64,000 nt of DNA from Pseudonocardia alni (GTDB taxonomy: Bacteria > Actinomycetota > Actinomycetes > Mycobacteriales > Pseudonocardiaceae): contig NZ_PHUJ01000003.1 in assembly GCF_002813375.1 (NCBI RefSeq), forward strand, positions 3,162,001 through 3,226,000, in the 5' to 3' direction. The translations under genes and the position numbers were made by a program. How positions within the stretch are numbered: position 1 is the first letter of the stretch; each line of letters opens with the position of its first letter. The notes under the pieces were generated by a model. The model was not told where the DNA came from and did not search any database. It saw nothing but the letters and a program-made list of their open reading frames with translations. Positions 1-64,000 of the stretch are shown here, piece by piece.

Positions 1-370
1 TGATCAGGGTGCGCAGGCGCTCGACCTCGGGGGCCTCCCCGATCGCCGTGGCGGCGCGCAGCAGCGCGCCGCACGACCGGAGGAAGCCCTGGTTCGGCTC
101 GTGCGACCACGGCACCGGACCGAAGCCCTTCCAGCCGTTGCGGCGCAACTGGTCCAGGCCGCGGTGGTAGCCGGTGCGGGCGTAGGCGTAGGCGGCGACG
201 CTCTCCCCGGCGTCGAGGGCGCGCTCGGCGAGCACCGCCCAGGCGATCGACGACGACGGCGACCCCGCCGCCACCTCCGACGGGTCCTTGCCCGCGGTCA
301 GGTCCGCCGCGGCGGGGTCGACCGGGAGGCGCGTGTCGTCGGGCTCGAGCAGGTTGCCGTGCAGACTCAT
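1..370 (-). CDS. DUF3151 family protein (partial, runs off the window)
   Basis: The ATG at 370 opens a frame that runs off the left edge of the window, so 123 N-terminal codons are visible. The protein begins MSLHGNLLEPDDTRLPVDPA and continues with an Ala-rich helical region containing WAVLAERALD, AYAYARTGYHRGLDQLRRNGW and PVPWSHEPNQGFLRSCGALL, the pattern of the actinobacterial DUF3151 family. No biochemical role is known to me. It lies 71 bases downstream of the aldolase gene on the same strand, so the two may be co-transcribed. Assignment is by pattern recall; the C-terminus is not visible. Confidence 0.75.
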   Translation of the reverse strand, partial: MSLHGNLLEPDDTRLPVDPAAADLTAGKDPSEVAAGSPSSSIAWAVLAERALDAGESVAAYAYARTGYHRGLDQLRRNGWKGFGPVPWSHEPNQGFLRSCGALLRAATAIGEAPEVERLRTLI

Positions 371-441
371 GCCGCCATCCTGGCGCGCGCCCACCGGTCG
401 TCGCCAACCGGTGGGCACACGACGTGGATCCGGAGGAGGAC

Positions 442-1470
442 TCAGAGGGCCTTGCCGGCGGACTTCAGCGACTCGCACGCCTCGACGACGCGCTCGCTCA
501 TCCCGACCTCGGCCTTCTTCAGGTACGAGCGCGGGTCGTAGACCTTCTTGTTGCCGACCTCGCCGTCGATCTTGAGCACGCCGTCGTAGTTGGCGAACAT
601 GTGCGACACGATCGGCCGGGTGAAGGCGTACTGGGTGTCGGTGTCGACGTTCATCTTCACGACGCCGTAGCCCAGCGCCTCGTGGATCTCCTCGAGCAGC
701 GAGCCGGACCCGCCGTGGAAGACCAGGTCGAACGGCTTGGCGCCGGCGTCGAGCCCCAGCTTCTGCACGGCCACCTCCTGGCCCTGCTTGAGGATCTCCG
801 GGCGGAGCTTGACGTTGCCGGGCTTGTAGACGCCGTGCACGTTGCCGAAGGTCGCGGCCAGCAGGTAGCGGCCCTTGTCGCCGGAGCCGAGGACCTCGAC
901 GGTGCGCTCGTAGTCGCCGGGGGCGGTGTAGAGCTTGTCGTTGATGTCGTTCGCGACACCGTCCTCCTCGCCGCCGACGACGCCGATCTCGACCTCGAGG
1001 ATGATCTTCGCCTTGGCCGCCTGCTCCAGCAGCTCGGCCGCGATCTTCAGGTTCTCCTCGAGCTCGACCGCGGAGCCGTCCCACATGTGCGACTGGAACA
1101 GCGGATTCTGCCCCTTGTCCACGCGCTCCTGGCTGATCGCGATCAGCGGACGCACGAACGAGTCCAGCTTGTCCTTGGGGCAGTGGTCGGTGTGCAGCGC
1201 GATGTTGACCGGGTACTTGTCCGCGACGACGTGCGCGAACTCTGCGAGGCCGACCGAACCGGTGACCATGTCCTTGACCCGGGTGCCGGACAGGAACTCC
1301 GCGCCACCGGTCGAGACCTGCACGATGCCGTCGGAGCCTGCCTCCGCGAACCCGCGCAGCGCCGCGTTGAGGGTCTCGGTGCTGGTCACATTGATCGCCG
1401 GGTAGGCGAACTCGCCGCTCTTGGCGTTGTCCAGCATCTGGTTGTAGATCTCGGGCGTGGCGATGGGCAC
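442..1470 (-). CDS. fba: Class II fructose-bisphosphate aldolase
   Basis: Cytosolic zinc-dependent aldolase interconverting fructose 1,6-bisphosphate with dihydroxyacetone phosphate and glyceraldehyde 3-phosphate. The 342-residue product starts at a GTG (VPIATPEIYNQMLDNAKSGE), the usual N-terminus of the actinobacterial enzymes. HTDHC (residues 93-97) carries the catalytic and zinc ligands; the later LVFHGGSGS loop and KMNVDTDTQYAFTR segment are the phosphate- and substrate-binding parts of the class II fold. Length is normal for the family. The frame stays open far upstream of 1470, but that part has no aldolase similarity and is rejected as coding. It is divergent from the sigma-factor gene. 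Identification is secure. Confidence 0.97.
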   Translation of the reverse strand: MPIATPEIYNQMLDNAKSGEFAYPAINVTSTETLNAALRGFAEAGSDGIVQVSTGGAEFLSGTRVKDMVTGSVGLAEFAHVVADKYPVNIALHTDHCPKDKLDSFVRPLIAISQERVDKGQNPLFQSHMWDGSAVELEENLKIAAELLEQAAKAKIILEVEIGVVGGEEDGVANDINDKLYTAPGDYERTVEVLGSGDKGRYLLAATFGNVHGVYKPGNVKLRPEILKQGQEVAVQKLGLDAGAKPFDLVFHGGSGSLLEEIHEALGYGVVKMNVDTDTQYAFTRPIVSHMFANYDGVLKIDGEVGNKKVYDPRSYLKKAEVGMSERVVEACESLKSAGKAL

Positions 1471-1662
1471 GGGGCCTGCCTCCTCGTCGTCGGCGGTCGC
1501 TGCTCCGCGCAGCGCTCCTTGTCTCCGGGTGAGTATCACGTACCCGCGGGGAAGGGGGAGCCATCGTCGGAATGGGCCTGGTCTCACCGCGGGCGACGCC
1601 GTCGCCCGGTGCACCGGGTAATGCTGCGGAGCCTGTCGGTGGTGGTCGCTAGTGTGGTGGGC

Positions 1663-2349
1663 GTGGAGGAGGAGCGCGCCGAGAACGCCGTCGACCGGAC
1701 GCTGGGCCGGTTGCGCGCCATCGACAGCCGACCGGCGCCCGCGGGCACCGGGCCGCACCCGTTCACCCCGGGCACGTCGGCCCCGGTCGACGGGCCGGGT
1801 GGTTCCGGGGCCCGGCAGGGCCCGGAGACATCGCTGACGCTGGCCGACCTCTACCGCGACCACCGCCTGCGCCTCGTGCGCCTCGCGATGCTGCTGGTGG
1901 ACATCCCGGCCACCGCGGAGGACGTGGTGCAGGAGGCGTTCACCGGGCTGCACCGGCACTGGACCGGCCTGCGGGACGAGACGGCCGCCGTCGCCTACCT
2001 GCGTGCGGCCGTGGTGAACGGGTCCCGGTCGGTGCTGCGGCGCCGTCGCACGGCACGCGAGTACGTGCCGCCGCACGCGGCGAACGCCCGCTCCGCGGAG
2101 TCGCTGGCCATGCTGTCCGCCGAGCACCAGTCGGTCGTCGACGCGCTGGGCCAGCTCCCGCCGCGCCAGCGCGAGGTGCTCGTCCTGCGCTACTACGGCG
2201 GGCTGACCGAGTCCGAGATCTCCGAGGCCGCCGGGATGAGCCGGGGCACGGTGAAGTCGACCGCCAGCCGCGCGCTCGACGCCGTCGCCCGGATCATGGC
2301 CGAGCGGGCCGGTACCGAGGCCGTCCGGCGTCCGGGGGAGCTGCGATGA
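1663..2349 (+). CDS. SigE-type (sigma-70/ECF) RNA polymerase sigma factor
   Basis: The product is about 228 residues. The first 50 or so are low-complexity Pro/Gly/Ala-rich. Region 2 follows (LYRDHRLRLVRLAMLLVDIP, then AEDVVQEAF), and region 4 at roughly residues 165-210 contains LPPRQREVLVLRYYGGLTES and a helix-turn-helix (ISEAAGMSRGTVKSTASRAL). This is the arrangement of the actinobacterial SigE-family ECF factors. In-frame ATG 1621 and GTGs 1654/1657 are alternative starts; GTG 1663 is a guess. The stop overlaps the ATG of the next gene by four bases, so the downstream membrane protein is probably translationally coupled and may be a partner or anti-sigma-like protein. Target genes are unknown. 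Confidence 0.85.
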   Translation: MEEERAENAVDRTLGRLRAIDSRPAPAGTGPHPFTPGTSAPVDGPGGSGARQGPETSLTLADLYRDHRLRLVRLAMLLVDIPATAEDVVQEAFTGLHRHWTGLRDETAAVAYLRAAVVNGSRSVLRRRRTAREYVPPHAANARSAESLAMLSAEHQSVVDALGQLPPRQREVLVLRYYGGLTESEISEAAGMSRGTVKSTASRALDAVARIMAERAGTEAVRRPGELR

Positions 2350-2690
2350 CCGGCCCCCAGCCGCCGCAGCCCGGCCACGACGACGCCGCCCGCCGGATCG
2401 GCGAGGCGCTGCAGGCGCAGGCCCGCGGGCGCCCGATGCCGCAGCGTCCCGCGGCGGGCCCCGCCCCCGTGCCGCCACGCGTCCCCGGCCGGCTCCCGCC
2501 GCCGGTCCCGCGTCCCGGGCCGCCCCCGCAGCGCCGGCCGCAGCAGGCCCCGGCACCGGAGCCCGCCCGGTCGGCGACCGGCCAGATCGTCTGGGCCGCG
2601 GTGATCGCGCTGCTCCTCGGCGCCCTGCTCGGCGGGGGTCTCGCGCTGGTCTCGGTGCTCCTGCCGGGGGCGCTGCCCGCCCTCGGCTGA
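2346..2690 (+). CDS. Small proline-rich single-pass membrane protein
   Basis: A 114-residue protein starting at the ATG in the ATGA overlap with the sigma-factor gene. Residues 1-75 are polar and Pro/Gln/Arg-rich, without recognisable domains. A single hydrophobic stretch (VWAAVIALLLGALLGGGLAL) near the C-terminus would anchor it with the Pro-rich part probably cytosolic. The coupling suggests a role tied to the sigma factor, as a membrane anchor or anti-sigma partner. It has no zinc motif, so it is not a classical ZAS anti-sigma factor. Function unknown. Confidence 0.7.
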   Translation: MTGPQPPQPGHDDAARRIGEALQAQARGRPMPQRPAAGPAPVPPRVPGRLPPPVPRPGPPPQRRPQQAPAPEPARSATGQIVWAAVIALLLGALLGGGLALVSVLLPGALPALG

Positions 2691-2759
2691 GCCGCTCACA
2701 GCACCCCCACAGCGACGGCCACGTCGATCCACATCACCCGGCCGGTACCGTTTCTCGAC

Positions 2760-3746
2760 GTGACGGTTCTCGCCGCGACGCAGACGCTCGCCCTCGGTCC
2801 CGACTGGCTCGACCCGGCGGTGATCATCGAGTCCCTGGGTCCGTGGGCCCTGGTGGGCGTCGCTGCGATCATCTTCGCGGAGTGCGGGCTGCTGCTCGGG
2901 TTCTTCCTCCCCGGCGACTCGCTGCTGTTCACCGCGGGCCTGTTCGTCGCGCAGGGCGCGATCGACGTGCCGCTGTGGCTGGTCTGCCTGGTGCTGGTGG
3001 TGTCCGCCTTCGCCGGCAACGCCGTCGGCTACGGCATCGGCTACCGCGCCGGCCCGGCGATCTTCGACAAGCCGAAGTCGAAGCTGTTCAACCCCCAGCA
3101 CGTCGAGAAGACCCACGAATTCTTCGAGAAGTACGGCAACCGGGCCATCGTCCTCGGCCGCTTCGTGCCGATCGTGCGGACCTTCATCACCGTGAGCGCC
3201 GGCGTCGCGCGGATGGACCCGAAGCGCTACCTGACGTACTCGCTGATCGGCGGCGTCGCGTGGGCGGCGGGCGTGACGGTGCTGGGCTACTTCCTCGGCC
3301 AGTTCGCGTTCGTCCGTGAGCACATCGACCTGATCCTCATCGCGATCGTGTTGATCTCGGTGCTGCCGATCGTGTTCGAGGTGCTGCGGGCGCGGGCCGC
3401 GTCCAGGCGCGGGGGCCCCGCCGGCCCGGTCGACGGCGTCGCGGGCGCCGCGACCGGTGCGGCCGCCGCCACCGTCACCGGCCGCTCCGCCGACGACGAC
3501 CCGGCCGCGGTCACCATGCAGATGCCGGCCGTCGGGAGCGGCCCGGCGCCGCGGACCGGACGCCCCCGGGACGGGCAGACGACGTTCGCCCAGCCCGGTC
3601 GTGCCCCGCAGCACGGCGGGACCGCACCACGGCACGGTGGCGCGGTGCCGCCGCACGGCCCCGGCCCCCGCCCGCAGGACGGCACGGAGCCGCCGTACCG
3701 CCACACCACCGGTCGCCCCACCATGCCGCCCCGGCACGGCAACTGA
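2760..3746 (+). CDS. DedA family membrane protein (SNARE-associated/VTT domain)
   Basis: A 328-residue integral membrane protein starting GTG. The DedA core spans about residues 25-215: LLLGFFLPGDSLLFTAGLF, the conserved GRFVPIVRTFITVSAGVARM loop with its arginines, and several hydrophobic helices. The last 110 residues are a cytosolic Pro/Gly/His-rich tail with no fold I recognise, longer than in typical DedA proteins. DedA proteins support envelope homeostasis and polyprenyl- or phospholipid translocation. The position close to fba resembles Rv0364 next to Rv0363c in M. tuberculosis. Confidence 0.92.
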   Translation: MTVLAATQTLALGPDWLDPAVIIESLGPWALVGVAAIIFAECGLLLGFFLPGDSLLFTAGLFVAQGAIDVPLWLVCLVLVVSAFAGNAVGYGIGYRAGPAIFDKPKSKLFNPQHVEKTHEFFEKYGNRAIVLGRFVPIVRTFITVSAGVARMDPKRYLTYSLIGGVAWAAGVTVLGYFLGQFAFVREHIDLILIAIVLISVLPIVFEVLRARAASRRGGPAGPVDGVAGAATGAAAATVTGRSADDDPAAVTMQMPAVGSGPAPRTGRPRDGQTTFAQPGRAPQHGGTAPRHGGAVPPHGPGPRPQDGTEPPYRHTTGRPTMPPRHGN

Positions 3747-3751
3747 GCATC

Positions 3752-3795
3752 GATCAGCACGTTTCCGCCCTGCCCGGGGCGGAAACGTGCTGATC
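3752..3795. terminator. Perfect 19-bp palindromic bidirectional terminator
   Basis: Arms 3752-3770 and 3777-3795 are perfectly complementary over 19 bp with a 6-base loop (tgcccg). The element sits exactly between the convergent DedA and TrmH genes and reaches into the TrmH stop codon. It begins GATCAGCACGTTTCCGCCC and has no T-run, as is usual for actinobacterial terminators. It resembles the long dyad at 45520-45584, which also begins with TGATCAC. Confidence 0.8.
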
Positions 3796-4441
3796 ACCAG
3801 GCGTCGGACAGGTCCGCGTGCTCGCGGATCCATGCGTGCATCACGATCCCCGAGGCCACCCCGGCGTTGACCGAGCGCGTCGAGCCGAACTGGGCGATCG
3901 ACACGACCAGGTCCGCGGCGTCGCGCAGCTCCGGTGACAGCCCGGGGCCCTCGGCGCCGAACACGAGCACGCAGTCCCGCGGCAGCGACGTGGCCTCCAG
4001 CCGGACCGCGCCCGCGACGTTGTCCACCGCCACCACGGCCAGGCCGTGCTCCCGGGCGAACGCGACGAGACCGTGCGAGTCGGCGTGGTGGTGCAGCCGC
4101 AGGTAGCGGTCGGTGACCATCGCGCCGCGGCGGTTCCACCGGCGTCGCCCGACGATGTGCACGCCGGCGACCCCGAAGGCGTTCGCCGTGCGCACCACCG
4201 TGCCGATGTTGTGGTCGTGCCCGAGGTTCTCGATCGCCACGTGGAACGGGTGCGCCCGGCCTGCCAGGTCCGCCGCGACGGCGTCGCGGCGCCAGTAGCG
4301 GTAGCGGTCGACGACGTTGCGCCGGTCACCGTGCTCCAGCAGCTCCGGGTCCCACCGGTCGCCCTGCGGCCACGGCCCGGCCCACGGGCCGACCCCGACC
4401 TGGCCGGGGACCGACCACTCGCTGGGCCCGGGCTCGCTCAT
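3794..4441 (-). CDS. TrmH (SpoU) family RNA 2'-O-methyltransferase
   Basis: A 215-residue SPOUT-class methyltransferase that probably transfers a methyl group from SAM to a ribose 2'-OH in tRNA or rRNA. Visible motifs are NLGHDHNIGTVVRTANAFGV (motif 1), VFGAEGPGLSPE (motif 2) and FGSTRSVNAGVASGIVMHAW (motif 3, knot region). The N-terminal 70 residues form a short extension ahead of the catalytic domain. The ATG at 4441 overlaps the pyrE stop by four bases, making it the last gene of an SDR-pyrE-trmH operon. M. tuberculosis has a comparable neighbour pair (Rv0380c, Rv0382c). The RNA target cannot be told from sequence. Confidence 0.92.
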   Translation of the reverse strand: MSEPGPSEWSVPGQVGVGPWAGPWPQGDRWDPELLEHGDRRNVVDRYRYWRRDAVAADLAGRAHPFHVAIENLGHDHNIGTVVRTANAFGVAGVHIVGRRRWNRRGAMVTDRYLRLHHHADSHGLVAFAREHGLAVVAVDNVAGAVRLEATSLPRDCVLVFGAEGPGLSPELRDAADLVVSIAQFGSTRSVNAGVASGIVMHAWIREHADLSDAW

Positions 4442-4998
4442 CCCAGCTGCAGGTCCGCCAGCCCCAGCAGCGCGCGGTACGGCACGCCCTCGGCCTCGAC
4501 GGCCTGCCGGGCGCCGGTGTCACGGTCGACGACGGTGCACACCCCGACGACGTCGGCGCCGGCCTGGAGCACCGACCGGACCGCGGTCAGGACCGAGCCG
4601 CCGGTGGTGGAGGTGTCCTCGACGACCAGCACCGGGCGGCCGGTGATGTCCGGGCCCTCGATGAGCCGCTGCATGCCGTGCTTCTTGGTCTCCTTGCGGA
4701 CGACGAAGGCGTCGACCGGGTCGGTGTCCGGCTCGGCCGCCGCCGCGTGCAGCACCGCCGTCGCGACCGGGTCCGCGCCGAGCGTCAGCCCGCCGACCGA
4801 TCGGTAGGTCCAGTCCGTGGTGAGCTCGCGCAGCAACCGTCCGATCAGCGGGGACGCCTCGTGGTGCAGCGTGACGCGGCGCAGGTCGATGTAGTAGTCG
4901 GCCTCCGCGCCGGAGGAGAGCGTGACCCGCTCGTGGACGACGGCGATCTCCCGGACCAGCGCGGCGAGGCGGGAGCGGTCGGTGTGTGCGGAGCTCAT
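4438..4998 (-). CDS. pyrE: Orotate phosphoribosyltransferase
   Basis: A 186-residue type I phosphoribosyltransferase that converts orotate and PRPP to OMP in pyrimidine biosynthesis. The PRPP-binding motif VLVVEDTSTTGGSV is intact, as are the substrate-facing VRKETKKHGMQRLIEG loop and the N-terminal SGAEADYYIDLRR segment typical of OPRTs. The ATG at 4998 starts MSSAHTDRSRLAAL; the gene overlaps its upstream neighbour (SDR stop) and downstream neighbour (TrmH start) by four bases each, so translational coupling is likely. Length is normal. Confidence 0.96.
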   Translation of the reverse strand: MSSAHTDRSRLAALVREIAVVHERVTLSSGAEADYYIDLRRVTLHHEASPLIGRLLRELTTDWTYRSVGGLTLGADPVATAVLHAAAAEPDTDPVDAFVVRKETKKHGMQRLIEGPDITGRPVLVVEDTSTTGGSVLTAVRSVLQAGADVVGVCTVVDRDTGARQAVEAEGVPYRALLGLADLQLG

Positions 4999-5768
4999 GT
5001 GCGATCCCTGTCGAACGTCGCCGTGATGCGTCGCAGCAGGCTCCGGGGCAGCACCCCGGTCACCCCCACGATCGCCTTGTACTGCCTGGAGGGCACGGAG
5101 ACGACCCGGCCCCGGTCGAGGTCGGCGAGTGCCTCGTCGACGACCTGGGAGGCCTCCAGCCACAGCGGGCCGCGGCGGGCGCCGACGTCGATGCCGGCCC
5201 GCTCGTGGAACTCGGTGCGCACGTAGCCGGGGCACAGCACCATCGCGCGCACCCCGGTGCCCTGCAGCGACGCCGCGACGCCCTCGGTGAAGGAGATGAC
5301 CCAGGCCTTGTCGGCCGGGTAGGTGGAGCCGCGCCCGGCCAGGAAGCCCGCGACGCTCGCGACGTTCAGCACCGCGCCGGTGCCGCGGTCGACCATCCCG
5401 GGCAGCGCGGCCCGGGTCAGCTCCAGCACGGCGGCCACGTTCACCTGCAGCTGGCGGGCCAGGTCGGCGGCGTCGTTCTCGAGGAAGGAGGCGCCCAGCG
5501 CGAGCCCGGCGTTGTTGACGAGCAGGTCGACCGGCGCGAGGTCGGGGTCGGCGAGGCGGCGCACGACCCGGGCCCGCTGGTCCGGGTCCGACAGGTCGGC
5601 GGGCAGCACCTCGACGGCGACGCCGAGGTCGCGGTAGCGCTGCGCGGCGGTCTGGAGGCGGTCGGCGTCGCGCGCCACGAGCACGAGGTCGCGGCCGTCG
5701 GCGGCGAGCCGATCGGCGAACGCGGCCCCGATCCCCGACGACGCGCCCGTGATCATGACGGAGGGCAC
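4995..5768 (-). CDS. Short-chain dehydrogenase/reductase
   Basis: A classical SDR of 257 residues with the cofactor motif TGASSGIG (residues 7-14), NNAGLALGA, the catalytic serine in NVASVAGF and YPADK for the YxxxK pair. Substrate unknown. A longer frame opens at GTG 5792. I prefer GTG 5768 because TACGCT, a good actinobacterial -10 box, ends six bases before it, the spacing of a leaderless transcript. First gene of the SDR-pyrE-trmH operon with 4-base overlaps. Confidence 0.9.
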   Translation of the reverse strand: MPSVMITGASSGIGAAFADRLAADGRDLVLVARDADRLQTAAQRYRDLGVAVEVLPADLSDPDQRARVVRRLADPDLAPVDLLVNNAGLALGASFLENDAADLARQLQVNVAAVLELTRAALPGMVDRGTGAVLNVASVAGFLAGRGSTYPADKAWVISFTEGVAASLQGTGVRAMVLCPGYVRTEFHERAGIDVGARRGPLWLEASQVVDEALADLDRGRVVSVPSRQYKAIVGVTGVLPRSLLRRITATFDRDRT

Positions 5769-5920
5769 GCGGGGAGCGTAGTGCGTCCGCACCCGACCGG
5801 CGCAGGCGCGACGGTTACCGACGGGTCGGGTGTGACCCGTGCGACAGGGGTGTGCGACGACCTCGTGAGACGGGCCGCTCTCGCGTGCCGGTGCACCATG
5901 AAGCCTTTACCGTCGAGACC

Positions 5921-7519
5921 ATGACGTCCGAGGCGCTGCCGATCCAGCGGCCGGTCGATCCCGCTTCCCCCGGCGCCGCCGACGTGCCGAGCGGCCCGTC
6001 GCCCCGTCATTCGAGGGTCGCCGTCGTGGGGGCGGGGTTCACCGGACTCGCCGTGGGCCTGGCCCTGCTGCGGCGGGGTGTGCACGACTTCGTCCTGCTG
6101 GAGCGGGCGGACGACGTCGGCGGGGTGTGGCGCGACAACACCTACCCCGGTGTCGGCGTCGACACGCCGTCGCCGCTGTACCAGCTGCGTGCCATGACCA
6201 ACCCGGACTGGAGCGACCTCTACGCGCCCGGCCACGAGGTGCAGGACTACGCCCGGCGCCTGGCCCACTCGACCGGCCTGCTCGACCACGTCCGCTTCGA
6301 CGCCGACGTGCTCTCCGCCCGCTGGGACCCCGCGGACGCCCGCTGGCGGATCGCGACACCGTCCGGTGAGTTCACCGCGGACGTCCTGGTCAGCGCGGCC
6401 GGGCTGGTCGCCGACCCGAAGCTGCCCGACGTGGAGGGCCTCGCGGACTTCCCCGGCCCGGTGTTCCACTCCGCCCGCTGGGACCACGACGCCGAGCTCG
6501 CCGACCGGCGCGTCGCCGTCGTCGGGACGGGGGCGACGGCGATCCAGCTCGTCCCCGAGCTGCAGCCGCGCGTCACCGAGCTGCACGTCCTGCAGCGCAC
6601 CCCGGCCTGGATCCTGCCCAAGCCCGAGCGGCCCGTCGGCGAGCGCACCCGTCGCGCGCTGGCGGCGAACCCGCTGCTGTGCCGGATGCAGTTCGACGTC
6701 ATCTACGTCGGCGCCGAGCTGCTCGCCGCGACCCGTCGCTCGCGGCTGCTGCGCGAGACACTCACCCGGGTCGGCCGCAGGCATCTCGCCGCCCAGACGC
6801 CCGACCCGCAGCTGCGCGCGCGGCTGACCCCCGACTTCGACTACGCCTGCAAGCGGCCGCTGGTCTCGAACGACTATCTGCCCGCGATGAGCGCGCCGAA
6901 CACGACGCTGCACACCGGTGGGCTCGCCCGGGTCGAGGGGCGGACCGTCGTCTCCGGCGACGGAAGCCGCGCAGAGGTCGACGCGATCGTGCTGACCACC
7001 GGGTTCGAGGTCGGCGCGACGGCCCCGATCGCGCGCCGCATCCACGACGCCCACGGCAGGTCCCTGCACGACCACTGGGGCGCCTACCCGCGCGCCTACC
7101 TGGGGATGAGCTACCCCGGCTTCCCGAACCTGTTCCTCATGCAGGGTCCGAACGCGACCAGCGGGGCCAGCTCGACGCTGCTGTTCTCCGAGGCCCAGGC
7201 CCGCTACGTCGCCGACGCCGTGTGCCGGATGGCGGCCGAGGGCATCCGCGCGCTCGACGTGAAGCCCGCCGTCGAGGAGCGCTGGACGCGGCGGATCCGG
7301 CGCCGCTCGGCGCGCACCGTGTACGAGACCGGCGGCTGCGCGAGCTACTACCAGAACGACGAGGGCGTCAACGTCGTCATGTGGCCGGCCAACACCGCGG
7401 AGTACCAGCTGCGGACCCGCCGGTTCCGGCTGTCGCCGTTCGACGTCGAGCGGGGACGGACCGGTGCCGGGCACCCGCTGCACCCGTTGCGCCCGGTCCG
7501 GCTCGCCGCGACGGCCTGA
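5921..7519 (+). CDS. Flavin-containing (Baeyer-Villiger-type) monooxygenase
   Basis: A 532-residue FAD/NADPH monooxygenase. It has a first Rossmann motif VVGAGFTGLAVG, an FAD region (GGVWRDNTYPGVGVDTPSPL), the fingerprint FPGPVFHSARWDHD, which fits FxGxxxHxxxWD of Baeyer-Villiger enzymes, a second Rossmann motif VVGTGATAIQL, and the late LTTGFEV segment. Likely converts ketones or aldehydes to esters; substrate unknown. The ATG at 5921 is favoured because TACCGT lies seven bases upstream (leaderless pattern). A longer in-frame start at 5852 adds unconserved sequence. It ends one base before the convergent deaminase gene. Confidence 0.92.
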   Translation: MTSEALPIQRPVDPASPGAADVPSGPSPRHSRVAVVGAGFTGLAVGLALLRRGVHDFVLLERADDVGGVWRDNTYPGVGVDTPSPLYQLRAMTNPDWSDLYAPGHEVQDYARRLAHSTGLLDHVRFDADVLSARWDPADARWRIATPSGEFTADVLVSAAGLVADPKLPDVEGLADFPGPVFHSARWDHDAELADRRVAVVGTGATAIQLVPELQPRVTELHVLQRTPAWILPKPERPVGERTRRALAANPLLCRMQFDVIYVGAELLAATRRSRLLRETLTRVGRRHLAAQTPDPQLRARLTPDFDYACKRPLVSNDYLPAMSAPNTTLHTGGLARVEGRTVVSGDGSRAEVDAIVLTTGFEVGATAPIARRIHDAHGRSLHDHWGAYPRAYLGMSYPGFPNLFLMQGPNATSGASSTLLFSEAQARYVADAVCRMAAEGIRALDVKPAVEERWTRRIRRRSARTVYETGGCASYYQNDEGVNVVMWPANTAEYQLRTRRFRLSPFDVERGRTGAGHPLHPLRPVRLAATA

Positions 7520-7520
7520 C

Positions 7521-8528
7521 TCACCCGCGGGCCGCGGCCCACCAGTCGGCGACCTCGCCGAGCAGGCGCTGCACGGCCTCGTCGTCGAGGAACGACGAGG
7601 TGATCGAGTTGGCGGCCAGCGTGCGGAGCTGGTCGTCGGTGAAGCCGAGGCCCTCGCGGACCGCGGCGTAGTTCGCGTCGGCGTAGCCGCCGAAGTAGGC
7701 GGGGTCGTCGGAGTGCACCGACACGTTCAGCCCCGCCGCGAGCATCTCCGGCAGCGGGTGCAGCCCGATGCCGGGGACGCAGGCGAGCCGGACGTTGGAC
7801 AGCGGGCAGACCGTCAGCGGGGTGCGGTCACGGACCAGGCGGGCGACGAGGGCGTCGTCCTCGATCGCGCGGATGCCGTGGTCGACGCGCAGCACGCCCA
7901 GCTCGTCGAGGGCCTCGGTCACGTAGCCCGCCGGGCCCTCCTCCCCCGCGTGCGCGACCGGCTTGAGACCCAGCCCGCGGGCCCGCTCGAACACCGAGGT
8001 GAACTTCGACGGCGGGTGCCCGACCTCGGCCGAGTCGAGCCCGACCCCGACGATCCGGTCCAGGTACGGCTCCGCCGCCCGCAGGGTCCCCTCCGCCTCG
8101 GCGGCCGACCGGTCGCGCAGGAAACAGAGGATCAGCCCGGCGGAGACGTCGTCGGCGTGGTGCTCGATCGCGTCGGTGAGCCCGCCGATCACGTCGCCGA
8201 TCGCGACGCCGCGAGCGGTGTGCGCCTGAGGGTCGAAGAACATCTCGACGTGCCGGACCCCCTGCTCCGGGCAGGTCCGCAGGTACGCCGACGCGAGCGC
8301 GGCGAAGTCGTCGCGGGTCCGCAGGACGGCCATGTTGGCGTAGTACACGTCCAGGAAGGACTGCAGGTCGGTGAAGTCGTAGGCCGCCCGCAGCTCCTCC
8401 ACCGAGGCGTACGGCAGCGCGACGTCGTGCCGCCGGGCCAGCTCGAACACGGTCTCGGGTTCGAGCGTGCCCTCGATGTGCAGGTGCAGCTCGGCCTTCG
8501 GCAGCGGCGGGGTCCCGGTGGTCGTCAC
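7521..8528 (-). CDS. Adenine deaminase of the adenosine-deaminase fold (type 2)
   Basis: A 335-residue metal-dependent amidohydrolase of purine salvage. Zinc and catalytic motifs: KAELHLHIEGTLEPE at the N-terminus, HAGEEGP, VDHGIRAIED and HSDDPAYFGGY. The TLEPE and SDDPAYFGGY signatures resemble the adenine deaminases of this family (adenine to hypoxanthine and ammonia) more than true adenosine deaminases, so I favour adenine as substrate. That rests on memory of homologues. The start is GTG 8528 (MTTTGTPPLPK). It is convergent with the monooxygenase. Confidence 0.88.
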   Translation of the reverse strand: MTTTGTPPLPKAELHLHIEGTLEPETVFELARRHDVALPYASVEELRAAYDFTDLQSFLDVYYANMAVLRTRDDFAALASAYLRTCPEQGVRHVEMFFDPQAHTARGVAIGDVIGGLTDAIEHHADDVSAGLILCFLRDRSAAEAEGTLRAAEPYLDRIVGVGLDSAEVGHPPSKFTSVFERARGLGLKPVAHAGEEGPAGYVTEALDELGVLRVDHGIRAIEDDALVARLVRDRTPLTVCPLSNVRLACVPGIGLHPLPEMLAAGLNVSVHSDDPAYFGGYADANYAAVREGLGFTDDQLRTLAANSITSSFLDDEAVQRLLGEVADWWAAARG

Positions 8529-8558
8529 CGGGACATCATCCCGTGCCGCCCCGCGCGG

Positions 8559-9533
8559 TCAGGAGCTGGTGACCGTCGACGTCATGTAGGCCGAGACCTG
8601 GTGGCCACGGGAGCGGTCACGGGCCGCGGCGCTCGCGCGGGCGCGCTGCGCCGCGGTGCGCACCGGACCGGCCGCCCAGTGCCGCCCGCAGTCCCCGGCG
8701 GCGACGACGGCGCGCCCCGCGCCCGGGCGGGAGGGCAGGTCCGGCAGCCGGGACGGCTCCCGGTGCCCGGCACCGCCGAGCAGCTCCTCGGGCGTGGCGG
8801 ACGGGGCGGCCGGGATCGCAGCGGCCGGGGTGGCGACGGCCGCCGCGACGGTGGGCTCCCAGGTCGCGTCGGCGAACAGCTCGGCGCCGCGCCGGGCCGC
8901 ACGGACGCCCGCGGCGACGGCGCGCCGGGCCGGGCCCGGACGGGCCGGGCCGCTCTGCGGGGCGCTCACGACGAGGCCGGCGTCGAGGTCGTCGAGCACC
9001 GCGTCGGCGGCGTCGGCGGTCCACTCCGGCCGGTCGTCGCCGCGAACGGCGACGACGTGCACGTCGCCGGTCAGGGTCGGGGCGAGCGAGGTGACGAACG
9101 AGACCGCCCACGTGGCCGACCGCTCGTTCCCGCCGATCGCGACGATCCCGCCGGTGCCGCGACGCAGCATGCCGGGCAGCGCGGCGTGGGTGAGGCGCAT
9201 CGTCGCCGTCATGCCGAGGTCGACGCTCGCCCGCCCGGCGTCCGGTGCGGCGACGGCCGCGTCGGCGAGCGCGTCGTGCACCAGCACGTCGACGGCCGGG
9301 GCCTCCGGACCGGCGAGGAAGGCCTCGAGCCGGAACAGGCCGTGCCGGGTGCCGAGGTCCGCGAGGAGGACGTCGGCGCGGATCCCGTACCGGACGGCGA
9401 GCTCCCGGGCGGTGGGGGCGACCCGCTCGGGGTCGCGGGTGACGAGCAGGAGGTCGAGTCCGCGCGCGGCCAGTCGGTCGGCCAGAGCCGCGCCGAGACC
9501 CGTACCGCCGCCGGTGATGAGAGCCATAGCCAC
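8559..9533 (-). CDS. SDR-like protein lacking the catalytic YxxxK (probable pseudoenzyme)
   Basis: A 324-residue protein whose first 180 residues follow the SDR fold: TGGGTGLGAALADRLAARGL is a valid nucleotide-binding motif, followed by LLVTRDPERV and VDVLVHDALAD where NNAG would be expected. In the active-site stretch (GGIVAIGGNERSATWAVSFV) the usual Ser and the Tyr/Lys pair are absent. The last 120 residues are Ala/Pro-rich without similarity I recognise. GTG 9533 is favoured because TAGCCT lies six bases upstream, a leaderless pattern; ATG 9527 is the alternative. It may bind NAD(P) without catalysis. Confidence 0.7.
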   Translation of the reverse strand: MAMALITGGGTGLGAALADRLAARGLDLLLVTRDPERVAPTARELAVRYGIRADVLLADLGTRHGLFRLEAFLAGPEAPAVDVLVHDALADAAVAAPDAGRASVDLGMTATMRLTHAALPGMLRRGTGGIVAIGGNERSATWAVSFVTSLAPTLTGDVHVVAVRGDDRPEWTADAADAVLDDLDAGLVVSAPQSGPARPGPARRAVAAGVRAARRGAELFADATWEPTVAAAVATPAAAIPAAPSATPEELLGGAGHREPSRLPDLPSRPGAGRAVVAAGDCGRHWAAGPVRTAAQRARASAAARDRSRGHQVSAYMTSTVTSS

Positions 9534-9623
9534 ACGATCAGGCTAGCGGTACCCGTTCGGCTTAACGCGTTCGGGTGGTCACATCGCGTTGCGGTGGATC
9601 AACGCTGCGTAGATACCCGCAGA

Positions 9624-10271
9624 TCAGGACTCGATCGCGGGACGACGGGCGTGCAGCCCCTCCTCCAGAGCGGTGGCCACCTCCGCCAGATCGGCGAGCA
9701 GGTCCTGCATCCGATCGGCGGAGATGCCGACGGGCGCGGCGGCCAGCACCCAGGCGTCCTCGGCCCAGAGGAGCTCGACGTCCTCGCCGACCGCGTCGCT
9801 GGCGTCGGCGACGCGCGGGGTCAGCAGCGGGCGGACGGCGTCGGCGTCGCTGACGAAGGCGTAGCGCTCACCGACCGGCTCGAGCAGGTCGAGACCGGCG
9901 TCGTCGGGCAGCGGGGCCGAGGGCAGCCGCAGCTCGACGGCGGCGGGCAGCGACTCGTGCACCTGCACCGCGCAGAGCACCGAGCTGATGCGGCCGGCCT
10001 GCTCGTGGTCGAACGCGTAGGCCTTGCGCGGGCCGTCCGGGGTGGGGACGTCGCCCGAGACCAGGTTGCGGGCCACACCGGGGCCGCCCTGGTGGATCGT
10101 CCCGTAGCGCCAGCGGCTGGGCAGGACGGGATCGGACTCGAGGTACTCCCACTCCCGCATGGACGCCCAGCGACGGCGGTCCCGCGTCGCGCCCCCGCGG
10201 AACCGGTCGAACAGCAGCAGACCGACACCGACGACGATCGCGACGAGGGCGATGACGAACCAGACCGACAT
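9624..10271 (-). CDS. Membrane-anchored hypothetical protein
   Basis: The 215-residue product has one N-terminal helix (SVWFVIALVAIVVGVGLLLF) followed directly by basic residues (DRFRGGATRDRRRW), then a soluble domain with no motif I recognise (YGTIHQGG, RKAYAFDHEQAG, AEDAWVLAA). An N-out/C-in single-pass topology is likely. TACGCT ends seven bases before ATG 10271, so a leaderless start is plausible. It stands just downstream of the YbaB/EspC/WXG100-like gene set on the same strand, which hints at a link to type VII secretion. Confidence 0.65.
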   Translation of the reverse strand: MSVWFVIALVAIVVGVGLLLFDRFRGGATRDRRRWASMREWEYLESDPVLPSRWRYGTIHQGGPGVARNLVSGDVPTPDGPRKAYAFDHEQAGRISSVLCAVQVHESLPAAVELRLPSAPLPDDAGLDLLEPVGERYAFVSDADAVRPLLTPRVADASDAVGEDVELLWAEDAWVLAAAPVGISADRMQDLLADLAEVATALEEGLHARRPAIES

Positions 10272-10352
10272 GCCGGGCAGCGTAGTCCCGACGGGCCCCG
10301 TGGAGTGGTAACGCCACGGCTCCGGACGTGCACGTTCGTCGTGCACGGAGAC

Positions 10353-11225
10353 TCAGCCGGCGGCCGGCTCGTCCCACTCCGCTGCCGTCGCCCGGCGGGC
10401 GGCGTCGTTCTTGCCGTACTCCAGCACGGCGTCCTGCCCCCGGGTCACCGTCTGCTCGACGGCCTCCCGCGCCGGCGACGTCGCGATCCCGGGCAGCAGA
10501 CCGGTCCGCATGGTGTCCTCCAGCCTGTGTGCGACCGCGCTCGCCTTCTCCAGCAGGCCGACGACCTCCTCGACCCGGCGGACGACCGTGTGGGAGAGGT
10601 CGACGGCGTCGAGGACGAGGACGGCGATGCCGACCGGGGCGGCGACCCCCGCGGTGACGGCCGCGCCCGCAGTCCACGCGAGCAGCTTCGGGACCAGCCA
10701 CACGACGAACTCGGCGATCAGGTCGCGCACGATCGCCCGCTCGGTGCCGACGACGGACGCCGAGGTCAGCACGACGTCGGCGACGCCGTGGGCGGTCTCG
10801 GAGAGTCGTCGCACGGCCTCGCCCCGGGTCACGGCGGCCCCGTGGAACGCGTCCCCCGCGGTCCCGGTCCAGGCGTCCGGGGCCGCCAGGACGGTCTCGA
10901 TCTCCGGCAGGAGGGTGGCCAGCTCGCGGGAGATCTGGTGCCAGTCCTGCGCCCGGGCCTCGATCTGCCGGGGGTCCCCGCAGAGCCGGTCGAGGGGCTC
11001 GCTCAGGAAGGCGAAGTGCTCGATCGCCCATCCGACCCCGGCCGTCCCGAGCTCCTGCAACGGGTCGGTGACCATGCCGAGCGCGTCGAGCCCGGCCACG
11101 GTGGCGGCGACAGCGACGCCGGCGCCGTCCTGTGCCCCGGCCGCCTTCCCGACGTCCTCGATCGAGGAGAACACGCCCGCCCCGTCGAGGGGACCCGGCC
11201 CCTCGACGTCCACCGGGGCCGTCAC
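10353..11225 (-). CDS. WXG100-like type VII secretion substrate with membrane segment
   Basis: A 290-residue protein. The central helical hairpin contains WTGTAGDAFHGA, the W-x-G turn of the WXG100/ESAT-6 superfamily, flanked by long Ala-rich helices. A hydrophobic stretch follows (LLAWTAGAAVTAGVAAPVGI), then another amphipathic helix region and a charged tail. This layout is seen in larger ESX-associated proteins rather than in 100-residue EsxA-like ones. GTG 11225 overlaps the stop of the EspC-like gene by four bases. No ESX core genes (eccB-E) are in the window. Confidence 0.7.
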   Translation of the reverse strand: MTAPVDVEGPGPLDGAGVFSSIEDVGKAAGAQDGAGVAVAATVAGLDALGMVTDPLQELGTAGVGWAIEHFAFLSEPLDRLCGDPRQIEARAQDWHQISRELATLLPEIETVLAAPDAWTGTAGDAFHGAAVTRGEAVRRLSETAHGVADVVLTSASVVGTERAIVRDLIAEFVVWLVPKLLAWTAGAAVTAGVAAPVGIAVLVLDAVDLSHTVVRRVEEVVGLLEKASAVAHRLEDTMRTGLLPGIATSPAREAVEQTVTRGQDAVLEYGKNDAARRATAAEWDEPAAG

Positions 11226-11560
11226 CGGTCCCCGTCGACCGGGGCCGGGGCGGGAGCGGGGTCGACGTCGAGGAACGTGGCGGCCGTCCGGAGCTCGGTG
11301 TCGAGGTAGGCCGCGACGGCCTTCCGGGCGGAGGCCGCCAGGTCGTGCAGGCTCGCGGAGAGGACATCCAGCGCCTCGACCCCGGCCCGCATGGCCGCGG
11401 TGGCGTCGGCCGAGAAGAACTCCCCGATGACGCCGTAGGCGCCGGTGTCGAGCTCGGCCCGGGAGGGCCGCATCCCGGCGACGGCGGAGCCCGCACCGTC
11501 GAGGACGTCGGCACGGGCCGAGACCCTGTCGGGGACGACGCGGAAGCCCGGGGAGGTCAC
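11222..11560 (-). CDS. EspC-like (DUF2580) type VII secretion-associated protein
   Basis: A 112-residue helical protein starting GTG 11560 with TSPGFRVVPDRVSARADVLD, the N-terminal pattern of EspC-type proteins. A helix-turn-helix with FFSADATAAMRAGVEALDVL follows, and the C-terminal end is Pro-rich (DVDPAPAPAPVDG). It overlaps both the upstream YbaB-like and the downstream WXG100-like genes by four bases. The coupling suggests co-production and possibly co-secretion of the last two proteins. Confidence 0.7.
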   Translation of the reverse strand: MTSPGFRVVPDRVSARADVLDGAGSAVAGMRPSRAELDTGAYGVIGEFFSADATAAMRAGVEALDVLSASLHDLAASARKAVAAYLDTELRTAATFLDVDPAPAPAPVDGDR

Positions 11561-11889
11561 TGCTCGCCCTCCGCCGTGAGCGGCGCCATGATCCGCTCCA
11601 CCTGCGCGGCCGAGTCCAGCGCGGCCTCCCGGCTCAGCCGCAGCACCGTCTCGGCGAGCCGGGCCCGCGGCAGCTCCTCGGCCCGCACCCCGAGCCGCAG
11701 GTCGGTCAGCATCCCGGACGCGTCGACGGTGACCACGACCGCACCGTCGCGGGTGCGTGCGGTCGCGGTCACCGTCGCGACCCGGTCCCGGGCCTGCTCG
11801 GCCCGGACCCGGATCGACTCGATACGGGTGCGGTACTCGTCCAGCCAGGTCCGCCCGGCGTTCGGCTGCTCGGCGGTGAAGTGCTCCAT
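11557..11889 (-). CDS. YbaB/EbfC-like protein
   Basis: A 110-residue protein (MEHFTAEQPNAGRTWLDEYR) with a coiled coil at residues 15-45 followed by a small beta segment (DGAVVVTVDASGMLTDLRLG) and a C-terminal helix. This is the YbaB/EbfC fold, which binds DNA as a dimer in some bacteria. In actinomycetes, YbaB-like genes are frequent first genes of small EspC/WXG100 operons, as here. Whether it binds DNA or acts with the secretion substrates is unknown. It sits 50 bases downstream of clpB on the same strand. Confidence 0.72.
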   Translation of the reverse strand: MEHFTAEQPNAGRTWLDEYRTRIESIRVRAEQARDRVATVTATARTRDGAVVVTVDASGMLTDLRLGVRAEELPRARLAETVLRLSREAALDSAAQVERIMAPLTAEGEQ

Positions 11890-11939
11890 GAGCCCCGACG
11901 ATGACGTGCACCGCCGGGGCCCACGGGCGAACCGGTGGA

Positions 11940-14573
<2,634 letters not shown>

Positions 14574-14682
14574 GCTCCGCGTTCCTCCCGGTCCTTCTGA
14601 GGTCGATGGTCTGTGGATGGGGAGCGGCACCCCGGGCCGCTGCTCCACAGTCTGCCCGGCCGGTGCGCCTCTCGACAGGGTC

Positions 14683-14708
14683 AACCGCAGAAAAGTTGAG
14701 TCCATTCC
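14683..14708 (-). promoter_or_regulatory. SigR/SigH-type promoter for clpB (GGAAT-N18-GTT)
   Basis: Read on the minus strand, GGAAT (complement of 14704-14708) is followed by exactly 18 bases and GTT (complement of 14683-14685). This is the consensus of SigR in Streptomyces and close to SigH in mycobacteria, the thiol-oxidative and heat stress sigma factors. It lies 110-135 bases upstream of the clpB ATG, and its -35 element falls inside the HAIR box spacer. Transcription from here would depend on an ECF factor not in this window. Confidence 0.6.
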
Positions 14709-14715
14709 GCTCAAG
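14695..14715. promoter_or_regulatory. HAIR box (HspR operator) upstream of clpB
   Basis: GTTGAGT-N7-GCTCAAG matches the HspR operator consensus CTTGAGT-N7-ACTCAAG at 12 of 14 positions. The box overlaps the -35 element of the SigR/SigH-type promoter, so HspR binding would block that promoter. The hspR gene is in this window (23046-23501). Confidence 0.8.
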
Positions 14716-14740
14716 ACCGGAAAGTTGCCGGGAACGACAG

Positions 14741-14770
14741 CGGCCCGCCCGGAGTGATCCGGACGGGCCG
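14741..14770. terminator. GC-rich hairpin terminator
   Basis: Arms 14741-14753 and 14758-14770 pair over 13 positions with one G-T wobble and a 4-base loop. It stands directly downstream of the small minus-strand frame and the pyridoxamine-oxidase-like gene and upstream of the clpB promoter, and so separates the two transcription units. Confidence 0.65.
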
Positions 14771-14791
14771 CGGGTGGATCGGGTGCGACGA

Positions 14792-14962
14792 TCAGCGCTC
14801 GCTGTCGTCGATCACCGTGATGCGGTTGTCGTTGTCGCTGACGTCGCCGTTCAGGTTGTCCCGGACGTTGTCGTTCAGGACGTCGCTGCAGTTGCCGGCC
14901 TGGTCGATGTTCGAGCCGGCGATCGGCGCCTGCGCCAGGGCGCTGGCCGAGCTGGTGCGCAA
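14792..14962 (-). CDS. Small Asn/Asp-rich frame, remnant or unrecognised small protein
   Basis: From a TTG at 14962 the frame reads [18 protein letters not shown], then a segment with [18 protein letters not shown] and [17 protein letters not shown], 56 residues ending TGA at 14792. Its composition (Asn, Asp, one Cys, QAGN and NDN repeats) is unlike random GC-rich sequence and recalls small secreted rodlin- or chaplin-like surface proteins. There is no signal peptide, and the frame is in phase with the gene ending at 14975, separated by that TGA. It could be the 3' remnant of a lost gene, a small leaderless gene, or a readthrough extension. Low certainty. Confidence 0.35.
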
Positions 14963-14974
14963 CCGTCGCCCAGG

Positions 14975-15784
14975 TCAGCGGCCGTGCGGGCGGCGCCGGA
15001 GCGTCCGCGAGGCCCCCGCGCCGAGGTGCGTCGTGCTCGGGAACCGGCGCCGGGAGGGCCGCGGCACCCGCGGCTCGGTCCCCTTGGCGCCGAAGAAGTC
15101 GCCGCCCTTGCGGGCCGGGTCGTCGGTCCCCCAGGCGCGCCGCTGCGTCACCCGCTCCATCCGCGGGATGTGCTTGCGGCAGTGGATGTAGGCCTCCTCC
15201 ACGTCCACCACCACCCAGCGCTCGGCGCGGCGGCCGGCGGCGTGGTCGCGCGCGTGCCCGGGGTAGGTGGTGCGGAAGGCGTCGTCGTCCATGATCCGGG
15301 CCCGGCCGTTGACGTGCAGCCCGATCAGCGACTCGGTGAAGTCGACCATCAGCATCCCGACGTGCGGGTTCTCCACCAGGTTGCCGAGGCTGGCGTATAC
15401 GCCGTTGCCCCGGTACTCGGGGTAGGCCAGCGTGTACGGGTCCAGCACGTGCAGGAAACCGGGCGGGCCGGCCCGCAGCGAGCTGTCGCACTCGCCGTGC
15501 GCGTCGGACGTCGCGACGAAGGCCATCTCCATCCGTCCGACGAACTCGATCATCCGCGGCAGCAGCCGGTCGCGGAGCTGGTCGTCGTAGAACCGGCCGG
15601 CACGGGCGGAGCTGCCCACCTCGGTCTGCAACACGTGCTCACCCGCGGAGCCGGGCCGGTGCGGTCCGTCCGGGACCTGCGGGGCGTCGGACACGCCGCG
15701 CTCCGGGGGCGCGGGGACCACCACCGGCGGCGTGGCCGGACGGTCCCGTCCGGGCAGGACGACGGCGGGGATTCGCAACGGCAC
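14975..15784 (-). CDS. Pyridoxamine 5'-phosphate oxidase-like flavin-binding protein
   Basis: A 269-residue split-barrel protein. The FMN-binding core spans about residues 70-200: [58 protein letters not shown] and LHVNGRARI. These are family signatures shared with many actinobacterial F420- or FMN-dependent reductases. The N-terminal 60 residues are Pro-rich and the C-terminus is basic ([21 protein letters not shown]). The start is GTG 15784. Divergent from the flavohaemoglobin gene, with 315 bases between them. Substrate unknown. Confidence 0.82.
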
Positions 15785-16099
15785 AGGACAACCGTGCCAT
15801 CCGGCGCGGCCAGGACCAAACGATCACGGCTCCGACCGGCCCGGGACACCGCCACGTCGGCATTCCGCGCGATGGGCGCTATCCTGACCACGGCGCCACC
15901 CACGCCATGACGAGTGACCGCCGTCCCCGAACGGATGATGAGTGACAATGCGTACCCGCTCACCACACACTGGTGAGTCGGTCGGCGTACGCCGTTCCGG
16001 CGGATGGAGTCTCTCGCGTACCCTAACCGGCGGAACGCGGGCGGCGACGCCCGGTGTCACCGCGGCACGGAGCACGACCGAGGAGAGTGTCCGCCAGGC
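15785..16099. promoter_or_regulatory. Divergent promoter region with a 7-bp dyad operator candidate
   Basis: This 315-base non-coding stretch separates the divergent PNPOx-like and flavohaemoglobin genes. It contains a perfect inverted repeat CTCACCA-N5-TGGTGAG at 15959-15977. Two copies of GCGTAC occur near it (15950s and 15980s) and a strong ribosome site AGGAGAG lies before the haemoglobin ATG. The dyad is a candidate binding site for a repressor of the haemoglobin gene; I cannot assign it to a known family such as NsrR. Confidence 0.45.
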
Positions 16100-17272
16100 A
16101 TGACTGCTGACCAGCTGATCGCCGGCGACGTCGCCCCGCCGCGACGCCCCGCCTCGGAGGCGGACCGCACCGTCGAGCTCATCCGGACCAGCTTCGCCCT
16201 CGTCGAGTCGCAGGCCGAGGACATCGGCAAGCACTTCTACGCCACGCTGTTCAGTCAGGCGCCCGAGACGCGTGACCTGTTCCCCGTGAACATGGAGGTG
16301 CAGCGCAGCCGGCTGCTGCGCGCCCTCGTGCACGTGGTGCAGATGGTCGACCAGCCCGACGACCTCGTCCCGTTCCTGCAGCAGCTCGGCCGCGACCACC
16401 GCAAGTTCGGCGTGCTGTCCCAGCACTACGACGCGGTCGGCGCGGCGCTGCTCTCGGCGATCGCCACGTTCGCGGGCGAGAACTGGACCCCGGAGATCGA
16501 GAAGGCCTGGACCGGCGCGTACGGGATCGTCGCGGACGCGATGCAGCAGGCCGCCGCGGCCGAGCGCGGGCCCGCGTCCTGGCTGGGCCGGGTCGTCGAG
16601 CACCGCCGGATCGGCTGGGACCTGGCCGTGGTCACCGTCGCGACCGACCAGCCGGTGCCCTACCAGGCCGGTCAGTACGTCTCGGTGGAGACACCGCACC
16701 GACCGCGGCTGTGGCGCTACCTGTCCCCGGCCAACGCGCCGCGTCGCGACGGGACGATCCAGTTCCACGTCCGCGCGGTCGAGGGCGGCTGGGTCAGCCG
16801 CGCGATCGTCGCGCACAGCCGGGTCGGCGAGACCTGGCGGATCGGCCCGCCGATGGGCCGGATGGCCGTCCCGCAGAACACCCGTCGCGAGCTGCTGATG
16901 GTGGCCGGCGGCACCGGCGTCGCCCCGATGAAGGCGCTGCTCGACGAGGTCGGCCGGCGCCCCCAGCCGCCGCGGACCCAGGTGTTCGTCGGCGGCCGCA
17001 CGTGGGACGACCTGTACGACTTCACCTCGCTGCGCAAGCTGTCCTACAACTACCCGTGGCTCGACGTCATCCCGGTCGTGGAGTACGAGGACGAGCCGTC
17101 CGGGGCCGAGACCGGCACCCTGGCCGACGTCGTGACCCGGTTCGGCGCCTGGAGCGACCACGACGTCCTGGTCTGCGGGTCGCCGTCGATGATCCGCTCC
17201 ACGGTGTCGCGGATGCTGGTCGCGGGCACGCCGCTCGACCGCATCACCTACGACCCGTTCACGATGGACTGA
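16100..17272 (+). CDS. Flavohaemoglobin-like protein (globin plus ferredoxin reductase), type II-like
   Basis: A 390-residue fusion. The globin domain (residues 20-150) keeps Tyr B10 in KHFYATLFSQAPETRDLFPV and the proximal His in DHRKFGVLSQHYDAVG. An FAD-binding barrel follows (YQAGQYVSVETP, RLWRYLSPANAP), then an NAD domain with VAGGTGVAPMKALLDEV and VCGSPSMIRSTV. Type I enzymes are NO dioxygenases. Here the residue before the proximal His is Asp rather than the usual Lys F7, as I recall for type II enzymes of the Rv0385 kind, which lies next to clpB in M. tuberculosis. ATG 16100 has AGGAGAG 12 bases upstream. Confidence 0.9.
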   Translation: MTADQLIAGDVAPPRRPASEADRTVELIRTSFALVESQAEDIGKHFYATLFSQAPETRDLFPVNMEVQRSRLLRALVHVVQMVDQPDDLVPFLQQLGRDHRKFGVLSQHYDAVGAALLSAIATFAGENWTPEIEKAWTGAYGIVADAMQQAAAAERGPASWLGRVVEHRRIGWDLAVVTVATDQPVPYQAGQYVSVETPHRPRLWRYLSPANAPRRDGTIQFHVRAVEGGWVSRAIVAHSRVGETWRIGPPMGRMAVPQNTRRELLMVAGGTGVAPMKALLDEVGRRPQPPRTQVFVGGRTWDDLYDFTSLRKLSYNYPWLDVIPVVEYEDEPSGAETGTLADVVTRFGAWSDHDVLVCGSPSMIRSTVSRMLVAGTPLDRITYDPFTMD

Positions 17273-17287
17273 GCAGGCCCGTACGCC

Positions 17288-17326
17288 ACGACGGCCGCCC
17301 TCCCGCACCGGGAGGGCGGCCGTCGT
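17288..17326. terminator. Perfect 17-bp bidirectional terminator
   Basis: Arms 17288-17304 and 17310-17326 are perfectly complementary with a 5-base loop (gcacc). It sits between the convergent flavohaemoglobin and TauD-like genes and can serve both. Confidence 0.85.
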
Positions 17327-17341
17327 CGTCGCGGGGGCCGG

Positions 17342-18151
17342 TCAGAAGGCCTCGGTGGTGCGCACCGACAGCACGTGCAGCTCCCGGCTGCCGGTGAACG
17401 CGTCGCGCCCGTGCAGGAAGCGGTAGTTGTCGAGGACCAGCAGGTCCCCGCTCTCCAGCCGGAACCGCGGTGCGGCCTCGAACGCGGTGGCGAGCACGTC
17501 GGCGTAGGACTCGATGTGCGCGAGGTGGGTGTCCCAGTACGGCTCGCGCGGCACCGGCAGCGCGTAGTCGCTCGCTCGGACAGCACGCCGGCCACCACGG
17601 GTGTGCTCGATCATCCGGCGCAGCAGCGGGGTCGGCGGCACACCGCGCGGCGGGTTCGTCCGGCTGCCGAAGAAGTCCACGTCGCAACCGGTCAGGAACC
17701 CGTGCAGCGACGGGTGCTCCGCGGCGACCCGCTCGGCGAGCGCATAGCCGTCGACGAGCACCGAGTCGCCCCCGGACGGCGCCGGGGAGGTGCAGTGCAT
17801 GAACAGGAAGTCCTCGTCGGGGTCGCGCAGCCGCACGGTGCGGCCGTGCACGTCGGCCTCGAGGAACGCGCCGTCGTTGTGCAGGCCGAGGACCGGCGAG
17901 TCGGTCCCGCCCTGCGGCCGGATGCCGAACAGCTCGCGCAGCCGCCCGCCGAGCAGGGTGGCCGCGGCGACGACCATCGCCTCCGGGTCCGGGCCGGCAC
18001 CGGGGATCCGGACGACGCCGTCGCGGGCCAGCACCTCCCGGGCCTCGCCGAGCGCCGCCGCACGGGGCACGACCCCGGTCTCGTCCACCAGGCTCTTGAG
18101 CTCCGGTCGCGCCTCGCCCCTGCGCCGTCCGTCGGTTCCGGTCATCGCCAC
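17342..18151 (-). CDS. TauD/TfdA family Fe(II)/2-oxoglutarate dioxygenase
   Basis: A 269-residue cupin-fold dioxygenase. The iron ligands are visible as HNDGAF (HxD) and the distal His in FLHGRDAFTG, followed by the 2-oxoglutarate-binding Arg (LSVRTTEAF). The N-terminal half carries the helical part with IRPQGGTDSPVLGLHNDGAF. GTG 18151 is preferred because AGGAGG ends six bases upstream; ATG 18172 would include the ribosome site in the coding region. It is downstream of the permease genes in the same direction, so it may act on the substrate imported by that ABC system. Substrate unknown. Confidence 0.85.
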   Translation of the reverse strand: MAMTGTDGRRRGEARPELKSLVDETGVVPRAAALGEAREVLARDGVVRIPGAGPDPEAMVVAAATLLGGRLRELFGIRPQGGTDSPVLGLHNDGAFLEADVHGRTVRLRDPDEDFLFMHCTSPAPSGGDSVLVDGYALAERVAAEHPSLHGFLTGCDVDFFGSRTNPPRGVPPTPLLRRMIEHTRGGRRAVRASDYALPVPREPYWDTHLAHIESYADVLATAFEAAPRFRLESGDLLVLDNYRFLHGRDAFTGSRELHVLSVRTTEAF

Positions 18152-18208
18152 GACGTTCCTCCTGCCGTTCATCCGTACTCGCAGCAGTCTGGCAGGAACG
18201 AGGCGATG

Positions 18209-19066
18209 TCAGAACTGTCCGGTCGGACCGGTCGTCCACCGGCGTTCCAGCCCGCGGCCCAGCGAGGTGACGAGCAGCGCCGTACCGACGACGGCCAGCG
18301 CGGGCAGCAGGACGAGCTGCGGGGCGTTGAACAGGAACTGCCGCCCGTCGGCGAGCATCGCCCCCCACTCCGGGGTGGGCGGCTGCGGACCGAGCCCGAG
18401 GAACGACAGCCCGGCCACGGTCAGCAGGACGTTCGCGAAGCGCAGGCACAGGTGCGACAGCAGCGGCCGGGCGAGGTTCGGCAGGACGTGCCGGAACGCG
18501 ATCCGCAGCGGCCCGGCGCCGACGGCGACGGCGCCCTCGACGTACTCGCGGGCGCGTTCGCGGACCACGAGCTGGTAGGTGAGCCGGGCGAACGGCGTCC
18601 ACCCGGCGACGACGATCGCCACCAGCAGCGACCACACGCCCGGCGCCCCGCCGGACGCGGCGACCACCACGAGCCCGATCAGCACCGCCGGGATCGCGAC
18701 GAGCACGTCGATGGTGCGCTGGAACAGCTGCCCGACCGCCCGTCCGCACCAGGCGGCGAGCACGCCCAGCACCGTCCCGATCCCCGCGCACAGCGCGAGC
18801 GCGACCAGGGTGAACCCGACCGAGAGCCGGGCTCCGACGGCGAGCCGGGCGAGCACGTCGCGGCCGAGCTGGTCGGTGCCGAGCGGGTGCGCGGCCGACG
18901 GCCCGGCGAAGCGGTGGGACAGGTCGTTGGCGACCGGGTCGAGCGGCAGCAGGGCGACCACGACGAGCACCCCGAGCAGGACCAGCGCCCCCGCCTGCCA
19001 CCACGTCGAGTGCCGGGCGACGCGCGCGCGTGCGTCCGCCGGGCGGGCCAGTGCCGACGCGGTCAC
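18209..19066 (-). CDS. ABC transporter permease, DppC/OppC type
   Basis: A 285-residue inner-membrane permease of the peptide/nickel family. It has an N-terminal helix, the HPLGTDQLGRDVLARLAVGA signature of DppC-type subunits, several membrane helices, and an EAA-like loop (AREYVEGAVAVGAGPLRIAF followed by RHVLPNLARP) that would contact an ATPase. GTG 19066 overlaps the upstream permease stop by four bases. No ATPase gene follows; the next gene is the TauD-like dioxygenase. Confidence 0.9.
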   Translation of the reverse strand: MTASALARPADARARVARHSTWWQAGALVLLGVLVVVALLPLDPVANDLSHRFAGPSAAHPLGTDQLGRDVLARLAVGARLSVGFTLVALALCAGIGTVLGVLAAWCGRAVGQLFQRTIDVLVAIPAVLIGLVVVAASGGAPGVWSLLVAIVVAGWTPFARLTYQLVVRERAREYVEGAVAVGAGPLRIAFRHVLPNLARPLLSHLCLRFANVLLTVAGLSFLGLGPQPPTPEWGAMLADGRQFLFNAPQLVLLPALAVVGTALLVTSLGRGLERRWTTGPTGQF

Positions 19067-20004
19067 CGGACGGCGCTCCGGGCGACCGGGTCCAGCGCGA
19101 GCGCGAGCAGCTCGGCGAGGATCCCGGCGACGGCGGCGACCAGCACGATCGCGAGCAGCCCGGCCTGCACGACCGGCAGGTCCTGGCCGAGCACGGCGTC
19201 GTAGAGCAGGCGGCCCAGGCCGGGGATCGCGAACAGCACCTCGACCACGACCGAGCCGCCGAGGAGCCCGCCGAGGAACAGCCCGGACAGGGAGGTGACC
19301 GAGGTCAGGGCCAGGCGGCCGCCGTGGCGCCACAGGACCCGTCCGTCGCTGATGCCCTTGGACCGCGCGACGGCGACGTGCGGACGGGCCAGCGCGTCGA
19401 CGGTCTCGGCCCGCACGAGCTGGGCGGCGAGTGCGGCCGGGAAGGCGGCGAGGGTGAGTACCGGCAGCACCGCCTGGTCCACGTCGCCCCAGCCGGTCGC
19501 GGGCAGCACCGGCACGGTGACGGCGAAGGCGAGCACCAGGGCCGTCCCGAGCACGAACTCGGGGATCGCGACGCCCAGCACCGAGCCGGTGGTCAGGACC
19601 CGGTCGAGCCGGCCGCCGGGACGGCGCGCGGCGCGCACCCCGAGCGGGATGCCCACCAGGGCCGCGAGCACCAGCGCGGCGACGGTGAGGGTCAGCGACA
19701 CCCCCAGCGCGGGCCAGAGCAGGCCCGAGACGGGAGTACGGCTGGTCCAGGAGATCCCGAGGTCGCCGCGCAGCAGCGCGCCGGCCCAGCCGGTGAACTG
19801 GTCCCACCAGGAGCCGTCGAGGCCGTACTGCTCCCGCAGCGCGGCCAGCACCGCCGGGTCCGGATCGGACTCCCCGGTCCGGCTGCGCAGGATCGCGAGC
19901 GCGGTGTCCTGGCCGGAGAACCGCGGGAGCAGGAACACCAGCACCGCCGCGGCCACGGCGACCAGCGGAAGCGCCAGCAGCCTGCGCGCGACGAGTGCGG
20001 TCAC
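19063..20004 (-). CDS. ABC transporter permease, DppB/OppB type
   Basis: A 313-residue partner permease. N-terminal helix (RRLLALPLVAVAAAVLVFLL), periplasmic loop with LAALREQYGLDGSWWDQFTG, then a five-helix core with the EAA-like loop PHVAVARSKGISDGRVLWRH. This is the standard DppB layout. It overlaps the binding-protein stop (20001) and the DppC start by four bases each. It forms the channel with the DppC-type subunit. Confidence 0.9.
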   Translation of the reverse strand: MTALVARRLLALPLVAVAAAVLVFLLPRFSGQDTALAILRSRTGESDPDPAVLAALREQYGLDGSWWDQFTGWAGALLRGDLGISWTSRTPVSGLLWPALGVSLTLTVAALVLAALVGIPLGVRAARRPGGRLDRVLTTGSVLGVAIPEFVLGTALVLAFAVTVPVLPATGWGDVDQAVLPVLTLAAFPAALAAQLVRAETVDALARPHVAVARSKGISDGRVLWRHGGRLALTSVTSLSGLFLGGLLGGSVVVEVLFAIPGLGRLLYDAVLGQDLPVVQAGLLAIVLVAAVAGILAELLALALDPVARSAVR

Positions 20005-21557
20005 TCCGTCGTCGCCAGCCCGGGGACGACGAGCGACTTGGCCAGCGGGTCGACGGTGTAGCCGGTGACCCGGTGCCCGACACCGTTCGCGTTGGTGTGC
20101 ACCAGCGGGACCCCGACGACGTCGGCGGTCAGCTTCGCCGCGGCCTCGGTGAAGACCTTCTGACGTGCGGCCGGGTCGGTCTCGGTGGCCAGCGGGGCGA
20201 GCAGGGCGTCGAACTCCGGCGAGCAGTAGTGGTTGAGGTTGTAGGAGCCCTGGCAGGTGTAGTCGGTGGTCAGCGTGGCGCCGGCGTCCGGCACGTCGAG
20301 CAGATAGCTGCGCGAGAGCAGATACATGTCGAAGTCACCGGCGAGCAGCTGCGGCTCGCGGGCGTCGTAGTCGCCGATACGGACGGTGGCCTCGATGCCG
20401 GCCCCGCGGAGCATCTCCTGGACGGCGGTGGCCAGGGTCGGGAGCTCGGGGCGGGCGCCGTAGGCACCCAGCTCGATCCGCAGCGGGTTGTCCGGGCCGT
20501 AACCGGCCTCGGTCAGCAGCTGCCGGGCGCGCGCGGGGTCGGCGGGCGGCGGGGCGTCCTGCGATCCCCATGCCACCGCCGGGCCGAACAGCTCCGACGC
20601 CGGGATCGCCGACCCGGCGAGGGCCTGCTCACCGAGCGCGGTGCGGTCCACCGCGGCGGCGACGGCCTGACGCACCCGGATGTCGGCGAAGGGCTTGCGG
20701 GACTGGTTGAGGATCAGCGACGCCGTCCGGGGCGCGGCGACGGTCTGGTTCACGTACTCGTCGCCGCTGAACTCCAGGGCGCTGGCCTCGGGGAGCTCCT
20801 GGGCGATGTCGGCGTCGCCGGCGCGCAGCGCCAGGGCGCGGGCGGCCGGGTCGGGCACGAAGTTCGCGGTGACACCGGCCAGCTGCGGGCGCTCGCCCCA
20901 GTAGCGGTCGTTGCGGACGAGGGTCACCGACTGGGTGCCGTTCGCCTGGGTGATCGTCATCGGGCCGGTGCCGGTCTGCTGGACCGACGGCGGGGTGGCC
21001 CGGTACGCCGACGGCGCCAGGATCGCGGCGTTCGCGCTGGACAGTCGCAGCGGCAGGATCGGGTCGGGCTTCGTCGTCGTGACGCGCACGGCGTCCGCGC
21101 CGTCCGCGGCGGCCTGCAGGCCGATCCCGCGCACCGCGCGCGGCGGCGCGGCGACGCCGGCCACCCAGTTCAGGGCGGTCGCGGCGGCCTGCCCGGTGAG
21201 CGGCTCGCCGTTCTGGAAGGTCACGCCGGGGCGCAGCTCGAACCGCCAGGTCCGCGGATCGGACTGCTGGGCCCACGCCGTCGCCAAGGCGGGTCGCGGC
21301 CGGCCGTCCGGCCCGGACGCCACCAGGGACTCGGTCACACCCAGCTGGGAGACGACGAACGCGTCGTCGGTGTCCACCCCGTAACCGGCCGACGGGCCGA
21401 AGGCCATCGCGATCGTGGCCTGCCCGTCCGGGACGACCCGGCCGCTCCCGCCGCCGCTGCCCCCGCATGCGGTGAGGACCGCGGCGCTCACCGCCACGGC
21501 GACGGCGACCCGCAACCGGGAACGACGGGGTGCTACGACGGCGCACGCGGCGGGCAT
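20001..21557 (-). CDS. Peptide/nickel-type ABC transporter substrate-binding lipoprotein
   Basis: A 518-residue cluster C binding protein. The signal peptide ends at a lipobox (AAVLTACGG, Cys31), so it is an exported lipoprotein. The SBP_bac_5 fold follows: LVASGPDGRPRPALATAWAQ, RTWRFELRPGVTFQNGEPLT, and DIRVRQAVAAAVDRTALGEQ. Ligand not predictable: peptides, metals bound by metallophores, or other solutes fit the family. The ribosome site GGAGAGG precedes ATG 21557. First gene of the binding protein-permease-permease-TauD operon, divergent from an MFS gene. Confidence 0.9.
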   Translation of the reverse strand: MPAACAVVAPRRSRLRVAVAVAVSAAVLTACGGSGGGSGRVVPDGQATIAMAFGPSAGYGVDTDDAFVVSQLGVTESLVASGPDGRPRPALATAWAQQSDPRTWRFELRPGVTFQNGEPLTGQAAATALNWVAGVAAPPRAVRGIGLQAAADGADAVRVTTTKPDPILPLRLSSANAAILAPSAYRATPPSVQQTGTGPMTITQANGTQSVTLVRNDRYWGERPQLAGVTANFVPDPAARALALRAGDADIAQELPEASALEFSGDEYVNQTVAAPRTASLILNQSRKPFADIRVRQAVAAAVDRTALGEQALAGSAIPASELFGPAVAWGSQDAPPPADPARARQLLTEAGYGPDNPLRIELGAYGARPELPTLATAVQEMLRGAGIEATVRIGDYDAREPQLLAGDFDMYLLSRSYLLDVPDAGATLTTDYTCQGSYNLNHYCSPEFDALLAPLATETDPAARQKVFTEAAAKLTADVVGVPLVHTNANGVGHRVTGYTVDPLAKSLVVPGLATTE

Positions 21558-21584
21558 GGCGACCTGTCCTCTCCGGCGCCCCTC

Positions 21585-21638
21585 GACCGTGTGTCACCCG
21601 GCGCCCGGAAGATCTTCGGTAAGCCTGTACACACGGTC
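21585..21638. promoter_or_regulatory. Inverted 10-bp repeat in the dppA-like/MFS divergent promoter
   Basis: GACCGTGTGT (21585-21594) and ACACACGGTC (21629-21638) are perfect inverted copies separated by 34 bases. They sit between divergent genes in an unusually AT-richer stretch (including atcttcatgcatgcgcatat). The arrangement suggests two operator half-regions for one regulator that controls both the importer operon and the MFS gene. Regulator unknown. Confidence 0.45.
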
Positions 21639-21716
21639 AAGTATCTTCATGCATGCGCATATGTCGTTACTGCCATCGAGTCGCGACTGCAGAGGCCGAC
21701 CTGGTACCACTTCGTG

Positions 21717-23015
21717 GTGCTCCGCAGCCTTCTCCGCCGACCCGCCGATCCCGAGTCGGACCCGCGGCCCGCGGCCCCGCTCACGACGGGTCGCTGGGCA
21801 CACTTCAGCGGGCTGCCGCCCGTCATGAAACTGCTGATCAGCACCCAGCTGGCCTTCAACGTGGGCTTCTACATGGTGCTGCCCTACCTGGCCACGCACC
21901 TGGCCGAGGACCTCGGGCTCGCCGCGGCGGCCGTCGGGCTCGTACTGGGGCTGCGGACGTTCAGTCAGCAGGGGCTGTTCGTGATCGGCGGGACCCTGAC
22001 CGATCGGTTCGGTGCGAAGCCGGTCGTGCTCGCCGGGTGTGCGCTGCGGGTGACCGGATTCATCCTCCTCGGGGCCGCCGGCACGCTGCCCGCGGTCATC
22101 GGCGGGGCGCTGCTGACCGGGTTCGCGGCGGCCCTGTTCTCGCCGGCCGTCGAGTCGTCGCTGGCGCGGGAGGCCGGGGAGCGGGAACGCGCCGGGGAGG
22201 GTCCGCCGCGGACCGAGGTGTTCGCGATGTTCGCCGTCGCCGGTCAGGTCGGGACGGTCACCGGGCCGCTGGTCGGCACCGCGCTCATGCTGGTCGACTT
22301 CCAGCTGGCCTGCCTGGTCGCCGCCGCCGGCTTCGTGCTGGTGGGGCTGGCGCACTGGCGGTGGCTGCCGTGGCGGGAGGCCGAGCAGGCCGGACGGCCG
22401 ATGCTCGCGGGCTGGGGCGAGGTGCTGGGCAACCGCCGCTTCATGCTGTTCGCGGCCGGCTACTCGGGCTGGCTGCTGTCCTACAACCAGCTGTACCTGG
22501 CGCTGCCCGACGAGCTGGAGCGCATCGGCCGCACCGCGGCACTGGGCTTCCTGTTCGTGCTGATGTCGGTGCTGGTCATCACCCTGCAGATGAGGGTGAC
22601 GACGTGGGGCCGCCGGATCGGGGCCGGCCGCTCGGTGGTGCTCGGGTTCTGCCTGATGGCCGCGTCGTTCACCGTCGTCGCGGTGGCGCGGCTGCTGCCG
22701 GGCCTGCCGGGGTGGTGGGCGCTCGCACCCGCGGTGCTGATGGTGCTGCTGCTGACCTTCGGCGAGATGTTGGCCGTGCCGGTCGCGCAGGACCTGGTGC
22801 CCCGGCTGGCCGGGGAGCGCAGGCTGGGCGCCCACTTCGGGGTGCTGGCCTCGTTCGGCGGGTTGATGGTGCTCGTCGGCTCGACGGGCGTCGGCGCGCT
22901 GCTGGACCCGGCGTTCCCGCCGGCGCTGCCGTTCGCGGTGCTGGCCGCGGTCCCGCTGCTGGGCGCCGTGGTGCTCGGGCTGCTGGCCCGCCGCGGGGTC
23001 CTGACGGCGGCCTGA
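21717..23015 (+). CDS. MFS transporter
   Basis: A 432-residue, 12-helix major facilitator. MKLLISTQLAFNVGFYMVLP starts helix 1 and GGTLTDRFGAKPVVLAGCAL is the canonical loop 2-3 motif A (GxxxDRxGxxxx). The C-half helices continue to the end. Probably a proton-driven exporter of a small molecule. GTG 21717 is chosen because a TACCAC box ends six bases upstream (leaderless). ATG 21825 would still retain helix 1. Divergent from the ABC importer operon and likely co-regulated with it. Confidence 0.87.
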   Translation: MLRSLLRRPADPESDPRPAAPLTTGRWAHFSGLPPVMKLLISTQLAFNVGFYMVLPYLATHLAEDLGLAAAAVGLVLGLRTFSQQGLFVIGGTLTDRFGAKPVVLAGCALRVTGFILLGAAGTLPAVIGGALLTGFAAALFSPAVESSLAREAGERERAGEGPPRTEVFAMFAVAGQVGTVTGPLVGTALMLVDFQLACLVAAAGFVLVGLAHWRWLPWREAEQAGRPMLAGWGEVLGNRRFMLFAAGYSGWLLSYNQLYLALPDELERIGRTAALGFLFVLMSVLVITLQMRVTTWGRRIGAGRSVVLGFCLMAASFTVVAVARLLPGLPGWWALAPAVLMVLLLTFGEMLAVPVAQDLVPRLAGERRLGAHFGVLASFGGLMVLVGSTGVGALLDPAFPPALPFAVLAAVPLLGAVVLGLLARRGVLTAA

Positions 23016-23045
23016 AGCCGCCCGGGCCCGCACCGCCCGGGGGAC

Positions 23046-23501
23046 TCAGCCGTCGTCTGCGGGGCGCCAGCGCACGACGGCCTGGCGCCGGTCCACCGGC
23101 ACGAGGTCGCGCCGGTAGGAGCGGTGCACCGCCGCCGTGGCCTGCGCGGCGGCGGCACGGACCGCGTCGAGCTCGGCGGTGGCCTCCTCGAGGCGTGCCG
23201 AGAGTTCGTCGACCATCTGCTCCAGCTCGATGATCCGCTTGACGCCCGCGAGGTTCACGCCCTCCTCCTGGGAGAGTCGCTGCACCTCGCGCAGCAGTGC
23301 GATGTCGCGCTGGGAGTAGCGACGCCCGCCGCCCGCGGACCGGCCCGGGCTGACCAGGCCGATCCGGTCGTAGCTGCGCAGGGTCTGGGCGTGCAGGCCG
23401 GACAGCTGCGCGGCGACCGAGATGACGAACACCGGGCTGTCGTGTGCCACGTCGACGGTCAGCGGTTCCTCCCCGTCCCGGGGGGTGCGTCGTCCGGCCA
23501 C
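23046..23501 (-). CDS. hspR: MerR-family heat-shock repressor HspR
   Basis: A 151-residue repressor. The winged helix FVISVAAQLSGLHAQTLRSY leads into DRIGLVSPGRSAGGGRRYSQ, the DNA-binding part of HspR, followed by RDIALLREVQRLSQEEGVNL and a dimerisation coiled coil. HspR binds HAIR boxes together with DnaK as co-repressor in actinomycetes. GTG 23501 is preferred since AGGAGG ends eight bases upstream; ATG 23507 and GTG 23510 would place the site too close. Last gene of the dnaK-grpE-dnaJ-hspR operon, so it is autoregulated. Confidence 0.95.
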   Translation of the reverse strand: MAGRRTPRDGEEPLTVDVAHDSPVFVISVAAQLSGLHAQTLRSYDRIGLVSPGRSAGGGRRYSQRDIALLREVQRLSQEEGVNLAGVKRIIELEQMVDELSARLEEATAELDAVRAAAAQATAAVHRSYRRDLVPVDRRQAVVRWRPADDG

Positions 23502-23506
23502 CGCCA

Positions 23507-24736
23507 TCACCTCCTGGTGCTACCGAGCAGATCGGCCCGCGGGTCGAACGACGACGTCGCCTCGGCGTAGGCCTCCAGCGCGCTGGTGGCAGCCTCGTCC
23601 AGCTTCTGCGGCACCGCCACCTCGACGGTGACCAGCAGATTGCCCTTCTTCCCGTTCTTGCGCTCGACCCCACGCCCCGACACCCGGAACGTCCGGCCGC
23701 TGGCGGTCCCCGGCGGGATCCGCAGCGAGACGGTGCTGTCGAGCGTCGGCACCGTCAGGGTCGCACCCAGGGCCAGCTCGGGGAAGGTCACCGGCACGGT
23801 GAGGGTCAGGTCGTCGGAGTTCTTCGACGACCGTCCGAAGATCCGGTGCGGGGTGACCGAGACCGTGACGTAGAGGTCACCGGCGGGTGCGCCGCCGCGA
23901 CCGGGCTCGCCCTGGCCCGCGAGCCGGATCTTCTGGCCGTCGTCGACGCCCGCGGGGACCCGGATGGACAGCGACCGGGTCCGGGTGGACACGCCGTCGC
24001 CGTGGCACTCGGGGCACGGGTCGTCGATGATGCGGCCGGTCCCGCGGCAGTCGCGGCACGGCTCGGAGAACGAGAACGCGCCCTGGCTGCGGTTCACCAG
24101 GCCCTGACCGGAGCAGGTCGGGCAGGTGCGCGGGGTGCTGCCGGGCCGGGACCCGGTGCCGCCGCAGCGCTCGCAGCGCCCCGGCGAGGACAGCTTGATC
24201 GGCACCGTCGCGCCGCGCACCGCGTCGTCGAAGGAGATGGTCAGGCTGCTCTCGACGTCCTGGCCGCGGCGGGCACCGGCCGTGCCGTACCCGCCCGCAC
24301 CGCCGGCGTTGTTCCGCGCGGTGCGGCCGAAGATGTCGCCGAGGATGTCGCTGAAGTCGCCGGCCCCGGCACCGCCGGAACGGCCGGCCTGGCCGAACAG
24401 GTCGTTGATGTCGAAGCCGCCCTGGCCGGCGCCACCGGGGCGCGCACCACCGGGGAAGCCACCGCCGGTGCCGAACCCGCCGAAGCCGCCGCCGCCGCCC
24501 GCGAACATCGCGCGGGTCTCGTCGTACTCCTTGCGCTTGGACTCGTCGCCCAGCACGCCGTAGGCCTCGGAGACCGCCTTGAAGCGGGTTTCGGCCTTCT
24601 CGTCACCGGGGTTCGCGTCCGGGTGCAGCTCGCGGGCGAGCTTGCGGTACGCCTTCTTGATCTCGTCCTGGGACGCCGTCGAGGAGACGCCCAGCTCGCG
24701 GTAGAAGTCCTTCTCGATCCAGTCGCGCTGGGTCAC
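23507..24736 (-). CDS. dnaJ: Co-chaperone DnaJ (Hsp40, type I)
   Basis: A 409-residue type I J-protein. The J domain (residues 9-75) contains the HPD motif in LARELHPDANPGD. A long Gly/Phe-rich linker follows, then a zinc region with four CxxCxGxG repeats (CERCGGTG, CPTCSGQG, CRDCRGTG, CPECHGDG) and the C-terminal beta domains. It stimulates DnaK ATPase and delivers substrates. GTG 24736 (MTQRDWIEKDFYRELGVSS) is the natural start. It lies 88 bases downstream of grpE with a strong hairpin in between. Confidence 0.97.
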   Translation of the reverse strand: MTQRDWIEKDFYRELGVSSTASQDEIKKAYRKLARELHPDANPGDEKAETRFKAVSEAYGVLGDESKRKEYDETRAMFAGGGGGFGGFGTGGGFPGGARPGGAGQGGFDINDLFGQAGRSGGAGAGDFSDILGDIFGRTARNNAGGAGGYGTAGARRGQDVESSLTISFDDAVRGATVPIKLSSPGRCERCGGTGSRPGSTPRTCPTCSGQGLVNRSQGAFSFSEPCRDCRGTGRIIDDPCPECHGDGVSTRTRSLSIRVPAGVDDGQKIRLAGQGEPGRGGAPAGDLYVTVSVTPHRIFGRSSKNSDDLTLTVPVTFPELALGATLTVPTLDSTVSLRIPPGTASGRTFRVSGRGVERKNGKKGNLLVTVEVAVPQKLDEAATSALEAYAEATSSFDPRADLLGSTRR

Positions 24737-24759
24737 TCCGCCTCCTTCCCGATCAGACC

Positions 24760-24798
24760 CGCGGTGCGGTGGGAGGCCGGTCGCCTCCCACCGCACCG
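24760..24798. terminator. 17-bp hairpin between grpE and dnaJ
   Basis: Arms 24760-24776 and 24782-24798 are perfectly complementary with a 5-base loop. The element lies inside the dnaK operon, between the grpE stop and the dnaJ start. It may be a partial terminator or an RNA-processing/stability element that raises the dnaK-grpE to dnaJ-hspR ratio. Confidence 0.7.
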
Positions 24799-24824
24799 CG
24801 CGGCCACGTCCCTGCCCGTCCTGG

Positions 24825-25523
24825 TCAGGCCGGGTTCTGCGGCTCGCCGTCGCCGGCGTCCGCGCCGCCGTCGGCGGCATCGGCCCGGGCCTGCTCGGAG
24901 ACCTCGGCCTCCGGGCGGTCCTGCACGGTCACCATCGCGGGGCGGAGCACCCGGTCGGCGATCCGGTAGCCGCGGCGCAGGACCGTGGACAGCACGGTGA
25001 CCGTGGGGCCGGAGCCCTCGGCCGGCTCGTGCTGCACGGCCTCGTGCAGCGACGGGTCGAACGCCTCGCCCTCGGCCCCGAAGGGCTCGAGGCCGAGCTT
25101 GGAGAGCACCCCGGTGACCTTGTCGGCCGCCGACTTGAACGGCCCGGTCAGGTCGCCGTGCTGCTCGGCGCGCTCGAAGTCGTCGAGCACGACCAGCAGG
25201 TCGCTCGCCACGGAGACCTTGGCGTCGACCCGGGTCTGCTCGCGGTCACGGTCGGCCCGGCGCCGGTAGTTGGCGTACTCGGCGCTCACCCGCTGCAGGT
25301 CCGCGGTGCGCTCGGCGACCTCGGCTCGCAGCTTCTCGCGCTCCGGGTCCTCCCCGTCGGCCGGGCCTGCGACCTGCTCGCCGTCCCCGGCCGGGGCCGC
25401 CGTGTCGGCGGCCCCGGTCGTGTCCGCACCGTCCGTCGCCGGACGGGCCTCGCCGGTCTCCGGGTCCACCTTGCGGCGGTCCCGGAAGGTCACCGGCTCC
25501 TCCTGCTTCTGCTCGTCTGCCAT
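24825..25523 (-). CDS. grpE: Nucleotide exchange factor GrpE
   Basis: A 232-residue co-chaperone that releases ADP from DnaK. The N-terminus is acidic and disordered, followed by a long dimeric helix (EREKLRAEVAERTADLQRVS then AEYANYRRRADRDREQ) and the beta-wing (GEAFDPSLHEAVQ, VLRRGYRIADRVLRPAMVTV). ATG 25523 (MADEQKQEEPVTFRDRR) has AGGAC seven bases upstream. An in-frame GTG at 25565 would overlap the dnaK stop and is less likely. The C-terminal tail is Ala/Asp-rich. Confidence 0.96.
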   Translation of the reverse strand: MADEQKQEEPVTFRDRRKVDPETGEARPATDGADTTGAADTAAPAGDGEQVAGPADGEDPEREKLRAEVAERTADLQRVSAEYANYRRRADRDREQTRVDAKVSVASDLLVVLDDFERAEQHGDLTGPFKSAADKVTGVLSKLGLEPFGAEGEAFDPSLHEAVQHEPAEGSGPTVTVLSTVLRRGYRIADRVLRPAMVTVQDRPEAEVSEQARADAADGGADAGDGEPQNPA

Positions 25524-25561
25524 GTCGACCGTCCTGTCGTCCCGTGGATGGCCGCCGGCCG

Positions 25562-27433
<1,872 letters not shown>

Positions 27434-27514
27434 GGTGACTGCCTCCGAGATGTGTGGGGTGTGAGTGCGTCCGGCTCAAGTTGTACCAGGCCGGGGAGCG
27501 CCTCGCGCAGCGCC

Positions 27515-27535
27515 CTTGAGTGGGTCCTGCTCAAC
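27515..27535. promoter_or_regulatory. HAIR box (HspR operator) upstream of dnaK
   Basis: CTTGAGT-N7-GCTCAAC matches the consensus CTTGAGT-N7-ACTCAAG at 12 of 14 positions. A weaker second copy lies at 27571-27591 (CTTGTTC-N7-ACTCAAC), and isolated half sites occur near 27474 and 27531. The pair would let HspR-DnaK repress the operon when free DnaK is abundant. Confidence 0.82.
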
Positions 27536-27552
27536 TTGCTCTCATGGGGGTC

Positions 27553-27579
27553 AACGGGCGACCCGGAAGACTTGTTCCC
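27553..27579 (-). promoter_or_regulatory. SigR/SigH-type promoter for dnaK (GGGAAC-N18-GTT)
   Basis: On the minus strand GGGAAC (complement of 27574-27579) is followed by 18 bases and GTT (complement of 27553-27555), matching SigR/SigH-dependent promoters. It overlaps the weak upstream HAIR copy and lies upstream of the strong one. The same arrangement is seen at clpB. Confidence 0.6.
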
Positions 27580-27685
27580 GAGGGACTCAACTTTTATCCA
27601 CGACGTTCGCGGGTGGGCCGAACGGCCGTCGACGGGGGTGGGGCGGGCTAGCCTGTGGCCGCTCGATCGTCGACGGAGGATCACC

Positions 27686-28252
27686 GTGCTCGGACCGGCT
27701 GCGCGTCGCACGGCCCTCGGCGTCGTGGGCGCCGCTGTGATCGTCGGGCTCACCTCCTGCATGCCACAGCCGCCAGGTTTCGTAGCGGACCCCACCGTGC
27801 CCGCGCGCCCGGCCGCCATCGATGTGAGCGGACGCCATCCGTGCGAGCTGCTCGACACCGCACAGCGCTCGGACCTCGATCTGGGGGCCGGCAAGGTCGA
27901 CGACGCGACGATCGGAGGTCGTCCTGCCCCGACCTGCGGATACCTGGGCACAGACCCGGCGGGGGTCGACGTCAACCTGCAGTTCATCCCGGTTCCGACG
28001 TCTCAGCTCCTGTCCGTTCCGGGAACGGCACCGGTCGATGTGTCGGGATACCGCGCCGCCGAGACCGTGTATCCGTCGAGCTCGTACCCCTCGTGCGAGG
28101 TGGGTGTCGACATCGACGATGCGACGTCGTTGCGAGCGCAGGCCATGGCGACGTCGTCGAACCTCCAGCGTTCCGGAACCACCGACCGCGACCTGTGCAC
28201 GAGGGCCCGCGCCGTGGCCGCTGCCGCTCTGCCCTCGCTCCTGCATCGCTGA
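27686..28252 (+). CDS. DUF3558-family lipoprotein
   Basis: A 188-residue exported lipoprotein. The signal peptide ends in GLTSC with the lipidated Cys at residue 25. The mature part contains HPCELLDTAQRSDLDL, PTCGYLGTDPAG and SSYPSCEVGVDID, the paired-Cys pattern of DUF3558 proteins (also called CecA-like), which are common in actinomycetes and often near type VII secretion genes. The GTG at 27686 is preceded by GGAGGA with five-base spacing. It is divergent from dnaK and begins the plus-strand T7SS-like gene set. Confidence 0.8.
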   Translation: MLGPAARRTALGVVGAAVIVGLTSCMPQPPGFVADPTVPARPAAIDVSGRHPCELLDTAQRSDLDLGAGKVDDATIGGRPAPTCGYLGTDPAGVDVNLQFIPVPTSQLLSVPGTAPVDVSGYRAAETVYPSSSYPSCEVGVDIDDATSLRAQAMATSSNLQRSGTTDRDLCTRARAVAAAALPSLLHR

Positions 28253-28332
28253 TCCGACGCCGCGACTTCGCAATCGCGACGGGAGCTGCGGAAACTGCTG
28301 TCTCCGGGCGCTGGCGCACTTACGTTCCGGCG

Positions 28333-28671
28333 GTGGAACAGATTCAGCGAGGGACCGTGGGCGGCTCATCGGACGCCTTGATGAGCCAGATCTCGCCGGA
28401 CAACGTGCTCGAGGTCGGTCGCGCCCTGTCCGCCCAGATCATCGCCATTCGCGAATCTCTCCGCAGCGCGCAGAGGACGCGGGTCGGTCCCTGCGGGGAC
28501 GACCCGGTCTCGGGAGTCGCGACACCGGCGTTCCAGGACAGGTTCGAGCGGACGATCGCGACACACGCGCAGCATCAGACCGAGTTGGAGGAAGCGGTCC
28601 GACGACTCCGAGCGACTGCGGTCGTCTTCGAGCTCGGCGAGGACGCCATCGCTCGCTCGTTCACGATCTGA
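28333..28671 (+). CDS. Small helical protein, probable type VII secretion-associated
   Basis: A 112-residue, almost entirely helical protein with two long amphipathic segments (VLEVGRALSAQIIAIRESLR and RFERTIATHAQHQTELEEAV) and no signal peptide. Size and shape fit WXG100/PE-like or EspC-like partners of PPE proteins, though no WxG or YxxxD/E motif is visible. GTG 28333 is preceded at six bases by TACGTT, a leaderless pattern. It is followed after 24 bases by the PPE-like gene, so it is the likely heterodimer partner. Confidence 0.65.
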   Translation: MEQIQRGTVGGSSDALMSQISPDNVLEVGRALSAQIIAIRESLRSAQRTRVGPCGDDPVSGVATPAFQDRFERTIATHAQHQTELEEAVRRLRATAVVFELGEDAIARSFTI

Positions 28672-28695
28672 GCCCGCGGCACTCCGGTACAGACG

Positions 28696-30077
28696 ATGGC
28701 GTTCTCACGGGGCTTCAACTTCGCTGCCAGGACCCTCCAGGAGAAGTACGCCTGGGTGGTCGGAAAACCCGGCTCGACAGCGGTCGCCGACGCCTCAGCC
28801 GCACTCCGCACCGCGGACGCCGAGCTGCGCTCCGCATCGGACGAGGCCCGGAAGCGCATGGCCGAGCTGGGCATCTCCTGGCAGGGCCCCGCCGCGGCCG
28901 CCGCTCAGCAGTCCCTCGACGGCATCACCACCTCGATGCTGTGCACCGCCCCCGTCACCGCGAACGGCGCGACCCAGCTGGACGCCTACGGGCAGTCGTT
29001 CGACCGCACCCAGGCCGCCATCGCCGCTCTGGACCCCACCCCGCCGGGCATCTTCACCAGCGGCGTCCGCAACCTCCACCTGCTGGCGAGCACGCCGTTG
29101 ACCGGGCTGAGCGCCACCGTCGCCGACTACGTCACCTCGCTCGAACGCGACCAGCGGCACAGCGAGGAGGCCGACCGCGCCCTCCAGGAGCATCTCGACA
29201 CGGCGTCCGCGATCGACGATCGCTTCCGCACCGTCGACCCGGCGTCGGCCTCGACGTCCACCGGTGCGGGGGGGGGCCGGCACCGGGCCCGGCCGGGGCC
29301 GGCGGTCCCGGCCCGGCCGGTGTCGGGGCCGGTGTCGGGGCCGGTGTCGGGGCCGGTGTCGGAGCCGCCCCTCTCGGCGGAAGCGGTCCGGGAGCCGGCG
29401 CCCCGGAACAGCCGGGCGGCGGGGCCCGTCCCGGACCGGACGGCGTCGGTGCTCCCGGCGGGCCGGGGACCGACGGATCGGGATTCGCCGGATCGGGCCC
29501 CGGCACGCCGGACGTCGGAAGAACCCCGGGGCCCGGTGCTCCCGGGACCACCGGCGACGGCGTGGCCGACCGGGGCACCGGGCTCCCCGAGCCGGTCGAC
29601 GTCGTCGCACCCCAGCACCTCGACCCGCCGGCCACGCCCACCCCGGACCCGCACCGGCCGATGGTGCCCCAGGGCCCGTACCCCACGACGACACCGGGTC
29701 CCGACCCGCTCGCCACCCGCGTCGACCTCGGACACCGGTTCGGCGAACGGACCCGGGCCCAGCCGCTCCTCCCGCCGTCGGCCCGTGGTCCCGGGTACGG
29801 CGACCGCCTCCCCGGCGGCACGGGATCCGGTGGCGGCCGACCGTACGAGCCGTTCGGTCCCGGTGCCCGGACCGCCGAGGCGGCCTGGTCCGGCCGCCCC
29901 GGCGAGACCACCGGACGCGGTGGCGCCCCCGGCGGCTACGGCCCGATGGCCGGCGGCGCCGGCAGCCGGGACACCCGCGACCACCGCAACCGCTACGTCG
30001 TGCCCACCGACGAGGTCTTCGCCATCGAGATCGCCGCGACCGACGCCGTCCTGGCCCCCGAGGAGCCCCATCGATGA
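28696..30077 (+). CDS. PPE/WXG100-like type VII secretion substrate, frameshifted at a G9 run
   Basis: The N-terminal 190 residues (ATG 28696, MAFSRGFNFAARTLQEKYAW) form an Ala-rich four-helix region with the turn ISWQGPAAAAAQQSLDGI, as in PPE/WXG100 proteins. At 29268-29276 nine G residues end the conserved frame. After it the coding signal continues in another frame with a Gly/Pro-rich linker and the conserved end NRYVVPTDEVFAIEIAATDA, stopping at 30077 in a 4-base overlap with espG. Adding one G or removing two restores one protein of about 460 residues. As written, frame 1 would run on to 30828. Phase variation, mutation or sequencing error are all possible. Confidence 0.7.
29268..29276 (+). 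repeat. Homopolymeric run of nine G at the frameshift
   Basis: A run of nine G lies exactly where the coding frame of the PPE-like gene changes. Runs of this length are prone to slipped-strand mispairing and also to base-calling error. Confidence 0.9.
29319..29366 (+). repeat. Four tandem 12-bp repeats in the PPE-like linker
   Basis: Four copies of GGTGTCGGGGCC, the last with one change (GGTGTCGGAGCC). In the downstream frame they encode GVGA repeats in the Gly-rich linker. As the unit is a multiple of three, copy-number change would alter linker length without changing frame. Confidence 0.9.
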
Positions 30078-30895
30078 TCGACTGGCACCGCGCCGCCGTC
30101 CTCACCGCCGCCGAGTTCGACGTCGCCAGGGACCTGCTCGACCTCGGTCGCAACCCCGCCGTCCTGGAGCTGCTGAGCCCCGGGTTCACCGACGTCGAGC
30201 GGGCCCGTGTCGTGCGGGGGTGTCTCGACACCCTCGCCGCGCGCGGCCTGTTCACCGGCACCGCGTTCGAGCCGAACCTGGTCGACGACCTGCGCACGGT
30301 CGTCGCACCGGAGTTCCAGCACGACCTCGTGGTCGCACCGCCGTCGTGGCAGCGGGCGCTGGTCGCGCGGCGGGCCGGGCGCGCGGTGCTGGCCACCCGG
30401 ATCGGCGACGACGTCGCGCTGGTCCGCGTCCCGCCCGACGACGCGTCGGCCGTCCTGGTCGAGCTGCTCGGCGAGGTCGTGCCCGGCCCCGGGGCCGGGG
30501 TGCGGATCCCCGTCGCGGTGCTGGGCGAGGCCGCCGAGCGCGCCGACGGCGACGCCGACCGGCTCGTCCACGAGCTCCTGCGGCGGGGCTGCAGCGCGGC
30601 CGAGGCCGAGATGCTGCGGCGGATGGGGCAGGTCGAGGGCGTCGCCCAGCTCGGCGCCGGCCGGAAGGGTCCCGACCCGTGCCGCGCGCCGGGGGTCCTG
30701 CTGGTGCACGCCACCGCGGACGGCTGCTACGTGCAGCGGCGCCCGGCCCCGGACGTCGTCGGCGGCCCGCTCCCCGACGACGCCGTCGTGCACGCCGGCC
30801 CGGCCGACGCCGCGTACCTGGTCCGTGAGCTGGACCGGCTCGCCGACGCGGCGCAACGCCGTCGCGCGCCGGTCGGGACGCACCGGGCCTGGTGA
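30074..30895 (+). CDS. EspG-family type VII secretion chaperone
   Basis: A 273-residue protein with the ESX secretion-associated EspG layout: N-terminal beta/alpha half with MIDWHRAAVLTAAEFDVARD and FTDVERARVVRGCLDTLAAR, a middle segment with SWQRALVARRAGRAVLATRI, and a C-terminal half ending in YLVRELDRLADAAQ. EspG proteins bind PE-PPE type substrates in the cytosol and target them to the ESX machinery. ATG 30074 overlaps the stop of the PPE-like gene by four bases, with GAGGAG nine bases upstream, which supports a chaperone-client pair. Confidence 0.85.
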   Translation: MIDWHRAAVLTAAEFDVARDLLDLGRNPAVLELLSPGFTDVERARVVRGCLDTLAARGLFTGTAFEPNLVDDLRTVVAPEFQHDLVVAPPSWQRALVARRAGRAVLATRIGDDVALVRVPPDDASAVLVELLGEVVPGPGAGVRIPVAVLGEAAERADGDADRLVHELLRRGCSAAEAEMLRRMGQVEGVAQLGAGRKGPDPCRAPGVLLVHATADGCYVQRRPAPDVVGGPLPDDAVVHAGPADAAYLVRELDRLADAAQRRRAPVGTHRAW

Positions 30896-30910
30896 GAGGT
30901 GGCCGGAACT

Positions 30911-31017
30911 CGCTCACCGGGTGAGCGGATTCCGCAGGGGAGGTGTCCCCGCCGCACGCCGAGATGCAGCTCAGCGGGCCGTGGAGATCGACGATTCCCG
31001 CTGTGGTGCATCTCGGC
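30911..31017. terminator. Two palindromes between convergent genes
   Basis: A perfect 7-bp hairpin CGCTCAC-cgg-GTGAGCG lies at 30911-30927. A longer dyad follows: arms 30958-30968 and 31007-31017 (GCCGAGATGCA/TGCATCTCGGC) are perfect over 11 bp, with an inner pair CAGCGGG (30972-30978) and CCCGCTG (30997-31003). Both stand in the 187-base gap between espG and the convergent 134-codon gene. Terminator function is the simplest reading. The longer element is about 60 bp, and it may be a mobile REP-like palindrome. Confidence 0.65.
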
Positions 31018-31082
31018 GACGCCCCCGCGCACCGGGCCGGGCCCGACCGGCGCGCGCAGTGAAGCGGCGAGCGGGGGCGCGG

Positions 31083-31478
31083 TCAGCGCAGGACGACGGT
31101 CCCCCGCGGCACCTGCCCCGCCGACGCCGGCGGCACGGTGTCGGGCACCTCCACCCGGACGGGCAGCGACCCGGGGACGACGCGGTCGTCGGCGTCGCGG
31201 TACTCGAGGTCGCCGTCGGGCCCCAGCTCGGTGACGTAGCCGTGTGTGGCGAGCTGGGCGTCGTCGAGCTCGGTCAACGGTTCGGCCCGCACCGCGGACA
31301 CGGCGTACTCCGGCCAGTCGACGCCGGGGTAGGCGTCGTGCAGGTCGGTGAGCAGACCGACGAAGACCTGCTGCCAGCGCAGCGGCATCGACTGGGCCAG
31401 TGACCGCGGCACGACGAGGTGGTCCGGGCAGGCACCGGGCGCCGCGGAGTCGAGATAGTCCGAGAGCGGGGAGCGCAT
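31083..31478 (-). CDS. Hypothetical protein of the T4SS-like cluster
   Basis: A 131-residue soluble protein (MRSPLSDYLDSAAPGACPDH) with PLRWQQVFVGLLTDLHDAYP and THGYVTELGPDGDLEYRDAD. No domain recognised. ATG 31478 is in frame with ATG 31487 three codons earlier; either could be used. It follows the NlpC/P60 gene in the same direction after 28 bases and is probably the last gene of that operon. Confidence 0.6.
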   Translation of the reverse strand: MRSPLSDYLDSAAPGACPDHLVVPRSLAQSMPLRWQQVFVGLLTDLHDAYPGVDWPEYAVSAVRAEPLTELDDAQLATHGYVTELGPDGDLEYRDADDRVVPGSLPVRVEVPDTVPPASAGQVPRGTVVLR

Positions 31479-31506
31479 GCCGCCCATGATGGCGCCTCGA
31501 CCCCGC

Positions 31507-32532
31507 TCAGGCGGGGTTCGGCGTGGTCCCCGGCCGGGTGGCGAGCGGGACGAGATCGCCGAACTCCCACGACACCGGCTGCACGCGGACGGGGAAGTTG
31601 CGGTTCGGTGCCTCGACCATCCTGCCGTCGCCCAGGTACATCATCACGTGGTAGATCGTGGTCGGGTCCGAGGTGTCGTGGGCGTAGAAGAGGAAGTCGC
31701 CCGGTTGCATGTCCCGGACCGGCAGATGGCCGCCGGAGTTGTACTGGTCGCGCGACACCCGCGGGATCGTGACGCCGGCCGCCCGGTACGACGCCTGCAG
31801 CAGGCTGGAGCAGTCCCAGGAGTCCGGTCCGGTCGCGCCCCACACGTAGGGCTTGCCGAGCTCGCCGAGCGCGAAGCCGATCGCGGCCCCGGCGACACCC
31901 GGGGGCAGCGCGCCGGTCGTGCCGGGGGCACAGCCCGTCGGGTTGGCGACATCGCCGATGTTCTCGACCAGCGACGCGGCCAGGCCCTCCCACTTGGCGT
32001 AGGCGTCGGGGAAGGCCGAGCGCTGCACGGTCTGCGCGGCCTTGGTGACCGGCATCGAGTCCCAGCCCGGCACCTCCATCAGCCGTTCGTAGAAGATCCG
32101 GCTGCTGTAGGCGGGGTCGGTGACCTGGGCGGGGGTGCCCCACCCCTGCGACGGCCGCTGCTGGAACAGCCCGAGCGAGTCCCGGTCCCCGTAGTCGATG
32201 TTGCGGAGCGTCGACTCCTGCATCGCGGTGGCCAGCGCGATCAGCCACGCCTTCGGCGGGAGCTGCATGTCCTTGGCGACCGAGATGATCGCGGCGGCGT
32301 TCTGCCTCTGCTCGTCGGACAGCGTCTCGAAGGTGGCTCCCCCGCCGCCACGGCCGACCGTCGCGGTCGAGATCCCGGTGTCGCACCAGGCCGCGTTCGA
32401 CCGGCCGCCCCCGAGGTTGGGGCTGAACGCGAGGAAGCCGACGGTCAGGAACAGCACCAGCGCCATCCCGATCGCGAGGAACGGCAGCAGCAGCCGCAGC
32501 GGCCGCAGCGCACGCGTCAGCGGGGTGCTCAT
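31507..32532 (-). CDS. Membrane-anchored NlpC/P60 peptidoglycan hydrolase (TcpG/VirB1-like)
   Basis: A 341-residue protein with an N-terminal membrane helix (LRLLLPFLAIGMALVLFLTV), a transglycosylase-like domain (LIALATAMQESTLRN with a candidate catalytic Glu, then LGLFQQRPSQGWG) and a C-terminal NlpC/P60 domain with the catalytic Cys in YVWGATGPDSWDCSSLLQAS and the His in IYHVMMYLGDG. The two wall-cutting domains in one protein are typical of type IV secretion systems of Gram-positive bacteria, where they open peptidoglycan for the channel. It starts in a 4-base overlap with the TcpC-like gene. Confidence 0.88.
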   Translation of the reverse strand: MSTPLTRALRPLRLLLPFLAIGMALVLFLTVGFLAFSPNLGGGRSNAAWCDTGISTATVGRGGGGATFETLSDEQRQNAAAIISVAKDMQLPPKAWLIALATAMQESTLRNIDYGDRDSLGLFQQRPSQGWGTPAQVTDPAYSSRIFYERLMEVPGWDSMPVTKAAQTVQRSAFPDAYAKWEGLAASLVENIGDVANPTGCAPGTTGALPPGVAGAAIGFALGELGKPYVWGATGPDSWDCSSLLQASYRAAGVTIPRVSRDQYNSGGHLPVRDMQPGDFLFYAHDTSDPTTIYHVMMYLGDGRMVEAPNRNFPVRVQPVSWEFGDLVPLATRPGTTPNPA

Positions 32533-33131
32533 GCCCGGTCGTAGCGGGACACCTTCCAGCCCGCCTCGGTGTCGACGACCAGGATCCGCAGGGTCAGCGT
32601 GTCGGTCGGCACAGTGACCTCGATGCTCTTCGGCGCGACCCGGGTCGGGGTCGCGGGCCCGGTGACCCGGGAGGCGGGCACGTTCGACGGGTCGACGCCC
32701 GCGAGCACGCCGAGGAACTCGTCGGTCGTGTACGGCCGCAGCCCGGCGACCCACTGCTGGGAGGTCATCCCGTCGGGGTGGTTCACCCAGGCCGCCGCCC
32801 ACACCCGCGCCGTCTCCAGCGCCTGCCCCGGGGCCTGCGACACCGGCAGCGCCTCGGGCGTCAGCTCGGGCACCGGCGGCAGCAGCGTCGGGGTGGGCGT
32901 CGCGGAGACGCCGGACGATCCGCTGTCCCACCGGTTGCCGCCGGAGCCGCCCCCGGCGATCAGGCCGCCGGACGCCGCCCCGCCGGAACCGCCGAGCGAG
33001 ACCAGTCCGAACACGAGCCCACCCAGGACCACCACCGTCACGGCGAGCCGGGCGGGGGAGCGCAGCGGCCACTGCCACACCGCGCGGTAGGCGCCGGCGC
33101 GGCCGCGGGAGGACCTAATCGGCACGGTCAC
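32529..33131 (-). CDS. TcpC-like conjugation-type membrane protein
   Basis: A 200-residue bitopic protein: basic N-terminus, one membrane helix (RLAVTVVVLGGLVFGLVSLG), a Gly/Ser/Pro-rich linker, then an extracytoplasmic alpha/beta domain (AWVNHPDGMTSQQWVAGLRP, SIEVTVPTDTLTLRILVVDT) as in TcpC/VirB8-like (NTF2 fold) proteins. It would link the ATPase and channel to the wall hydrolase. GTG 33131 or 33125 lies inside the end of the upstream gene. Only one TcpC domain is evident. Confidence 0.78.
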   Translation of the reverse strand: MTVPIRSSRGRAGAYRAVWQWPLRSPARLAVTVVVLGGLVFGLVSLGGSGGAASGGLIAGGGSGGNRWDSGSSGVSATPTPTLLPPVPELTPEALPVSQAPGQALETARVWAAAWVNHPDGMTSQQWVAGLRPYTTDEFLGVLAGVDPSNVPASRVTGPATPTRVAPKSIEVTVPTDTLTLRILVVDTEAGWKVSRYDRA

Positions 33132-35022
33132 CGCCGGTGCGGGCCGCCCGCGGGCGGTAGATCTTGTAGACGGGCACGCCGTCGACGAGCTCCGGGGTCA
33201 CCGGGGTCGGATCGCCGGGGCGGCGGGGCCCCGCGTCGTCGCGGCGGTAGATGGAGCGGTCGTCGACCTCGCCGGGGTCGACCCGCGTGCCGAACCCGGT
33301 GTCGGGCCGCCCGGTCGCCCCGACCGGCAGCGCCCCGCGGCGCGGCTCGGCGATCCTGGCCGCCTGGGGCGAGGACACGTCCGGTGCCGCGCGACGACGG
33401 ACCCGGGCCCCCGGCCCGGCCGCGGTCTCGGCCTCCGGTCGCGCCGCACCCGGGTCGCCGGACCCGCCGGGGCCGCCGCGCTCGGACCACCAGCGGGACT
33501 GGCGCTCGTCGGCGTCGTCCGGGCCGCGCATCCGGTTCCACACCCGCGACACCGGGCCGCCGTTGATGCCGGGGACGATCCCGCCGAACTGCTCACGAGT
33601 CAGTGTCACCATCGACACCAGCCGCCGGAACGGCCGCGCGACCGCCCACAGCACGAGCGTGACCACGCCGGTGACCAGCAGCGCGAGCCACAGGTCGACC
33701 CCGGACCCGGGGGCGAACAGCGACACGACCAGCAGCGCGTGCAGCCCGGCCAGCGCTCCGACGACGAGCGTGTTCACGATCGCGGCGCCGCCGATGCGCA
33801 GGATCGCCGGGATGACGTCCGGTTTCAGCAGCGCGACGACGGCGATCGCCGGCGCCGTCACCACCATCAGCCGGATGACCAGCAGTGCGACCAGCACCAG
33901 GACCTTGGACAGCAGCTGGAACAGCGCGATGCACGCGGCCTGGATCAGCGCGAGCGTCCCGGCCCCGATCCGGCTGCCGGAGGCCCCGGTGAAGTACGGG
34001 TAGCGGTCCCCCATGCGATCGGCGAGCGCGGCGTACTCGCCCTTCTTGCGCTCCGCCGTCTCGGACGTGTCCTGTCCCTGGTCGATCTCGTCGATGGTGA
34101 ACGCCTGCGCCCGCAGCAGGTCCCGGCCCAGCTCCTGGGCCTGCGGGACGTCCGGCGCGCCGAACGTGCCGCGCAGCCAGTTCTGGTAGGCGACCTGGTC
34201 GACGAGCACTGTCGGGAGGGTGTCGCGGGTGCCCAGCCCGACCTGACCGAGGAAGCCCTCCTGCATCTGCGTGACGCCGTCGAGCAGCAGGTTGTCCGCG
34301 GCACGGGACCAGTCGACCGGTGCGAGGTAGGCGGCGGAGCCGAGCATCAGCGCGAGTACGGCGATGCCGGTGCGCTGGGCCTGGCGCGCGAGCTCCCCGC
34401 GCATCGCCAGCAGCAGCACGATGATCGCGAACCCGAGCAGGCCGAGGCCCACCCAGGTGGTGAACACGGTCTCGTACATCGCCCGGGTCGCGGTGGTGAT
34501 GACCTGGTCGAGCGGCGCGAACAGCGACCCGCCGTCGGCGATGAGGTAGTGCGCCCAGTTCACCCCACCGACGGTCAGCTTCGCCAGGTTGAAGACCTGG
34601 TTGCCCAGCCATGTGTCGGTGGTGACCGACGGGTTCAGCACCCCCGACGTGGCGCAGCCCAGGTCGTAGTTGTGCCAGACGAGACCGGCGTAGCCGACCT
34701 CCTCGTAGACGCTGCCGGCCTCCCCGTGCAGCGCCGAGGGCCGGTCCAGCGAGCCGACCAGCCCGGTGCCGGGGCGGTCCGGTTCCGGCGGGGACTTGCA
34801 GTCCAGCGCCTGCGCCATGGCCGGCGAGCCGAGCAGCAGCGTGCCGCCGGCGATCGCGGTGACCACCAGGACCGCCGTCCGACGACGACGGCGGCGGGTC
34901 ACTGCGAGCGTCTGCGGCGTACGGCGGCGGGTCTTCCGCACCGACACGACGACGGCCGCGAGCAGCACGCCCAGGACGACCCAGACGCCTGCGCCGCCGG
35001 ACGGGTCGAGGCCCGCCGTCAC
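33115..35022 (-). CDS. VirB6/TcpH-like polytopic channel protein
   Basis: A 635-residue membrane protein. Two N-terminal helices are separated by a very basic stretch (VRKTRRRTPQTLAVTRRRRR), and the second helix ends in a signal-like PAMAQA. A Cys-containing outside loop follows, then multiple helices (WVGLGLLGFAIIVLLLAMRG, KVLVLVALLVIRLMVVTAPA, LWLALLVTGVVTLVLWAVAR). The last 130 residues are a charged cytosolic tail. This matches the inner-membrane channel subunit of Gram-positive T4SS-like operons. GTG 35022 overlaps the ATPase stop by four bases. Confidence 0.78.
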   Translation of the reverse strand: MTAGLDPSGGAGVWVVLGVLLAAVVVSVRKTRRRTPQTLAVTRRRRRRTAVLVVTAIAGGTLLLGSPAMAQALDCKSPPEPDRPGTGLVGSLDRPSALHGEAGSVYEEVGYAGLVWHNYDLGCATSGVLNPSVTTDTWLGNQVFNLAKLTVGGVNWAHYLIADGGSLFAPLDQVITTATRAMYETVFTTWVGLGLLGFAIIVLLLAMRGELARQAQRTGIAVLALMLGSAAYLAPVDWSRAADNLLLDGVTQMQEGFLGQVGLGTRDTLPTVLVDQVAYQNWLRGTFGAPDVPQAQELGRDLLRAQAFTIDEIDQGQDTSETAERKKGEYAALADRMGDRYPYFTGASGSRIGAGTLALIQAACIALFQLLSKVLVLVALLVIRLMVVTAPAIAVVALLKPDVIPAILRIGGAAIVNTLVVGALAGLHALLVVSLFAPGSGVDLWLALLVTGVVTLVLWAVARPFRRLVSMVTLTREQFGGIVPGINGGPVSRVWNRMRGPDDADERQSRWWSERGGPGGSGDPGAARPEAETAAGPGARVRRRAAPDVSSPQAARIAEPRRGALPVGATGRPDTGFGTRVDPGEVDDRSIYRRDDAGPRRPGDPTPVTPELVDGVPVYKIYRPRAARTGGDRAD

Positions 35023-38000
35023 CGTCCGTCCCCGTCGGGGGGAGCGGCCGTGGGGTGGCCGTTCGTGGCCGCCGTCCCATTCGACGGGCCGGCGCCGTTC
35101 GACGGGTCGGTGCCGTCCGCGGGGGCGGTGCCGTCCGTGGAGGCGGTGCCGTCCGTGGAGGCGGTGCCGTCCGTGGAGGCGGTGCCGTCCGCGGGGGCGG
35201 GCTCGTCGACCACCCAGTCGTCGTCGAGCTCGTCGAGCAGGTCGAGCTGCTCGTCGTCGTAGAGCTCCGCGCGGCCGACGGCGGCGTCGGTCGCGGCGAC
35301 CGACACGACCTGCACCCCACCGGCACGGATCCCGCCGGCCAGGACCGGGTCGTCGTCGCCGGGGCCGATCCGGGTGTCGGTACGCAGGTCGATCTCGTCG
35401 CCGTCGAGGTCGGGCAGCACCACGGGGGCCGGGGCGCGCCGGGCGGGCAGCGGGCTCGGCTCGTCGGGTGCGCTCATCTCGGGATGCCCGGGTGCGGTGA
35501 TCGCCGGGCCACCCGGCGGACGCGGGGCGACGACGCGGGCGGCGTCGGGGTTAGTGTCGAGCGCCTCGCGGACGTGCTCCAGGTGCGGCGCCTCCAGGTC
35601 GATGCGGACCTTCTCCACCCCGCCGTGGCCGTCGGCGAAGACGAACTGGCGGGGCGCGTCGTCGGGCCGGTCGTCGTGGCGGGGGCGCGGGGACAGGGTC
35701 CCGAGCATCTCCTCGTAGCCGACGTCGGTGGGCACGCGCAGCAGCCGCAGCGCCTCGGACTGGGCCTCCTCGTCGTCGGTCCGGCCGACGAACACGGCGT
35801 TGACCAGCGACGCGAAGCCCGAGACCCGCAGCAGGTCACCGGCCAGCTGGGAGGCGAACAGGGCGCGGACGTTGAACTTGCGGGAGTCGCGGGCGAGGCG
35901 GTCGATGAGCACCTTGCCGGTGGGCACCTGGGACAGGAAGTGCGTCTCGTCGAGCGCGACGCCCTTACGCAGGTTGCGGTCGGCGTCGTAGATCGTGCGC
36001 TGGGTCAGCCAGGACGCCAGGTTCAGCAGCTCGACGCCGAGCGACTCGTTGTCGGTCCACTCCTCGCGCGGGCTGCCCGGGCGCGGCAGCGACAGTCCCT
36101 GCATCGTCAGCACGGTGAGCCGGTAGTCGCGGTCGGCTTGCCAGGGGTCGGCGCGGGTCTCGTCGGGGAACAGCAGCGCGGCCTGCGGCAGCTCGCGCCG
36201 CTCGTCGAGGAAGTCCGCGACGACGCCGGCGTGGTCCTCGCCCTCACCGGCGTGCCGGCGCAGCGCGTCGATGACCATGCCGGGGTGCCGGTCGGGCGAG
36301 CCGCCGACCTCGCGGACCGCGCGGAGCAGCACGATCCGGGTGTGCGGCTGGCGGGCGATCTCGTAGGGCAGCAGACCGGACAGCACGTCGAGCACCAGCC
36401 GGCGGCGGGTGGCCGCGGCCAGCGAGCGCTCCCGCTTCCAGGCGCGCTCGGGGTCCTCGTCGTCGAGGAAGTGGTCCGGCCGCGGCTCGGCGACCACCCG
36501 GTACGGGTTGAGGATGCCGGGGTCGGCGCGGAGCAGGTTGATGTGCCGGGAGAACGGCGCCAGCTCCGGCAGCCGGGTCAGCTCGGCCAGCGGGCCGGAC
36601 GGGTCGAGCACCGTCCAGCGGGCCCCGGCGCGCAGCGTCTTGTAGACGACCAGCCCGGTGAGGAACGACTTGCCCGAGCCCAGGCCGCCGACGATCGCGG
36701 TGAGGCCGGAGGCGCGTCGGACCTCCTGGGCCAGCCACGGGTCCCAGGCGACCGGGCGGCGGGTCGCGGTGCAGGTCTCGCCGAGCATGATCCCGCGGCG
36801 ATCGCCGACACTGGCCGTCGCGGCCGGGACCGCGGCGGCCGCCCAGGTGACCGACCCGCGTCGCCGGTAGGCCGTCGAGGCCAGCGGCTCGCCGGGGATG
36901 AACTCGCGGGCGTAGCGGTACTGCGCCTCGGGGTGCTCGATCTGCACCTTGGGCCGGTACAGGTCGACGACCTGCTGGGCGCGGGTGGTGGCCTCGGCCT
37001 CGTCACGGCCCGACACGGCGATCCGCCACCAGCCGTAGAGCCGGGTGTTGAGCTGGGTGAGACCGGTGGTGAGCTCGTCCTCGACCTCCAGGACCCGGTC
37101 GGCCTGCCGCGCGAGCGACATGGGCGGGTCGAGGTCGTGGTCGTGGGTGTAGTGGCGGATCTGGCTGCGCACCTTGCCCATCTGGCGCTGCAGCTCGCCG
37201 GTGACGTCCTCCGGGCGGCGCACGTAGATCCGCGCGGACCACTCCACCGGGAACGGCAGCCGGTCGGAGTGCTGCATCCACGGGTCGTCGATCTCGGGGA
37301 TCCGCAGACCCTCCATCAGCCCGACGCTCAGCACCGCGACGTTGCGGGTGACGGTCTGGCTGCGCATCCGCCCGACGACCTGCACCGTCGGCGCGTACGG
37401 CTCCTGGTGCAGGTCGACGCCCTCGGTGAACGCGGCGAGATCCTCCGGCTCCCAGGTCGACACCCCGCGCGGCACCGAGGACAGCCCGCGCGGGGCGGGC
37501 AGCCCGAGGGCGACCGAGCGGTGCATCAGCCAGGCCATGTCCTCCGCGCTCGCGGGGACGGCGTCGAGACCGGACCCGGCGACGAGCACGTCCAGGTGGT
37601 TGATCTCGGTCTCCAGCGCGGCGAGCTCGGCCTTGACCGCGGACGGCACGAGCCGGTCCAGGACGGGCGCGGCGCGCTCCACCCAGCGGTCGATCAGCCC
37701 GCGGCCGGAGACCTCGATGCCGAGGAAGACCTCCTTGTCGGCCATCGACAGGCCCATCAGGTGGCGCTGCTCGCCCTCCAGGAAGCCGTCCCAGCCCAGG
37801 GCGCCGGGCACGTCGGGCATGCGGCCGATCGCGTTCTGGTCGAACGACTCCGCCCACATGTGCACCGGGTAGGGCCGGGTCGTGACGCGCAGGTGCAACC
37901 AGCGCCCCTGCAGCTCGCCGAGCTGCGCGGCGATCTGGCGGATCAGGACCTCGCGCTGGTTGTCGCTGCGGAAGCTCCACGCCTGCGCCGCGAGCCGGTA

Positions 38001-38147
38001 CCAGGCCATGACCTGTCCGTTGGTACGCGTGATGTGCCCGTCGATCGAGCGCAGCGCGATCGACGGGGTGTAGTCCGAACCGCCCTCGCCGGCACGGGCC
38101 CGGCCGCGCCGGGCCTTCGGCCGGGGGGTCCGCTCAGGTGCGGCCAC
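35019..38147 (-). CDS. VirB4/TraC-like T4SS ATPase
   Basis: A protein of about 1042 residues. The N-terminal 450 residues are the VirB4-type membrane-interacting region (ALRSIDGHITRTNGQVMAWY). The RecA-like ATPase core has Walker A in VGGLGSGKSFLTGLVVYKTL and a Walker B-like GVALDETHFLSQ. The C-terminal 150 residues are acidic and low in complexity and end in six-residue repeats (ADGT/STDGT). GTG 38147 has GGAG eight bases upstream; GTG 38156 is the alternative. It powers assembly or transport of the system. No coupling-protein (TcpA/VirD4/FtsK-like) gene accompanies it. Confidence 0.88.
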   Translation of the reverse strand: MAAPERTPRPKARRGRARAGEGGSDYTPSIALRSIDGHITRTNGQVMAWYRLAAQAWSFRSDNQREVLIRQIAAQLGELQGRWLHLRVTTRPYPVHMWAESFDQNAIGRMPDVPGALGWDGFLEGEQRHLMGLSMADKEVFLGIEVSGRGLIDRWVERAAPVLDRLVPSAVKAELAALETEINHLDVLVAGSGLDAVPASAEDMAWLMHRSVALGLPAPRGLSSVPRGVSTWEPEDLAAFTEGVDLHQEPYAPTVQVVGRMRSQTVTRNVAVLSVGLMEGLRIPEIDDPWMQHSDRLPFPVEWSARIYVRRPEDVTGELQRQMGKVRSQIRHYTHDHDLDPPMSLARQADRVLEVEDELTTGLTQLNTRLYGWWRIAVSGRDEAEATTRAQQVVDLYRPKVQIEHPEAQYRYAREFIPGEPLASTAYRRRGSVTWAAAAVPAATASVGDRRGIMLGETCTATRRPVAWDPWLAQEVRRASGLTAIVGGLGSGKSFLTGLVVYKTLRAGARWTVLDPSGPLAELTRLPELAPFSRHINLLRADPGILNPYRVVAEPRPDHFLDDEDPERAWKRERSLAAATRRRLVLDVLSGLLPYEIARQPHTRIVLLRAVREVGGSPDRHPGMVIDALRRHAGEGEDHAGVVADFLDERRELPQAALLFPDETRADPWQADRDYRLTVLTMQGLSLPRPGSPREEWTDNESLGVELLNLASWLTQRTIYDADRNLRKGVALDETHFLSQVPTGKVLIDRLARDSRKFNVRALFASQLAGDLLRVSGFASLVNAVFVGRTDDEEAQSEALRLLRVPTDVGYEEMLGTLSPRPRHDDRPDDAPRQFVFADGHGGVEKVRIDLEAPHLEHVREALDTNPDAARVVAPRPPGGPAITAPGHPEMSAPDEPSPLPARRAPAPVVLPDLDGDEIDLRTDTRIGPGDDDPVLAGGIRAGGVQVVSVAATDAAVGRAELYDDEQLDLLDELDDDWVVDEPAPADGTASTDGTASTDGTASTDGTAPADGTDPSNGAGPSNGTAATNGHPTAAPPDGDGR
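35110..35199 (-). repeat. Five tandem 18-bp repeats in the ATPase tail
   Basis: Five consecutive 18-base units (consensus GTGCCGTCCGTGGAGGCG, the two outer copies with CGCGGGGGCG ends) encode A-S-T-D-G-T or A-P-A-D-G-T hexapeptides at the C-terminus of the VirB4-like ATPase. The three central copies are identical, so length variation between strains is likely. Confidence 0.9.
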
Positions 38148-38823
38148 GGTGGCCACTCCGGCGCCACGGGTCGGGACGGGGGGTGCGCGCGGGCACGCTC
38201 GCGCCGCGACCGCTGCCACCGCCGCGGGCACGGCGGAAACGGCTCCGGCGCGGCGCGCTGCCCGGCTCCGGCAGCGGCGGGACCACGCGCGCGGGTGCGG
38301 CGACCGGCGCCTCGAGCCCCGGGACCACCGTGGCGGTGGTGGCGGGCGTGTCCACGACGGCGTCCACGGTGACCGGCGGCCGCGTCCCCGCGGCGTCGAT
38401 CCGGGTGCGCTGCGCGGTGGACAGCGCGGGGGACCGGCCACCCGTCGACGGGACGCCGGGGTGGGCACGGGTGGTGTGGACGCGGACGTGACCCGCGCGG
38501 ACCGAGCCGCCCGCGGCCTTCCGGCCGGCCCGCGGCCCGGTCACCTCGGCCCAGAACTGGCCGAGGACCTGACCCAGCGGCCGCTCATAGTCGATCTTCT
38601 TGCCGAGCAGGCGGGTGATCGCGACGGTGCCGACGAGCGCCCAGGCCACGGAGAAGAAGTCCAGGCCGATACCGAGCCGGCGCTGGACGAACATGATCAG
38701 CATCATGACGAGGAGTCCGACGCCGTAGCTGACGTAGCGGGCACGCCAGGGGAAGGTGGCCCGCGGCGGCCCGAGCCAGACGGCGTCGACGCGGTAGACC
38801 TCGTCGTCCGTGCGAACGAGCAC
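38134..38823 (-). CDS. PrgI/SCO6880-like membrane protein of the T4SS-like operon
   Basis: A 229-residue protein. The N-terminal 90 residues carry two close membrane helices (YVSYGVGLLVMMLIMFVQRR and FFSVAWALVGTVAITRLLGK), the small VirB3/PrgI/TcpE-type subunit that partners VirB4. A basic, Pro/Arg-rich cytosolic tail of about 135 residues follows with no similarity I recognise. GTG 38823 begins three bases before the stop of the upstream small protein gene. The end overlaps the start of the ATPase gene, fitting stoichiometric coupling. Confidence 0.75.
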   Translation of the reverse strand: MLVRTDDEVYRVDAVWLGPPRATFPWRARYVSYGVGLLVMMLIMFVQRRLGIGLDFFSVAWALVGTVAITRLLGKKIDYERPLGQVLGQFWAEVTGPRAGRKAAGGSVRAGHVRVHTTRAHPGVPSTGGRSPALSTAQRTRIDAAGTRPPVTVDAVVDTPATTATVVPGLEAPVAAPARVVPPLPEPGSAPRRSRFRRARGGGSGRGASVPARTPRPDPWRRSGHRGRT

Positions 38824-38826
38824 GGA

Positions 38827-39105
38827 TCAGCCCGGGGTCACGAGCAGGTTGGCCAGCGCCTGTCCGATGGCCGGACCGCTGCCGGTCACGGCGATGCCCA
38901 GTGCGATCAGACCCACCAGCAGCCCGATGCTGCGCCGGGCCACGCCGGCGTTGTCACCACGACCACCGATCCACAGCAGGATGACGGCGATCGCGAGCAG
39001 GATCAGCGGCACGATGTTGTTCGTGATCCAGTCGCGGAGGTTGACCGTGGTCAGCTGTCCGCCCTGGGCGAGTACCAGCTGGATCGCCTCGTACGAGGTC
39101 TTCAC
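38827..39105 (-). CDS. Small two-helix membrane protein (TcpD/VirB2-like)
   Basis: A 92-residue protein starting GTG 39105 with AGGAGG upstream. It has an N-terminal amphipathic part (MKTSYEAIQLVLAQGGQ) and two membrane helices (NIVPLILLAIAVILLWIG and SIGLLVGLIALGIAVTG). Pilin-like or TcpD-like small membrane subunits of this size open many Gram-positive T4SS operons. First gene of the six-gene operon. Confidence 0.7.
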   Translation of the reverse strand: MKTSYEAIQLVLAQGGQLTTVNLRDWITNNIVPLILLAIAVILLWIGGRGDNAGVARRSIGLLVGLIALGIAVTGSGPAIGQALANLLVTPG

Positions 39106-39617
39106 AGCTCCTCCTTGCGGCAGTCCGCTTGTCCCGGTCGCTCCCGCAGGCGAGTAGACCACGAGACCCGTCCGGGATCCTAGGGGCTGAGCCACCCGGC
39201 CCACGGGTGCGCCACGCTGCGCGATCGGGTCGACACGGTCGGACCAGCGCCGATCGGGCGTGACTCGTGTCTCCCCGCAGGACCGCCCCCGGTCCGAGAT
39301 GTCATGGTCGTACTTGGCTACTGTTCGGTAACAAGCATGACCCGACCATGACGGGGTCGGGCGACCCCAGGCCGGGCGCACTACCCTTCGCCCGACCGTC
39401 GTCGCACCCCACCACACCAGTGCGGCGACGAGGTCCGAGGAGGCACTGCGATGGAGAGGCCCGCCCGGTCCCGGCGGCACGGTACTCCGTGCGCGGCCGA
39501 CCGCGCCCCCGCCGACGCGCGCCCCCGGACCGGTTCATCGTTTCCCGTCCCGATCCGTCACGGCAGCACCACGCTCCGGCAGGGACCGCTGGGTGTTCAA
39601 CAGGGAGGTTCCTCCAG
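39106..39617. promoter_or_regulatory. Divergent 512-base control region with nested dyads
   Basis: No convincing gene lies between the T4SS-like operon and the Fe-S protein gene. At 39301-39310 and 39343-39352 GTCATGGTCG and CGACCATGAC form a perfect 10-bp inverted repeat. Nested inside is TACTGTTCGGTA (39319-39330), a near-perfect TACYG-TT-CRGTA palindrome. The centres nearly coincide (39326.5 and 39324.5), as expected for a dimeric repressor site, TetR-like in style. GGAGG precedes ATG 39618. Confidence 0.45.
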
Positions 39618-42086
39618 ATGACCTGGGTGCAGTACACGCTCGGCATCGTCACCGTGCTGTCGGCGATCGTCGCCGTGGCCCTCGTCGCGATGACCGTGAC
39701 CCGGATGGTGAAGATCATCCGGCTCGGTGAGTCCGACCCGACGCGCACCGGCCCGTTCGGGCCGCGGTTCGCGACGATGCTCAAGGAGACCCTGGGTCAC
39801 ACCAGGATGCTCAAGTGGACCAAGGTGGGCATCGTCCACTGGCTGGTCATGGTCGGCTTCGGCGGCCTGTTCCTGGCGCTGGTCGAGGCCTTCGTCGAGG
39901 TCTGGAACCCGACCTTCCACCTGCCGCTGATCGGGCAGTGGTCGGTGTACTCGCTGTTCGTCGAGATCCTCGGCGTCGGCACGGTCGTCGGCATCGCCGC
40001 GCTGATCGTCATCCGCCAGGCGAACAACCCGAACCGGCAGGGCCGGATGTCGCGGTTCTACGGCTCGAACATGGGCCGCGCCTACTTCGTCGAGGCGATC
40101 GTGTTCCTCGAGGGGCTGGGCATCCTGGTGGTGCGCGGCGCGAAGATCTCCCTGGGCGCGTTCGACGTGCCGGTCTGGTCCGCCCCCGTCTCCTACGCGC
40201 TGTCCGCGGTCCTGCCCGCCTCGACCACGCTGGTCACCGTCTTCGCCGCGGTGAAGGTGCTGTCCGCGACGGTCTGGCTGATCGTCATCGCGCTCACCCC
40301 GACGATGGGTGTGGCCTGGCACCGGTTCACCGCGTTCCCGAACATCTACTTCAAGCGCAACGACGACGGCTACAAGGCCCTCGGCGCGACCCGGCCGATG
40401 ATGTCGAACGGCAAGCCGCTGGACCTGGAGGAGGCCGACCCCGACACCGACACCTTCGGCGTCGGCAAGGTCGAGGATTTTACCTGGAAGGGCCTGCTCG
40501 ACTTCACCACCTGCACCGAGTGCGGGCGCTGCCAGTCGCAGTGCCCGGCCTGGAACACCGAGAAGCCGCTGTCGCCGAAGCTGCTGGTCAACGCCCTGCG
40601 CGACCACGCCTACGAGAAGGCCCCCTACCTGCTCGCCGGCGGCAGCCGCGACATGGCGGGCGACGAGGTCGGCATCACCGGCGAGGGCGCCGAGGAGCGG
40701 CTCAAGGCCATCCCGGTCGACGCCCTGGAGGCCGCGGGCCGGCCGCTGGTCGGCGGTGAGGACGTCCTCGGAGTCATCGACCCCGACATCCTGTGGTCCT
40801 GCACCACCTGCGGCGCGTGCGTCGAGCAGTGCCCGGTCGACATCGAGCACGTCGACCACATCATCGACATGCGCCGCTACCAGGTCCTCATCGAGACCGA
40901 GTTCCCCACCGAGCTCAACTCGCTGTTCAAGAACCTGGAGAACAAGGGCAACCCCTGGGGCCAGAACGCCAAGGACCGCCTCGAGTGGACCAAGGGCCTC
41001 GACTTCGAGGTCCCGGTCGTCGAGAGCGAGCTGGACGCCGAGACCGAGTACTTGTTCTGGATCGGCTGCGCCGGCGCGTTCGACGACGGCCAGAAGAAGA
41101 CCGTCCGGGCCACCGCGGAGCTGCTGCACCGCGCCGGGGTGAACTTCGCCGTCCTCGGCTCGGGGGAGACCTGCACCGGTGACCCCGCGCGCCGCTCGGG
41201 CAACGAGTTCGTGTTCCAGATGCTCGCCCAGCAGAACGTCGAGACCCTCAACACCGTGTTCGAGGGCCGCGAGGCCGGCACCCGCAAGATCGTCACGACC
41301 TGCCCGCACTGCCTCAACACCCTGGGCCGGGAGTACCCCCAGCTCGACGGGCACTACGAGGTCGTGCACCACACCCAGCTGCTCAACAAGCTGGTGCGGG
41401 ACAAGAAGCTGGTCCCGGTGTCGGCCCCGGCGGGCGAGGAGACCGGCCCGGTCACCTACCACGACCCCTGCTACCTCGGGCGGCACAACGAGGTCTACGA
41501 GGAGCCCCGCGCGCTGATCAACGCGACCGGAGCGGCCGGAACGACCACGCTCACCGAGATGCCGCGGCACGGCGACCGGTCGATGTGCTGCGGTGCCGGT
41601 GGCGCCCGGATGTGGATGGAGGAGCGCATCGGCAAGCGCATCAACTTCACCCGCGCCGAGGAGGCCGCCGAGACCCTCACCGAGGCCGGTGGCGGCTCGG
41701 AGCCGTCCGGCACGCTGGCGGTCGGCTGCCCGTTCTGCCGCACGATGATGACCGACGGCGTGAACCAGACCGCCGGTGAGGCCGTTCAGGTCCAGGACGT
41801 CTCGCAGATGCTGCTCGCCGCGGTGAAGCGGGGCGACCCGGCCCCGGAGCCCGTCGCGGCCGAGACCACCGCCGAGGAGGCGCCGACGACCGAGACCCCG
41901 GCCGTCGCCACTCCGGAGACCGAGGTGGCCGAGGAGTCGGCGAAGCAGGACCCGGCCACCCCGGCCGGGTCGGACGGTGCGTCGAGCACCGGCACCCCGG
42001 CGTCGTCGGGGAACGGGAGCGGCAACGGCTCGACCAACGGGTCGTCGCCGGAGCAGGCCGAGCAACAGCGCTCGAACGAGAACTGA
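39618..42086 (+). CDS. Heterodisulfide-reductase-related Fe-S protein (Rv0338c-like)
   Basis: An 822-residue membrane iron-sulfur oxidoreductase. The N-terminal 260 residues contain about six helices resembling the nitrate reductase gamma/HdrE cytochrome b unit. Two [4Fe-4S] motifs follow (CTECGRCQSQCP and CTTCGACVEQCP), then two CCG domains (CPHCLNTLGREYP, HDPCYLGRHNEVYE, CCGAGGARMW). The last 100 residues are an acidic Ser/Thr/Gly-rich tail. Its M. tuberculosis counterpart is essential and of unclear function, probably passing electrons to or from the quinone pool. ATG 39618 has GGAGG ten bases upstream. Confidence 0.92.
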   Translation: MTWVQYTLGIVTVLSAIVAVALVAMTVTRMVKIIRLGESDPTRTGPFGPRFATMLKETLGHTRMLKWTKVGIVHWLVMVGFGGLFLALVEAFVEVWNPTFHLPLIGQWSVYSLFVEILGVGTVVGIAALIVIRQANNPNRQGRMSRFYGSNMGRAYFVEAIVFLEGLGILVVRGAKISLGAFDVPVWSAPVSYALSAVLPASTTLVTVFAAVKVLSATVWLIVIALTPTMGVAWHRFTAFPNIYFKRNDDGYKALGATRPMMSNGKPLDLEEADPDTDTFGVGKVEDFTWKGLLDFTTCTECGRCQSQCPAWNTEKPLSPKLLVNALRDHAYEKAPYLLAGGSRDMAGDEVGITGEGAEERLKAIPVDALEAAGRPLVGGEDVLGVIDPDILWSCTTCGACVEQCPVDIEHVDHIIDMRRYQVLIETEFPTELNSLFKNLENKGNPWGQNAKDRLEWTKGLDFEVPVVESELDAETEYLFWIGCAGAFDDGQKKTVRATAELLHRAGVNFAVLGSGETCTGDPARRSGNEFVFQMLAQQNVETLNTVFEGREAGTRKIVTTCPHCLNTLGREYPQLDGHYEVVHHTQLLNKLVRDKKLVPVSAPAGEETGPVTYHDPCYLGRHNEVYEEPRALINATGAAGTTTLTEMPRHGDRSMCCGAGGARMWMEERIGKRINFTRAEEAAETLTEAGGGSEPSGTLAVGCPFCRTMMTDGVNQTAGEAVQVQDVSQMLLAAVKRGDPAPEPVAAETTAEEAPTTETPAVATPETEVAEESAKQDPATPAGSDGASSTGTPASSGNGSGNGSTNGSSPEQAEQQRSNEN

Positions 42087-42098
42087 CCGCACGCACGC

Positions 42099-42136
42099 AC
42101 GACGGCCGGGCACCCCGCGGGGTGCCCGGCCGTCGT
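42099..42136. terminator. Perfect 18-bp bidirectional terminator
   Basis: Arms 42099-42116 and 42119-42136 are perfectly complementary with only two unpaired bases between them, between the convergent Fe-S protein and 385-codon membrane-protein genes. Confidence 0.85.
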
Positions 42137-42150
42137 CGTGGGAACGGGGG

Positions 42151-43308
42151 TCAGCAGGGGGTGAAGGAGCTGACCTGGAACGTCGACGGCGTGGTCCGGG
42201 TGAGCACGACCCGGCCCAGCTGCGGCGCGGCGGCCCCCCAGGCGGAGCGGCAGGCGTCGACGGTGGTGGTGGCGCCGACCGCCACCTCCGGGTCCGGACG
42301 CCGGTCCGGGACGGTGACCTGTGCCCCGGCGGGCATCCGCCCGTGCAGGACGGCGACGGCGTCCTCGCAGCCCGCCGCACCCGTCGCGGCGCGGAGCTGG
42401 TCGAGCGCGGCGGGTTGGACGAGCCGGCAGACGCGGGCCGGGTTCGGCGAGGCGACCCCGGTGTCCAGCGAGACGAGCGCGAGCTGCGGGCGGGCGACGC
42501 CGAGGTCGGTGCGGAACTGCGCGCCGGCCTGCGCGTCGACGCGGGCCTGGTCCTGCCGGATCTCGGCCGAGCGGAACGAGTAGCCGACCCCGGACACCAC
42601 CAGGAGCACCACGCCGGCGGCGAGCACCGTCCAGCGCGGCAGCAGCAGCGCTCCGGCGACGATCACCCCCACCGACAGGGCCAGCGCCCACGCCCACGGG
42701 TTCTCCCGGGTGCCGTTCACCAGGGCCGCGACGAGCACGACCCCGGCGACGTGCGGTGCCCACCCCTGAAGCAGCCGGTCCAGCCGCAGCAGGGCCAGCA
42801 GGACCAGGGTGCCGAACCCGAGGCCGACCGGGACCCACCAGCGGCCCGGGTCGTCGAGGAAGGGCAGGAGCAGGATCGCGGCACCCGCGAGACCGAGCGC
42901 GGTGGCACCGCGGACGGTGCGGGGGCGCAGGCGGCGCCACGGGGCCCAGGGGTCCCGGTCCGCCGTCCCGCGGTCCGCCTGTGGCGGGTCCGCGGGGGCG
43001 GGTGCGGGCCGGCGGGTGAGGGCGCGTGAGCCGGGGTCGGGTTCCGGGGGGGCCACGGGGGACACGACGAGCTCGGTACCGGGGTCCGGCGGGGTGGCGG
43101 GCTCGGAACGGCCCGTGCCCTCACCGGCCGCGGTCTCGCCGGCGGCGCCGGGCGCGGGTGTGCCGGAGGCGGGGACGCCACGCCCGATCGGGTCGGGAGC
43201 GGCGTCGTCGTACCGGGGCGGGGTGGCGCGGCGGACGCCGCGGTCGGGGCGGCCACTCCGACGGCGGCCGGTGGCCCACGGGTCCGGGGAGCTGCGGTCG
43301 GCGTCCAT
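42151..43308 (-). CDS. Hypothetical multi-helix membrane protein with exported C-terminal domain
   Basis: A 385-residue protein. The first 140 residues are polar, Pro/Ala-rich and probably cytosolic. Four or five helices follow (ATALGLAGAAILLLPFL, WWVPVGLGFGTLVLLALL, WALALSVGVIVAGALLL, VLAAGVVLLVVSGVGYSF). The last 130 residues form a folded outside domain with three Cys (ARVCRLVQ, GCEDAVAVLHGRMP, TTTVDACRSAW). No family recognised. ATG 43308 is preceded by TACCCT, a possible leaderless signal. Confidence 0.65.
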   Translation of the reverse strand: MDADRSSPDPWATGRRRSGRPDRGVRRATPPRYDDAAPDPIGRGVPASGTPAPGAAGETAAGEGTGRSEPATPPDPGTELVVSPVAPPEPDPGSRALTRRPAPAPADPPQADRGTADRDPWAPWRRLRPRTVRGATALGLAGAAILLLPFLDDPGRWWVPVGLGFGTLVLLALLRLDRLLQGWAPHVAGVVLVAALVNGTRENPWAWALALSVGVIVAGALLLPRWTVLAAGVVLLVVSGVGYSFRSAEIRQDQARVDAQAGAQFRTDLGVARPQLALVSLDTGVASPNPARVCRLVQPAALDQLRAATGAAGCEDAVAVLHGRMPAGAQVTVPDRRPDPEVAVGATTTVDACRSAWGAAAPQLGRVVLTRTTPSTFQVSSFTPC

Positions 43309-43354
43309 CACCGCCCAGGGTAGCGACGCCGTCACCCCCGACGGCGCGACGAGC

Positions 43355-43939
43355 TCAGGCCCGCCGGGTGTCGGTGCGGTGGAAGTTGCGGAACGCGCGC
43401 GACGGCGTCGGGCCCCGCTGCCCCTGGTAGCGCGACCCGACGCCCTCGGTGCCGTAGGGCCGTTCGGCCGGACTGGACAGCCGGAAGAGGCACAGCTGCC
43501 CGATCTTCATCCCCGGCCACAGGGTGATCGGCAGGTTCGCCACGTTGGACAGCTCGAGGGTGATGTGGCCGGTGAAGCCCGGATCGATGAACCCGGCGGT
43601 GGAGTGGGTCAGCAGACCCAGACGGCCGAGCGAACTCTTGCCCTCCAGGCGTCCGGCCAGGTCGTCGGGCAGCCCGACGCGCTCGAACGTGGAGCCCAGC
43701 ACGAACTCGCCGGGGTGCAGCACGAACGACTCGCCGTCCGGCGTCTCCACCGGGGTCGTCAGCTCGTCCTGCTGCTGTGCGGGGTCGATGTGGGTGTAGC
43801 GCGAGTTCTGGAAGACGCGGAAGTACCGGTCCAGCCGGACGTCGACACTGGACGGCTGGAGCATCTCGACGTCCCACGGGTCGAGCACGAGCCGGCCGGA
43901 GTCGATGTCCTTGCGCAGGTCACCGTCGGAGAGCAGCAC
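43355..43939 (-). CDS. dcd: dCTP deaminase (possibly bifunctional DCD-DUT)
   Basis: A 194-residue trimeric enzyme converting dCTP to dUTP; actinobacterial forms also hydrolyse dUTP to dUMP. Signature parts are [36 protein letters not shown], the active site [20 protein letters not shown] and the C-terminal [20 protein letters not shown]. Length is exactly normal. The start is GTG 43939. M. tuberculosis dcd (Rv0321) lies in the same broad chromosomal neighbourhood. Confidence 0.97.
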
Positions 43940-43965
43940 GCCGACACCCTATCCAGGGCCCCCGG

Positions 43966-45147
43966 TCACGCCTCGGAGGACTCCTCGGAGTCCGACTCCA
44001 CCTCACCGGGGCTGTGCCGGCCGCCGCCGCCGAGGTCGTCGGGCAGCTGCGGCGAGCGGGTCAGCCCGAACATCCAGGCGACGGCCTGCTCTGCGCGGGC
44101 GGCCTCGAACCCGTCCGACGCGGCGGCGCGGCGCCCGTGGTCGCCGTCGAGCACCTGCGCCACGGCGGCGGCCGCGTCGTGCGCGGCGATGCTGCGGATC
44201 GAGTCGCCGGGCTGCGGCACGTTCGGCCCGTCGACCAGGACCGCGAGGGTACCGAGACCCGGTGCGTCGACGACGAGCTCGTGGTCGTCGCTGACCAGGA
44301 CGGTCGCCGCGGTGAGCACGGCCAGCTGGTCGGGCAGCGCCGGCTCGGCCACGACCGTCACCCGCGGGTGGGTCCCGAGCGACTGCGCCGCCTCCCCCGC
44401 GGCGAGTGCGCCGAACAGCACGATCTCGATCCGCGGGTACCGCTCCAGCAGGTCCGCGATCCCACGCAGGACCGGCGACGACGAGGCCCTCGCCAGGTCG
44501 ACGACGATCAGCCTGCGGTGCTGGTCGTGCATCCGCTCCAGCGCGTCGACACAGCCCTGGTGCCGGGGGCCGGGCAGCGAGTTGATCGTGTCGCCGATCG
44601 TCAGCACGTTCGGGCCGAGCGGACTGCCCAGCGCGGAGCCGCTGGTGGTGAGGAACAGCGACGCGAGCTGGCCGATGACCCGCCGGTGCGCCTCCTGCGG
44701 GAACGGGCACAACAGGTCGTCGGTACCCATGCCGGCCTGCATGTGCACGATCGGGATCCGCCGCCAGAACGCGACCGTCGCCGCGACCTCGGCCGCCAGC
44801 CCACCACCGTGCACCAGCACCGCGGACGGGTCCTGGTCGACGAGCAGCTGGTCGAGCCGGGTGAACAGCGCTGCGGCGACGTCGGCCATGCCGGGCCCGG
44901 TCTCCAGCGGCAGCAGGATCGTGATGTCGGTGGGGACACCGAGTGCCTCGAACGCCTCGTGGACGGACATCGGGTCCGGCCCGGTGGCGACGGTGATCCC
45001 ACGGATGCGGTCCGCTGCCGCGACGGCCCCGGCGACCGGGGCGAGCCGGGCGACCTCGGGACGGCTGCCGGCGATGAGCAGGACGTCGTGCTCGTGGTCC
45101 GGGGGGAACCCGGACACGTCGCCCGACGTCGGGTCGAACACCGTCAT
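43966..45147 (-). CDS. UDP-GlcNAc 2-epimerase-like protein lacking signature motifs
   Basis: A 393-residue protein with the GT-B layout of WecB-type epimerases: HDVLLIAGSRPEVARLAPVA at the N-terminus, AFWRRIPIVHMQAGMGTDDL and FPQEAHRRVIGQLASLFLTT matching the glycan-binding region, and IGDTINSL. The usual QGDTTS loop is VHGGGLAAE, and the C-terminal TDSGGIQEE segment is replaced by VSDDHELVVDAPGLGTLAVL. Loss of these acidic catalytic and UDP-binding residues argues against normal epimerase activity. The tail is acidic. ATG 45147. It may be a regulatory or altered-specificity paralogue. Confidence 0.75.
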   Translation of the reverse strand: MTVFDPTSGDVSGFPPDHEHDVLLIAGSRPEVARLAPVAGAVAAADRIRGITVATGPDPMSVHEAFEALGVPTDITILLPLETGPGMADVAAALFTRLDQLLVDQDPSAVLVHGGGLAAEVAATVAFWRRIPIVHMQAGMGTDDLLCPFPQEAHRRVIGQLASLFLTTSGSALGSPLGPNVLTIGDTINSLPGPRHQGCVDALERMHDQHRRLIVVDLARASSSPVLRGIADLLERYPRIEIVLFGALAAGEAAQSLGTHPRVTVVAEPALPDQLAVLTAATVLVSDDHELVVDAPGLGTLAVLVDGPNVPQPGDSIRSIAAHDAAAAVAQVLDGDHGRRAAASDGFEAARAEQAVAWMFGLTRSPQLPDDLGGGGRHSPGEVESDSEESSEA

Positions 45148-45266
45148 CGCAGTCGCCTTCCGGCCGAGGTCTGACCGACGGTGACGAGTGTGCGCGGACC
45201 GGGCGGCCGGGTCGAGACACGCGCGCCCGGTGGTCGGATCGTGCGACGACCGGGCAGGGGAGGTCC

Positions 45267-45297
45267 GTGACAGGTACGCGGATCGTGGTGCTAGGGT
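45267..45297 (+). promoter_or_regulatory. Probable promoter of tRNA-Gly
   Basis: GTGACA (45267-45272) and TAGGGT (45292-45297), spaced 19 bases, precede the tRNA by 13 bases. Spacing is long but acceptable for a housekeeping promoter of a stable RNA. Confidence 0.45.
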
Positions 45298-45310
45298 GAT
45301 CTCACGCCAT

Positions 45311-45381
45311 GCGGATGTAGTTCAATGGTAGAACATCAGCTTCCCAAGCTGAATACGCGGGTTCGATTCCCGTCATCCGCT
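45311..45381 (+). tRNA. tRNA-Gly (anticodon CCC)
   Basis: A cloverleaf is evident. The acceptor stem GCGGATG pairs with CATCCGC; the D arm is GTTC/GAAC; the anticodon stem TCAGC/GCTGA encloses TTCCCAA, giving anticodon CCC; the T arm is CGGGT-TCGATTC-CCG with one end mismatch. The discriminator base is T and CCA is not encoded. The CCC anticodon reads GGG codons. Confidence 0.95.
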
Positions 45382-45388
45382 CAGAACA

Positions 45389-45436
45389 CGAAGGCCCAGG
45401 TCAGCGGCAGGTTTCCCGCCCGAGCCTGGGCCTTCG
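45389..45436 (+). terminator. Terminator hairpin of tRNA-Gly
   Basis: Arms 45389-45400 and 45425-45436 (CGAAGGCCCAGG/CCTGGGCCTTCG) pair perfectly over 12 bp around a 24-base loop, eight bases downstream of the tRNA. Confidence 0.75.
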
Positions 45437-45519
45437 TCGTCTCCGGGAACAGTCCCTCGTGCCATTCCGTGCGACGACGGTCCGCGACCGGTGGCGCGTG
45501 GCAGTCGCCGTGCGGCCTC

Positions 45520-45584
45520 ATGATCACCGTTTGTGGAGCGCGGGGGCCGTGGAGTGCACTCCGGACTCCACAACCGGTGATCAT
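45520..45584. repeat. Long imperfect palindrome (19-bp arms)
   Basis: Arms 45520-45538 and 45566-45584 pair at 18 of 19 positions (ATGATCACCGTTTGTGGAG / CTCCACAACCGGTGATCAT). The 27-base interior contains a second palindrome (GGAGTGCACTCC). It stands between tRNA-Gly and the convergent small membrane protein gene. Like the 3752-3795 element it opens with TGATCAC/GATCAGC, so the two may belong to one dispersed palindrome family. It could double as terminator of the minus-strand gene. Confidence 0.7.
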
Positions 45585-45588
45585 GGAG

Positions 45589-45963
45589 TCAGAGCGCGGG
45601 CGGTACGTCCCGGCGGGCGGCCCACCAGGTCGCGACCCCGGCCCCGGTGAGCAACGGGACGAGCACCAGCACCGCGGGGCCGGCGAACACCGCGACCACG
45701 CCCAGCGCGATCGCCGCGGTCCCCGCGCCGAGGCCGCTGGCCACGGCCAGCGCCGTCGCCCGCTCGCCGATCGGCTCCCCGGCCACCCAGGACAGCGTGC
45801 GGGCCACCCCGGCGACGACCACCGCCAGCACGATCCCCACGACCACCGCGGCAGGTGGCAGCGCAGCACCCGCCGCGAGCACGACCGGGATCGCGAGCGC
45901 GGTGAGGACGGCGGACAGCAGGGCACGCAGGGACCGCCGCAGCGGCGGTACGGGGGGTGTCAC
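45589..45963 (-). CDS. Small four-helix membrane protein
   Basis: A 124-residue, very hydrophobic protein with about four helices (LLSAVLTALAIPVVLAAGAA, AAVVVGIVLAVVVAGVA, ATALAVASGLGAGTAAIALG, AGPAVLVLVPLLTGAGVA) and a short loop with GEPIGERA. The start is GTG 45963. It is followed, after four bases, by the 45520-45584 palindrome. No family recognised. Confidence 0.65.
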   Translation of the reverse strand: MTPPVPPLRRSLRALLSAVLTALAIPVVLAAGAALPPAAVVVGIVLAVVVAGVARTLSWVAGEPIGERATALAVASGLGAGTAAIALGVVAVFAGPAVLVLVPLLTGAGVATWWAARRDVPPAL

Positions 45964-46017
45964 GTCTCCCTATTGTGCAGGGTCTGACCTGCGGTTTCGA
46001 TGTAACCTGCGCGACCC

Positions 46018-46650
46018 TCAATAGAGCCGGGCCGCGTAGCCGGCACCGTAGTACTCCTCGATCTTCTCCAGTGGCTCGTCGGGACGGGCGAGCCGCTTGG
46101 CGAGCTGCGCGGTGGAGGGCAGCGCGTCCGGCTCGGGCCAGCTCGTCGTCACCCACAGCTCGGAGCGCAGGAACGCCTTGGGACAGTGGAAGTAGATCTG
46201 GTCGATCGCGACCTCGCAGGCGAGCAGCGGCCGGCGGCCCTTCACGGCGAGCTCGTCGAAGTACGGCGCGTCCCGGACGAGCCGGGCCCGGCCGTTGATG
46301 CGCAGCGTGTCGTTGCGGCCCGGCACCAGGAGGATCACACCGACGTGCGGGTTCTCCAGGACGTTGCGCCAGCCGTCGACGCGGCCGTTGCCGGGGCGCT
46401 CGGGGATCGCGACCGTGCGGTTGTCGACGACGTGCACGAAACCGGCCGGGTCACCCTTCGGCGAGACGTCGCAGGTGCCGTCGCGGCCCGACGTCGCCAG
46501 CAGCAGGAACCGGGACGCCGCCAGCCAGGCGCGGTGCACGTCCACGAGGTGGTCGCGTTCCTTCGCCAGCGCGGGCGCGATGGGCTGCCCGGTGATCCCC
46601 TGCAGCTCGGCGAGGGTACGGATCTCGGTGCCGTGCGCGTCGGAGGTCAT
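46018..46650 (-). CDS. Pyridoxamine 5'-phosphate oxidase-like flavin-binding protein
   Basis: A 210-residue single-domain protein of the MSMEG_1061-like PNPOx group. Visible signatures are FLLLATSGRDGTCDVSPKGD, GFVHVVDNRTVAIPERPGN, NVLENPHVGVILLVPGRNDT, LRINGRARLV and IYFHCPKAFLRSELW. These proteins bind FMN and act on unknown, often pyridoxine-like or cofactor-type substrates. ATG 46650 (MTSDAHGTEIRTLAE) is the natural start. It is related in fold but not closely similar to the gene at 14975-15784. Confidence 0.87.
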   Translation of the reverse strand: MTSDAHGTEIRTLAELQGITGQPIAPALAKERDHLVDVHRAWLAASRFLLLATSGRDGTCDVSPKGDPAGFVHVVDNRTVAIPERPGNGRVDGWRNVLENPHVGVILLVPGRNDTLRINGRARLVRDAPYFDELAVKGRRPLLACEVAIDQIYFHCPKAFLRSELWVTTSWPEPDALPSTAQLAKRLARPDEPLEKIEEYYGAGYAARLY

Positions 46651-46793
46651 GGGTCGACGGTAGGCGCGGACGCGGGCGGGGCCGAGTGGATTCCGGTCAC
46701 GGGCGTCCGACGACGGGCAGCGCCCACGCCCGCCACGCAACAGGACGGGCCCGTCCGGCAGCGGCGTCCGCTGACGCGGCGCGTACGGCGCGT

Positions 46794-47684
46794 TCACCGG
46801 TGCACCGTCGATCCCTGGGGGCCGTCGCTCCAGGAGATCTTCTTGGCGAAGCAGTCGTCGGAGCCGAAGCCCTGGGCATCGCACCAGGCGTTCGCGCCGG
46901 CCGCGGTGGTGAAGGGCTGGGCGACGACCACGACCCAGTAGTCGCTGTTGCGGAAGACCGGCCAGTCGCCGGACCAGACCAGCGCGGCGCCCGGGTACTG
47001 CGCGGCGAGGCCGCGGTAGTGGTCGAGGATGCCCTGCTCGTCGTAGGTGATGCCGCCGTCGCTGGTGCCGGCGCGCTTGGAGGACAGCTGCGGGACCCAG
47101 TAGCCGGCCGTGGCGGCGACGCGCGGGCTGTCGGCGGCGGCCTGCTCGGTGAGCGACGTCGTCGGCGACGGGCTGTAGCCCGGCACGTAGGTGGTCGGCG
47201 GAATCACGACCGGTGCCGCGGCCGGGGCGACCACCACCGGCACCGGCGCGGCCGCCGGGGTCACGGTGGGCGCGGTGCCGGGGAGCAGGTCGGGGCGCAG
47301 GACGAGCAGCGCCGCCCCCGCCAGCAGCAGCGTCACCAGCACCAGCGAGGCGACGACCCACGGCGTCCGCGACGGGGCGGGCGCCACCGGACCCCACCCG
47401 GCCGGGGCGCCCCAGCCCGGCGCGTAGCCGGTCGGCTGCGGGCCGGCCCAGGCCGACGGGGCCGACGCCGGCGCGGCGGGGCGGTACCGGTCGGCGGGGC
47501 GGTACTGCGCCGCCGACGGGTGCTGCACGGCGGTCCGTCCCTGCGGCGCCCGGGCCCCGGCGCCGACCGGCACCGCCCCGGTCCGCGGCCGGGGGACGAG
47601 CGCCTGCGCCCGCGGCCGTCCGCACCCCACGCAGAAGTGCAGCGAGCCCAGCAGCTCCGCCCCGCACCGGCACCGCTCCACCAT
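46794..47684 (-). CDS. Zinc-ribbon membrane protein with exported C-terminal domain
   Basis: A 296-residue protein. An N-terminal zinc ribbon (Cys 5, 7, 18 and 21 in ERCRCGAELLGSLHFCVGCG) is followed by a Pro/Ala-rich cytosolic linker, one membrane helix (PWVVASLVLVTLLLAGAALL) and an outside region. The last 120 residues fold as a domain with GYWVPQLSSKRAGTSDGGIT, WSGDWPVFRNSDYWVVVVAQ and paired Cys (WCDAQGF, DDCFAKK), reminiscent of SPOR-like peptidoglycan-binding domains. Role unknown; the layout suits a wall sensor. Confidence 0.7.
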   Translation of the reverse strand: MVERCRCGAELLGSLHFCVGCGRPRAQALVPRPRTGAVPVGAGARAPQGRTAVQHPSAAQYRPADRYRPAAPASAPSAWAGPQPTGYAPGWGAPAGWGPVAPAPSRTPWVVASLVLVTLLLAGAALLVLRPDLLPGTAPTVTPAAAPVPVVVAPAAAPVVIPPTTYVPGYSPSPTTSLTEQAAADSPRVAATAGYWVPQLSSKRAGTSDGGITYDEQGILDHYRGLAAQYPGAALVWSGDWPVFRNSDYWVVVVAQPFTTAAGANAWCDAQGFGSDDCFAKKISWSDGPQGSTVHR

Positions 47685-47889
47685 GACGACCCTCCCCGAC
47701 GACGGCGGCCGGATCCGTCCGACCGTGTTGCCTGCTCATCGCACGCGACACCCTGTCGTTATCGATGATCTTGGTCCGAACGGCGCACTTCATCTCTTGT
47801 GATGACGGGGCGAAACGGAGCAGCCCACCGGCCCGACGGGAGGGCGTCGTGGGCGCACCGAGGGCCCGCCGTCGCGGGGACGTGGGGAC

Positions 47890-48573
47890 ATGACCAGCAC
47901 CGTCGAGCGGGGAAACATCGGGCCGGAGCAGCCGTGGTGGGGTGGGCCGCCACTGCGCGTGCCGCAGGCGCCCGCCGGCGTGGGCGGTACACCCGTGACG
48001 ATCACCGATGCGAACGGCGAGATCGTCGGCGCGGGCGTCCTCGGCGACGGGACGTCCGGCGCGGGGACGAGCTGGTCGGGCTACTCCTCGACGTGCACAT
48101 TCTCGTTCTCGATCGACGACGTCGCCGCCCGGGACGACTTCTACCGGATCGCTGTGGGCAGCGGCGCGACCGGCGGCGTGCCGTTCTCCCGCGCCCAGCT
48201 GGAGGACGGGCCCGTCAGCATCACCTGCCAACCCAGGACGGGCGTCATCCCCGGCTCCCGCCCGGTGGCGGCGAGTGCGAGGGCGGCGTCGTCCCCCCAC
48301 CCCGCGACGACGTCGGGACCGGCCAGCCGGGTCACCGTCTCCCGCACCACCGCGAGCCCCGACGCGGGCGGGGCCGGTGCGTGCGGCAACGCGACGGTCA
48401 TGTCCAGGTGGTGCACCACGACCTCGACGACCCAGGTGCCGACGAAGTCCCCGACGTCGAGGACGTGCCCCTGGAACTCCAGCCGGTACGGCCCGTCCAG
48501 GTCCGCGACGAGCCGGCGCAGGCCGCGCAGCGTCATCGCGACGTGCGCGATCTGCCCGGTCGGGCGGGCGTAG
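47890..48573 (+). CDS. Hypothetical protein whose frame runs into the convergent DinB-like gene
   Basis: ATG 47890 opens a 227-codon frame. Only the first 115 residues look like real protein: PVTITDANGEIVGAGVLGDG, STCTFSFSIDDVAARDDFYR and FSRAQLEDGPVSITC resemble the C-terminal halves of small exported actinobacterial proteins. No signal peptide is present. From about 48235 on the frame reads the antisense of the DinB-like gene and is composition-biased. Either the original stop was lost by a deletion or the true end was moved. The real coding part is about 47890-48240. Confidence 0.5.
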   Translation: MTSTVERGNIGPEQPWWGGPPLRVPQAPAGVGGTPVTITDANGEIVGAGVLGDGTSGAGTSWSGYSSTCTFSFSIDDVAARDDFYRIAVGSGATGGVPFSRAQLEDGPVSITCQPRTGVIPGSRPVAASARAASSPHPATTSGPASRVTVSRTTASPDAGGAGACGNATVMSRWCTTTSTTQVPTKSPTSRTCPWNSSRYGPSRSATSRRRPRSVIATCAICPVGRA

Positions 48574-48872
48574 GCGGCCGCGACGGCGCGGGCGAAGCGC
48601 TCGTGCGCCCAGCCCGGCAGCTCGGGCCCGGGAAACGCGGTCCAGTAGGTCGCGAGGTCGGCGTCGGCGGGCCGGTCGGTGCGGGCGGGGAACCCGGCGA
48701 GCATCTCGACCAGGCCCAGGTGCAGGTGCGCGAGGACGTCCGCGGCGAGCCAGCCGTGACAGCGGCTGCGGGCGTGCAGGTCGGTGTCGTCGACGTGGTC
48801 GAGCAACGCGGACAGCCCGTCGAGCGCGGCGAGGAACGCCGGGCGCGCCACGTCGAGCGGGTAGGCCGTCAC
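48141..48872 (-). CDS. DinB/maleylpyruvate isomerase-type (mycothiol-dependent-like) protein
   Basis: A 243-residue protein with the four-helix DinB fold: ARSRCHGWLAADVLAHLHLG with metal-ligand His residues, GQIAHVAMTLRGLRRLVADL and GTWVVEVVVHHLDMTVALPH. This is the mycothiol maleylpyruvate isomerase N-terminal type, found in many actinobacterial proteins of unknown substrate. The C-terminal 30-40 residues after LALAATGREPG are unlike the family and are the antisense of the convergent gene, so the natural stop may be lost. GTG 48872 overlaps the panE stop by four bases. Confidence 0.75.
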   Translation of the reverse strand: MTAYPLDVARPAFLAALDGLSALLDHVDDTDLHARSRCHGWLAADVLAHLHLGLVEMLAGFPARTDRPADADLATYWTAFPGPELPGWAHERFARAVAAAYARPTGQIAHVAMTLRGLRRLVADLDGPYRLEFQGHVLDVGDFVGTWVVEVVVHHLDMTVALPHAPAPPASGLAVVRETVTRLAGPDVVAGWGDDAALALAATGREPGMTPVLGWQVMLTGPSSSWARENGTPPVAPLPTAIR

Positions 48873-49822
48873 AGCAGGTCCGCACCGGACCGCGACGCCG
48901 GCTGCTCCCCGGCCGCGGCCATCTCCTCGGCCACCCGCATCAGCTCGGTGTTGACCGGGGTCGCGATCCGGTGCGCCGCGCCCAGGGCCACGATCTCGCC
49001 GTTGAGGTAGCGGGCCTCGATGGAGCCGGTCCCGCGCTGCAGGCTCTGCCACGACGACGAGCCCCGTCGCGTCGCCCCTGCGACCGGCCGCTCGGTGATG
49101 GTGCCCTCCCGGCGGACGCGGTCGTCGTCGCCGGTCCGGGCGGTGATCCCGGCCGCGTCCAGGACGGCGCGGCCCTCCGCGGTCACGGCCTCGACGAGGC
49201 GGGGCGCGTCGGGGTCGTCGAGCCCGCAGACCGCGTCGACGGCGTTGGCCAGGTTCGTGAGCAGCTTGCCGTACTTCGCGGCCATCACGTCCGGGTCGGC
49301 GCGGGAGGAGAACCCGGCCACGGTGAGATCGGCGACGATCGCCTCCGTGGTGGCGTCGACACCGGAGGGGAACCGGCCGACGTCGAGCACGCCGGGGACC
49401 GGCGACGACGACGCGACGACCACCCCCGGCTCGTAGTGCTCGGCGGGCAGGATCACCAGCATCGCCTGCACCCGGTCCGTGCGGCGGGCGGCGAGCCGCT
49501 CGTTGGCGACGCCGTTCTGCGCGCACACCACGGTGATACCGGGGGCCGCCTCGAGCAGCGCGGCCAACGGCGGCGGGGTGTCCTGCGACTTCACGGCGAG
49601 GATAGCGACGTCGTCGGGGGTGGGCCGGGCCTCGCCGACCGTGCCCACGGCCTCCACCGGATGGGTGGTCGACCCGTCCGGGGTGTCGAGGCGCAGCCCG
49701 CGCTCGCGGATCGCGTCGAGGTGCGCGCCCCGGGCGACGACCACGACCTCCCGCCCGGCCGCGTGGAGTCGCGCCGCGATCGTCCCGCCGACGGCCCCTG
49801 CCCCGATCACCACGTAGCGCAC
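48869..49822 (-). CDS. 2-dehydropantoate 2-reductase (ketopantoate reductase family)
   Basis: A 317-residue NADPH-dependent reductase, of the pantothenate pathway if canonical. It has the Rossmann motif VVIGAGAVGGTIAARLHAAG, AILAVKSQDTP, VCAQNGVANERL, the catalytic-Lys segment DVMAAKYGKLLTNLANAVDA and the C-terminal GTGSIEARYLNGEIVALGAA. Actinomycetes carry several paralogues, so the assignment to pantothenate synthesis is not certain. GTG 49822. First gene of a panE-DinB pair with a 4-base overlap. Confidence 0.87.
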   Translation of the reverse strand: MRYVVIGAGAVGGTIAARLHAAGREVVVVARGAHLDAIRERGLRLDTPDGSTTHPVEAVGTVGEARPTPDDVAILAVKSQDTPPPLAALLEAAPGITVVCAQNGVANERLAARRTDRVQAMLVILPAEHYEPGVVVASSSPVPGVLDVGRFPSGVDATTEAIVADLTVAGFSSRADPDVMAAKYGKLLTNLANAVDAVCGLDDPDAPRLVEAVTAEGRAVLDAAGITARTGDDDRVRREGTITERPVAGATRRGSSSWQSLQRGTGSIEARYLNGEIVALGAAHRIATPVNTELMRVAEEMAAAGEQPASRSGADLL

Positions 49823-49837
49823 GACGACGATGGTGGC

Positions 49838-50176
49838 TCAGCCGTCACGCCGGCGCACGACCGACGGCGGGGCCTTCCGCCGCCACGCCTCCTCGACGAG
49901 CTCAGCGAGCTGCCCCGCGTCGACCCGGTCGAGGTCGACGAGGATCGAGCCGTGGCCGTCGTAGTGCGGGGTCGTGAAGTACGCCGGGTCGCCCGACGCG
50001 AGCAGCGCCTCCTTCTCCTCGAGCGAGCACATCAGCACCAGCCCGCCCTCGGCCTCGGTGCGCAGCCGGGCGAAGCCCGTGCCACGGACCTTCAACGACG
50101 GCGTCCGGTACCAGGTCGACTCCTCGACCTCCGGCAGCCCGGACCCGATCCGCACCACGTCGTCCCAGCTCGGCAT
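49838..50176 (-). CDS. MmcQ/YjbR family protein
   Basis: A 112-residue protein starting MPSWDDVVRIGSGLPEVEES and containing TWYRTPSLKVRGTGFARLR, SLEEKEALLASGDPAYFTTP and HYDGHGSILVDLDRVD, the CyaY-like fold of MmcQ/YjbR proteins. Some are annotated as DNA-binding; actual function is unknown. It sits between the hydrolase and panE on the same strand with short gaps. Confidence 0.85.
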   Translation of the reverse strand: MPSWDDVVRIGSGLPEVEESTWYRTPSLKVRGTGFARLRTEAEGGLVLMCSLEEKEALLASGDPAYFTTPHYDGHGSILVDLDRVDAGQLAELVEEAWRRKAPPSVVRRRDG

Positions 50177-50219
50177 GGGGCCATGGTGCCCGCGGCGGGC
50201 GCTGCCCGTCGTGGAGGAA

Positions 50220-50942
50220 TCAGACCAGGTGGGCCGCGAGGAACCGGTCGACGGCGGCCCGGCCGTCGGCGACGTGCGGCTCGACCTTCCACTGCTCGAC
50301 CAGCTCCGCGCCCGGCGCGAGCCCGGCGAGACGGCGCGACACGGGTTCCGGGTGGAAGTCGTCGATCCCCATCAGCACCAGCCACGGCGTCGCGACGTGG
50401 GCGAGCGCCTCGTCGGGAACGGAGTACAGCATCCCGCCGCCGCCCCACATGTTCGTGCGGAACGCGGCCCAGTCGTCGTCGGGGACCCCGGGGTGGTCGG
50501 CCTCGATCCCGGCGCGCCACTCGTCGAACTTCCCCTCGAACAGGTGCTGGTTGTCGGCGCGGCCGATGGGCTGCAGCGCGACCGCGGCCCGGACGCGTTG
50601 CGGCGCGGTGACCAGCAGGTTCGCGATGAAGGCGCCGCCGATGCACATGCCGAGCACCGCGCACTCGTCGACGCCGAGGTGGTCGAGCAGGGCGAGCTGG
50701 TCGGCGGTGTAGGTGTCCCAGCCGTCGCTGCCGTGGACCTCGGCGACCGAGGACCCGGCGTTGCGCTGGTCCATCGCGATGACGCGGTACCGCTGCGCGA
50801 GGTGGGTGACCGGGTCCCAGGGGGCGTTGCCCCAGGCCGCGATCGTCGAGTTCATGCCGCCCGGCGCCAGCAGCAGGACCGGGAACCCCGTGCCGTGCTC
50901 CTCGTAGTGCAGGGTCACACCGGGGCGCTCGAAGGAGGGCAT
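50220..50942 (-). CDS. Alpha/beta hydrolase with Cys in the nucleophile elbow
   Basis: A 240-residue alpha/beta hydrolase: oxyanion region LLLAPGGMNSTIAAW, MDQRNAGSS, nucleophile elbow VLGMCIGGAFIA, and the late acid and His regions (VLMGIDDFHPEP, VEPHVADGR). The elbow has Cys where most hydrolases have Ser (GxSxG). A Cys nucleophile is known in dienelactone hydrolases, but size and other motifs resemble general esterase/lactonase-type proteins. Substrate unknown. ATG 50942. Confidence 0.82.
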   Translation of the reverse strand: MPSFERPGVTLHYEEHGTGFPVLLLAPGGMNSTIAAWGNAPWDPVTHLAQRYRVIAMDQRNAGSSVAEVHGSDGWDTYTADQLALLDHLGVDECAVLGMCIGGAFIANLLVTAPQRVRAAVALQPIGRADNQHLFEGKFDEWRAGIEADHPGVPDDDWAAFRTNMWGGGGMLYSVPDEALAHVATPWLVLMGIDDFHPEPVSRRLAGLAPGAELVEQWKVEPHVADGRAAVDRFLAAHLV

Positions 50943-50951
50943 GGCCCGAAA

Positions 50952-51776
50952 CTAGGCCACCCGCGGGGGAGTCCGCTTCTCCGGACGGCGCCGCGCCAGG
51001 ATCGAGGTGCCGTAGACGACGAGTGCCAGCCCGAGCAGCAGCAGCCACCACAGACCGGGGCGGACGGTGTCGTCGAGCAGGGTGATGCCGACCAGACCGG
51101 GAACGACGACCTGGGTGACCATGTACAGCGCGGTGACCGTGGAGACGTCGCCGAGCTGCAGCGCGCGGGCGTAGTTGTACAGGCCGGTCAGGGCCATCCC
51201 GACCAGGATGTACACGAGCGGCTCGCGCAGCAGGCTCCCCAGGTCCACACCGTCGGAGACGTGCATCGCGCGGATGCAGACCGAGCCGCCGCCCAGCCCG
51301 AGCCCGGCGAGCACCGCCGACGGCCACGGCTTGGTCGAGTTCGCGATCGCCAGCGTCACCCCCATGATCGCGACGAGCGCCGCGATCAGGACGGCGACGG
51401 TCGTACCGTGGCCGGTCAGGGCCTGCTTGCGCTCGGTCCCCGCGCTGCCGGCGACGAACGCGAGCCCGAGCATGCTGGCGCCGATGGCGAGCCGGTGCAC
51501 CGGCCGCAGCCACTCGCCGCGGAAGTAGCGGGCGTACAGGGCGGTCATCGCGATGGCCCCGGCGAGCGTCGCCTGCACCGCGAAGATGGGGATGAACTGC
51601 AGCGCGACGACCATGCAGAGCCAGGTGACGATGTCCATCGCGATCCCGCCGAGGAACCGGGGGCGGGCCAGGACGGCGCTGGTGCGCCCGCCCTGGTCGG
51701 CCGCGTCGGCCTGGAGGATGGCGGCGACGGTGCTGCAGAGCATCGCGAACACCGCGAAGAGCATGCCGATCAGCAC
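50952..51776 (-). CDS. DMT/EamA-like transporter
   Basis: A 274-residue membrane protein with eight or nine helices, beginning MLIGMLFAVFAMLCSTVAAI and containing FAVQATLAGAIAMTALYARY, the short Glu/Trp loop FRGEWLRPVHRLAIG, and a second repeat (LYMVTQVVVPGLVGITLLDD). It matches the DMT-superfamily proteins (DUF803/NIPA-like or EamA) often annotated in actinomycetes. Substrate unknown. GTG 51776. It ends nine bases before the hydrolase start and is likely co-transcribed with it. Confidence 0.78.
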   Translation of the reverse strand: MLIGMLFAVFAMLCSTVAAILQADAADQGGRTSAVLARPRFLGGIAMDIVTWLCMVVALQFIPIFAVQATLAGAIAMTALYARYFRGEWLRPVHRLAIGASMLGLAFVAGSAGTERKQALTGHGTTVAVLIAALVAIMGVTLAIANSTKPWPSAVLAGLGLGGGSVCIRAMHVSDGVDLGSLLREPLVYILVGMALTGLYNYARALQLGDVSTVTALYMVTQVVVPGLVGITLLDDTVRPGLWWLLLLGLALVVYGTSILARRRPEKRTPPRVA

Positions 51777-51843
51777 GGGCGAGCCCGGGTCAGGGCACGG
51801 GCGGCATGCGGGGTGATCGACACCGGCCGATTGTGACGTACCG

Positions 51844-52179
51844 CTACCGGGTGCCGGCCGGGCGGGCGTCCGACGGAGCGGGCCGCTGCTCGGGCAGCGC
51901 CGCGGGCATCTCGAAGAAGCCGCTCATCAGCCCGCTGCCGGGCTGCTCGTCACGTGTACCGGCGGCGGCCTGCCAGGGGGACGTGCCGCCCTGGGTCGCA
52001 CGGCGCTGCGCCAGCAGGGCCCGCGGGCGCTCGGTGAGGACAAGGATGCCGACCGTGAGGGCCACCCCCACCAGCAGCGGCCCTCCGACCACCAGGATGG
52101 GCCAGCCCACCACGACATAGGCGAGCACCAATGCACCCGCCGCCATGCCGATGACCGCCCCCGCCAACCGCGTCACCAC
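51844..52179 (-). CDS. Small two-helix membrane protein
   Basis: A 111-residue protein. Two N-terminal helices (RLAGAVIGMAAGALVLAYVV and ILVVGGPLLVGVALTVGILV) are followed by a polar cytosolic tail (TERPRALLAQRRATQGG). No family recognised. GTG 52179 or the adjacent GTG 52176 is the start. The 281 bases upstream, to the Hsp70-like stop at 52461, contain no gene I can support. Confidence 0.6.
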   Translation of the reverse strand: MVTRLAGAVIGMAAGALVLAYVVVGWPILVVGGPLLVGVALTVGILVLTERPRALLAQRRATQGGTSPWQAAAGTRDEQPGSGLMSGFFEMPAALPEQRPAPSDARPAGTR

Positions 52180-52460
52180 GCGCCCCTCTCACACCGTGCC
52201 CGAACCGGGACGACCAGTGTTTTACCACGTCGGAGGGGGTGGACAGGGGCGACGCGACGCGGTGGTGGTCACACCTTCGGGCACGGCCGTATCGCATGGT
52301 GCATGGGGCCGAGCCGGCGTGGGGGCTCCCGTGTCCACGCCGGCCCGGCGGTCCGAATCATCCCGCCCCGGGGTCCGGGCGGGACGGGGTGGGGGTCACT
52401 CGGCGCTGTCGTCGCAGCGCAGAGGGTGATCGGTGACCGATTCCCTGTCCCACAGGAAGA

Positions 52461-54512
52461 TCACGCAACCGCACCCGCGGCCGGGGTGGTCGACGTCGGC
52501 GCGGGGGCCGTGGTCGTCGGGTCCGGGACCGGGGTGGTCGGGTCGGTGGCGGGCGGGGTGGTGACCGGCGGCGTGGTGACCGGCGGGGTGCTGGTCGAGC
52601 CCTCCTTCGCCGGGGTCGTCGGCGCCGGGGTGGTCGGCTTCACCGGGGTCGTCGGCGCCGGAACCGGAGCCGGGCCCGGAGCCACCGGAGCGGGAGCCGG
52701 GGGGACGGCCGCGACCGGAGCGGCGGCACCGGCGGCGGGGCGGGCCGCCGTACCCCCGGTGGCCGCGCCACCCGAGGCACCGGCGCCACCGGCGGCGGCG
52801 TGCCTCCCGCCCACGGGGGCGCCCGCGGCCGGACCGGCGGCGACGCCGGCGGCCGGGGCGGCGCCCGGGGCGACCGGGGCCGGCGCGACGGCGGGTGAGC
52901 TCAGCACGGGCGCCGCGCTCAGCTCACCGATCCCGGGGCTCGTCGTGGGCCAGAACAGCAGCGCACCCGCGATGGCAGCGGCACCGGCGAGACCACCGGC
53001 ACCGACCACCAGGCGCTGCCGGGTGACCGTGGCGCGACGGGCGGTGGCCGGGGCGTCCCGGGTGACCAGGGTGTCCGGGGCGGGCCGCTCCGGGCGGACG
53101 GCGGACGGCGCGGGCGGCTGTCCGGCCCCGAGGACCGAGGTCCGTGCGGGGGCGGGGGGCGGCGCCGTACGGGGGCGGGGGACCGCGGTCAGCGGGCCGG
53201 TCGGCGGCTCCGGGTCGAGCAGCGCGACGGCCGTGGCGGCCGCGGCGGGCCGCTCGGTCCGCGCGGTCCGCTCCCGCTCACCGCGGGTCGGCCACGCCGG
53301 CGCGTTGCGGTCGGTCATGCCGGTGCGGTCGGTGCGCTCGGTGGCCTCCGGCCCGGGCCGGTCCCACGGGCTGCGCCCGGCCGGGTCGACGGGCTCGCGG
53401 GGCGCGGGGACACCGGTCAGCGGTGCCATCCGCACACCGGGCCAGGAGGTCCCGGCCCCCGGTGCGACGGCCAGTGCGGCACCGCGGGCGGCGTCGGCCA
53501 CCGGGTCCGCGACGACGGCGACCGGGCGGCCCAGCGCCGCCGAGACCGCCTGCACCACGACCGGCATCCGCGCGGCACCGCCGGCGAGCAGCACCTCGGC
53601 GTCGGGGGCGGCGGCGACGACGTCCTGCACCAGGTCGGCGACCGGCTCGAGCAGCGGGCGGGTGAGCTCGTCGAGGTCGGAGCGATGGATCCTCACCGCG
53701 GTCAGCAGGCCGGGCATCTCCACCCGGACGGTCGCGACGGTGTCCCGGGACAACAGCTGCTTGGCGGCGCGGCACTCGTCCCGCAGGGCGGTCAGAGCGG
53801 CGACGGTCCGCGGGTCGTCGGGGTCGAGCGCGTCGAACGCGGCAGCCGTGGCCGGGGAGGAGGACCGGACGAAGGCGAACACCGCGTCGTCGACGTCGGC
53901 GCCACCGGTCCGGCAGCTCAGCGTGCGACCGACGGCGTCGGGCAGCACCCCGGGTGCGGCCGCGGCCAGTACGGTCGCGGTGGTCCCGTTGCCCCCCAGG
54001 TCGACGACGGCGAGCGGCCCCCCGGCCGGCACGACGGCGCGGTGGGCGAGCGCGACGGCCTGCGGCGCGGTCACCAGGGAGACGGTCAGCCCGCGGCGAC
54101 GCAGTGCGGCGGCCAGCAGGTCGCGCTTGTGGCGGCCCCAGCCCACCGGGCAGGTGACCCCGATCCGCGACGGCGGGCCGCCGTGCCGGGTGGACACCTC
54201 GTCGACCAGGACACGCACCAGCCGGGCGCACAGGTCCTCGGCCGCGTAGGCGTAGCCGCCCAGCGACAGCGGGGTCGGGTCCCCGACCCGGTCGAGGAAG
54301 CCGCGTGCGACGCGGTCCGGCTCGGCCGGGGCCCGGCGACGGGCGGGCTCACCGCACAGCAGGTCACCCCCGGGCGTCGCGACGAGCACCGCCGGGAGCA
54401 CGTCGCTCCCGTCGCGGCCCCCCAGCCGCACGGGCTCCGCGGCACCGCCCGTGCGCAGCACGGCAGCGGTCACCGAGGTCGCCCCCAGGTCGATCCCGAG
54501 CAGGTACGACAT
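52461..54512 (-). CDS. Membrane-anchored Hsp70-like protein without substrate-binding domain
   Basis: A 683-residue protein. Residues 1-350 form an Hsp70/actin-type nucleotide-binding domain (LLGIDLGATSVTAAVL, LAVVDLGGNGTTATVLAA, VLLAGGAARMPVVVQAV). The DnaK-type linker and substrate-binding domain are missing. A disordered charged region (350-500) leads to one membrane helix (about 501-523, RLVVGAGGLAGAAAIAGALL) and an outside Ala/Pro/Thr-rich tail of 160 residues. ATG 54512 has GGGGGAG upstream; GTG 54515 is too close to it. It is divergent from the iniB-like genes, so it may be a stress-sensing or scaffold partner of that system. Confidence 0.85.
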   Translation of the reverse strand: MSYLLGIDLGATSVTAAVLRTGGAAEPVRLGGRDGSDVLPAVLVATPGGDLLCGEPARRRAPAEPDRVARGFLDRVGDPTPLSLGGYAYAAEDLCARLVRVLVDEVSTRHGGPPSRIGVTCPVGWGRHKRDLLAAALRRRGLTVSLVTAPQAVALAHRAVVPAGGPLAVVDLGGNGTTATVLAAAAPGVLPDAVGRTLSCRTGGADVDDAVFAFVRSSSPATAAAFDALDPDDPRTVAALTALRDECRAAKQLLSRDTVATVRVEMPGLLTAVRIHRSDLDELTRPLLEPVADLVQDVVAAAPDAEVLLAGGAARMPVVVQAVSAALGRPVAVVADPVADAARGAALAVAPGAGTSWPGVRMAPLTGVPAPREPVDPAGRSPWDRPGPEATERTDRTGMTDRNAPAWPTRGERERTARTERPAAAATAVALLDPEPPTGPLTAVPRPRTAPPPAPARTSVLGAGQPPAPSAVRPERPAPDTLVTRDAPATARRATVTRQRLVVGAGGLAGAAAIAGALLFWPTTSPGIGELSAAPVLSSPAVAPAPVAPGAAPAAGVAAGPAAGAPVGGRHAAAGGAGASGGAATGGTAARPAAGAAAPVAAVPPAPAPVAPGPAPVPAPTTPVKPTTPAPTTPAKEGSTSTPPVTTPPVTTPPATDPTTPVPDPTTTAPAPTSTTPAAGAVA

Positions 54513-54753
54513 CACTGCTCCCCCCTCGTCGAACCGGCACGCCGGCGTGGTCCTCTCCGAGACCCATCGACGGGGGCCGCCCCGGTGTTAGCCCGTGCGG
54601 CGCAGCAGTTCGAGGTTGGGGACCGATCCCCTAACGGCCCCCCTACGGACCCGGAGCGATCCCCGATGGCCGGATCCAGCGGCACCCCTAGCTTTCTCGT
54701 CATCACCGGCCGACACCGCGACCGGTACCCACCTGACAGCCCCGGAGGCAACC
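54513..54753. promoter_or_regulatory. Divergent promoter region of the hsp70-like and iniB-like genes
   Basis: A 241-base intergenic region. It contains a perfect dyad GGGGA-CCGA-TCCCC at 54618-54631 and C-rich repeats around it (CCCCTAACGGCCCCCCTACG, GCGATCCCCGATGG, CACCCCTAGC). A good ribosome site CGGAGG precedes ATG 54754. The repeated CCCCTA-type elements are candidates for an activator site, such as one for the LuxR-type regulator at 60065-62665. Confidence 0.4.
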
Positions 54754-55602
54754 ATGGCCGGCCGCGATCTCTCACTCGTCGAGTTCGTCAAGATCATCCT
54801 CGGGCTCGGCCCGGACAAGGACGAGAACATCGAACTGCGCGACTGGTTCCTGAAGGACCCCGACGCCGCGCTCGAGTACCACGGTCTCGGCAACCTGACC
54901 GCCGAGGACGTCCGCGACGCCGCCGTCCTGCTCCAGGACAACGACACCGTGTCGTTCGACCGCAGCTACGACACCGGCTTCGACTGGGACCACGGCAACG
55001 CCGGCTGGGCCTGGAAGGCCGGCTCCGAGGGCCACCACGAGGGCGGCCACAAGCACGGCGCGGAGCACGAGAAGGTCCACGTCAAGGACAACTTCTACGA
55101 GTACCACGTCAACGACCGGGACACCGTCGTCGACAACTCGATCAACCAGAACGTCGACACCGACGGCGGCGACTTCCGCCAGACGATCGAGACCAACTCG
55201 GTGACCGCCTCCGGCGACGGCGCCGTGGCCGCCGGCCGCGACATCGAGGATTCGACCATCACCACCGGCAACGGCAACGCGGTCGGCAACGGCAACGCCG
55301 TGGTCAACGGCGACGACAACCAGGTCGCCTTCGGCGACGGCTCCTCGGCCGACTCCTACGGCGACATGACCGCCGACGACGGCGGCGCCGTCGCCATCGG
55401 CGGCGGCAACGCCAACGGCGACAACTCGGTGAACGGCTCCTTCAACGAGGAGACCACCACGACCACGACGACGAACGAGACCAGCTTCGAGGACTCGTTC
55501 AACACCACCATCGACGACTCGGTGGAGAACACCACCACCGACAGCGGCAACACGAACATCGGCAACGGCCTCGAGGCGAACGTCGACCTCGACATCGCCT
55601 GA
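54754..55602 (+). CDS. IniB-like repeat protein, copy 1
   Basis: A 282-residue acidic protein. The N-terminal IniB domain (residues 1-75) reads SLVEFVKIILGLGPDKDENI and GLGNLTAEDVRDAAVLLQDN, then TVSFDRSYDTGF. A His/Gly/Lys-rich linker follows, then 150 residues of imperfect Asn/Asp/Gly repeats (NSINQNVDTDGGDF, ITTGNGNAVGNGNAVVNGDD, SSADSYGDMTADDGGAVAIG) and a Thr/Ser-rich tail. The repeats suggest an extended beta structure. In mycobacteria iniB precedes the dynamin-like iniA and iniC, as here, and the operon responds to cell-wall inhibitors. No signal peptide is seen. Confidence 0.82.
   Translation: MAGRDLSLVEFVKIILGLGPDKDENIELRDWFLKDPDAALEYHGLGNLTAEDVRDAAVLLQDNDTVSFDRSYDTGFDWDHGNAGWAWKAGSEGHHEGGHKHGAEHEKVHVKDNFYEYHVNDRDTVVDNSINQNVDTDGGDFRQTIETNSVTASGDGAVAAGRDIEDSTITTGNGNAVGNGNAVVNGDDNQVAFGDGSSADSYGDMTADDGGAVAIGGGNANGDNSVNGSFNEETTTTTTTNETSFEDSFNTTIDDSVENTTTDSGNTNIGNGLEANVDLDIA
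55291..55414 (+). repeat. 124-bp block nearly identical to 56215-56338
   Basis: Bases 55291-55414 and 56215-56338 (offset 924) differ at only one position (55368 G versus 56292 C), while the flanking coding sequence differs at many positions. The block encodes the central Asn/Asp/Gly repeat part of both IniB-like proteins. Recent duplication or gene conversion is likely. Confidence 0.9.
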
Positions 55603-55622
55603 TCCGACTCCCGTCGTCAACC

Positions 55623-55653
55623 GAGCGGGCCGGACACCGGCTCCGGCCCGCTC
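55623..55653 (+). terminator. 12-bp hairpin between the two iniB-like genes
   Basis: Arms 55623-55634 and 55642-55653 (GAGCGGGCCGGA/TCCGGCCCGCTC) pair perfectly around a 7-base loop. Probably a terminator or attenuator of the first iniB-like transcript. Confidence 0.75.
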
Positions 55654-55716
55654 ACCCCGCCACCACCGTCTTCCGTCGCCCGCCCGAGCGCGACGGCACC
55701 CCCTGAGGAGAGCGCC

Positions 55717-56526
55717 ATGTCCGCCGAGAAGACCCTGATCCAGTTCATCCTGGACCTGCTGAAGGACCCGAAGCTCCTGGCCGAGTTCAAGGACGACCCC
55801 CAGGGCATGCTCGCCCAGTGCGGCCTGTCCGACGTCTCCGCCGAGGACGTCCGCGACGCGATCGTCCTGGCCCAGGACAACGACGAGGTCTCCTTCGACC
55901 GCGACTACAACACCGGCGGCGGCCACGGCGGCGGCCACCACCACACCCCGCCGCCGCCGCCCGTGCACCACGGCGAGGACCCGGTCAAGTACATCGACAA
56001 GTACGTGACCAACAACCACTACACCTACAACGTCGACGACCGCGACACCATCGTCGACAACTCGATCAACCAGAACATCGACACCGGCGGCGGCGACTTC
56101 CGCCAGGACATCGACACCAACTCCGTCGTCGCGTCCGGCGACGGTGCGGTGGCCGCCGGCGACGACATCCGCGACTCGACCATCACCACCGGTGACGGCA
56201 ACGCGGTCGGCGACGGCAACGCCGTGGTCAACGGCGACGACAACCAGGTCGCCTTCGGCGACGGCTCCTCGGCCGACTCCTACGGCGACATCACCGCCGA
56301 CGACGGCGGCGCCGTCGCCATCGGCGGCGGCAACGCCACCGGTGACGACTCGGTGAACGACTCCTACAACTCGTCGGAGACCACCACCACCGACGAGACC
56401 ACCACGTCGTTCGAGGACTCGTTCAACACCGACGTCGACAGCTCGACCTCGACCGTCACCGAGGACAGCGGCAACGTCAACGTGCTCAACGACGCCGACC
56501 TCGACGTCAACGCCTCGCTGCTCTGA
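55717..56526 (+). CDS. IniB-like repeat protein, copy 2
   Basis: A 269-residue paralogue of the preceding gene. The IniB domain is closer to the usual form: KTLIQFILDLLKDPKLLAEF and GLSDVSAEDVRDAIVLAQDN, then EVSFDRDYNTGG. A His/Pro/Gly linker, an Asn/Asp/Gly repeat region, and a Thr/Ser/Glu-rich end with NVNVLNDADLDVNASLL follow. GAGGAG precedes ATG 55717. Keeping two copies with different linkers but nearly identical cores suggests two forms of one structural element. Export route and location are unknown. Confidence 0.82.
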   Translation: MSAEKTLIQFILDLLKDPKLLAEFKDDPQGMLAQCGLSDVSAEDVRDAIVLAQDNDEVSFDRDYNTGGGHGGGHHHTPPPPPVHHGEDPVKYIDKYVTNNHYTYNVDDRDTIVDNSINQNIDTGGGDFRQDIDTNSVVASGDGAVAAGDDIRDSTITTGDGNAVGDGNAVVNGDDNQVAFGDGSSADSYGDITADDGGAVAIGGGNATGDDSVNDSYNSSETTTTDETTTSFEDSFNTDVDSSTSTVTEDSGNVNVLNDADLDVNASLL

Positions 56527-56592
56527 TCCTCGACACCCTGACGAGAAATCGTCCCTGCTCCGCCCGCGAGCAGTAGGATCGACTGCACGGCC

Positions 56593-56634
56593 CATCGGCC
56601 CCGGCCACCCTCACGTGGGTGACCGGGGCCGATG
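56593..56634 (+). terminator. Hairpin between iniB-like copy 2 and the iniA-like gene
   Basis: Arms 56593-56604 and 56623-56634 (CATCGGCCCCGG/CCGGGGCCGATG) pair perfectly, with an inner CACCC/GGGTG pair. A TAGGAT -10-like box lies just upstream (56574-56579), so the hairpin could be either the terminator of the iniB unit or a leader hairpin of a separate iniA transcript. Confidence 0.7.
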
Positions 56635-56691
56635 ACGTTGGTGTATCCATGACAGCGACGCGACGAGCGGTGACCGCACCGCTCCGGAGCG

Positions 56692-58539
56692 ATGGGGGGC
56701 GCAACGCACGTGGCGGTACCGGAGGCGGTCGCGCTGGTCGACCTCGCCCTCAAGGCGGTCACGGCCTACGACCGTCCCGACCTCGCTCCCCGGCTGCGCC
56801 AGACCAGGACCAGGCTGTCGGACCCGGTGGTCCGGGTCCTCGTGGTGGGCGAGTTCAAGCAGGGCAAGAGCCAGCTCGTGAACGCCCTCGTGAACGCCGC
56901 CGTCTGTCCCGTCGACGACGACATCGCCACCGCCGTGCCGACCCTCGTCCGCTTCGGCGAGGAGACGTCGGTGACGCTGGTCCGGGAGGTCGCCGGCGCC
57001 GACGGGGCCGTGGCCGAGAAGGCCGAGCGGACGGTCGTCGGGTTGGACGAGCTCGCGGACCACGTGTCCGAGGGCGGCAACCCGGGCAACCGCGCCGGCC
57101 TGACCCGTGCCGAGGTGACGCTGCCCCGCAAGCTCCTGCAGAGCGGGCTGGCACTCGTGGACACCCCCGGGGTCGGTGGCCTCGGGTCGGCCCACGGTGC
57201 GGCCACGATGTCGGCCCTGCCCACGGCGGACGCCGTGCTGCTGGTCTCCGACGCCAGCCAGGAGTACACCGCTCCGGAGCTGGAGTTCCTGCAGGCGGCG
57301 CGCAAGCTGTGCCCCAACGTCGCCTGCGTCGTCACCAAGACCGACCTCTACCCGCACTGGCGCCGCATCGTGGAGCTGGACGAGGGTCACCTGCGGACCG
57401 CCGGGATCGACGCCCGGCTGCTGCCGGTCTCCTCCGCACTGCGGCTGCACGCGGCCCGTACCCAGGACCTCGACCTCATCGCGGAGTCCGGCTTCCAGGC
57501 GCTCACCAGCTTCCTGCTGCGCAAGGTCGTCTCCGCCGCCGACGACCTGGACCGCCGTTCGACAAGCCAGGACGTTCTGGTCACCTGCCAGGCGCTCGAG
57601 TCGACGATGCGTGCCGAGCTCATGTCGCAGAACGACCCGGAGAAGGCCGGGCAGCTCGCCCGTGAGCTGGAGTCGGCCCGCTCGCGCGTCGACGGGCTGC
57701 GACAGCGGTCCGCACGCTGGCAGACCACGCTGAACGACGGCGTCGCCGACCTCATCGCCGACATCGACTACGACCTGCGCGACCGGCTGCGGGCGGTCTC
57801 CCGCGACGCCGAGCAGCTGCTCGAGGACGCCGACCCGGCCGACATCTGGGAACAGTTCGCCGAGTGGTTCCACAAGCAGGTCGCCCACGCCGTCGCGCAG
57901 AACTTCGTGTGGACCACCGAGCGGGCCCGCTGGCTGGCCGAGCAGGTCGCCGACCACTTCGCGGAGGCCGTCGACGTCACGCTGCCCGAACTCCGCGTGG
58001 CCGGCGGGTCGGTGGCCGGCCTGGTGGACCCGCTGGACATGCCCGCGGACGAGAAGTTCGGCGTCGGCCAGAAGCTCTTCGTCGGCGCCCGCGGTGGCTA
58101 CGGCGGCATGCTGATGCTCGGCCTGGCCTCGACCGTCGCCGGGTTCGCTCTGCTCAACCCGGTCTCGGTCGGTGCAGGCCTGCTGTTCGGCGCCAAGACC
58201 GTGCGCGACGAGAAGAAGCGCATGAAGCAACGGCGCCAGGCCGAGTCGAAGAACGCGGTGCGCCGCCACATCGACGAGGTCACCTTCCAGGTCGGCAAGG
58301 ACTCGCGGGACAACCTGCGCCGGATCCAGCGCGACCTGCGCGACCACTTCACCACCGTCGCCGACGAGCTGTCCGACGCGTTGAAGGAGTCGGTCTCGGC
58401 CGCCCAGACCGCCCTGAAGGACGACGCCTCGCGGCAGAAGCGCGTCGCGGACCTGGAGGCCGAGCTGAAGCGGGTCTCCGGCCTCGCCGAGCGGGCCCGC
58501 GCGCTGGCCGCGGCGGCCGGGGCGGAGGCGTCCGCGTGA
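56692..58539 (+). CDS. IniA-like dynamin-family GTPase
   Basis: A 615-residue bacterial dynamin-like protein. The GTPase domain has G1 GEFKQGKS (residues 53-60), G3 DTPGVGG and G4 TKTD. Long helical bundle segments follow. A hydrophobic paddle at about residues 462-500 (GGMLMLGLASTVAGFALLNP, then SVGAGLLFGAKTV) would insert into membrane, then a charged coiled coil. Mycobacterial IniA is a membrane-remodelling GTPase induced by cell-wall drugs. ATG 56692 is taken; GTG 56710 is an alternative. The stop overlaps the iniC-like start by four bases. Confidence 0.88.
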   Translation: MGGATHVAVPEAVALVDLALKAVTAYDRPDLAPRLRQTRTRLSDPVVRVLVVGEFKQGKSQLVNALVNAAVCPVDDDIATAVPTLVRFGEETSVTLVREVAGADGAVAEKAERTVVGLDELADHVSEGGNPGNRAGLTRAEVTLPRKLLQSGLALVDTPGVGGLGSAHGAATMSALPTADAVLLVSDASQEYTAPELEFLQAARKLCPNVACVVTKTDLYPHWRRIVELDEGHLRTAGIDARLLPVSSALRLHAARTQDLDLIAESGFQALTSFLLRKVVSAADDLDRRSTSQDVLVTCQALESTMRAELMSQNDPEKAGQLARELESARSRVDGLRQRSARWQTTLNDGVADLIADIDYDLRDRLRAVSRDAEQLLEDADPADIWEQFAEWFHKQVAHAVAQNFVWTTERARWLAEQVADHFAEAVDVTLPELRVAGGSVAGLVDPLDMPADEKFGVGQKLFVGARGGYGGMLMLGLASTVAGFALLNPVSVGAGLLFGAKTVRDEKKRMKQRRQAESKNAVRRHIDEVTFQVGKDSRDNLRRIQRDLRDHFTTVADELSDALKESVSAAQTALKDDASRQKRVADLEAELKRVSGLAERARALAAAAGAEASA

Positions 58540-60014
58540 GTGCGCTGACCGACCAAACCCGCGCGCTGCTGCGCCGCACCCTGGACGCCTACGGGGACTC
58601 GCCGCAGGCCGCCGGGTGGCTGCGCCACCACCTCGACCGGTTCGACGAGCCGCTGCGCGTCGCGATCGCGGGCAAGGTCAAGGCCGGCAAGTCCACACTG
58701 CTCAACGCCCTGGTCGGCGAACGGATCGCCCCCACCGACGCGGGCGAGTGCACCCGCATCGTCACCTGGTACGCGGACGCGCCCGCCCCGGGCGTTCGGA
58801 TGCACCTGCGCTCCGGCGCGGACCGCCCCCTCACCCTGGCCCGGCGCGACGGCGCGCTGCAGATCGACCTGCAGGGCGCCCGGGTGGAGGACGTCGACCG
58901 GCTGCACGTCGACTGGCCGTCGCAGCACCTGCGGCGCACCAACCTCATCGACACCCCCGGCATCGGGTCCCTGACCGCCGACGCGGCCGGCCGGGCCGGG
59001 GAGTTCCTGACGCCGGAGGACACGCCGTCGCCCGCCGACGCCGTCGTCTACCTGATGCGTCACCTGCACGCCGGTGACGTGCGGTTCCTGGAGGCCTTCC
59101 ACGACCGCGGCGTCGCCCGCGCGACCCCCGTGAACACCATCGCGGTGCTGTCCCGCGCCGACGAGATCGGCGTCGGCCGGCTCGACGCGCTGATCTCCGC
59201 GCGCCGGATCGCACGGCGCTACCGCGGCGACGACAAGCTACGCGGGCTGTGCCAGACCGTCGTCGCCGTCGCCGGACTGCTCGCCGAGACCGCCCGCACC
59301 ATGCGGCAGGACGAGTACGTCGCGCTCACCGAGCTCGCGGCGCTGCCGCGGGCCGACGTCGAGGCGCTGTTGCTCTCGGCCGACCGGTTCGGGCGCACCG
59401 AGCTCGACCGGCCCGACTCCGCCACCCGGATCGCGCTGCTGGAGCGGTTCGGCCTCTTCGGGGTCCGACTGGGGACGACGCTGATCCGGCAGGGCGTGAA
59501 GGACCCGACCGCGCTGGCCGACGACCTGGTGCGCCGCTCCGGCCTCGACGAGCTGCGCTCAGTGCTCGACACCCAGTTCTCCGAGCGCCGCGACCTGCTC
59601 AAGGCCCGCTCCGCGCTGCTCGCCGTCGACCTCGTGCTGACCCGCGAGCCCCGCCCGGCGACGGCCGCGCTGCGTGCCGAGGTGGAGCGGATCCTGGCCG
59701 GGGCGCACGAGTTCGTCGAGCTGCGGGCGCTGGCCGACCTGCGCGCCGGCAAGATCGTGTTCCCGCCCGAGGCGCTCGCCGACGCCGAACGACTGCTCGG
59801 CGGCGAGGGCGGCTCGGCGGCGGCCCGGCTCGGGCTCGACGGTGCCGCGGGTCCGCGCGAGGTCCACGACGCCGCCTCCGAGGCGCTGCGGCGCTGGCGG
59901 CGGCGGGCGGAGAGTCCGCTGACCGGGCGGGCGTCGGCGGAGGCCGCGCGGATCGTGGTGCGGTCCTGCGAGGGACTGCTCGCCGAGGCGTCCCGCACGC
60001 ACGCGCACCACTGA
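58536..60014 (+). CDS. IniC-like dynamin-family GTPase
   Basis: A 492-residue partner GTPase. G1 GKVKAGKS (residues 46-53), G3 DTPGIGS, and SRADE in place of the usual TKxD-type G4. The C-terminal half is helical without an obvious membrane segment, so it probably acts with the IniA-like protein, as fused or paired bacterial dynamins do. GTG 58536 overlaps the iniA-like stop (GTGA). It ends 50 bases before the convergent regulator gene. Confidence 0.87.
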   Translation: MSALTDQTRALLRRTLDAYGDSPQAAGWLRHHLDRFDEPLRVAIAGKVKAGKSTLLNALVGERIAPTDAGECTRIVTWYADAPAPGVRMHLRSGADRPLTLARRDGALQIDLQGARVEDVDRLHVDWPSQHLRRTNLIDTPGIGSLTADAAGRAGEFLTPEDTPSPADAVVYLMRHLHAGDVRFLEAFHDRGVARATPVNTIAVLSRADEIGVGRLDALISARRIARRYRGDDKLRGLCQTVVAVAGLLAETARTMRQDEYVALTELAALPRADVEALLLSADRFGRTELDRPDSATRIALLERFGLFGVRLGTTLIRQGVKDPTALADDLVRRSGLDELRSVLDTQFSERRDLLKARSALLAVDLVLTREPRPATAALRAEVERILAGAHEFVELRALADLRAGKIVFPPEALADAERLLGGEGGSAAARLGLDGAAGPREVHDAASEALRRWRRRAESPLTGRASAEAARIVVRSCEGLLAEASRTHAHH

Positions 60015-60064
60015 AAGATGTGGACGGCGGCTACGTCGGCTCGATCCTGCCCTGACCGGGCGGG

Positions 60065-62665
60065 TCAGCCGCGGTCGCCCAGGATCCGGCGGAGCTCGTC
60101 GAGCAGCTCGCTGCGGCCGCCCACCCCGAGACGCTGACGCATCCGGGCCACGTGGTGCTCGACGGTCTTCGCCGAGATGAACAGCGCCTCACCGATCTCG
60201 CGCTGGGTGCGCCCCTGCACGACGAGCTCGGCGACCTCCAGCTCGCGCTCGGACAGCAGACCCGACCCGGACGGTTCCGGGGCGGCCTCGACGGGCGCCG
60301 GGGCCGCGGCGGCGGGCTCCTCCGTGACCGGGCCGAGCTCCTCCGCGAGGGGCGGGAGGGTCCCCTGGCGCAGGTCCGTCCCCGCCGCCTGCAGCGCCCG
60401 CGCGCAGGCCAGCAGGGCGGACACCGCGCGCCGGTCCCCGGTCCGCAGTGCCGCCTGCCCGGCGAGGCGACCGCCGTCGAAGGACAGGCCGACGGCGTGC
60501 AGCCCGCGGGCGGCGGCCTCGACCTCGGCCGCGTCGACCCGGTCCTCCAGCACGCCCACCCAGTGCGGGGCCGCCGTCGCCATGGCGTGGGCGAAGCGGC
60601 TGCCGCAGGCGGCGCTCTGCAGCTCCTCGGAGCGGGCGCGGGCGGCCTCGACGTCGTCGGTGAGCACCGCGGCCTGCAGCCGCGCCCAGTGCAGCGGGGC
60701 GGCCCACAGCGCGGGCCGGCCGAGCCGGTCGAGCAGCGCGTCGGCCTCGGCGAGGTGCGGGGCCACCCAGCTCTCCTCCCGCAGCCGCGACGCCGCGGTC
60801 ACCAGCTCCCCGAGCGGCTGCAGCACGTAGAGGTCGACCGGGTGCCGGACGATCGCCTGCCGCGCCCGCGTCCAGGACCGCATCAGGGCCCCGAGGTCGG
60901 ACTGGCGGCGGGCGATCGCGACCTGCAGCGCGGCGGCGAGGAACTCGTCACGCGGTTCGAGGGGGTCGTCGCCCGCGTCGACAGCGGCGAGCCGCTCCGA
61001 CGCCGGGCCGGTCGCGCCGCGCAGCAGCGCGATCCAGCCGAGCAGCAGCCGGTGCCGGGCCCGGGCGGGCGCCCCGCCGAGCCCGGTCCGCAGGGCGCGG
61101 TCCAGCACGGACGCGGCGACGTCGAACTCCCCGGTGTGCACGGCCACCAGCGCGGCCAGCGCGGCCGGGGTGTCGGGCAGCAGCGCGGCGCCGTGCGCGG
61201 CCTCCAGCAGACCGGCGGCGCGGGCCAGGCCGGACAGCGCGGCGGTCGGGGAGCCCTCGACCGAGTCGAGCATGCCGCGGGCGGTGAGGTCGTCGGCGCC
61301 GTCCACGAGGGTGGGCGCGCGGCCGGCGACGAACCCGGAACCGTCGCCGTCGACCCCCACGACGGCGCGGGCCTCCTCCAGCGCCCCGGTCCCGATCAAC
61401 ACGGGCACGGCCGCCGCGGGCGGGCGCTCCCCGGACACCGCCGCGGTCCACCGGTACAGCTCGGCGCTGCGTGCCAGCAGCCCCCGCCGGGCGAGGACGG
61501 CGGCCGCGACCGACCCGGCGCGGACGGCGTCCTCGGCCTCGACGGCGTCGGTCGCGGACAGCACCGAGTCCGCGTGCCCGAGCGCGCCGTCGAGGTCCCC
61601 GGCGACCAGGTGGGCCTGCGCGCGGTGCGCGGCGACGGTCAGCGGGGGCGTCCCCGCGGCGACGGCCTCGGCGTAGAACCGGACCGCATCCGGGCTCTCC
61701 GCGCGGCCCGCCTCGGCCGCGGCGGCCCGGAACACCGCGGCGGCGCGCTCCCCGGTGGCCCCGGACCCGCGCAGGGTGCGGGCGACGGCGAGCACGCTCC
61801 CGCCACGGTCGAGCTCGATCTCGGCGAGGTGGCGGCGCAGCTCGGCCCGCCGGGCCGGCGCGACCCGGGTGCGGATCGCCTCGGCGACCAGCGGCACGAC
61901 CCGCCCGTCGGGGGTGCAGAGCCCGGCGGCGACGGCCCGGCCGGACAGCTCGTCGAGCTCGGCGACCTCGGCGCCGACGCCGATGCCGGCCGCGTCGGAG
62001 ATCCCGAGCAGCGGGACGAGCACCTCGCCGTCGACGGGGGCGCCGAGCGCGAGCGCGGTGACCAGCTCGACCACCCGCGGGTCCTCGGCGTCGACGGCGT
62101 AGCCGATCTGCTCGGCGAGCTGCGGCGGCACCGGACCGCCGACCCGTCCGTGGGCGAGCAGCCGGTCGACCAGCACCGGGGCCCCGGCGGTGCGCTCGGC
62201 GACGACCCGGACGGCCTCGTCGGAGATCCGGACCCCGGCGACGCGGGCGGCCCGGGCGGCGATCCCGGCGGCGTCGAGCGCGCCCAGGACCAGCGGCGGC
62301 GCGGCGGCGGCCAGCGTCGCGCCGAGCCGGGCCAGCGCGCGGCTGCGCGGCCACGGACGGAACGCGACGACCAGCCGGGCGCCCGGACGGCCCGCGCGCC
62401 CGCGCAGGTCGGCGAGCTCGTCGTCGCCGAGCTCGTGGGCGTCGTCGACGACCGTCACGTCCTGCCCGGCGCCGGCCTCGGTCCACACCCGGTCCAGCTC
62501 GCGCAGCACGGTCGACTTACCCGCACCGGCGGGGCCGGTGACGGCCACCAGGCGCGGTGCGTCCGGCTCCTCGGCGACGGCCCGGACCAGCGCGACCGCG
62601 GCGGGGGCCCCGGCGAGCGGGCCGGTCGACGCGGCGGGCGTGGGGGACGTCGTCGGTGCCGCCAT
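60065..62665 (-). CDS. Large LuxR-family AAA regulator (IniR-like/LAL)
   Basis: An 866-residue STAND-type regulator. Walker A GPAGAGKS (residues 44-51) and a Walker B-like VTVVDDAHELGDDE lie in the N-terminal ATPase. About 500 residues of Ala-rich TPR-like helices follow, then a C-terminal LuxR helix-turn-helix (LSERELEVAELVVQGRTQRE through ISAKTVEHHVARMRQRLG). In M. tuberculosis a similarly built regulator, IniR (Rv0339c), lies near iniBAC and controls it. Here it is convergent to the iniC-like gene, so it is the natural candidate regulator of this locus. ATG 62665. Confidence 0.85.
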   Translation of the reverse strand: MAAPTTSPTPAASTGPLAGAPAAVALVRAVAEEPDAPRLVAVTGPAGAGKSTVLRELDRVWTEAGAGQDVTVVDDAHELGDDELADLRGRAGRPGARLVVAFRPWPRSRALARLGATLAAAAPPLVLGALDAAGIAARAARVAGVRISDEAVRVVAERTAGAPVLVDRLLAHGRVGGPVPPQLAEQIGYAVDAEDPRVVELVTALALGAPVDGEVLVPLLGISDAAGIGVGAEVAELDELSGRAVAAGLCTPDGRVVPLVAEAIRTRVAPARRAELRRHLAEIELDRGGSVLAVARTLRGSGATGERAAAVFRAAAAEAGRAESPDAVRFYAEAVAAGTPPLTVAAHRAQAHLVAGDLDGALGHADSVLSATDAVEAEDAVRAGSVAAAVLARRGLLARSAELYRWTAAVSGERPPAAAVPVLIGTGALEEARAVVGVDGDGSGFVAGRAPTLVDGADDLTARGMLDSVEGSPTAALSGLARAAGLLEAAHGAALLPDTPAALAALVAVHTGEFDVAASVLDRALRTGLGGAPARARHRLLLGWIALLRGATGPASERLAAVDAGDDPLEPRDEFLAAALQVAIARRQSDLGALMRSWTRARQAIVRHPVDLYVLQPLGELVTAASRLREESWVAPHLAEADALLDRLGRPALWAAPLHWARLQAAVLTDDVEAARARSEELQSAACGSRFAHAMATAAPHWVGVLEDRVDAAEVEAAARGLHAVGLSFDGGRLAGQAALRTGDRRAVSALLACARALQAAGTDLRQGTLPPLAEELGPVTEEPAAAAPAPVEAAPEPSGSGLLSERELEVAELVVQGRTQREIGEALFISAKTVEHHVARMRQRLGVGGRSELLDELRRILGDRG

Positions 62666-62771
62666 CCTCGTCCGCCCCTCCCGTCGCCCGATCGGGTCGC
62701 CCGATCGGGGACGGCCGAGGCTATCGGGTGCGGTGTCCGGTTCCCCCGCCGGACCCGGCAGGATCACCGGA

Positions 62772-63404
62772 GTGCGTGACCACGTGTGGGCGATCGTGCT
62801 GGCGGGCGGCCGGGGGCTCCGTTACGGCCGGCTGAAGCAGCTCGACAAGCTGGCCGGGTCCCGGCTGGTCGACCACACCGTCGCCGCCGCCCGGCGCACC
62901 TGTGACCGGGTCGCGCTGGTGCTGCCGTCCGGGGTGGACTGGGACGGCGAGCCGGTCGACGCGCTCGCCGTCGGCGGGGACCACCAGTCGGAGTCCCTGC
63001 GGGCCGGGCTGGCCGTCGTGCCCGCCGAGGCGGGGGTCCTGGTTCTCGCCGACCCGGCGCACCCGCTCGCCGCCGACCGGATCTTCACCGAGGTGGTCGA
63101 GGCCGTGCGGGCGGGCGCCGACGGGGCGGTGCCGGTGGTCCCGCTGCTGGAGGTGGTGCAGCGGGTGCGCGACGGCGTCGTCGTCGACACCCTCCCCAAG
63201 CAGGACGCGGTGGTCACGCAGTCGCCGCAGGCGTTCCGCGCGGACGTGCTGCGTGCCGCGCACGCCGACGCGCCCCGGCCGGTGGAGAACTCGGGGATGC
63301 TCGCCGCGCTCGGCCACCGCGTGGTGACGGTGCCGGGGGACCCGGCGAACCTGCACGTCGCAACCCCGGAGGACCTGGCCGTCGTCCGGCGCCTGGTCAG
63401 ATGA
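62772..63404 (+). CDS. IspD-like nucleotidyltransferase
   Basis: A 210-residue GT-A type nucleotidyltransferase resembling 2-C-methyl-D-erythritol 4-phosphate cytidylyltransferase. The N-terminal loop WAIVLAGGRGLRYGRLKQLD has the GxGxR...KQ pattern. QSPQAF is similar to the QTPQ motif, and VENSGMLAALGHRVVTVPGD to the end region. The usual HDAARP is ADPAHP, losing the Arg and His of the active site, so substrate or activity may differ from IspD. GTG 62772 with AGGA upstream. It is divergent from the LuxR gene and overlaps the following convergent gene by eight bases. Confidence 0.75.
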   Translation: MRDHVWAIVLAGGRGLRYGRLKQLDKLAGSRLVDHTVAAARRTCDRVALVLPSGVDWDGEPVDALAVGGDHQSESLRAGLAVVPAEAGVLVLADPAHPLAADRIFTEVVEAVRAGADGAVPVVPLLEVVQRVRDGVVVDTLPKQDAVVTQSPQAFRADVLRAAHADAPRPVENSGMLAALGHRVVTVPGDPANLHVATPEDLAVVRRLVR

Positions 63405-64000
63405 GCGTGCCGACGTCCTGGGCGACCAGGTCGTCGGTGGCCCGTTCGACGACGGCGGCGATCGTCATCGACGGGTTGCAGGCGGCCGTCGTACCGGGCA
63501 TCAGCGACCCGTCGAGCACGTAGAGGCCGCGCTGGCCCCGCACCCGGCCCGCCACGTCGCAGACCGTGCCGATGCAGGCCCCGCCCAGCGGGTGCCAGGT
63601 GGTCGGCACCGCGTAGGTGGTGTCGAGGAAGGTGCCCCGCACCCCGGTGATGCGCCCCATCCTCTCGTGGATGCGCGCGGTCAGGGTGGCGTCGCCGTCG
63701 AGCGGCCAGTCGACGACACCCTCCTGCCGGACCGGGTCCCAGCCCATCCGGCCGCGGCCGGCGCTGACGCCGTAGCCGACGAGCATCGTCGTGGTGCGGC
63801 CGAGGCCGAGCGGCAACGGCGGCAGCGACGCCTGGATGACGGTGTTGGCCGTGGCCGGGTCCGCCCAGTCCTTCGTCCCGAACACCACCGGGCCGCCCTG
63901 GATCGCGCCGAAGTCCTCGACCAGGGAGTTCCAGGTGCAGATCCGGTCGCCGTTGGTGCCCCAGTTCTCGCCGAGCGCGTCGGGCAGGTCCGGGACCGTG
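63397..64000 (-). CDS. GMC oxidoreductase/cholesterol-oxidase-type flavoenzyme (C-terminal part)
   Basis: Only the last 201 codons are in the window; the frame runs off the right edge. ENWGTNGDRICTWNS, TTMLVGYGVSAGRGRMGWDP, WHPLGGACIGTVCDVAGRV and GLYVLDGSLMPGTTAACNPS are typical of the substrate and FAD-closing regions of GMC oxidases and cholesterol oxidase homologues. The HPLGG His and the NPS Asn are the expected catalytic pair. It is convergent with the IspD-like gene. The substrate is probably a sterol or other alcohol. Confidence 0.85.
   Translation of the reverse strand, partial: TVPDLPDALGENWGTNGDRICTWNSLVEDFGAIQGGPVVFGTKDWADPATANTVIQASLPPLPLGLGRTTTMLVGYGVSAGRGRMGWDPVRQEGVVDWPLDGDATLTARIHERMGRITGVRGTFLDTTYAVPTTWHPLGGACIGTVCDVAGRVRGQRGLYVLDGSLMPGTTAACNPSMTIAAVVERATDDLVAQDVGTLI

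What the first reader, a model, noticed from the sequence alone, without database searches (positions are those of the whole stretch)
52461..62665. Expanded iniBAC-type envelope-stress locus with an anchored Hsp70-like protein
Seen: a divergent Hsp70-like membrane protein, two IniB-domain repeat proteins, two overlapping dynamin-like GTPases and a convergent LuxR/AAA regulator form one continuous block of about 10 kb. Known: in M. tuberculosis iniB-iniA-iniC responds to cell-wall inhibitors, IniA remodels membranes, and a LuxR-type IniR regulates it. Inference: this genus has an enlarged version in which an ATP-binding anchor and two repeat proteins accompany the dynamin pair, perhaps a membrane-repair or envelope-scaffolding machine. 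The Hsp70-like component and the duplicated IniB are, to my knowledge, not part of the described mycobacterial operon.
Basis: partly seen in the sequence, partly recalled or inferred. Interest (0 to 1): 0.8.

Follow-up and report, generated by a model that had tools for sequence, protein, structure and literature searches.

The report
Bacterial envelope-stress locus with Hsp70-like partner
This stretch of a Pseudonocardia genome holds a version of the mycobacterial drug-stress gene set iniBAC, and an Hsp70-like gene in it proves to be a nearly constant part of that set in the actinobacteria sampled.

Summary
Window 52461-62665 (Pseudonocardia) encodes an Hsp70-fold membrane protein (HspL), two IniB-type proteins, an IniA-type and an IniC-position dynamin, and an IniR-type regulator. 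The reading needs revision. It is not a genus-specific enlargement: in evenly drawn genome samples HspL lies in 109 of 110 fetched dynamin loci that also carry IniB or IniR, in several gene orders, so it looks ancestral. HspL precedes iniR in tandem in 110 of 173 HspL-bearing loci and diverges from iniB in 128. Of 129 divergent regions 123 carry CCCCTA/CCCCGATG boxes; dinucleotide shuffles give 26.1 on average. HspL also accompanies dynamin pairs where no IniB or IniR was detected. It lacks DnaK's substrate-binding part, and key ATPase residues are gone in several lineages, this one included, while the window domain stays under purifying selection. Best mechanism (inferred): a nucleotide-sensing or pseudo-ATPase scaffold that places the Ini dynamins at the membrane; main rival: membrane sensor for IniR. 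Prior art: Boot 2017 mentions in one sentence a dnaK-like gene by M. smegmatis iniR, and iniB*. New variant of a known kind.

The parts
52461..54512 (-). hspL: Hsp70-fold nucleotide-binding domain (aa 1-349), Pro-rich linker, one hydrophobic (transmembrane) segment (aa 501-521), Pro/Thr-rich tail (aa 522-683, 39% P+T)
53466..54512 (-). Hsp70-type nucleotide-binding domain; DLG and the GG of the adenosine motif kept, residues at the catalytic K/E/T/D places are L/A/G/T
   Evidence: (AlphaFold2 pLDDT 92)
52950..53012 (-). transmembrane segment of HspL (hydropathy only)
   Evidence: (relatives)
54513..54753 (.). divergent control region hspL|iniB1
54628..54690 (+). conserved boxes: CCCCTA at 54628, 54640 and 54685, CCCCGATG at 54661 (candidate IniR sites); the only such strings in window 50001-64000
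54754..55602 (+). iniB1: IniB-type N-terminal head (below NCBIfam cut-off), acidic Asn/Gly/Asp-rich tail
55623..55653 (+). hairpin after iniB1 (z -2.17)
55717..56526 (+). iniB2: IniB N-terminal head (helical, confident) and repeat tail (low confidence as a monomer)
56593..56634 (+). hairpin between iniB2 and dynA (z -4.50), kept with covariation in relatives
56692..58539 (+). dynA: IniA-type dynamin-like GTPase (P-loop GEFKQGKS, DTPG, TKTD)
58536..60014 (+). dynC: second dynamin-like GTPase (IniC position; P-loop GKVKAGKS, DTPG, SRAD)
60065..62665 (-). iniR: IniR-type ATPase/LuxR regulator (P-loop GPAGAGKS, C-terminal GerE domain), convergent with dynC

Best explanation
Shown by sequence: the block is an ini (iniBAC/IniR-type) envelope-stress locus, and HspL, an Hsp70-fold protein without a substrate-binding domain, is a standing, probably ancestral component of such loci. 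Inferred mechanism: envelope damage activates the MalT-like IniR, which binds the CCCCTA/CCCCGATG boxes between hspL and iniB1 and drives both units. HspL, anchored in the membrane here, works as a nucleotide-sensing or pseudo-ATPase scaffold: its cytosolic actin/Hsp70 fold positions the dynamin pair, with IniB as head-and-tail adaptor, for membrane remodelling or repair. ATP hydrolysis is not needed in every lineage. The hairpin between iniB2 and dynA sets a high IniB to dynamin ratio. My odds by part: about 0.95 for the locus identity, 0.9 for HspL as a conserved component, 0.45 for the scaffold role; the figure below is for the whole statement.
For: HspL in 109 of 110 fetched ini-type loci of three evenly drawn samples (genomes). 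HspL within 0.2-6.5 kb of dynA-dynC with no IniB or IniR detected in the stretch: L119, L169, L173, L181, L252, L253 (five of the six looked at gene by gene); for the genomes of L169, L173 and L181 IniR was also not found anywhere at E 1e-25. IniR occurs only in genomes that also have DynA, 61 of 61 (lists compared by eye). Boxes in 123 of 129 divergent gaps (two or more in 113) against shuffle means of 26.1 and 2.8 and 4 of 178 stretches before dynC, which are mostly coding; the composite box occurs once in the 6.0 Mb own genome, at this locus. DnaK interdomain linker pattern met in 5 of 139 Hsp70 rows, all five true DnaK by the tree. K/E/T/D complete in 66 of 132 HspL rows; yet the window domain is constrained, dN/dS 0.107 against L007 (DynA 0.123). 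IniB paralogues in 20 genomes: old distinct heads, homogenised tails, 32 of 40 tails closest to own paralogue. Hairpin at or below -30 kcal/mol in 163 of 164 iniB-dynA gaps; 10 of 17 pairs with compensatory change.
Against: No interaction, localisation or expression data here. hspL precedes iniR in tandem in 110 of 173 HspL-bearing ini loci, or 110 of the 159 with a strong IniR match in the stretch, which fits a regulatory partner as well as a scaffold. In Micrococcales only 3 of 26 hspL not divergent from iniB have a box within 300 nt upstream, so induction of hspL by IniR is not universal. Some lineages have HspL without a transmembrane segment. Against L008 and L009 the window domain is looser (dN/dS 0.34, 0.36) than DynA (0.18, 0.17). 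HspL-like genes also occur away from dynamins, including a second copy in this genome (C3:2103305-2104360). Dynamin loci without IniB/IniR lack HspL in 16 of 33 cases, several of them cut or distant.
Confidence: 0.55

Rival explanations
1. HspL is the membrane-bound sensor or gatekeeper of IniR, as MalK restrains MalT (recalled): the Pro/Thr tail or the membrane state is read outside and the nucleotide-binding fold holds or releases IniR inside.
For: hspL precedes iniR on the same strand in 110 of 173 HspL-bearing ini loci; the hspL stop lies within 250 nt of the IniR domain in 80 pairs (one of them, L126, counted although its hspL frame runs on through iniR). In Micrococcales hspL-iniR lies as a pair upstream of iniB. 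IniR is MalT-like (Boot 2017, PMC5760070, section 10 read).
Against: HspL stays near dynamin pairs where IniR is not found: L169, L173, L181, L252, L253 (stretch only); L119 and L169 have another ATPase-type gene beside hspL that was not classified. In Pseudonocardia and one mycobacterial group hspL and iniR are apart. Boot 2017 shows IniR working in M. marinum and M. tuberculosis and names a dnaK-like gene only for M. smegmatis.
Confidence: 0.3
2. HspL is a genuine chaperone that refolds IniB or dynamins under stress.
For: Hsp70 fold; best structural matches are DnaK and BiP nucleotide-binding domains, TM 0.77-0.84 by query in the 50 listed.
Against: No substrate-binding domain by Pfam and no DnaK linker; catalytic residues lost in many members.
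Confidence: 0.05
3. The neighbourhood is mere synteny: HspL stays by the dynamins by descent without functional link.
For: Conserved neighbourhoods are common between close relatives.
Against: Gene order and strand differ between Pseudonocardia, other Mycobacteriales and Micrococcales while the set stays together; shared divergent boxes.
Confidence: 0.08

Closest known systems
iniBAC operon and IniR of mycobacteria (Boot 2017 PMC5760070, sections 10, 11, 17 read; IniA structure paper PMC6715688, passages)
   Same: IniA-type dynamin with a second dynamin, IniB N-terminal domain, IniR-type regulator, extra IniB-like gene (iniB*), dnaK-like gene noted by iniR in M. smegmatis
   Different: Here two IniB-type genes of similar size with Asn/Asp/Gly tails; iniR convergent at the far end; HspL divergent from iniB1 and catalytically degenerate. 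No role for the dnaK-like gene was found in the listings and passages seen (listings, most of them capped; passages); open-access papers only
DnaK/Hsp70 chaperones
   Same: actin/Hsp70 nucleotide-binding fold
   Different: no substrate-binding domain, no interdomain linker, catalytic residues replaced, membrane anchor and Pro/Thr tail
Rv0312 / MSMEG_0692, listed in the FhaA interactome (PMC11898655, one passage read)
   Same: listed as Pro/Thr-rich, one transmembrane helix, ATP binding
   Different: that it belongs to the HspL family is recalled, not tested here; the paper does not name iniB
Paired bacterial dynamin-like proteins, e.g. Cj-DLP1/2 (PMC6104087, passages)
   Same: two dynamin-like genes side by side; membrane repair speculated there too
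   Different: the passages name an HcpA-like beta-lactamase as operon neighbour; its one 'Hsp70' is in the reference list

Membership tests
ini (iniBAC/IniR) envelope-stress locus | IniA-type dynamin | tested here: met
   residues 13-608 match 6j72, 444.6 bits
ini (iniBAC/IniR) envelope-stress locus | second dynamin (IniC) in tandem | tested here: met
   Dynamin_N 41.9 bits, 4-nt overlap with dynA
ini (iniBAC/IniR) envelope-stress locus | IniB N-terminal domain | tested here: met
   iniB2 70.4 bits over cut-off 40; iniB1 30.3, below it
ini (iniBAC/IniR) envelope-stress locus | IniR regulator | tested here: inconclusive
   NF038181 395.5 bits over model 3-825 of 827 but below the equivalog cut-off 750; in the order sample found only with DynA, 61 of 61 genomes
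ini (iniBAC/IniR) envelope-stress locus | induction by cell-wall inhibitors or trehalose through IniR | not testable with these tools
   only conserved boxes in the control region
Hsp70/DnaK chaperone | Hsp70-type nucleotide-binding domain | tested here: met
   PF00012 74.8 bits; fold match to DnaK
Hsp70/DnaK chaperone | substrate-binding domain and interdomain linker | tested here: not met
   no match beyond the nucleotide-binding domain; linker pattern absent
Hsp70/DnaK chaperone | catalytic Lys, Glu, Thr, Asp | tested here: not met
   L, A, G, T in the window protein; equivalence to DnaK numbering is recalled
MreB-type actin homologue | MreB family score above cut-off and better than Hsp70 | tested here: not met
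   MreB_Mbl 28.4 bits, just over its cut-off 27 but far below HSP70 74.8

The most novel reading that the evidence does not exclude
An Hsp70-fold protein that has repeatedly given up ATP hydrolysis is a dedicated, ancestral subunit of an actinobacterial dynamin machine for envelope repair; the iniBAC system has so far been read without one of its core pieces.
Probability: 0.45. Interest if true: 0.8.

Novelty: new variant of a known kind. Interest (0 to 1): 0.6.

Why it matters
iniBAC is a classic drug-response reporter of mycobacteria, yet how its dynamins are placed and switched is not known from the papers seen. A conserved Hsp70-fold partner, conserved control boxes and a conserved internal hairpin give a concrete list of parts to test in harmless laboratory actinobacteria. 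Loss of the ATPase residues in several lineages with the fold still constrained would make it an unusual case of an Hsp70 fold turned scaffold or sensor.

Tried and rejected
Genus-specific expansion: rejected, the same set occurs across Mycobacteriales and Micrococcales. Chaperone: no substrate-binding domain. IniB tail as a folded beta-solenoid: AlphaFold2 gave confidence under 50 for 195 of 269 residues, so no fold is claimed; the fold search had two matches, best E 3.3, a RiPP precursor. Rfam: no family in 50000-64000. The phylum-wide IniR search matched 269 of 296 genomes, only 3 over the cut-off, mostly LuxR domains; it served to find a few real IniR loci. The second HspL of this genome has no box within 300 nt upstream and no ini genes in the stretch.

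Results against the reading: of 58 hspL-profile hits not paired divergently with iniB, 43 have no box within 300 nt (two of the 58 are DnaK by the tree). A single-box pattern is not significant within the window alone (1 match, 0.33 expected). Of the 129 divergent gaps 6 have no box: L041, L044, L200, L244, L246, L247. The hairpin survey used mononucleotide shuffles, 8 per gap, and only gaps of 70-900 nt; dinucleotide controls were made for the window alone. Ini-type loci without HspL: 11 in set A, ten of them with under 5 kb upstream of dynA, but L026 has 9.1 kb; L183 in set B. L127 carries only a true DnaK; its iniR-hspL-iniB part is at the end of another contig (L128). The 132 HspL rows count one protein twice (L117 and the own-genome copy), include the long-branch row L185, leave out hits under 250 model positions, and score gaps as 'not K/E/D'; in the 21 mycobacterial rows the Glu is replaced by Asp, a mild change. 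The tree has a weak root and warns of long branches; it is used to tell DnaK from HspL, not to prove one origin. IniB comparison: 43 sequences chosen from 60 candidates plus the two of the window by length and motif. The control stretches before dynC are mostly dynA coding sequence; shuffled gaps were added as a fairer control.

Full report
What is there. The window comes from a Pseudonocardia (nearest named locus listed: Pseudonocardia sp. ICBG1293, DynA 92% identical in the best segment). The six genes are confirmed by open frames and family models: hspL 52461-54512 (-), iniB1 54754-55602 (+), iniB2 55717-56526 (+), dynA 56692-58539 (+), dynC 58536-60014 (+), iniR 60065-62665 (-). DynA is an IniA relative over residues 13-608 (6j72, 444.6 bits). 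IniB2 passes the IniB_NTERM cut-off; IniB1 does not. IniR matches NF038181 nearly end to end at 395.5 bits, below the equivalog cut-off of 750.

How constant is the Hsp70-like gene? A scan of named genomes kept the best 80 of 378 relatives of DynA. Of these, 75 carry IniB or IniR and 64 of the 75 also carry HspL; ten of the 11 misses have under 5 kb upstream of dynA. With at least 8 kb upstream, an Hsp70-type gene is present in 51 of 52. To avoid that bias DynA was sought in evenly drawn genomes: 66 of 200 of the order, 55 of 78 of the mycobacterial genus, 32 of 246 of the class. Neighbourhoods of about 18 kb were fetched and scanned with profiles that separate HspL from DnaK; loci met in an earlier sample were not fetched again. 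HspL is present in 58 of 59, 43 of 43 and 8 of 8 loci that have IniB or IniR. Dynamin loci with neither have HspL in 1 of 5 (named set), 5 of 8, 5 of 7 and 6 of 13, several of the rest being cut contigs or distant dynamins. With four Hsp70-family genes in a 6.0 Mb genome, an 18 kb stretch would hold one by chance in roughly 1% of cases (inference).

Arrangement. In the Pseudonocardia loci hspL diverges from an iniB and iniR lies convergent beyond dynC. In most other Mycobacteriales of the sample the order is iniR - hspL | iniB - dynA - dynC with hspL read before iniR. In Micrococcales it is mostly hspL - iniR - iniB - dynA - dynC on one strand. hspL precedes iniR in tandem in 110 of 173 HspL-bearing ini loci (29 of 64, 51 of 58, 28 of 43, 2 of 8) and diverges from iniB in 128 of 173. 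In a group of mycobacterial genomes hspL lies beyond dynC instead. IniR (E 1e-25) was found only in genomes that also have DynA (E 1e-50): 61 of 61; five DynA genomes have no IniR (lists compared by eye).

What HspL is. AlphaFold2 on the window domain with 27 aligned rows gives pLDDT 92, and DnaK/BiP nucleotide-binding domains are the best solved folds. There is no substrate-binding domain and no DnaK linker; the linker pattern was met in 5 of 139 rows, all true DnaK. After the domain come a Pro-rich linker, one hydrophobic segment (mean hydropathy 1.5 or more in 53 of 54 rows) and a tail often rich in Pro and Thr; several lineages of the order have a short form without it. The residues at the places of the DnaK catalytic Lys/Glu/Thr/Asp are all present in 66 of 132 HspL rows; Lys, Glu and Asp are all absent in 44 of 132, among them the window clade and all 21 mycobacterial rows, where Glu has become Asp. 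The window domain is still constrained: dN/dS 0.107 against L007, like DynA at 0.123; against L008 and L009 it is looser, 0.34 and 0.36, with DynA 0.18 and 0.17. The same genome keeps a second HspL with intact residues at C3:2103305-2104360, among what look like leucine-biosynthesis genes (read by eye) and without ini genes.

Control region. CCCCTA occurs upstream of 144 of 181 IniB heads against 1 of 150 stretches before dynC. Of 129 hspL|iniB divergent gaps, 123 hold at least one CCCCTA or CCCCGATG box on either strand and 113 at least two; 100 dinucleotide shuffles of the same gaps give means of 26.1 and 2.8, at most 36 and 7; stretches before dynC 4 of 178. In the window the four box strings found in 50001-64000 all lie between hspL and iniB1, and the composite pattern occurs once in the genome and not in its reversed control. 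One box alone is not significant within the window. That IniR binds these boxes is inferred; Boot 2017 reports a ChIP peak of IniR directly upstream of iniBAC in M. tuberculosis (section 11 read).

IniB and the hairpin. IniB2 has a confident helical head, and a long acidic Asn/Asp/Gly/Ser/Thr tail that AlphaFold2 does not fold. In 20 genomes with two IniB, heads are distinct (median identity 0.45 within a genome, 0.77 to the best in another) while 32 of 40 tails, 19 of 40 central parts and 3 of 40 heads are closest to the paralogue of the same genome, as expected if the tails assemble together (inference). Between the last iniB and dynA the best 60-nt fold is at or below -30 kcal/mol in 163 of 164 gaps and more than 8 kcal/mol below mononucleotide shuffles in 154 of 164. 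The window copy has z -4.50 against dinucleotide shuffles, and 10 of 17 consensus pairs show compensatory change in 16 sequences picked. It may bear on the higher IniB than IniA and IniC levels that Boot 2017 discusses (section 17 read).

Mechanism. The best-supported reading is that HspL is a partner of the dynamin pair, because it stays near dynamins where IniB and IniR are not detected. A scaffold or nucleotide-sensing role at the membrane is inferred from the fold, the anchor and the dispensable ATPase residues. A sensor role towards IniR is the main rival, from the hspL-iniR tandem. Neither is tested.

Prior art and novelty. Boot 2017 (PMC5760070; abstract, sections 10, 11 and 17 read; [quoted passage not shown] smegmatis iniR, and describes iniB*. 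The IniA paper (PMC6715688) holds neither dnaK nor Hsp70, nor does the 2026 HpoR paper (PMC13413693). No paper giving the dnaK-like gene a role was seen in the listings (most list only the best 10-20 of more) or passages; subscription papers are mostly missing from the library. Rv0312/MSMEG_0692, listed in the FhaA interactome as a Pro/Thr-rich one-TM ATP-binding protein (PMC11898655, one passage), is a possible family member by recall only. The finding is a new variant of a known kind: a known locus with an overlooked, nearly constant component.

Noticed in passing
window 25700-27421 (-): A full DnaK gene (637-codon frame, one of two in the genome) lies about 25 kb from the ini locus; true dnaK genes also lie near the ini locus in some related loci (e.g. 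L122, L137, L140, L196, L241).
   Followed up: partly
window 60000-60080: A stable fold (z -3.03) sits between the convergent ends of dynC and iniR, as for a two-way terminator.
   Followed up: partly
window 55717-56526: iniB2 differs from L007 at dN/dS about 1.0 (0.84 to L009), far above its neighbours, though alignment in the repeat tail is uncertain.
   Followed up: no
L119 1-1421, L169 1-1131: Two dynamin-HspL loci without detected IniR have another ATPase-type gene, perhaps a different regulator, divergent from hspL (read by eye).
   Followed up: no
L146, L148, L150, L154, L158: HspL forms without a transmembrane segment end near a similar short motif around PLDLP/PLELP (by eye), a possible docking peptide.
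   Followed up: no
L196, L204, L205, L209 and others: Many mycobacterial ini loci carry two or three HspL genes, the extra ones after iniR or after dynC.
   Followed up: partly
window 3480-3573 (-) and 45311-45382 (+): Two tRNA-Gly(ccc) predictions in one window; the first is unusually long (94 nt) and may be false.
   Followed up: no
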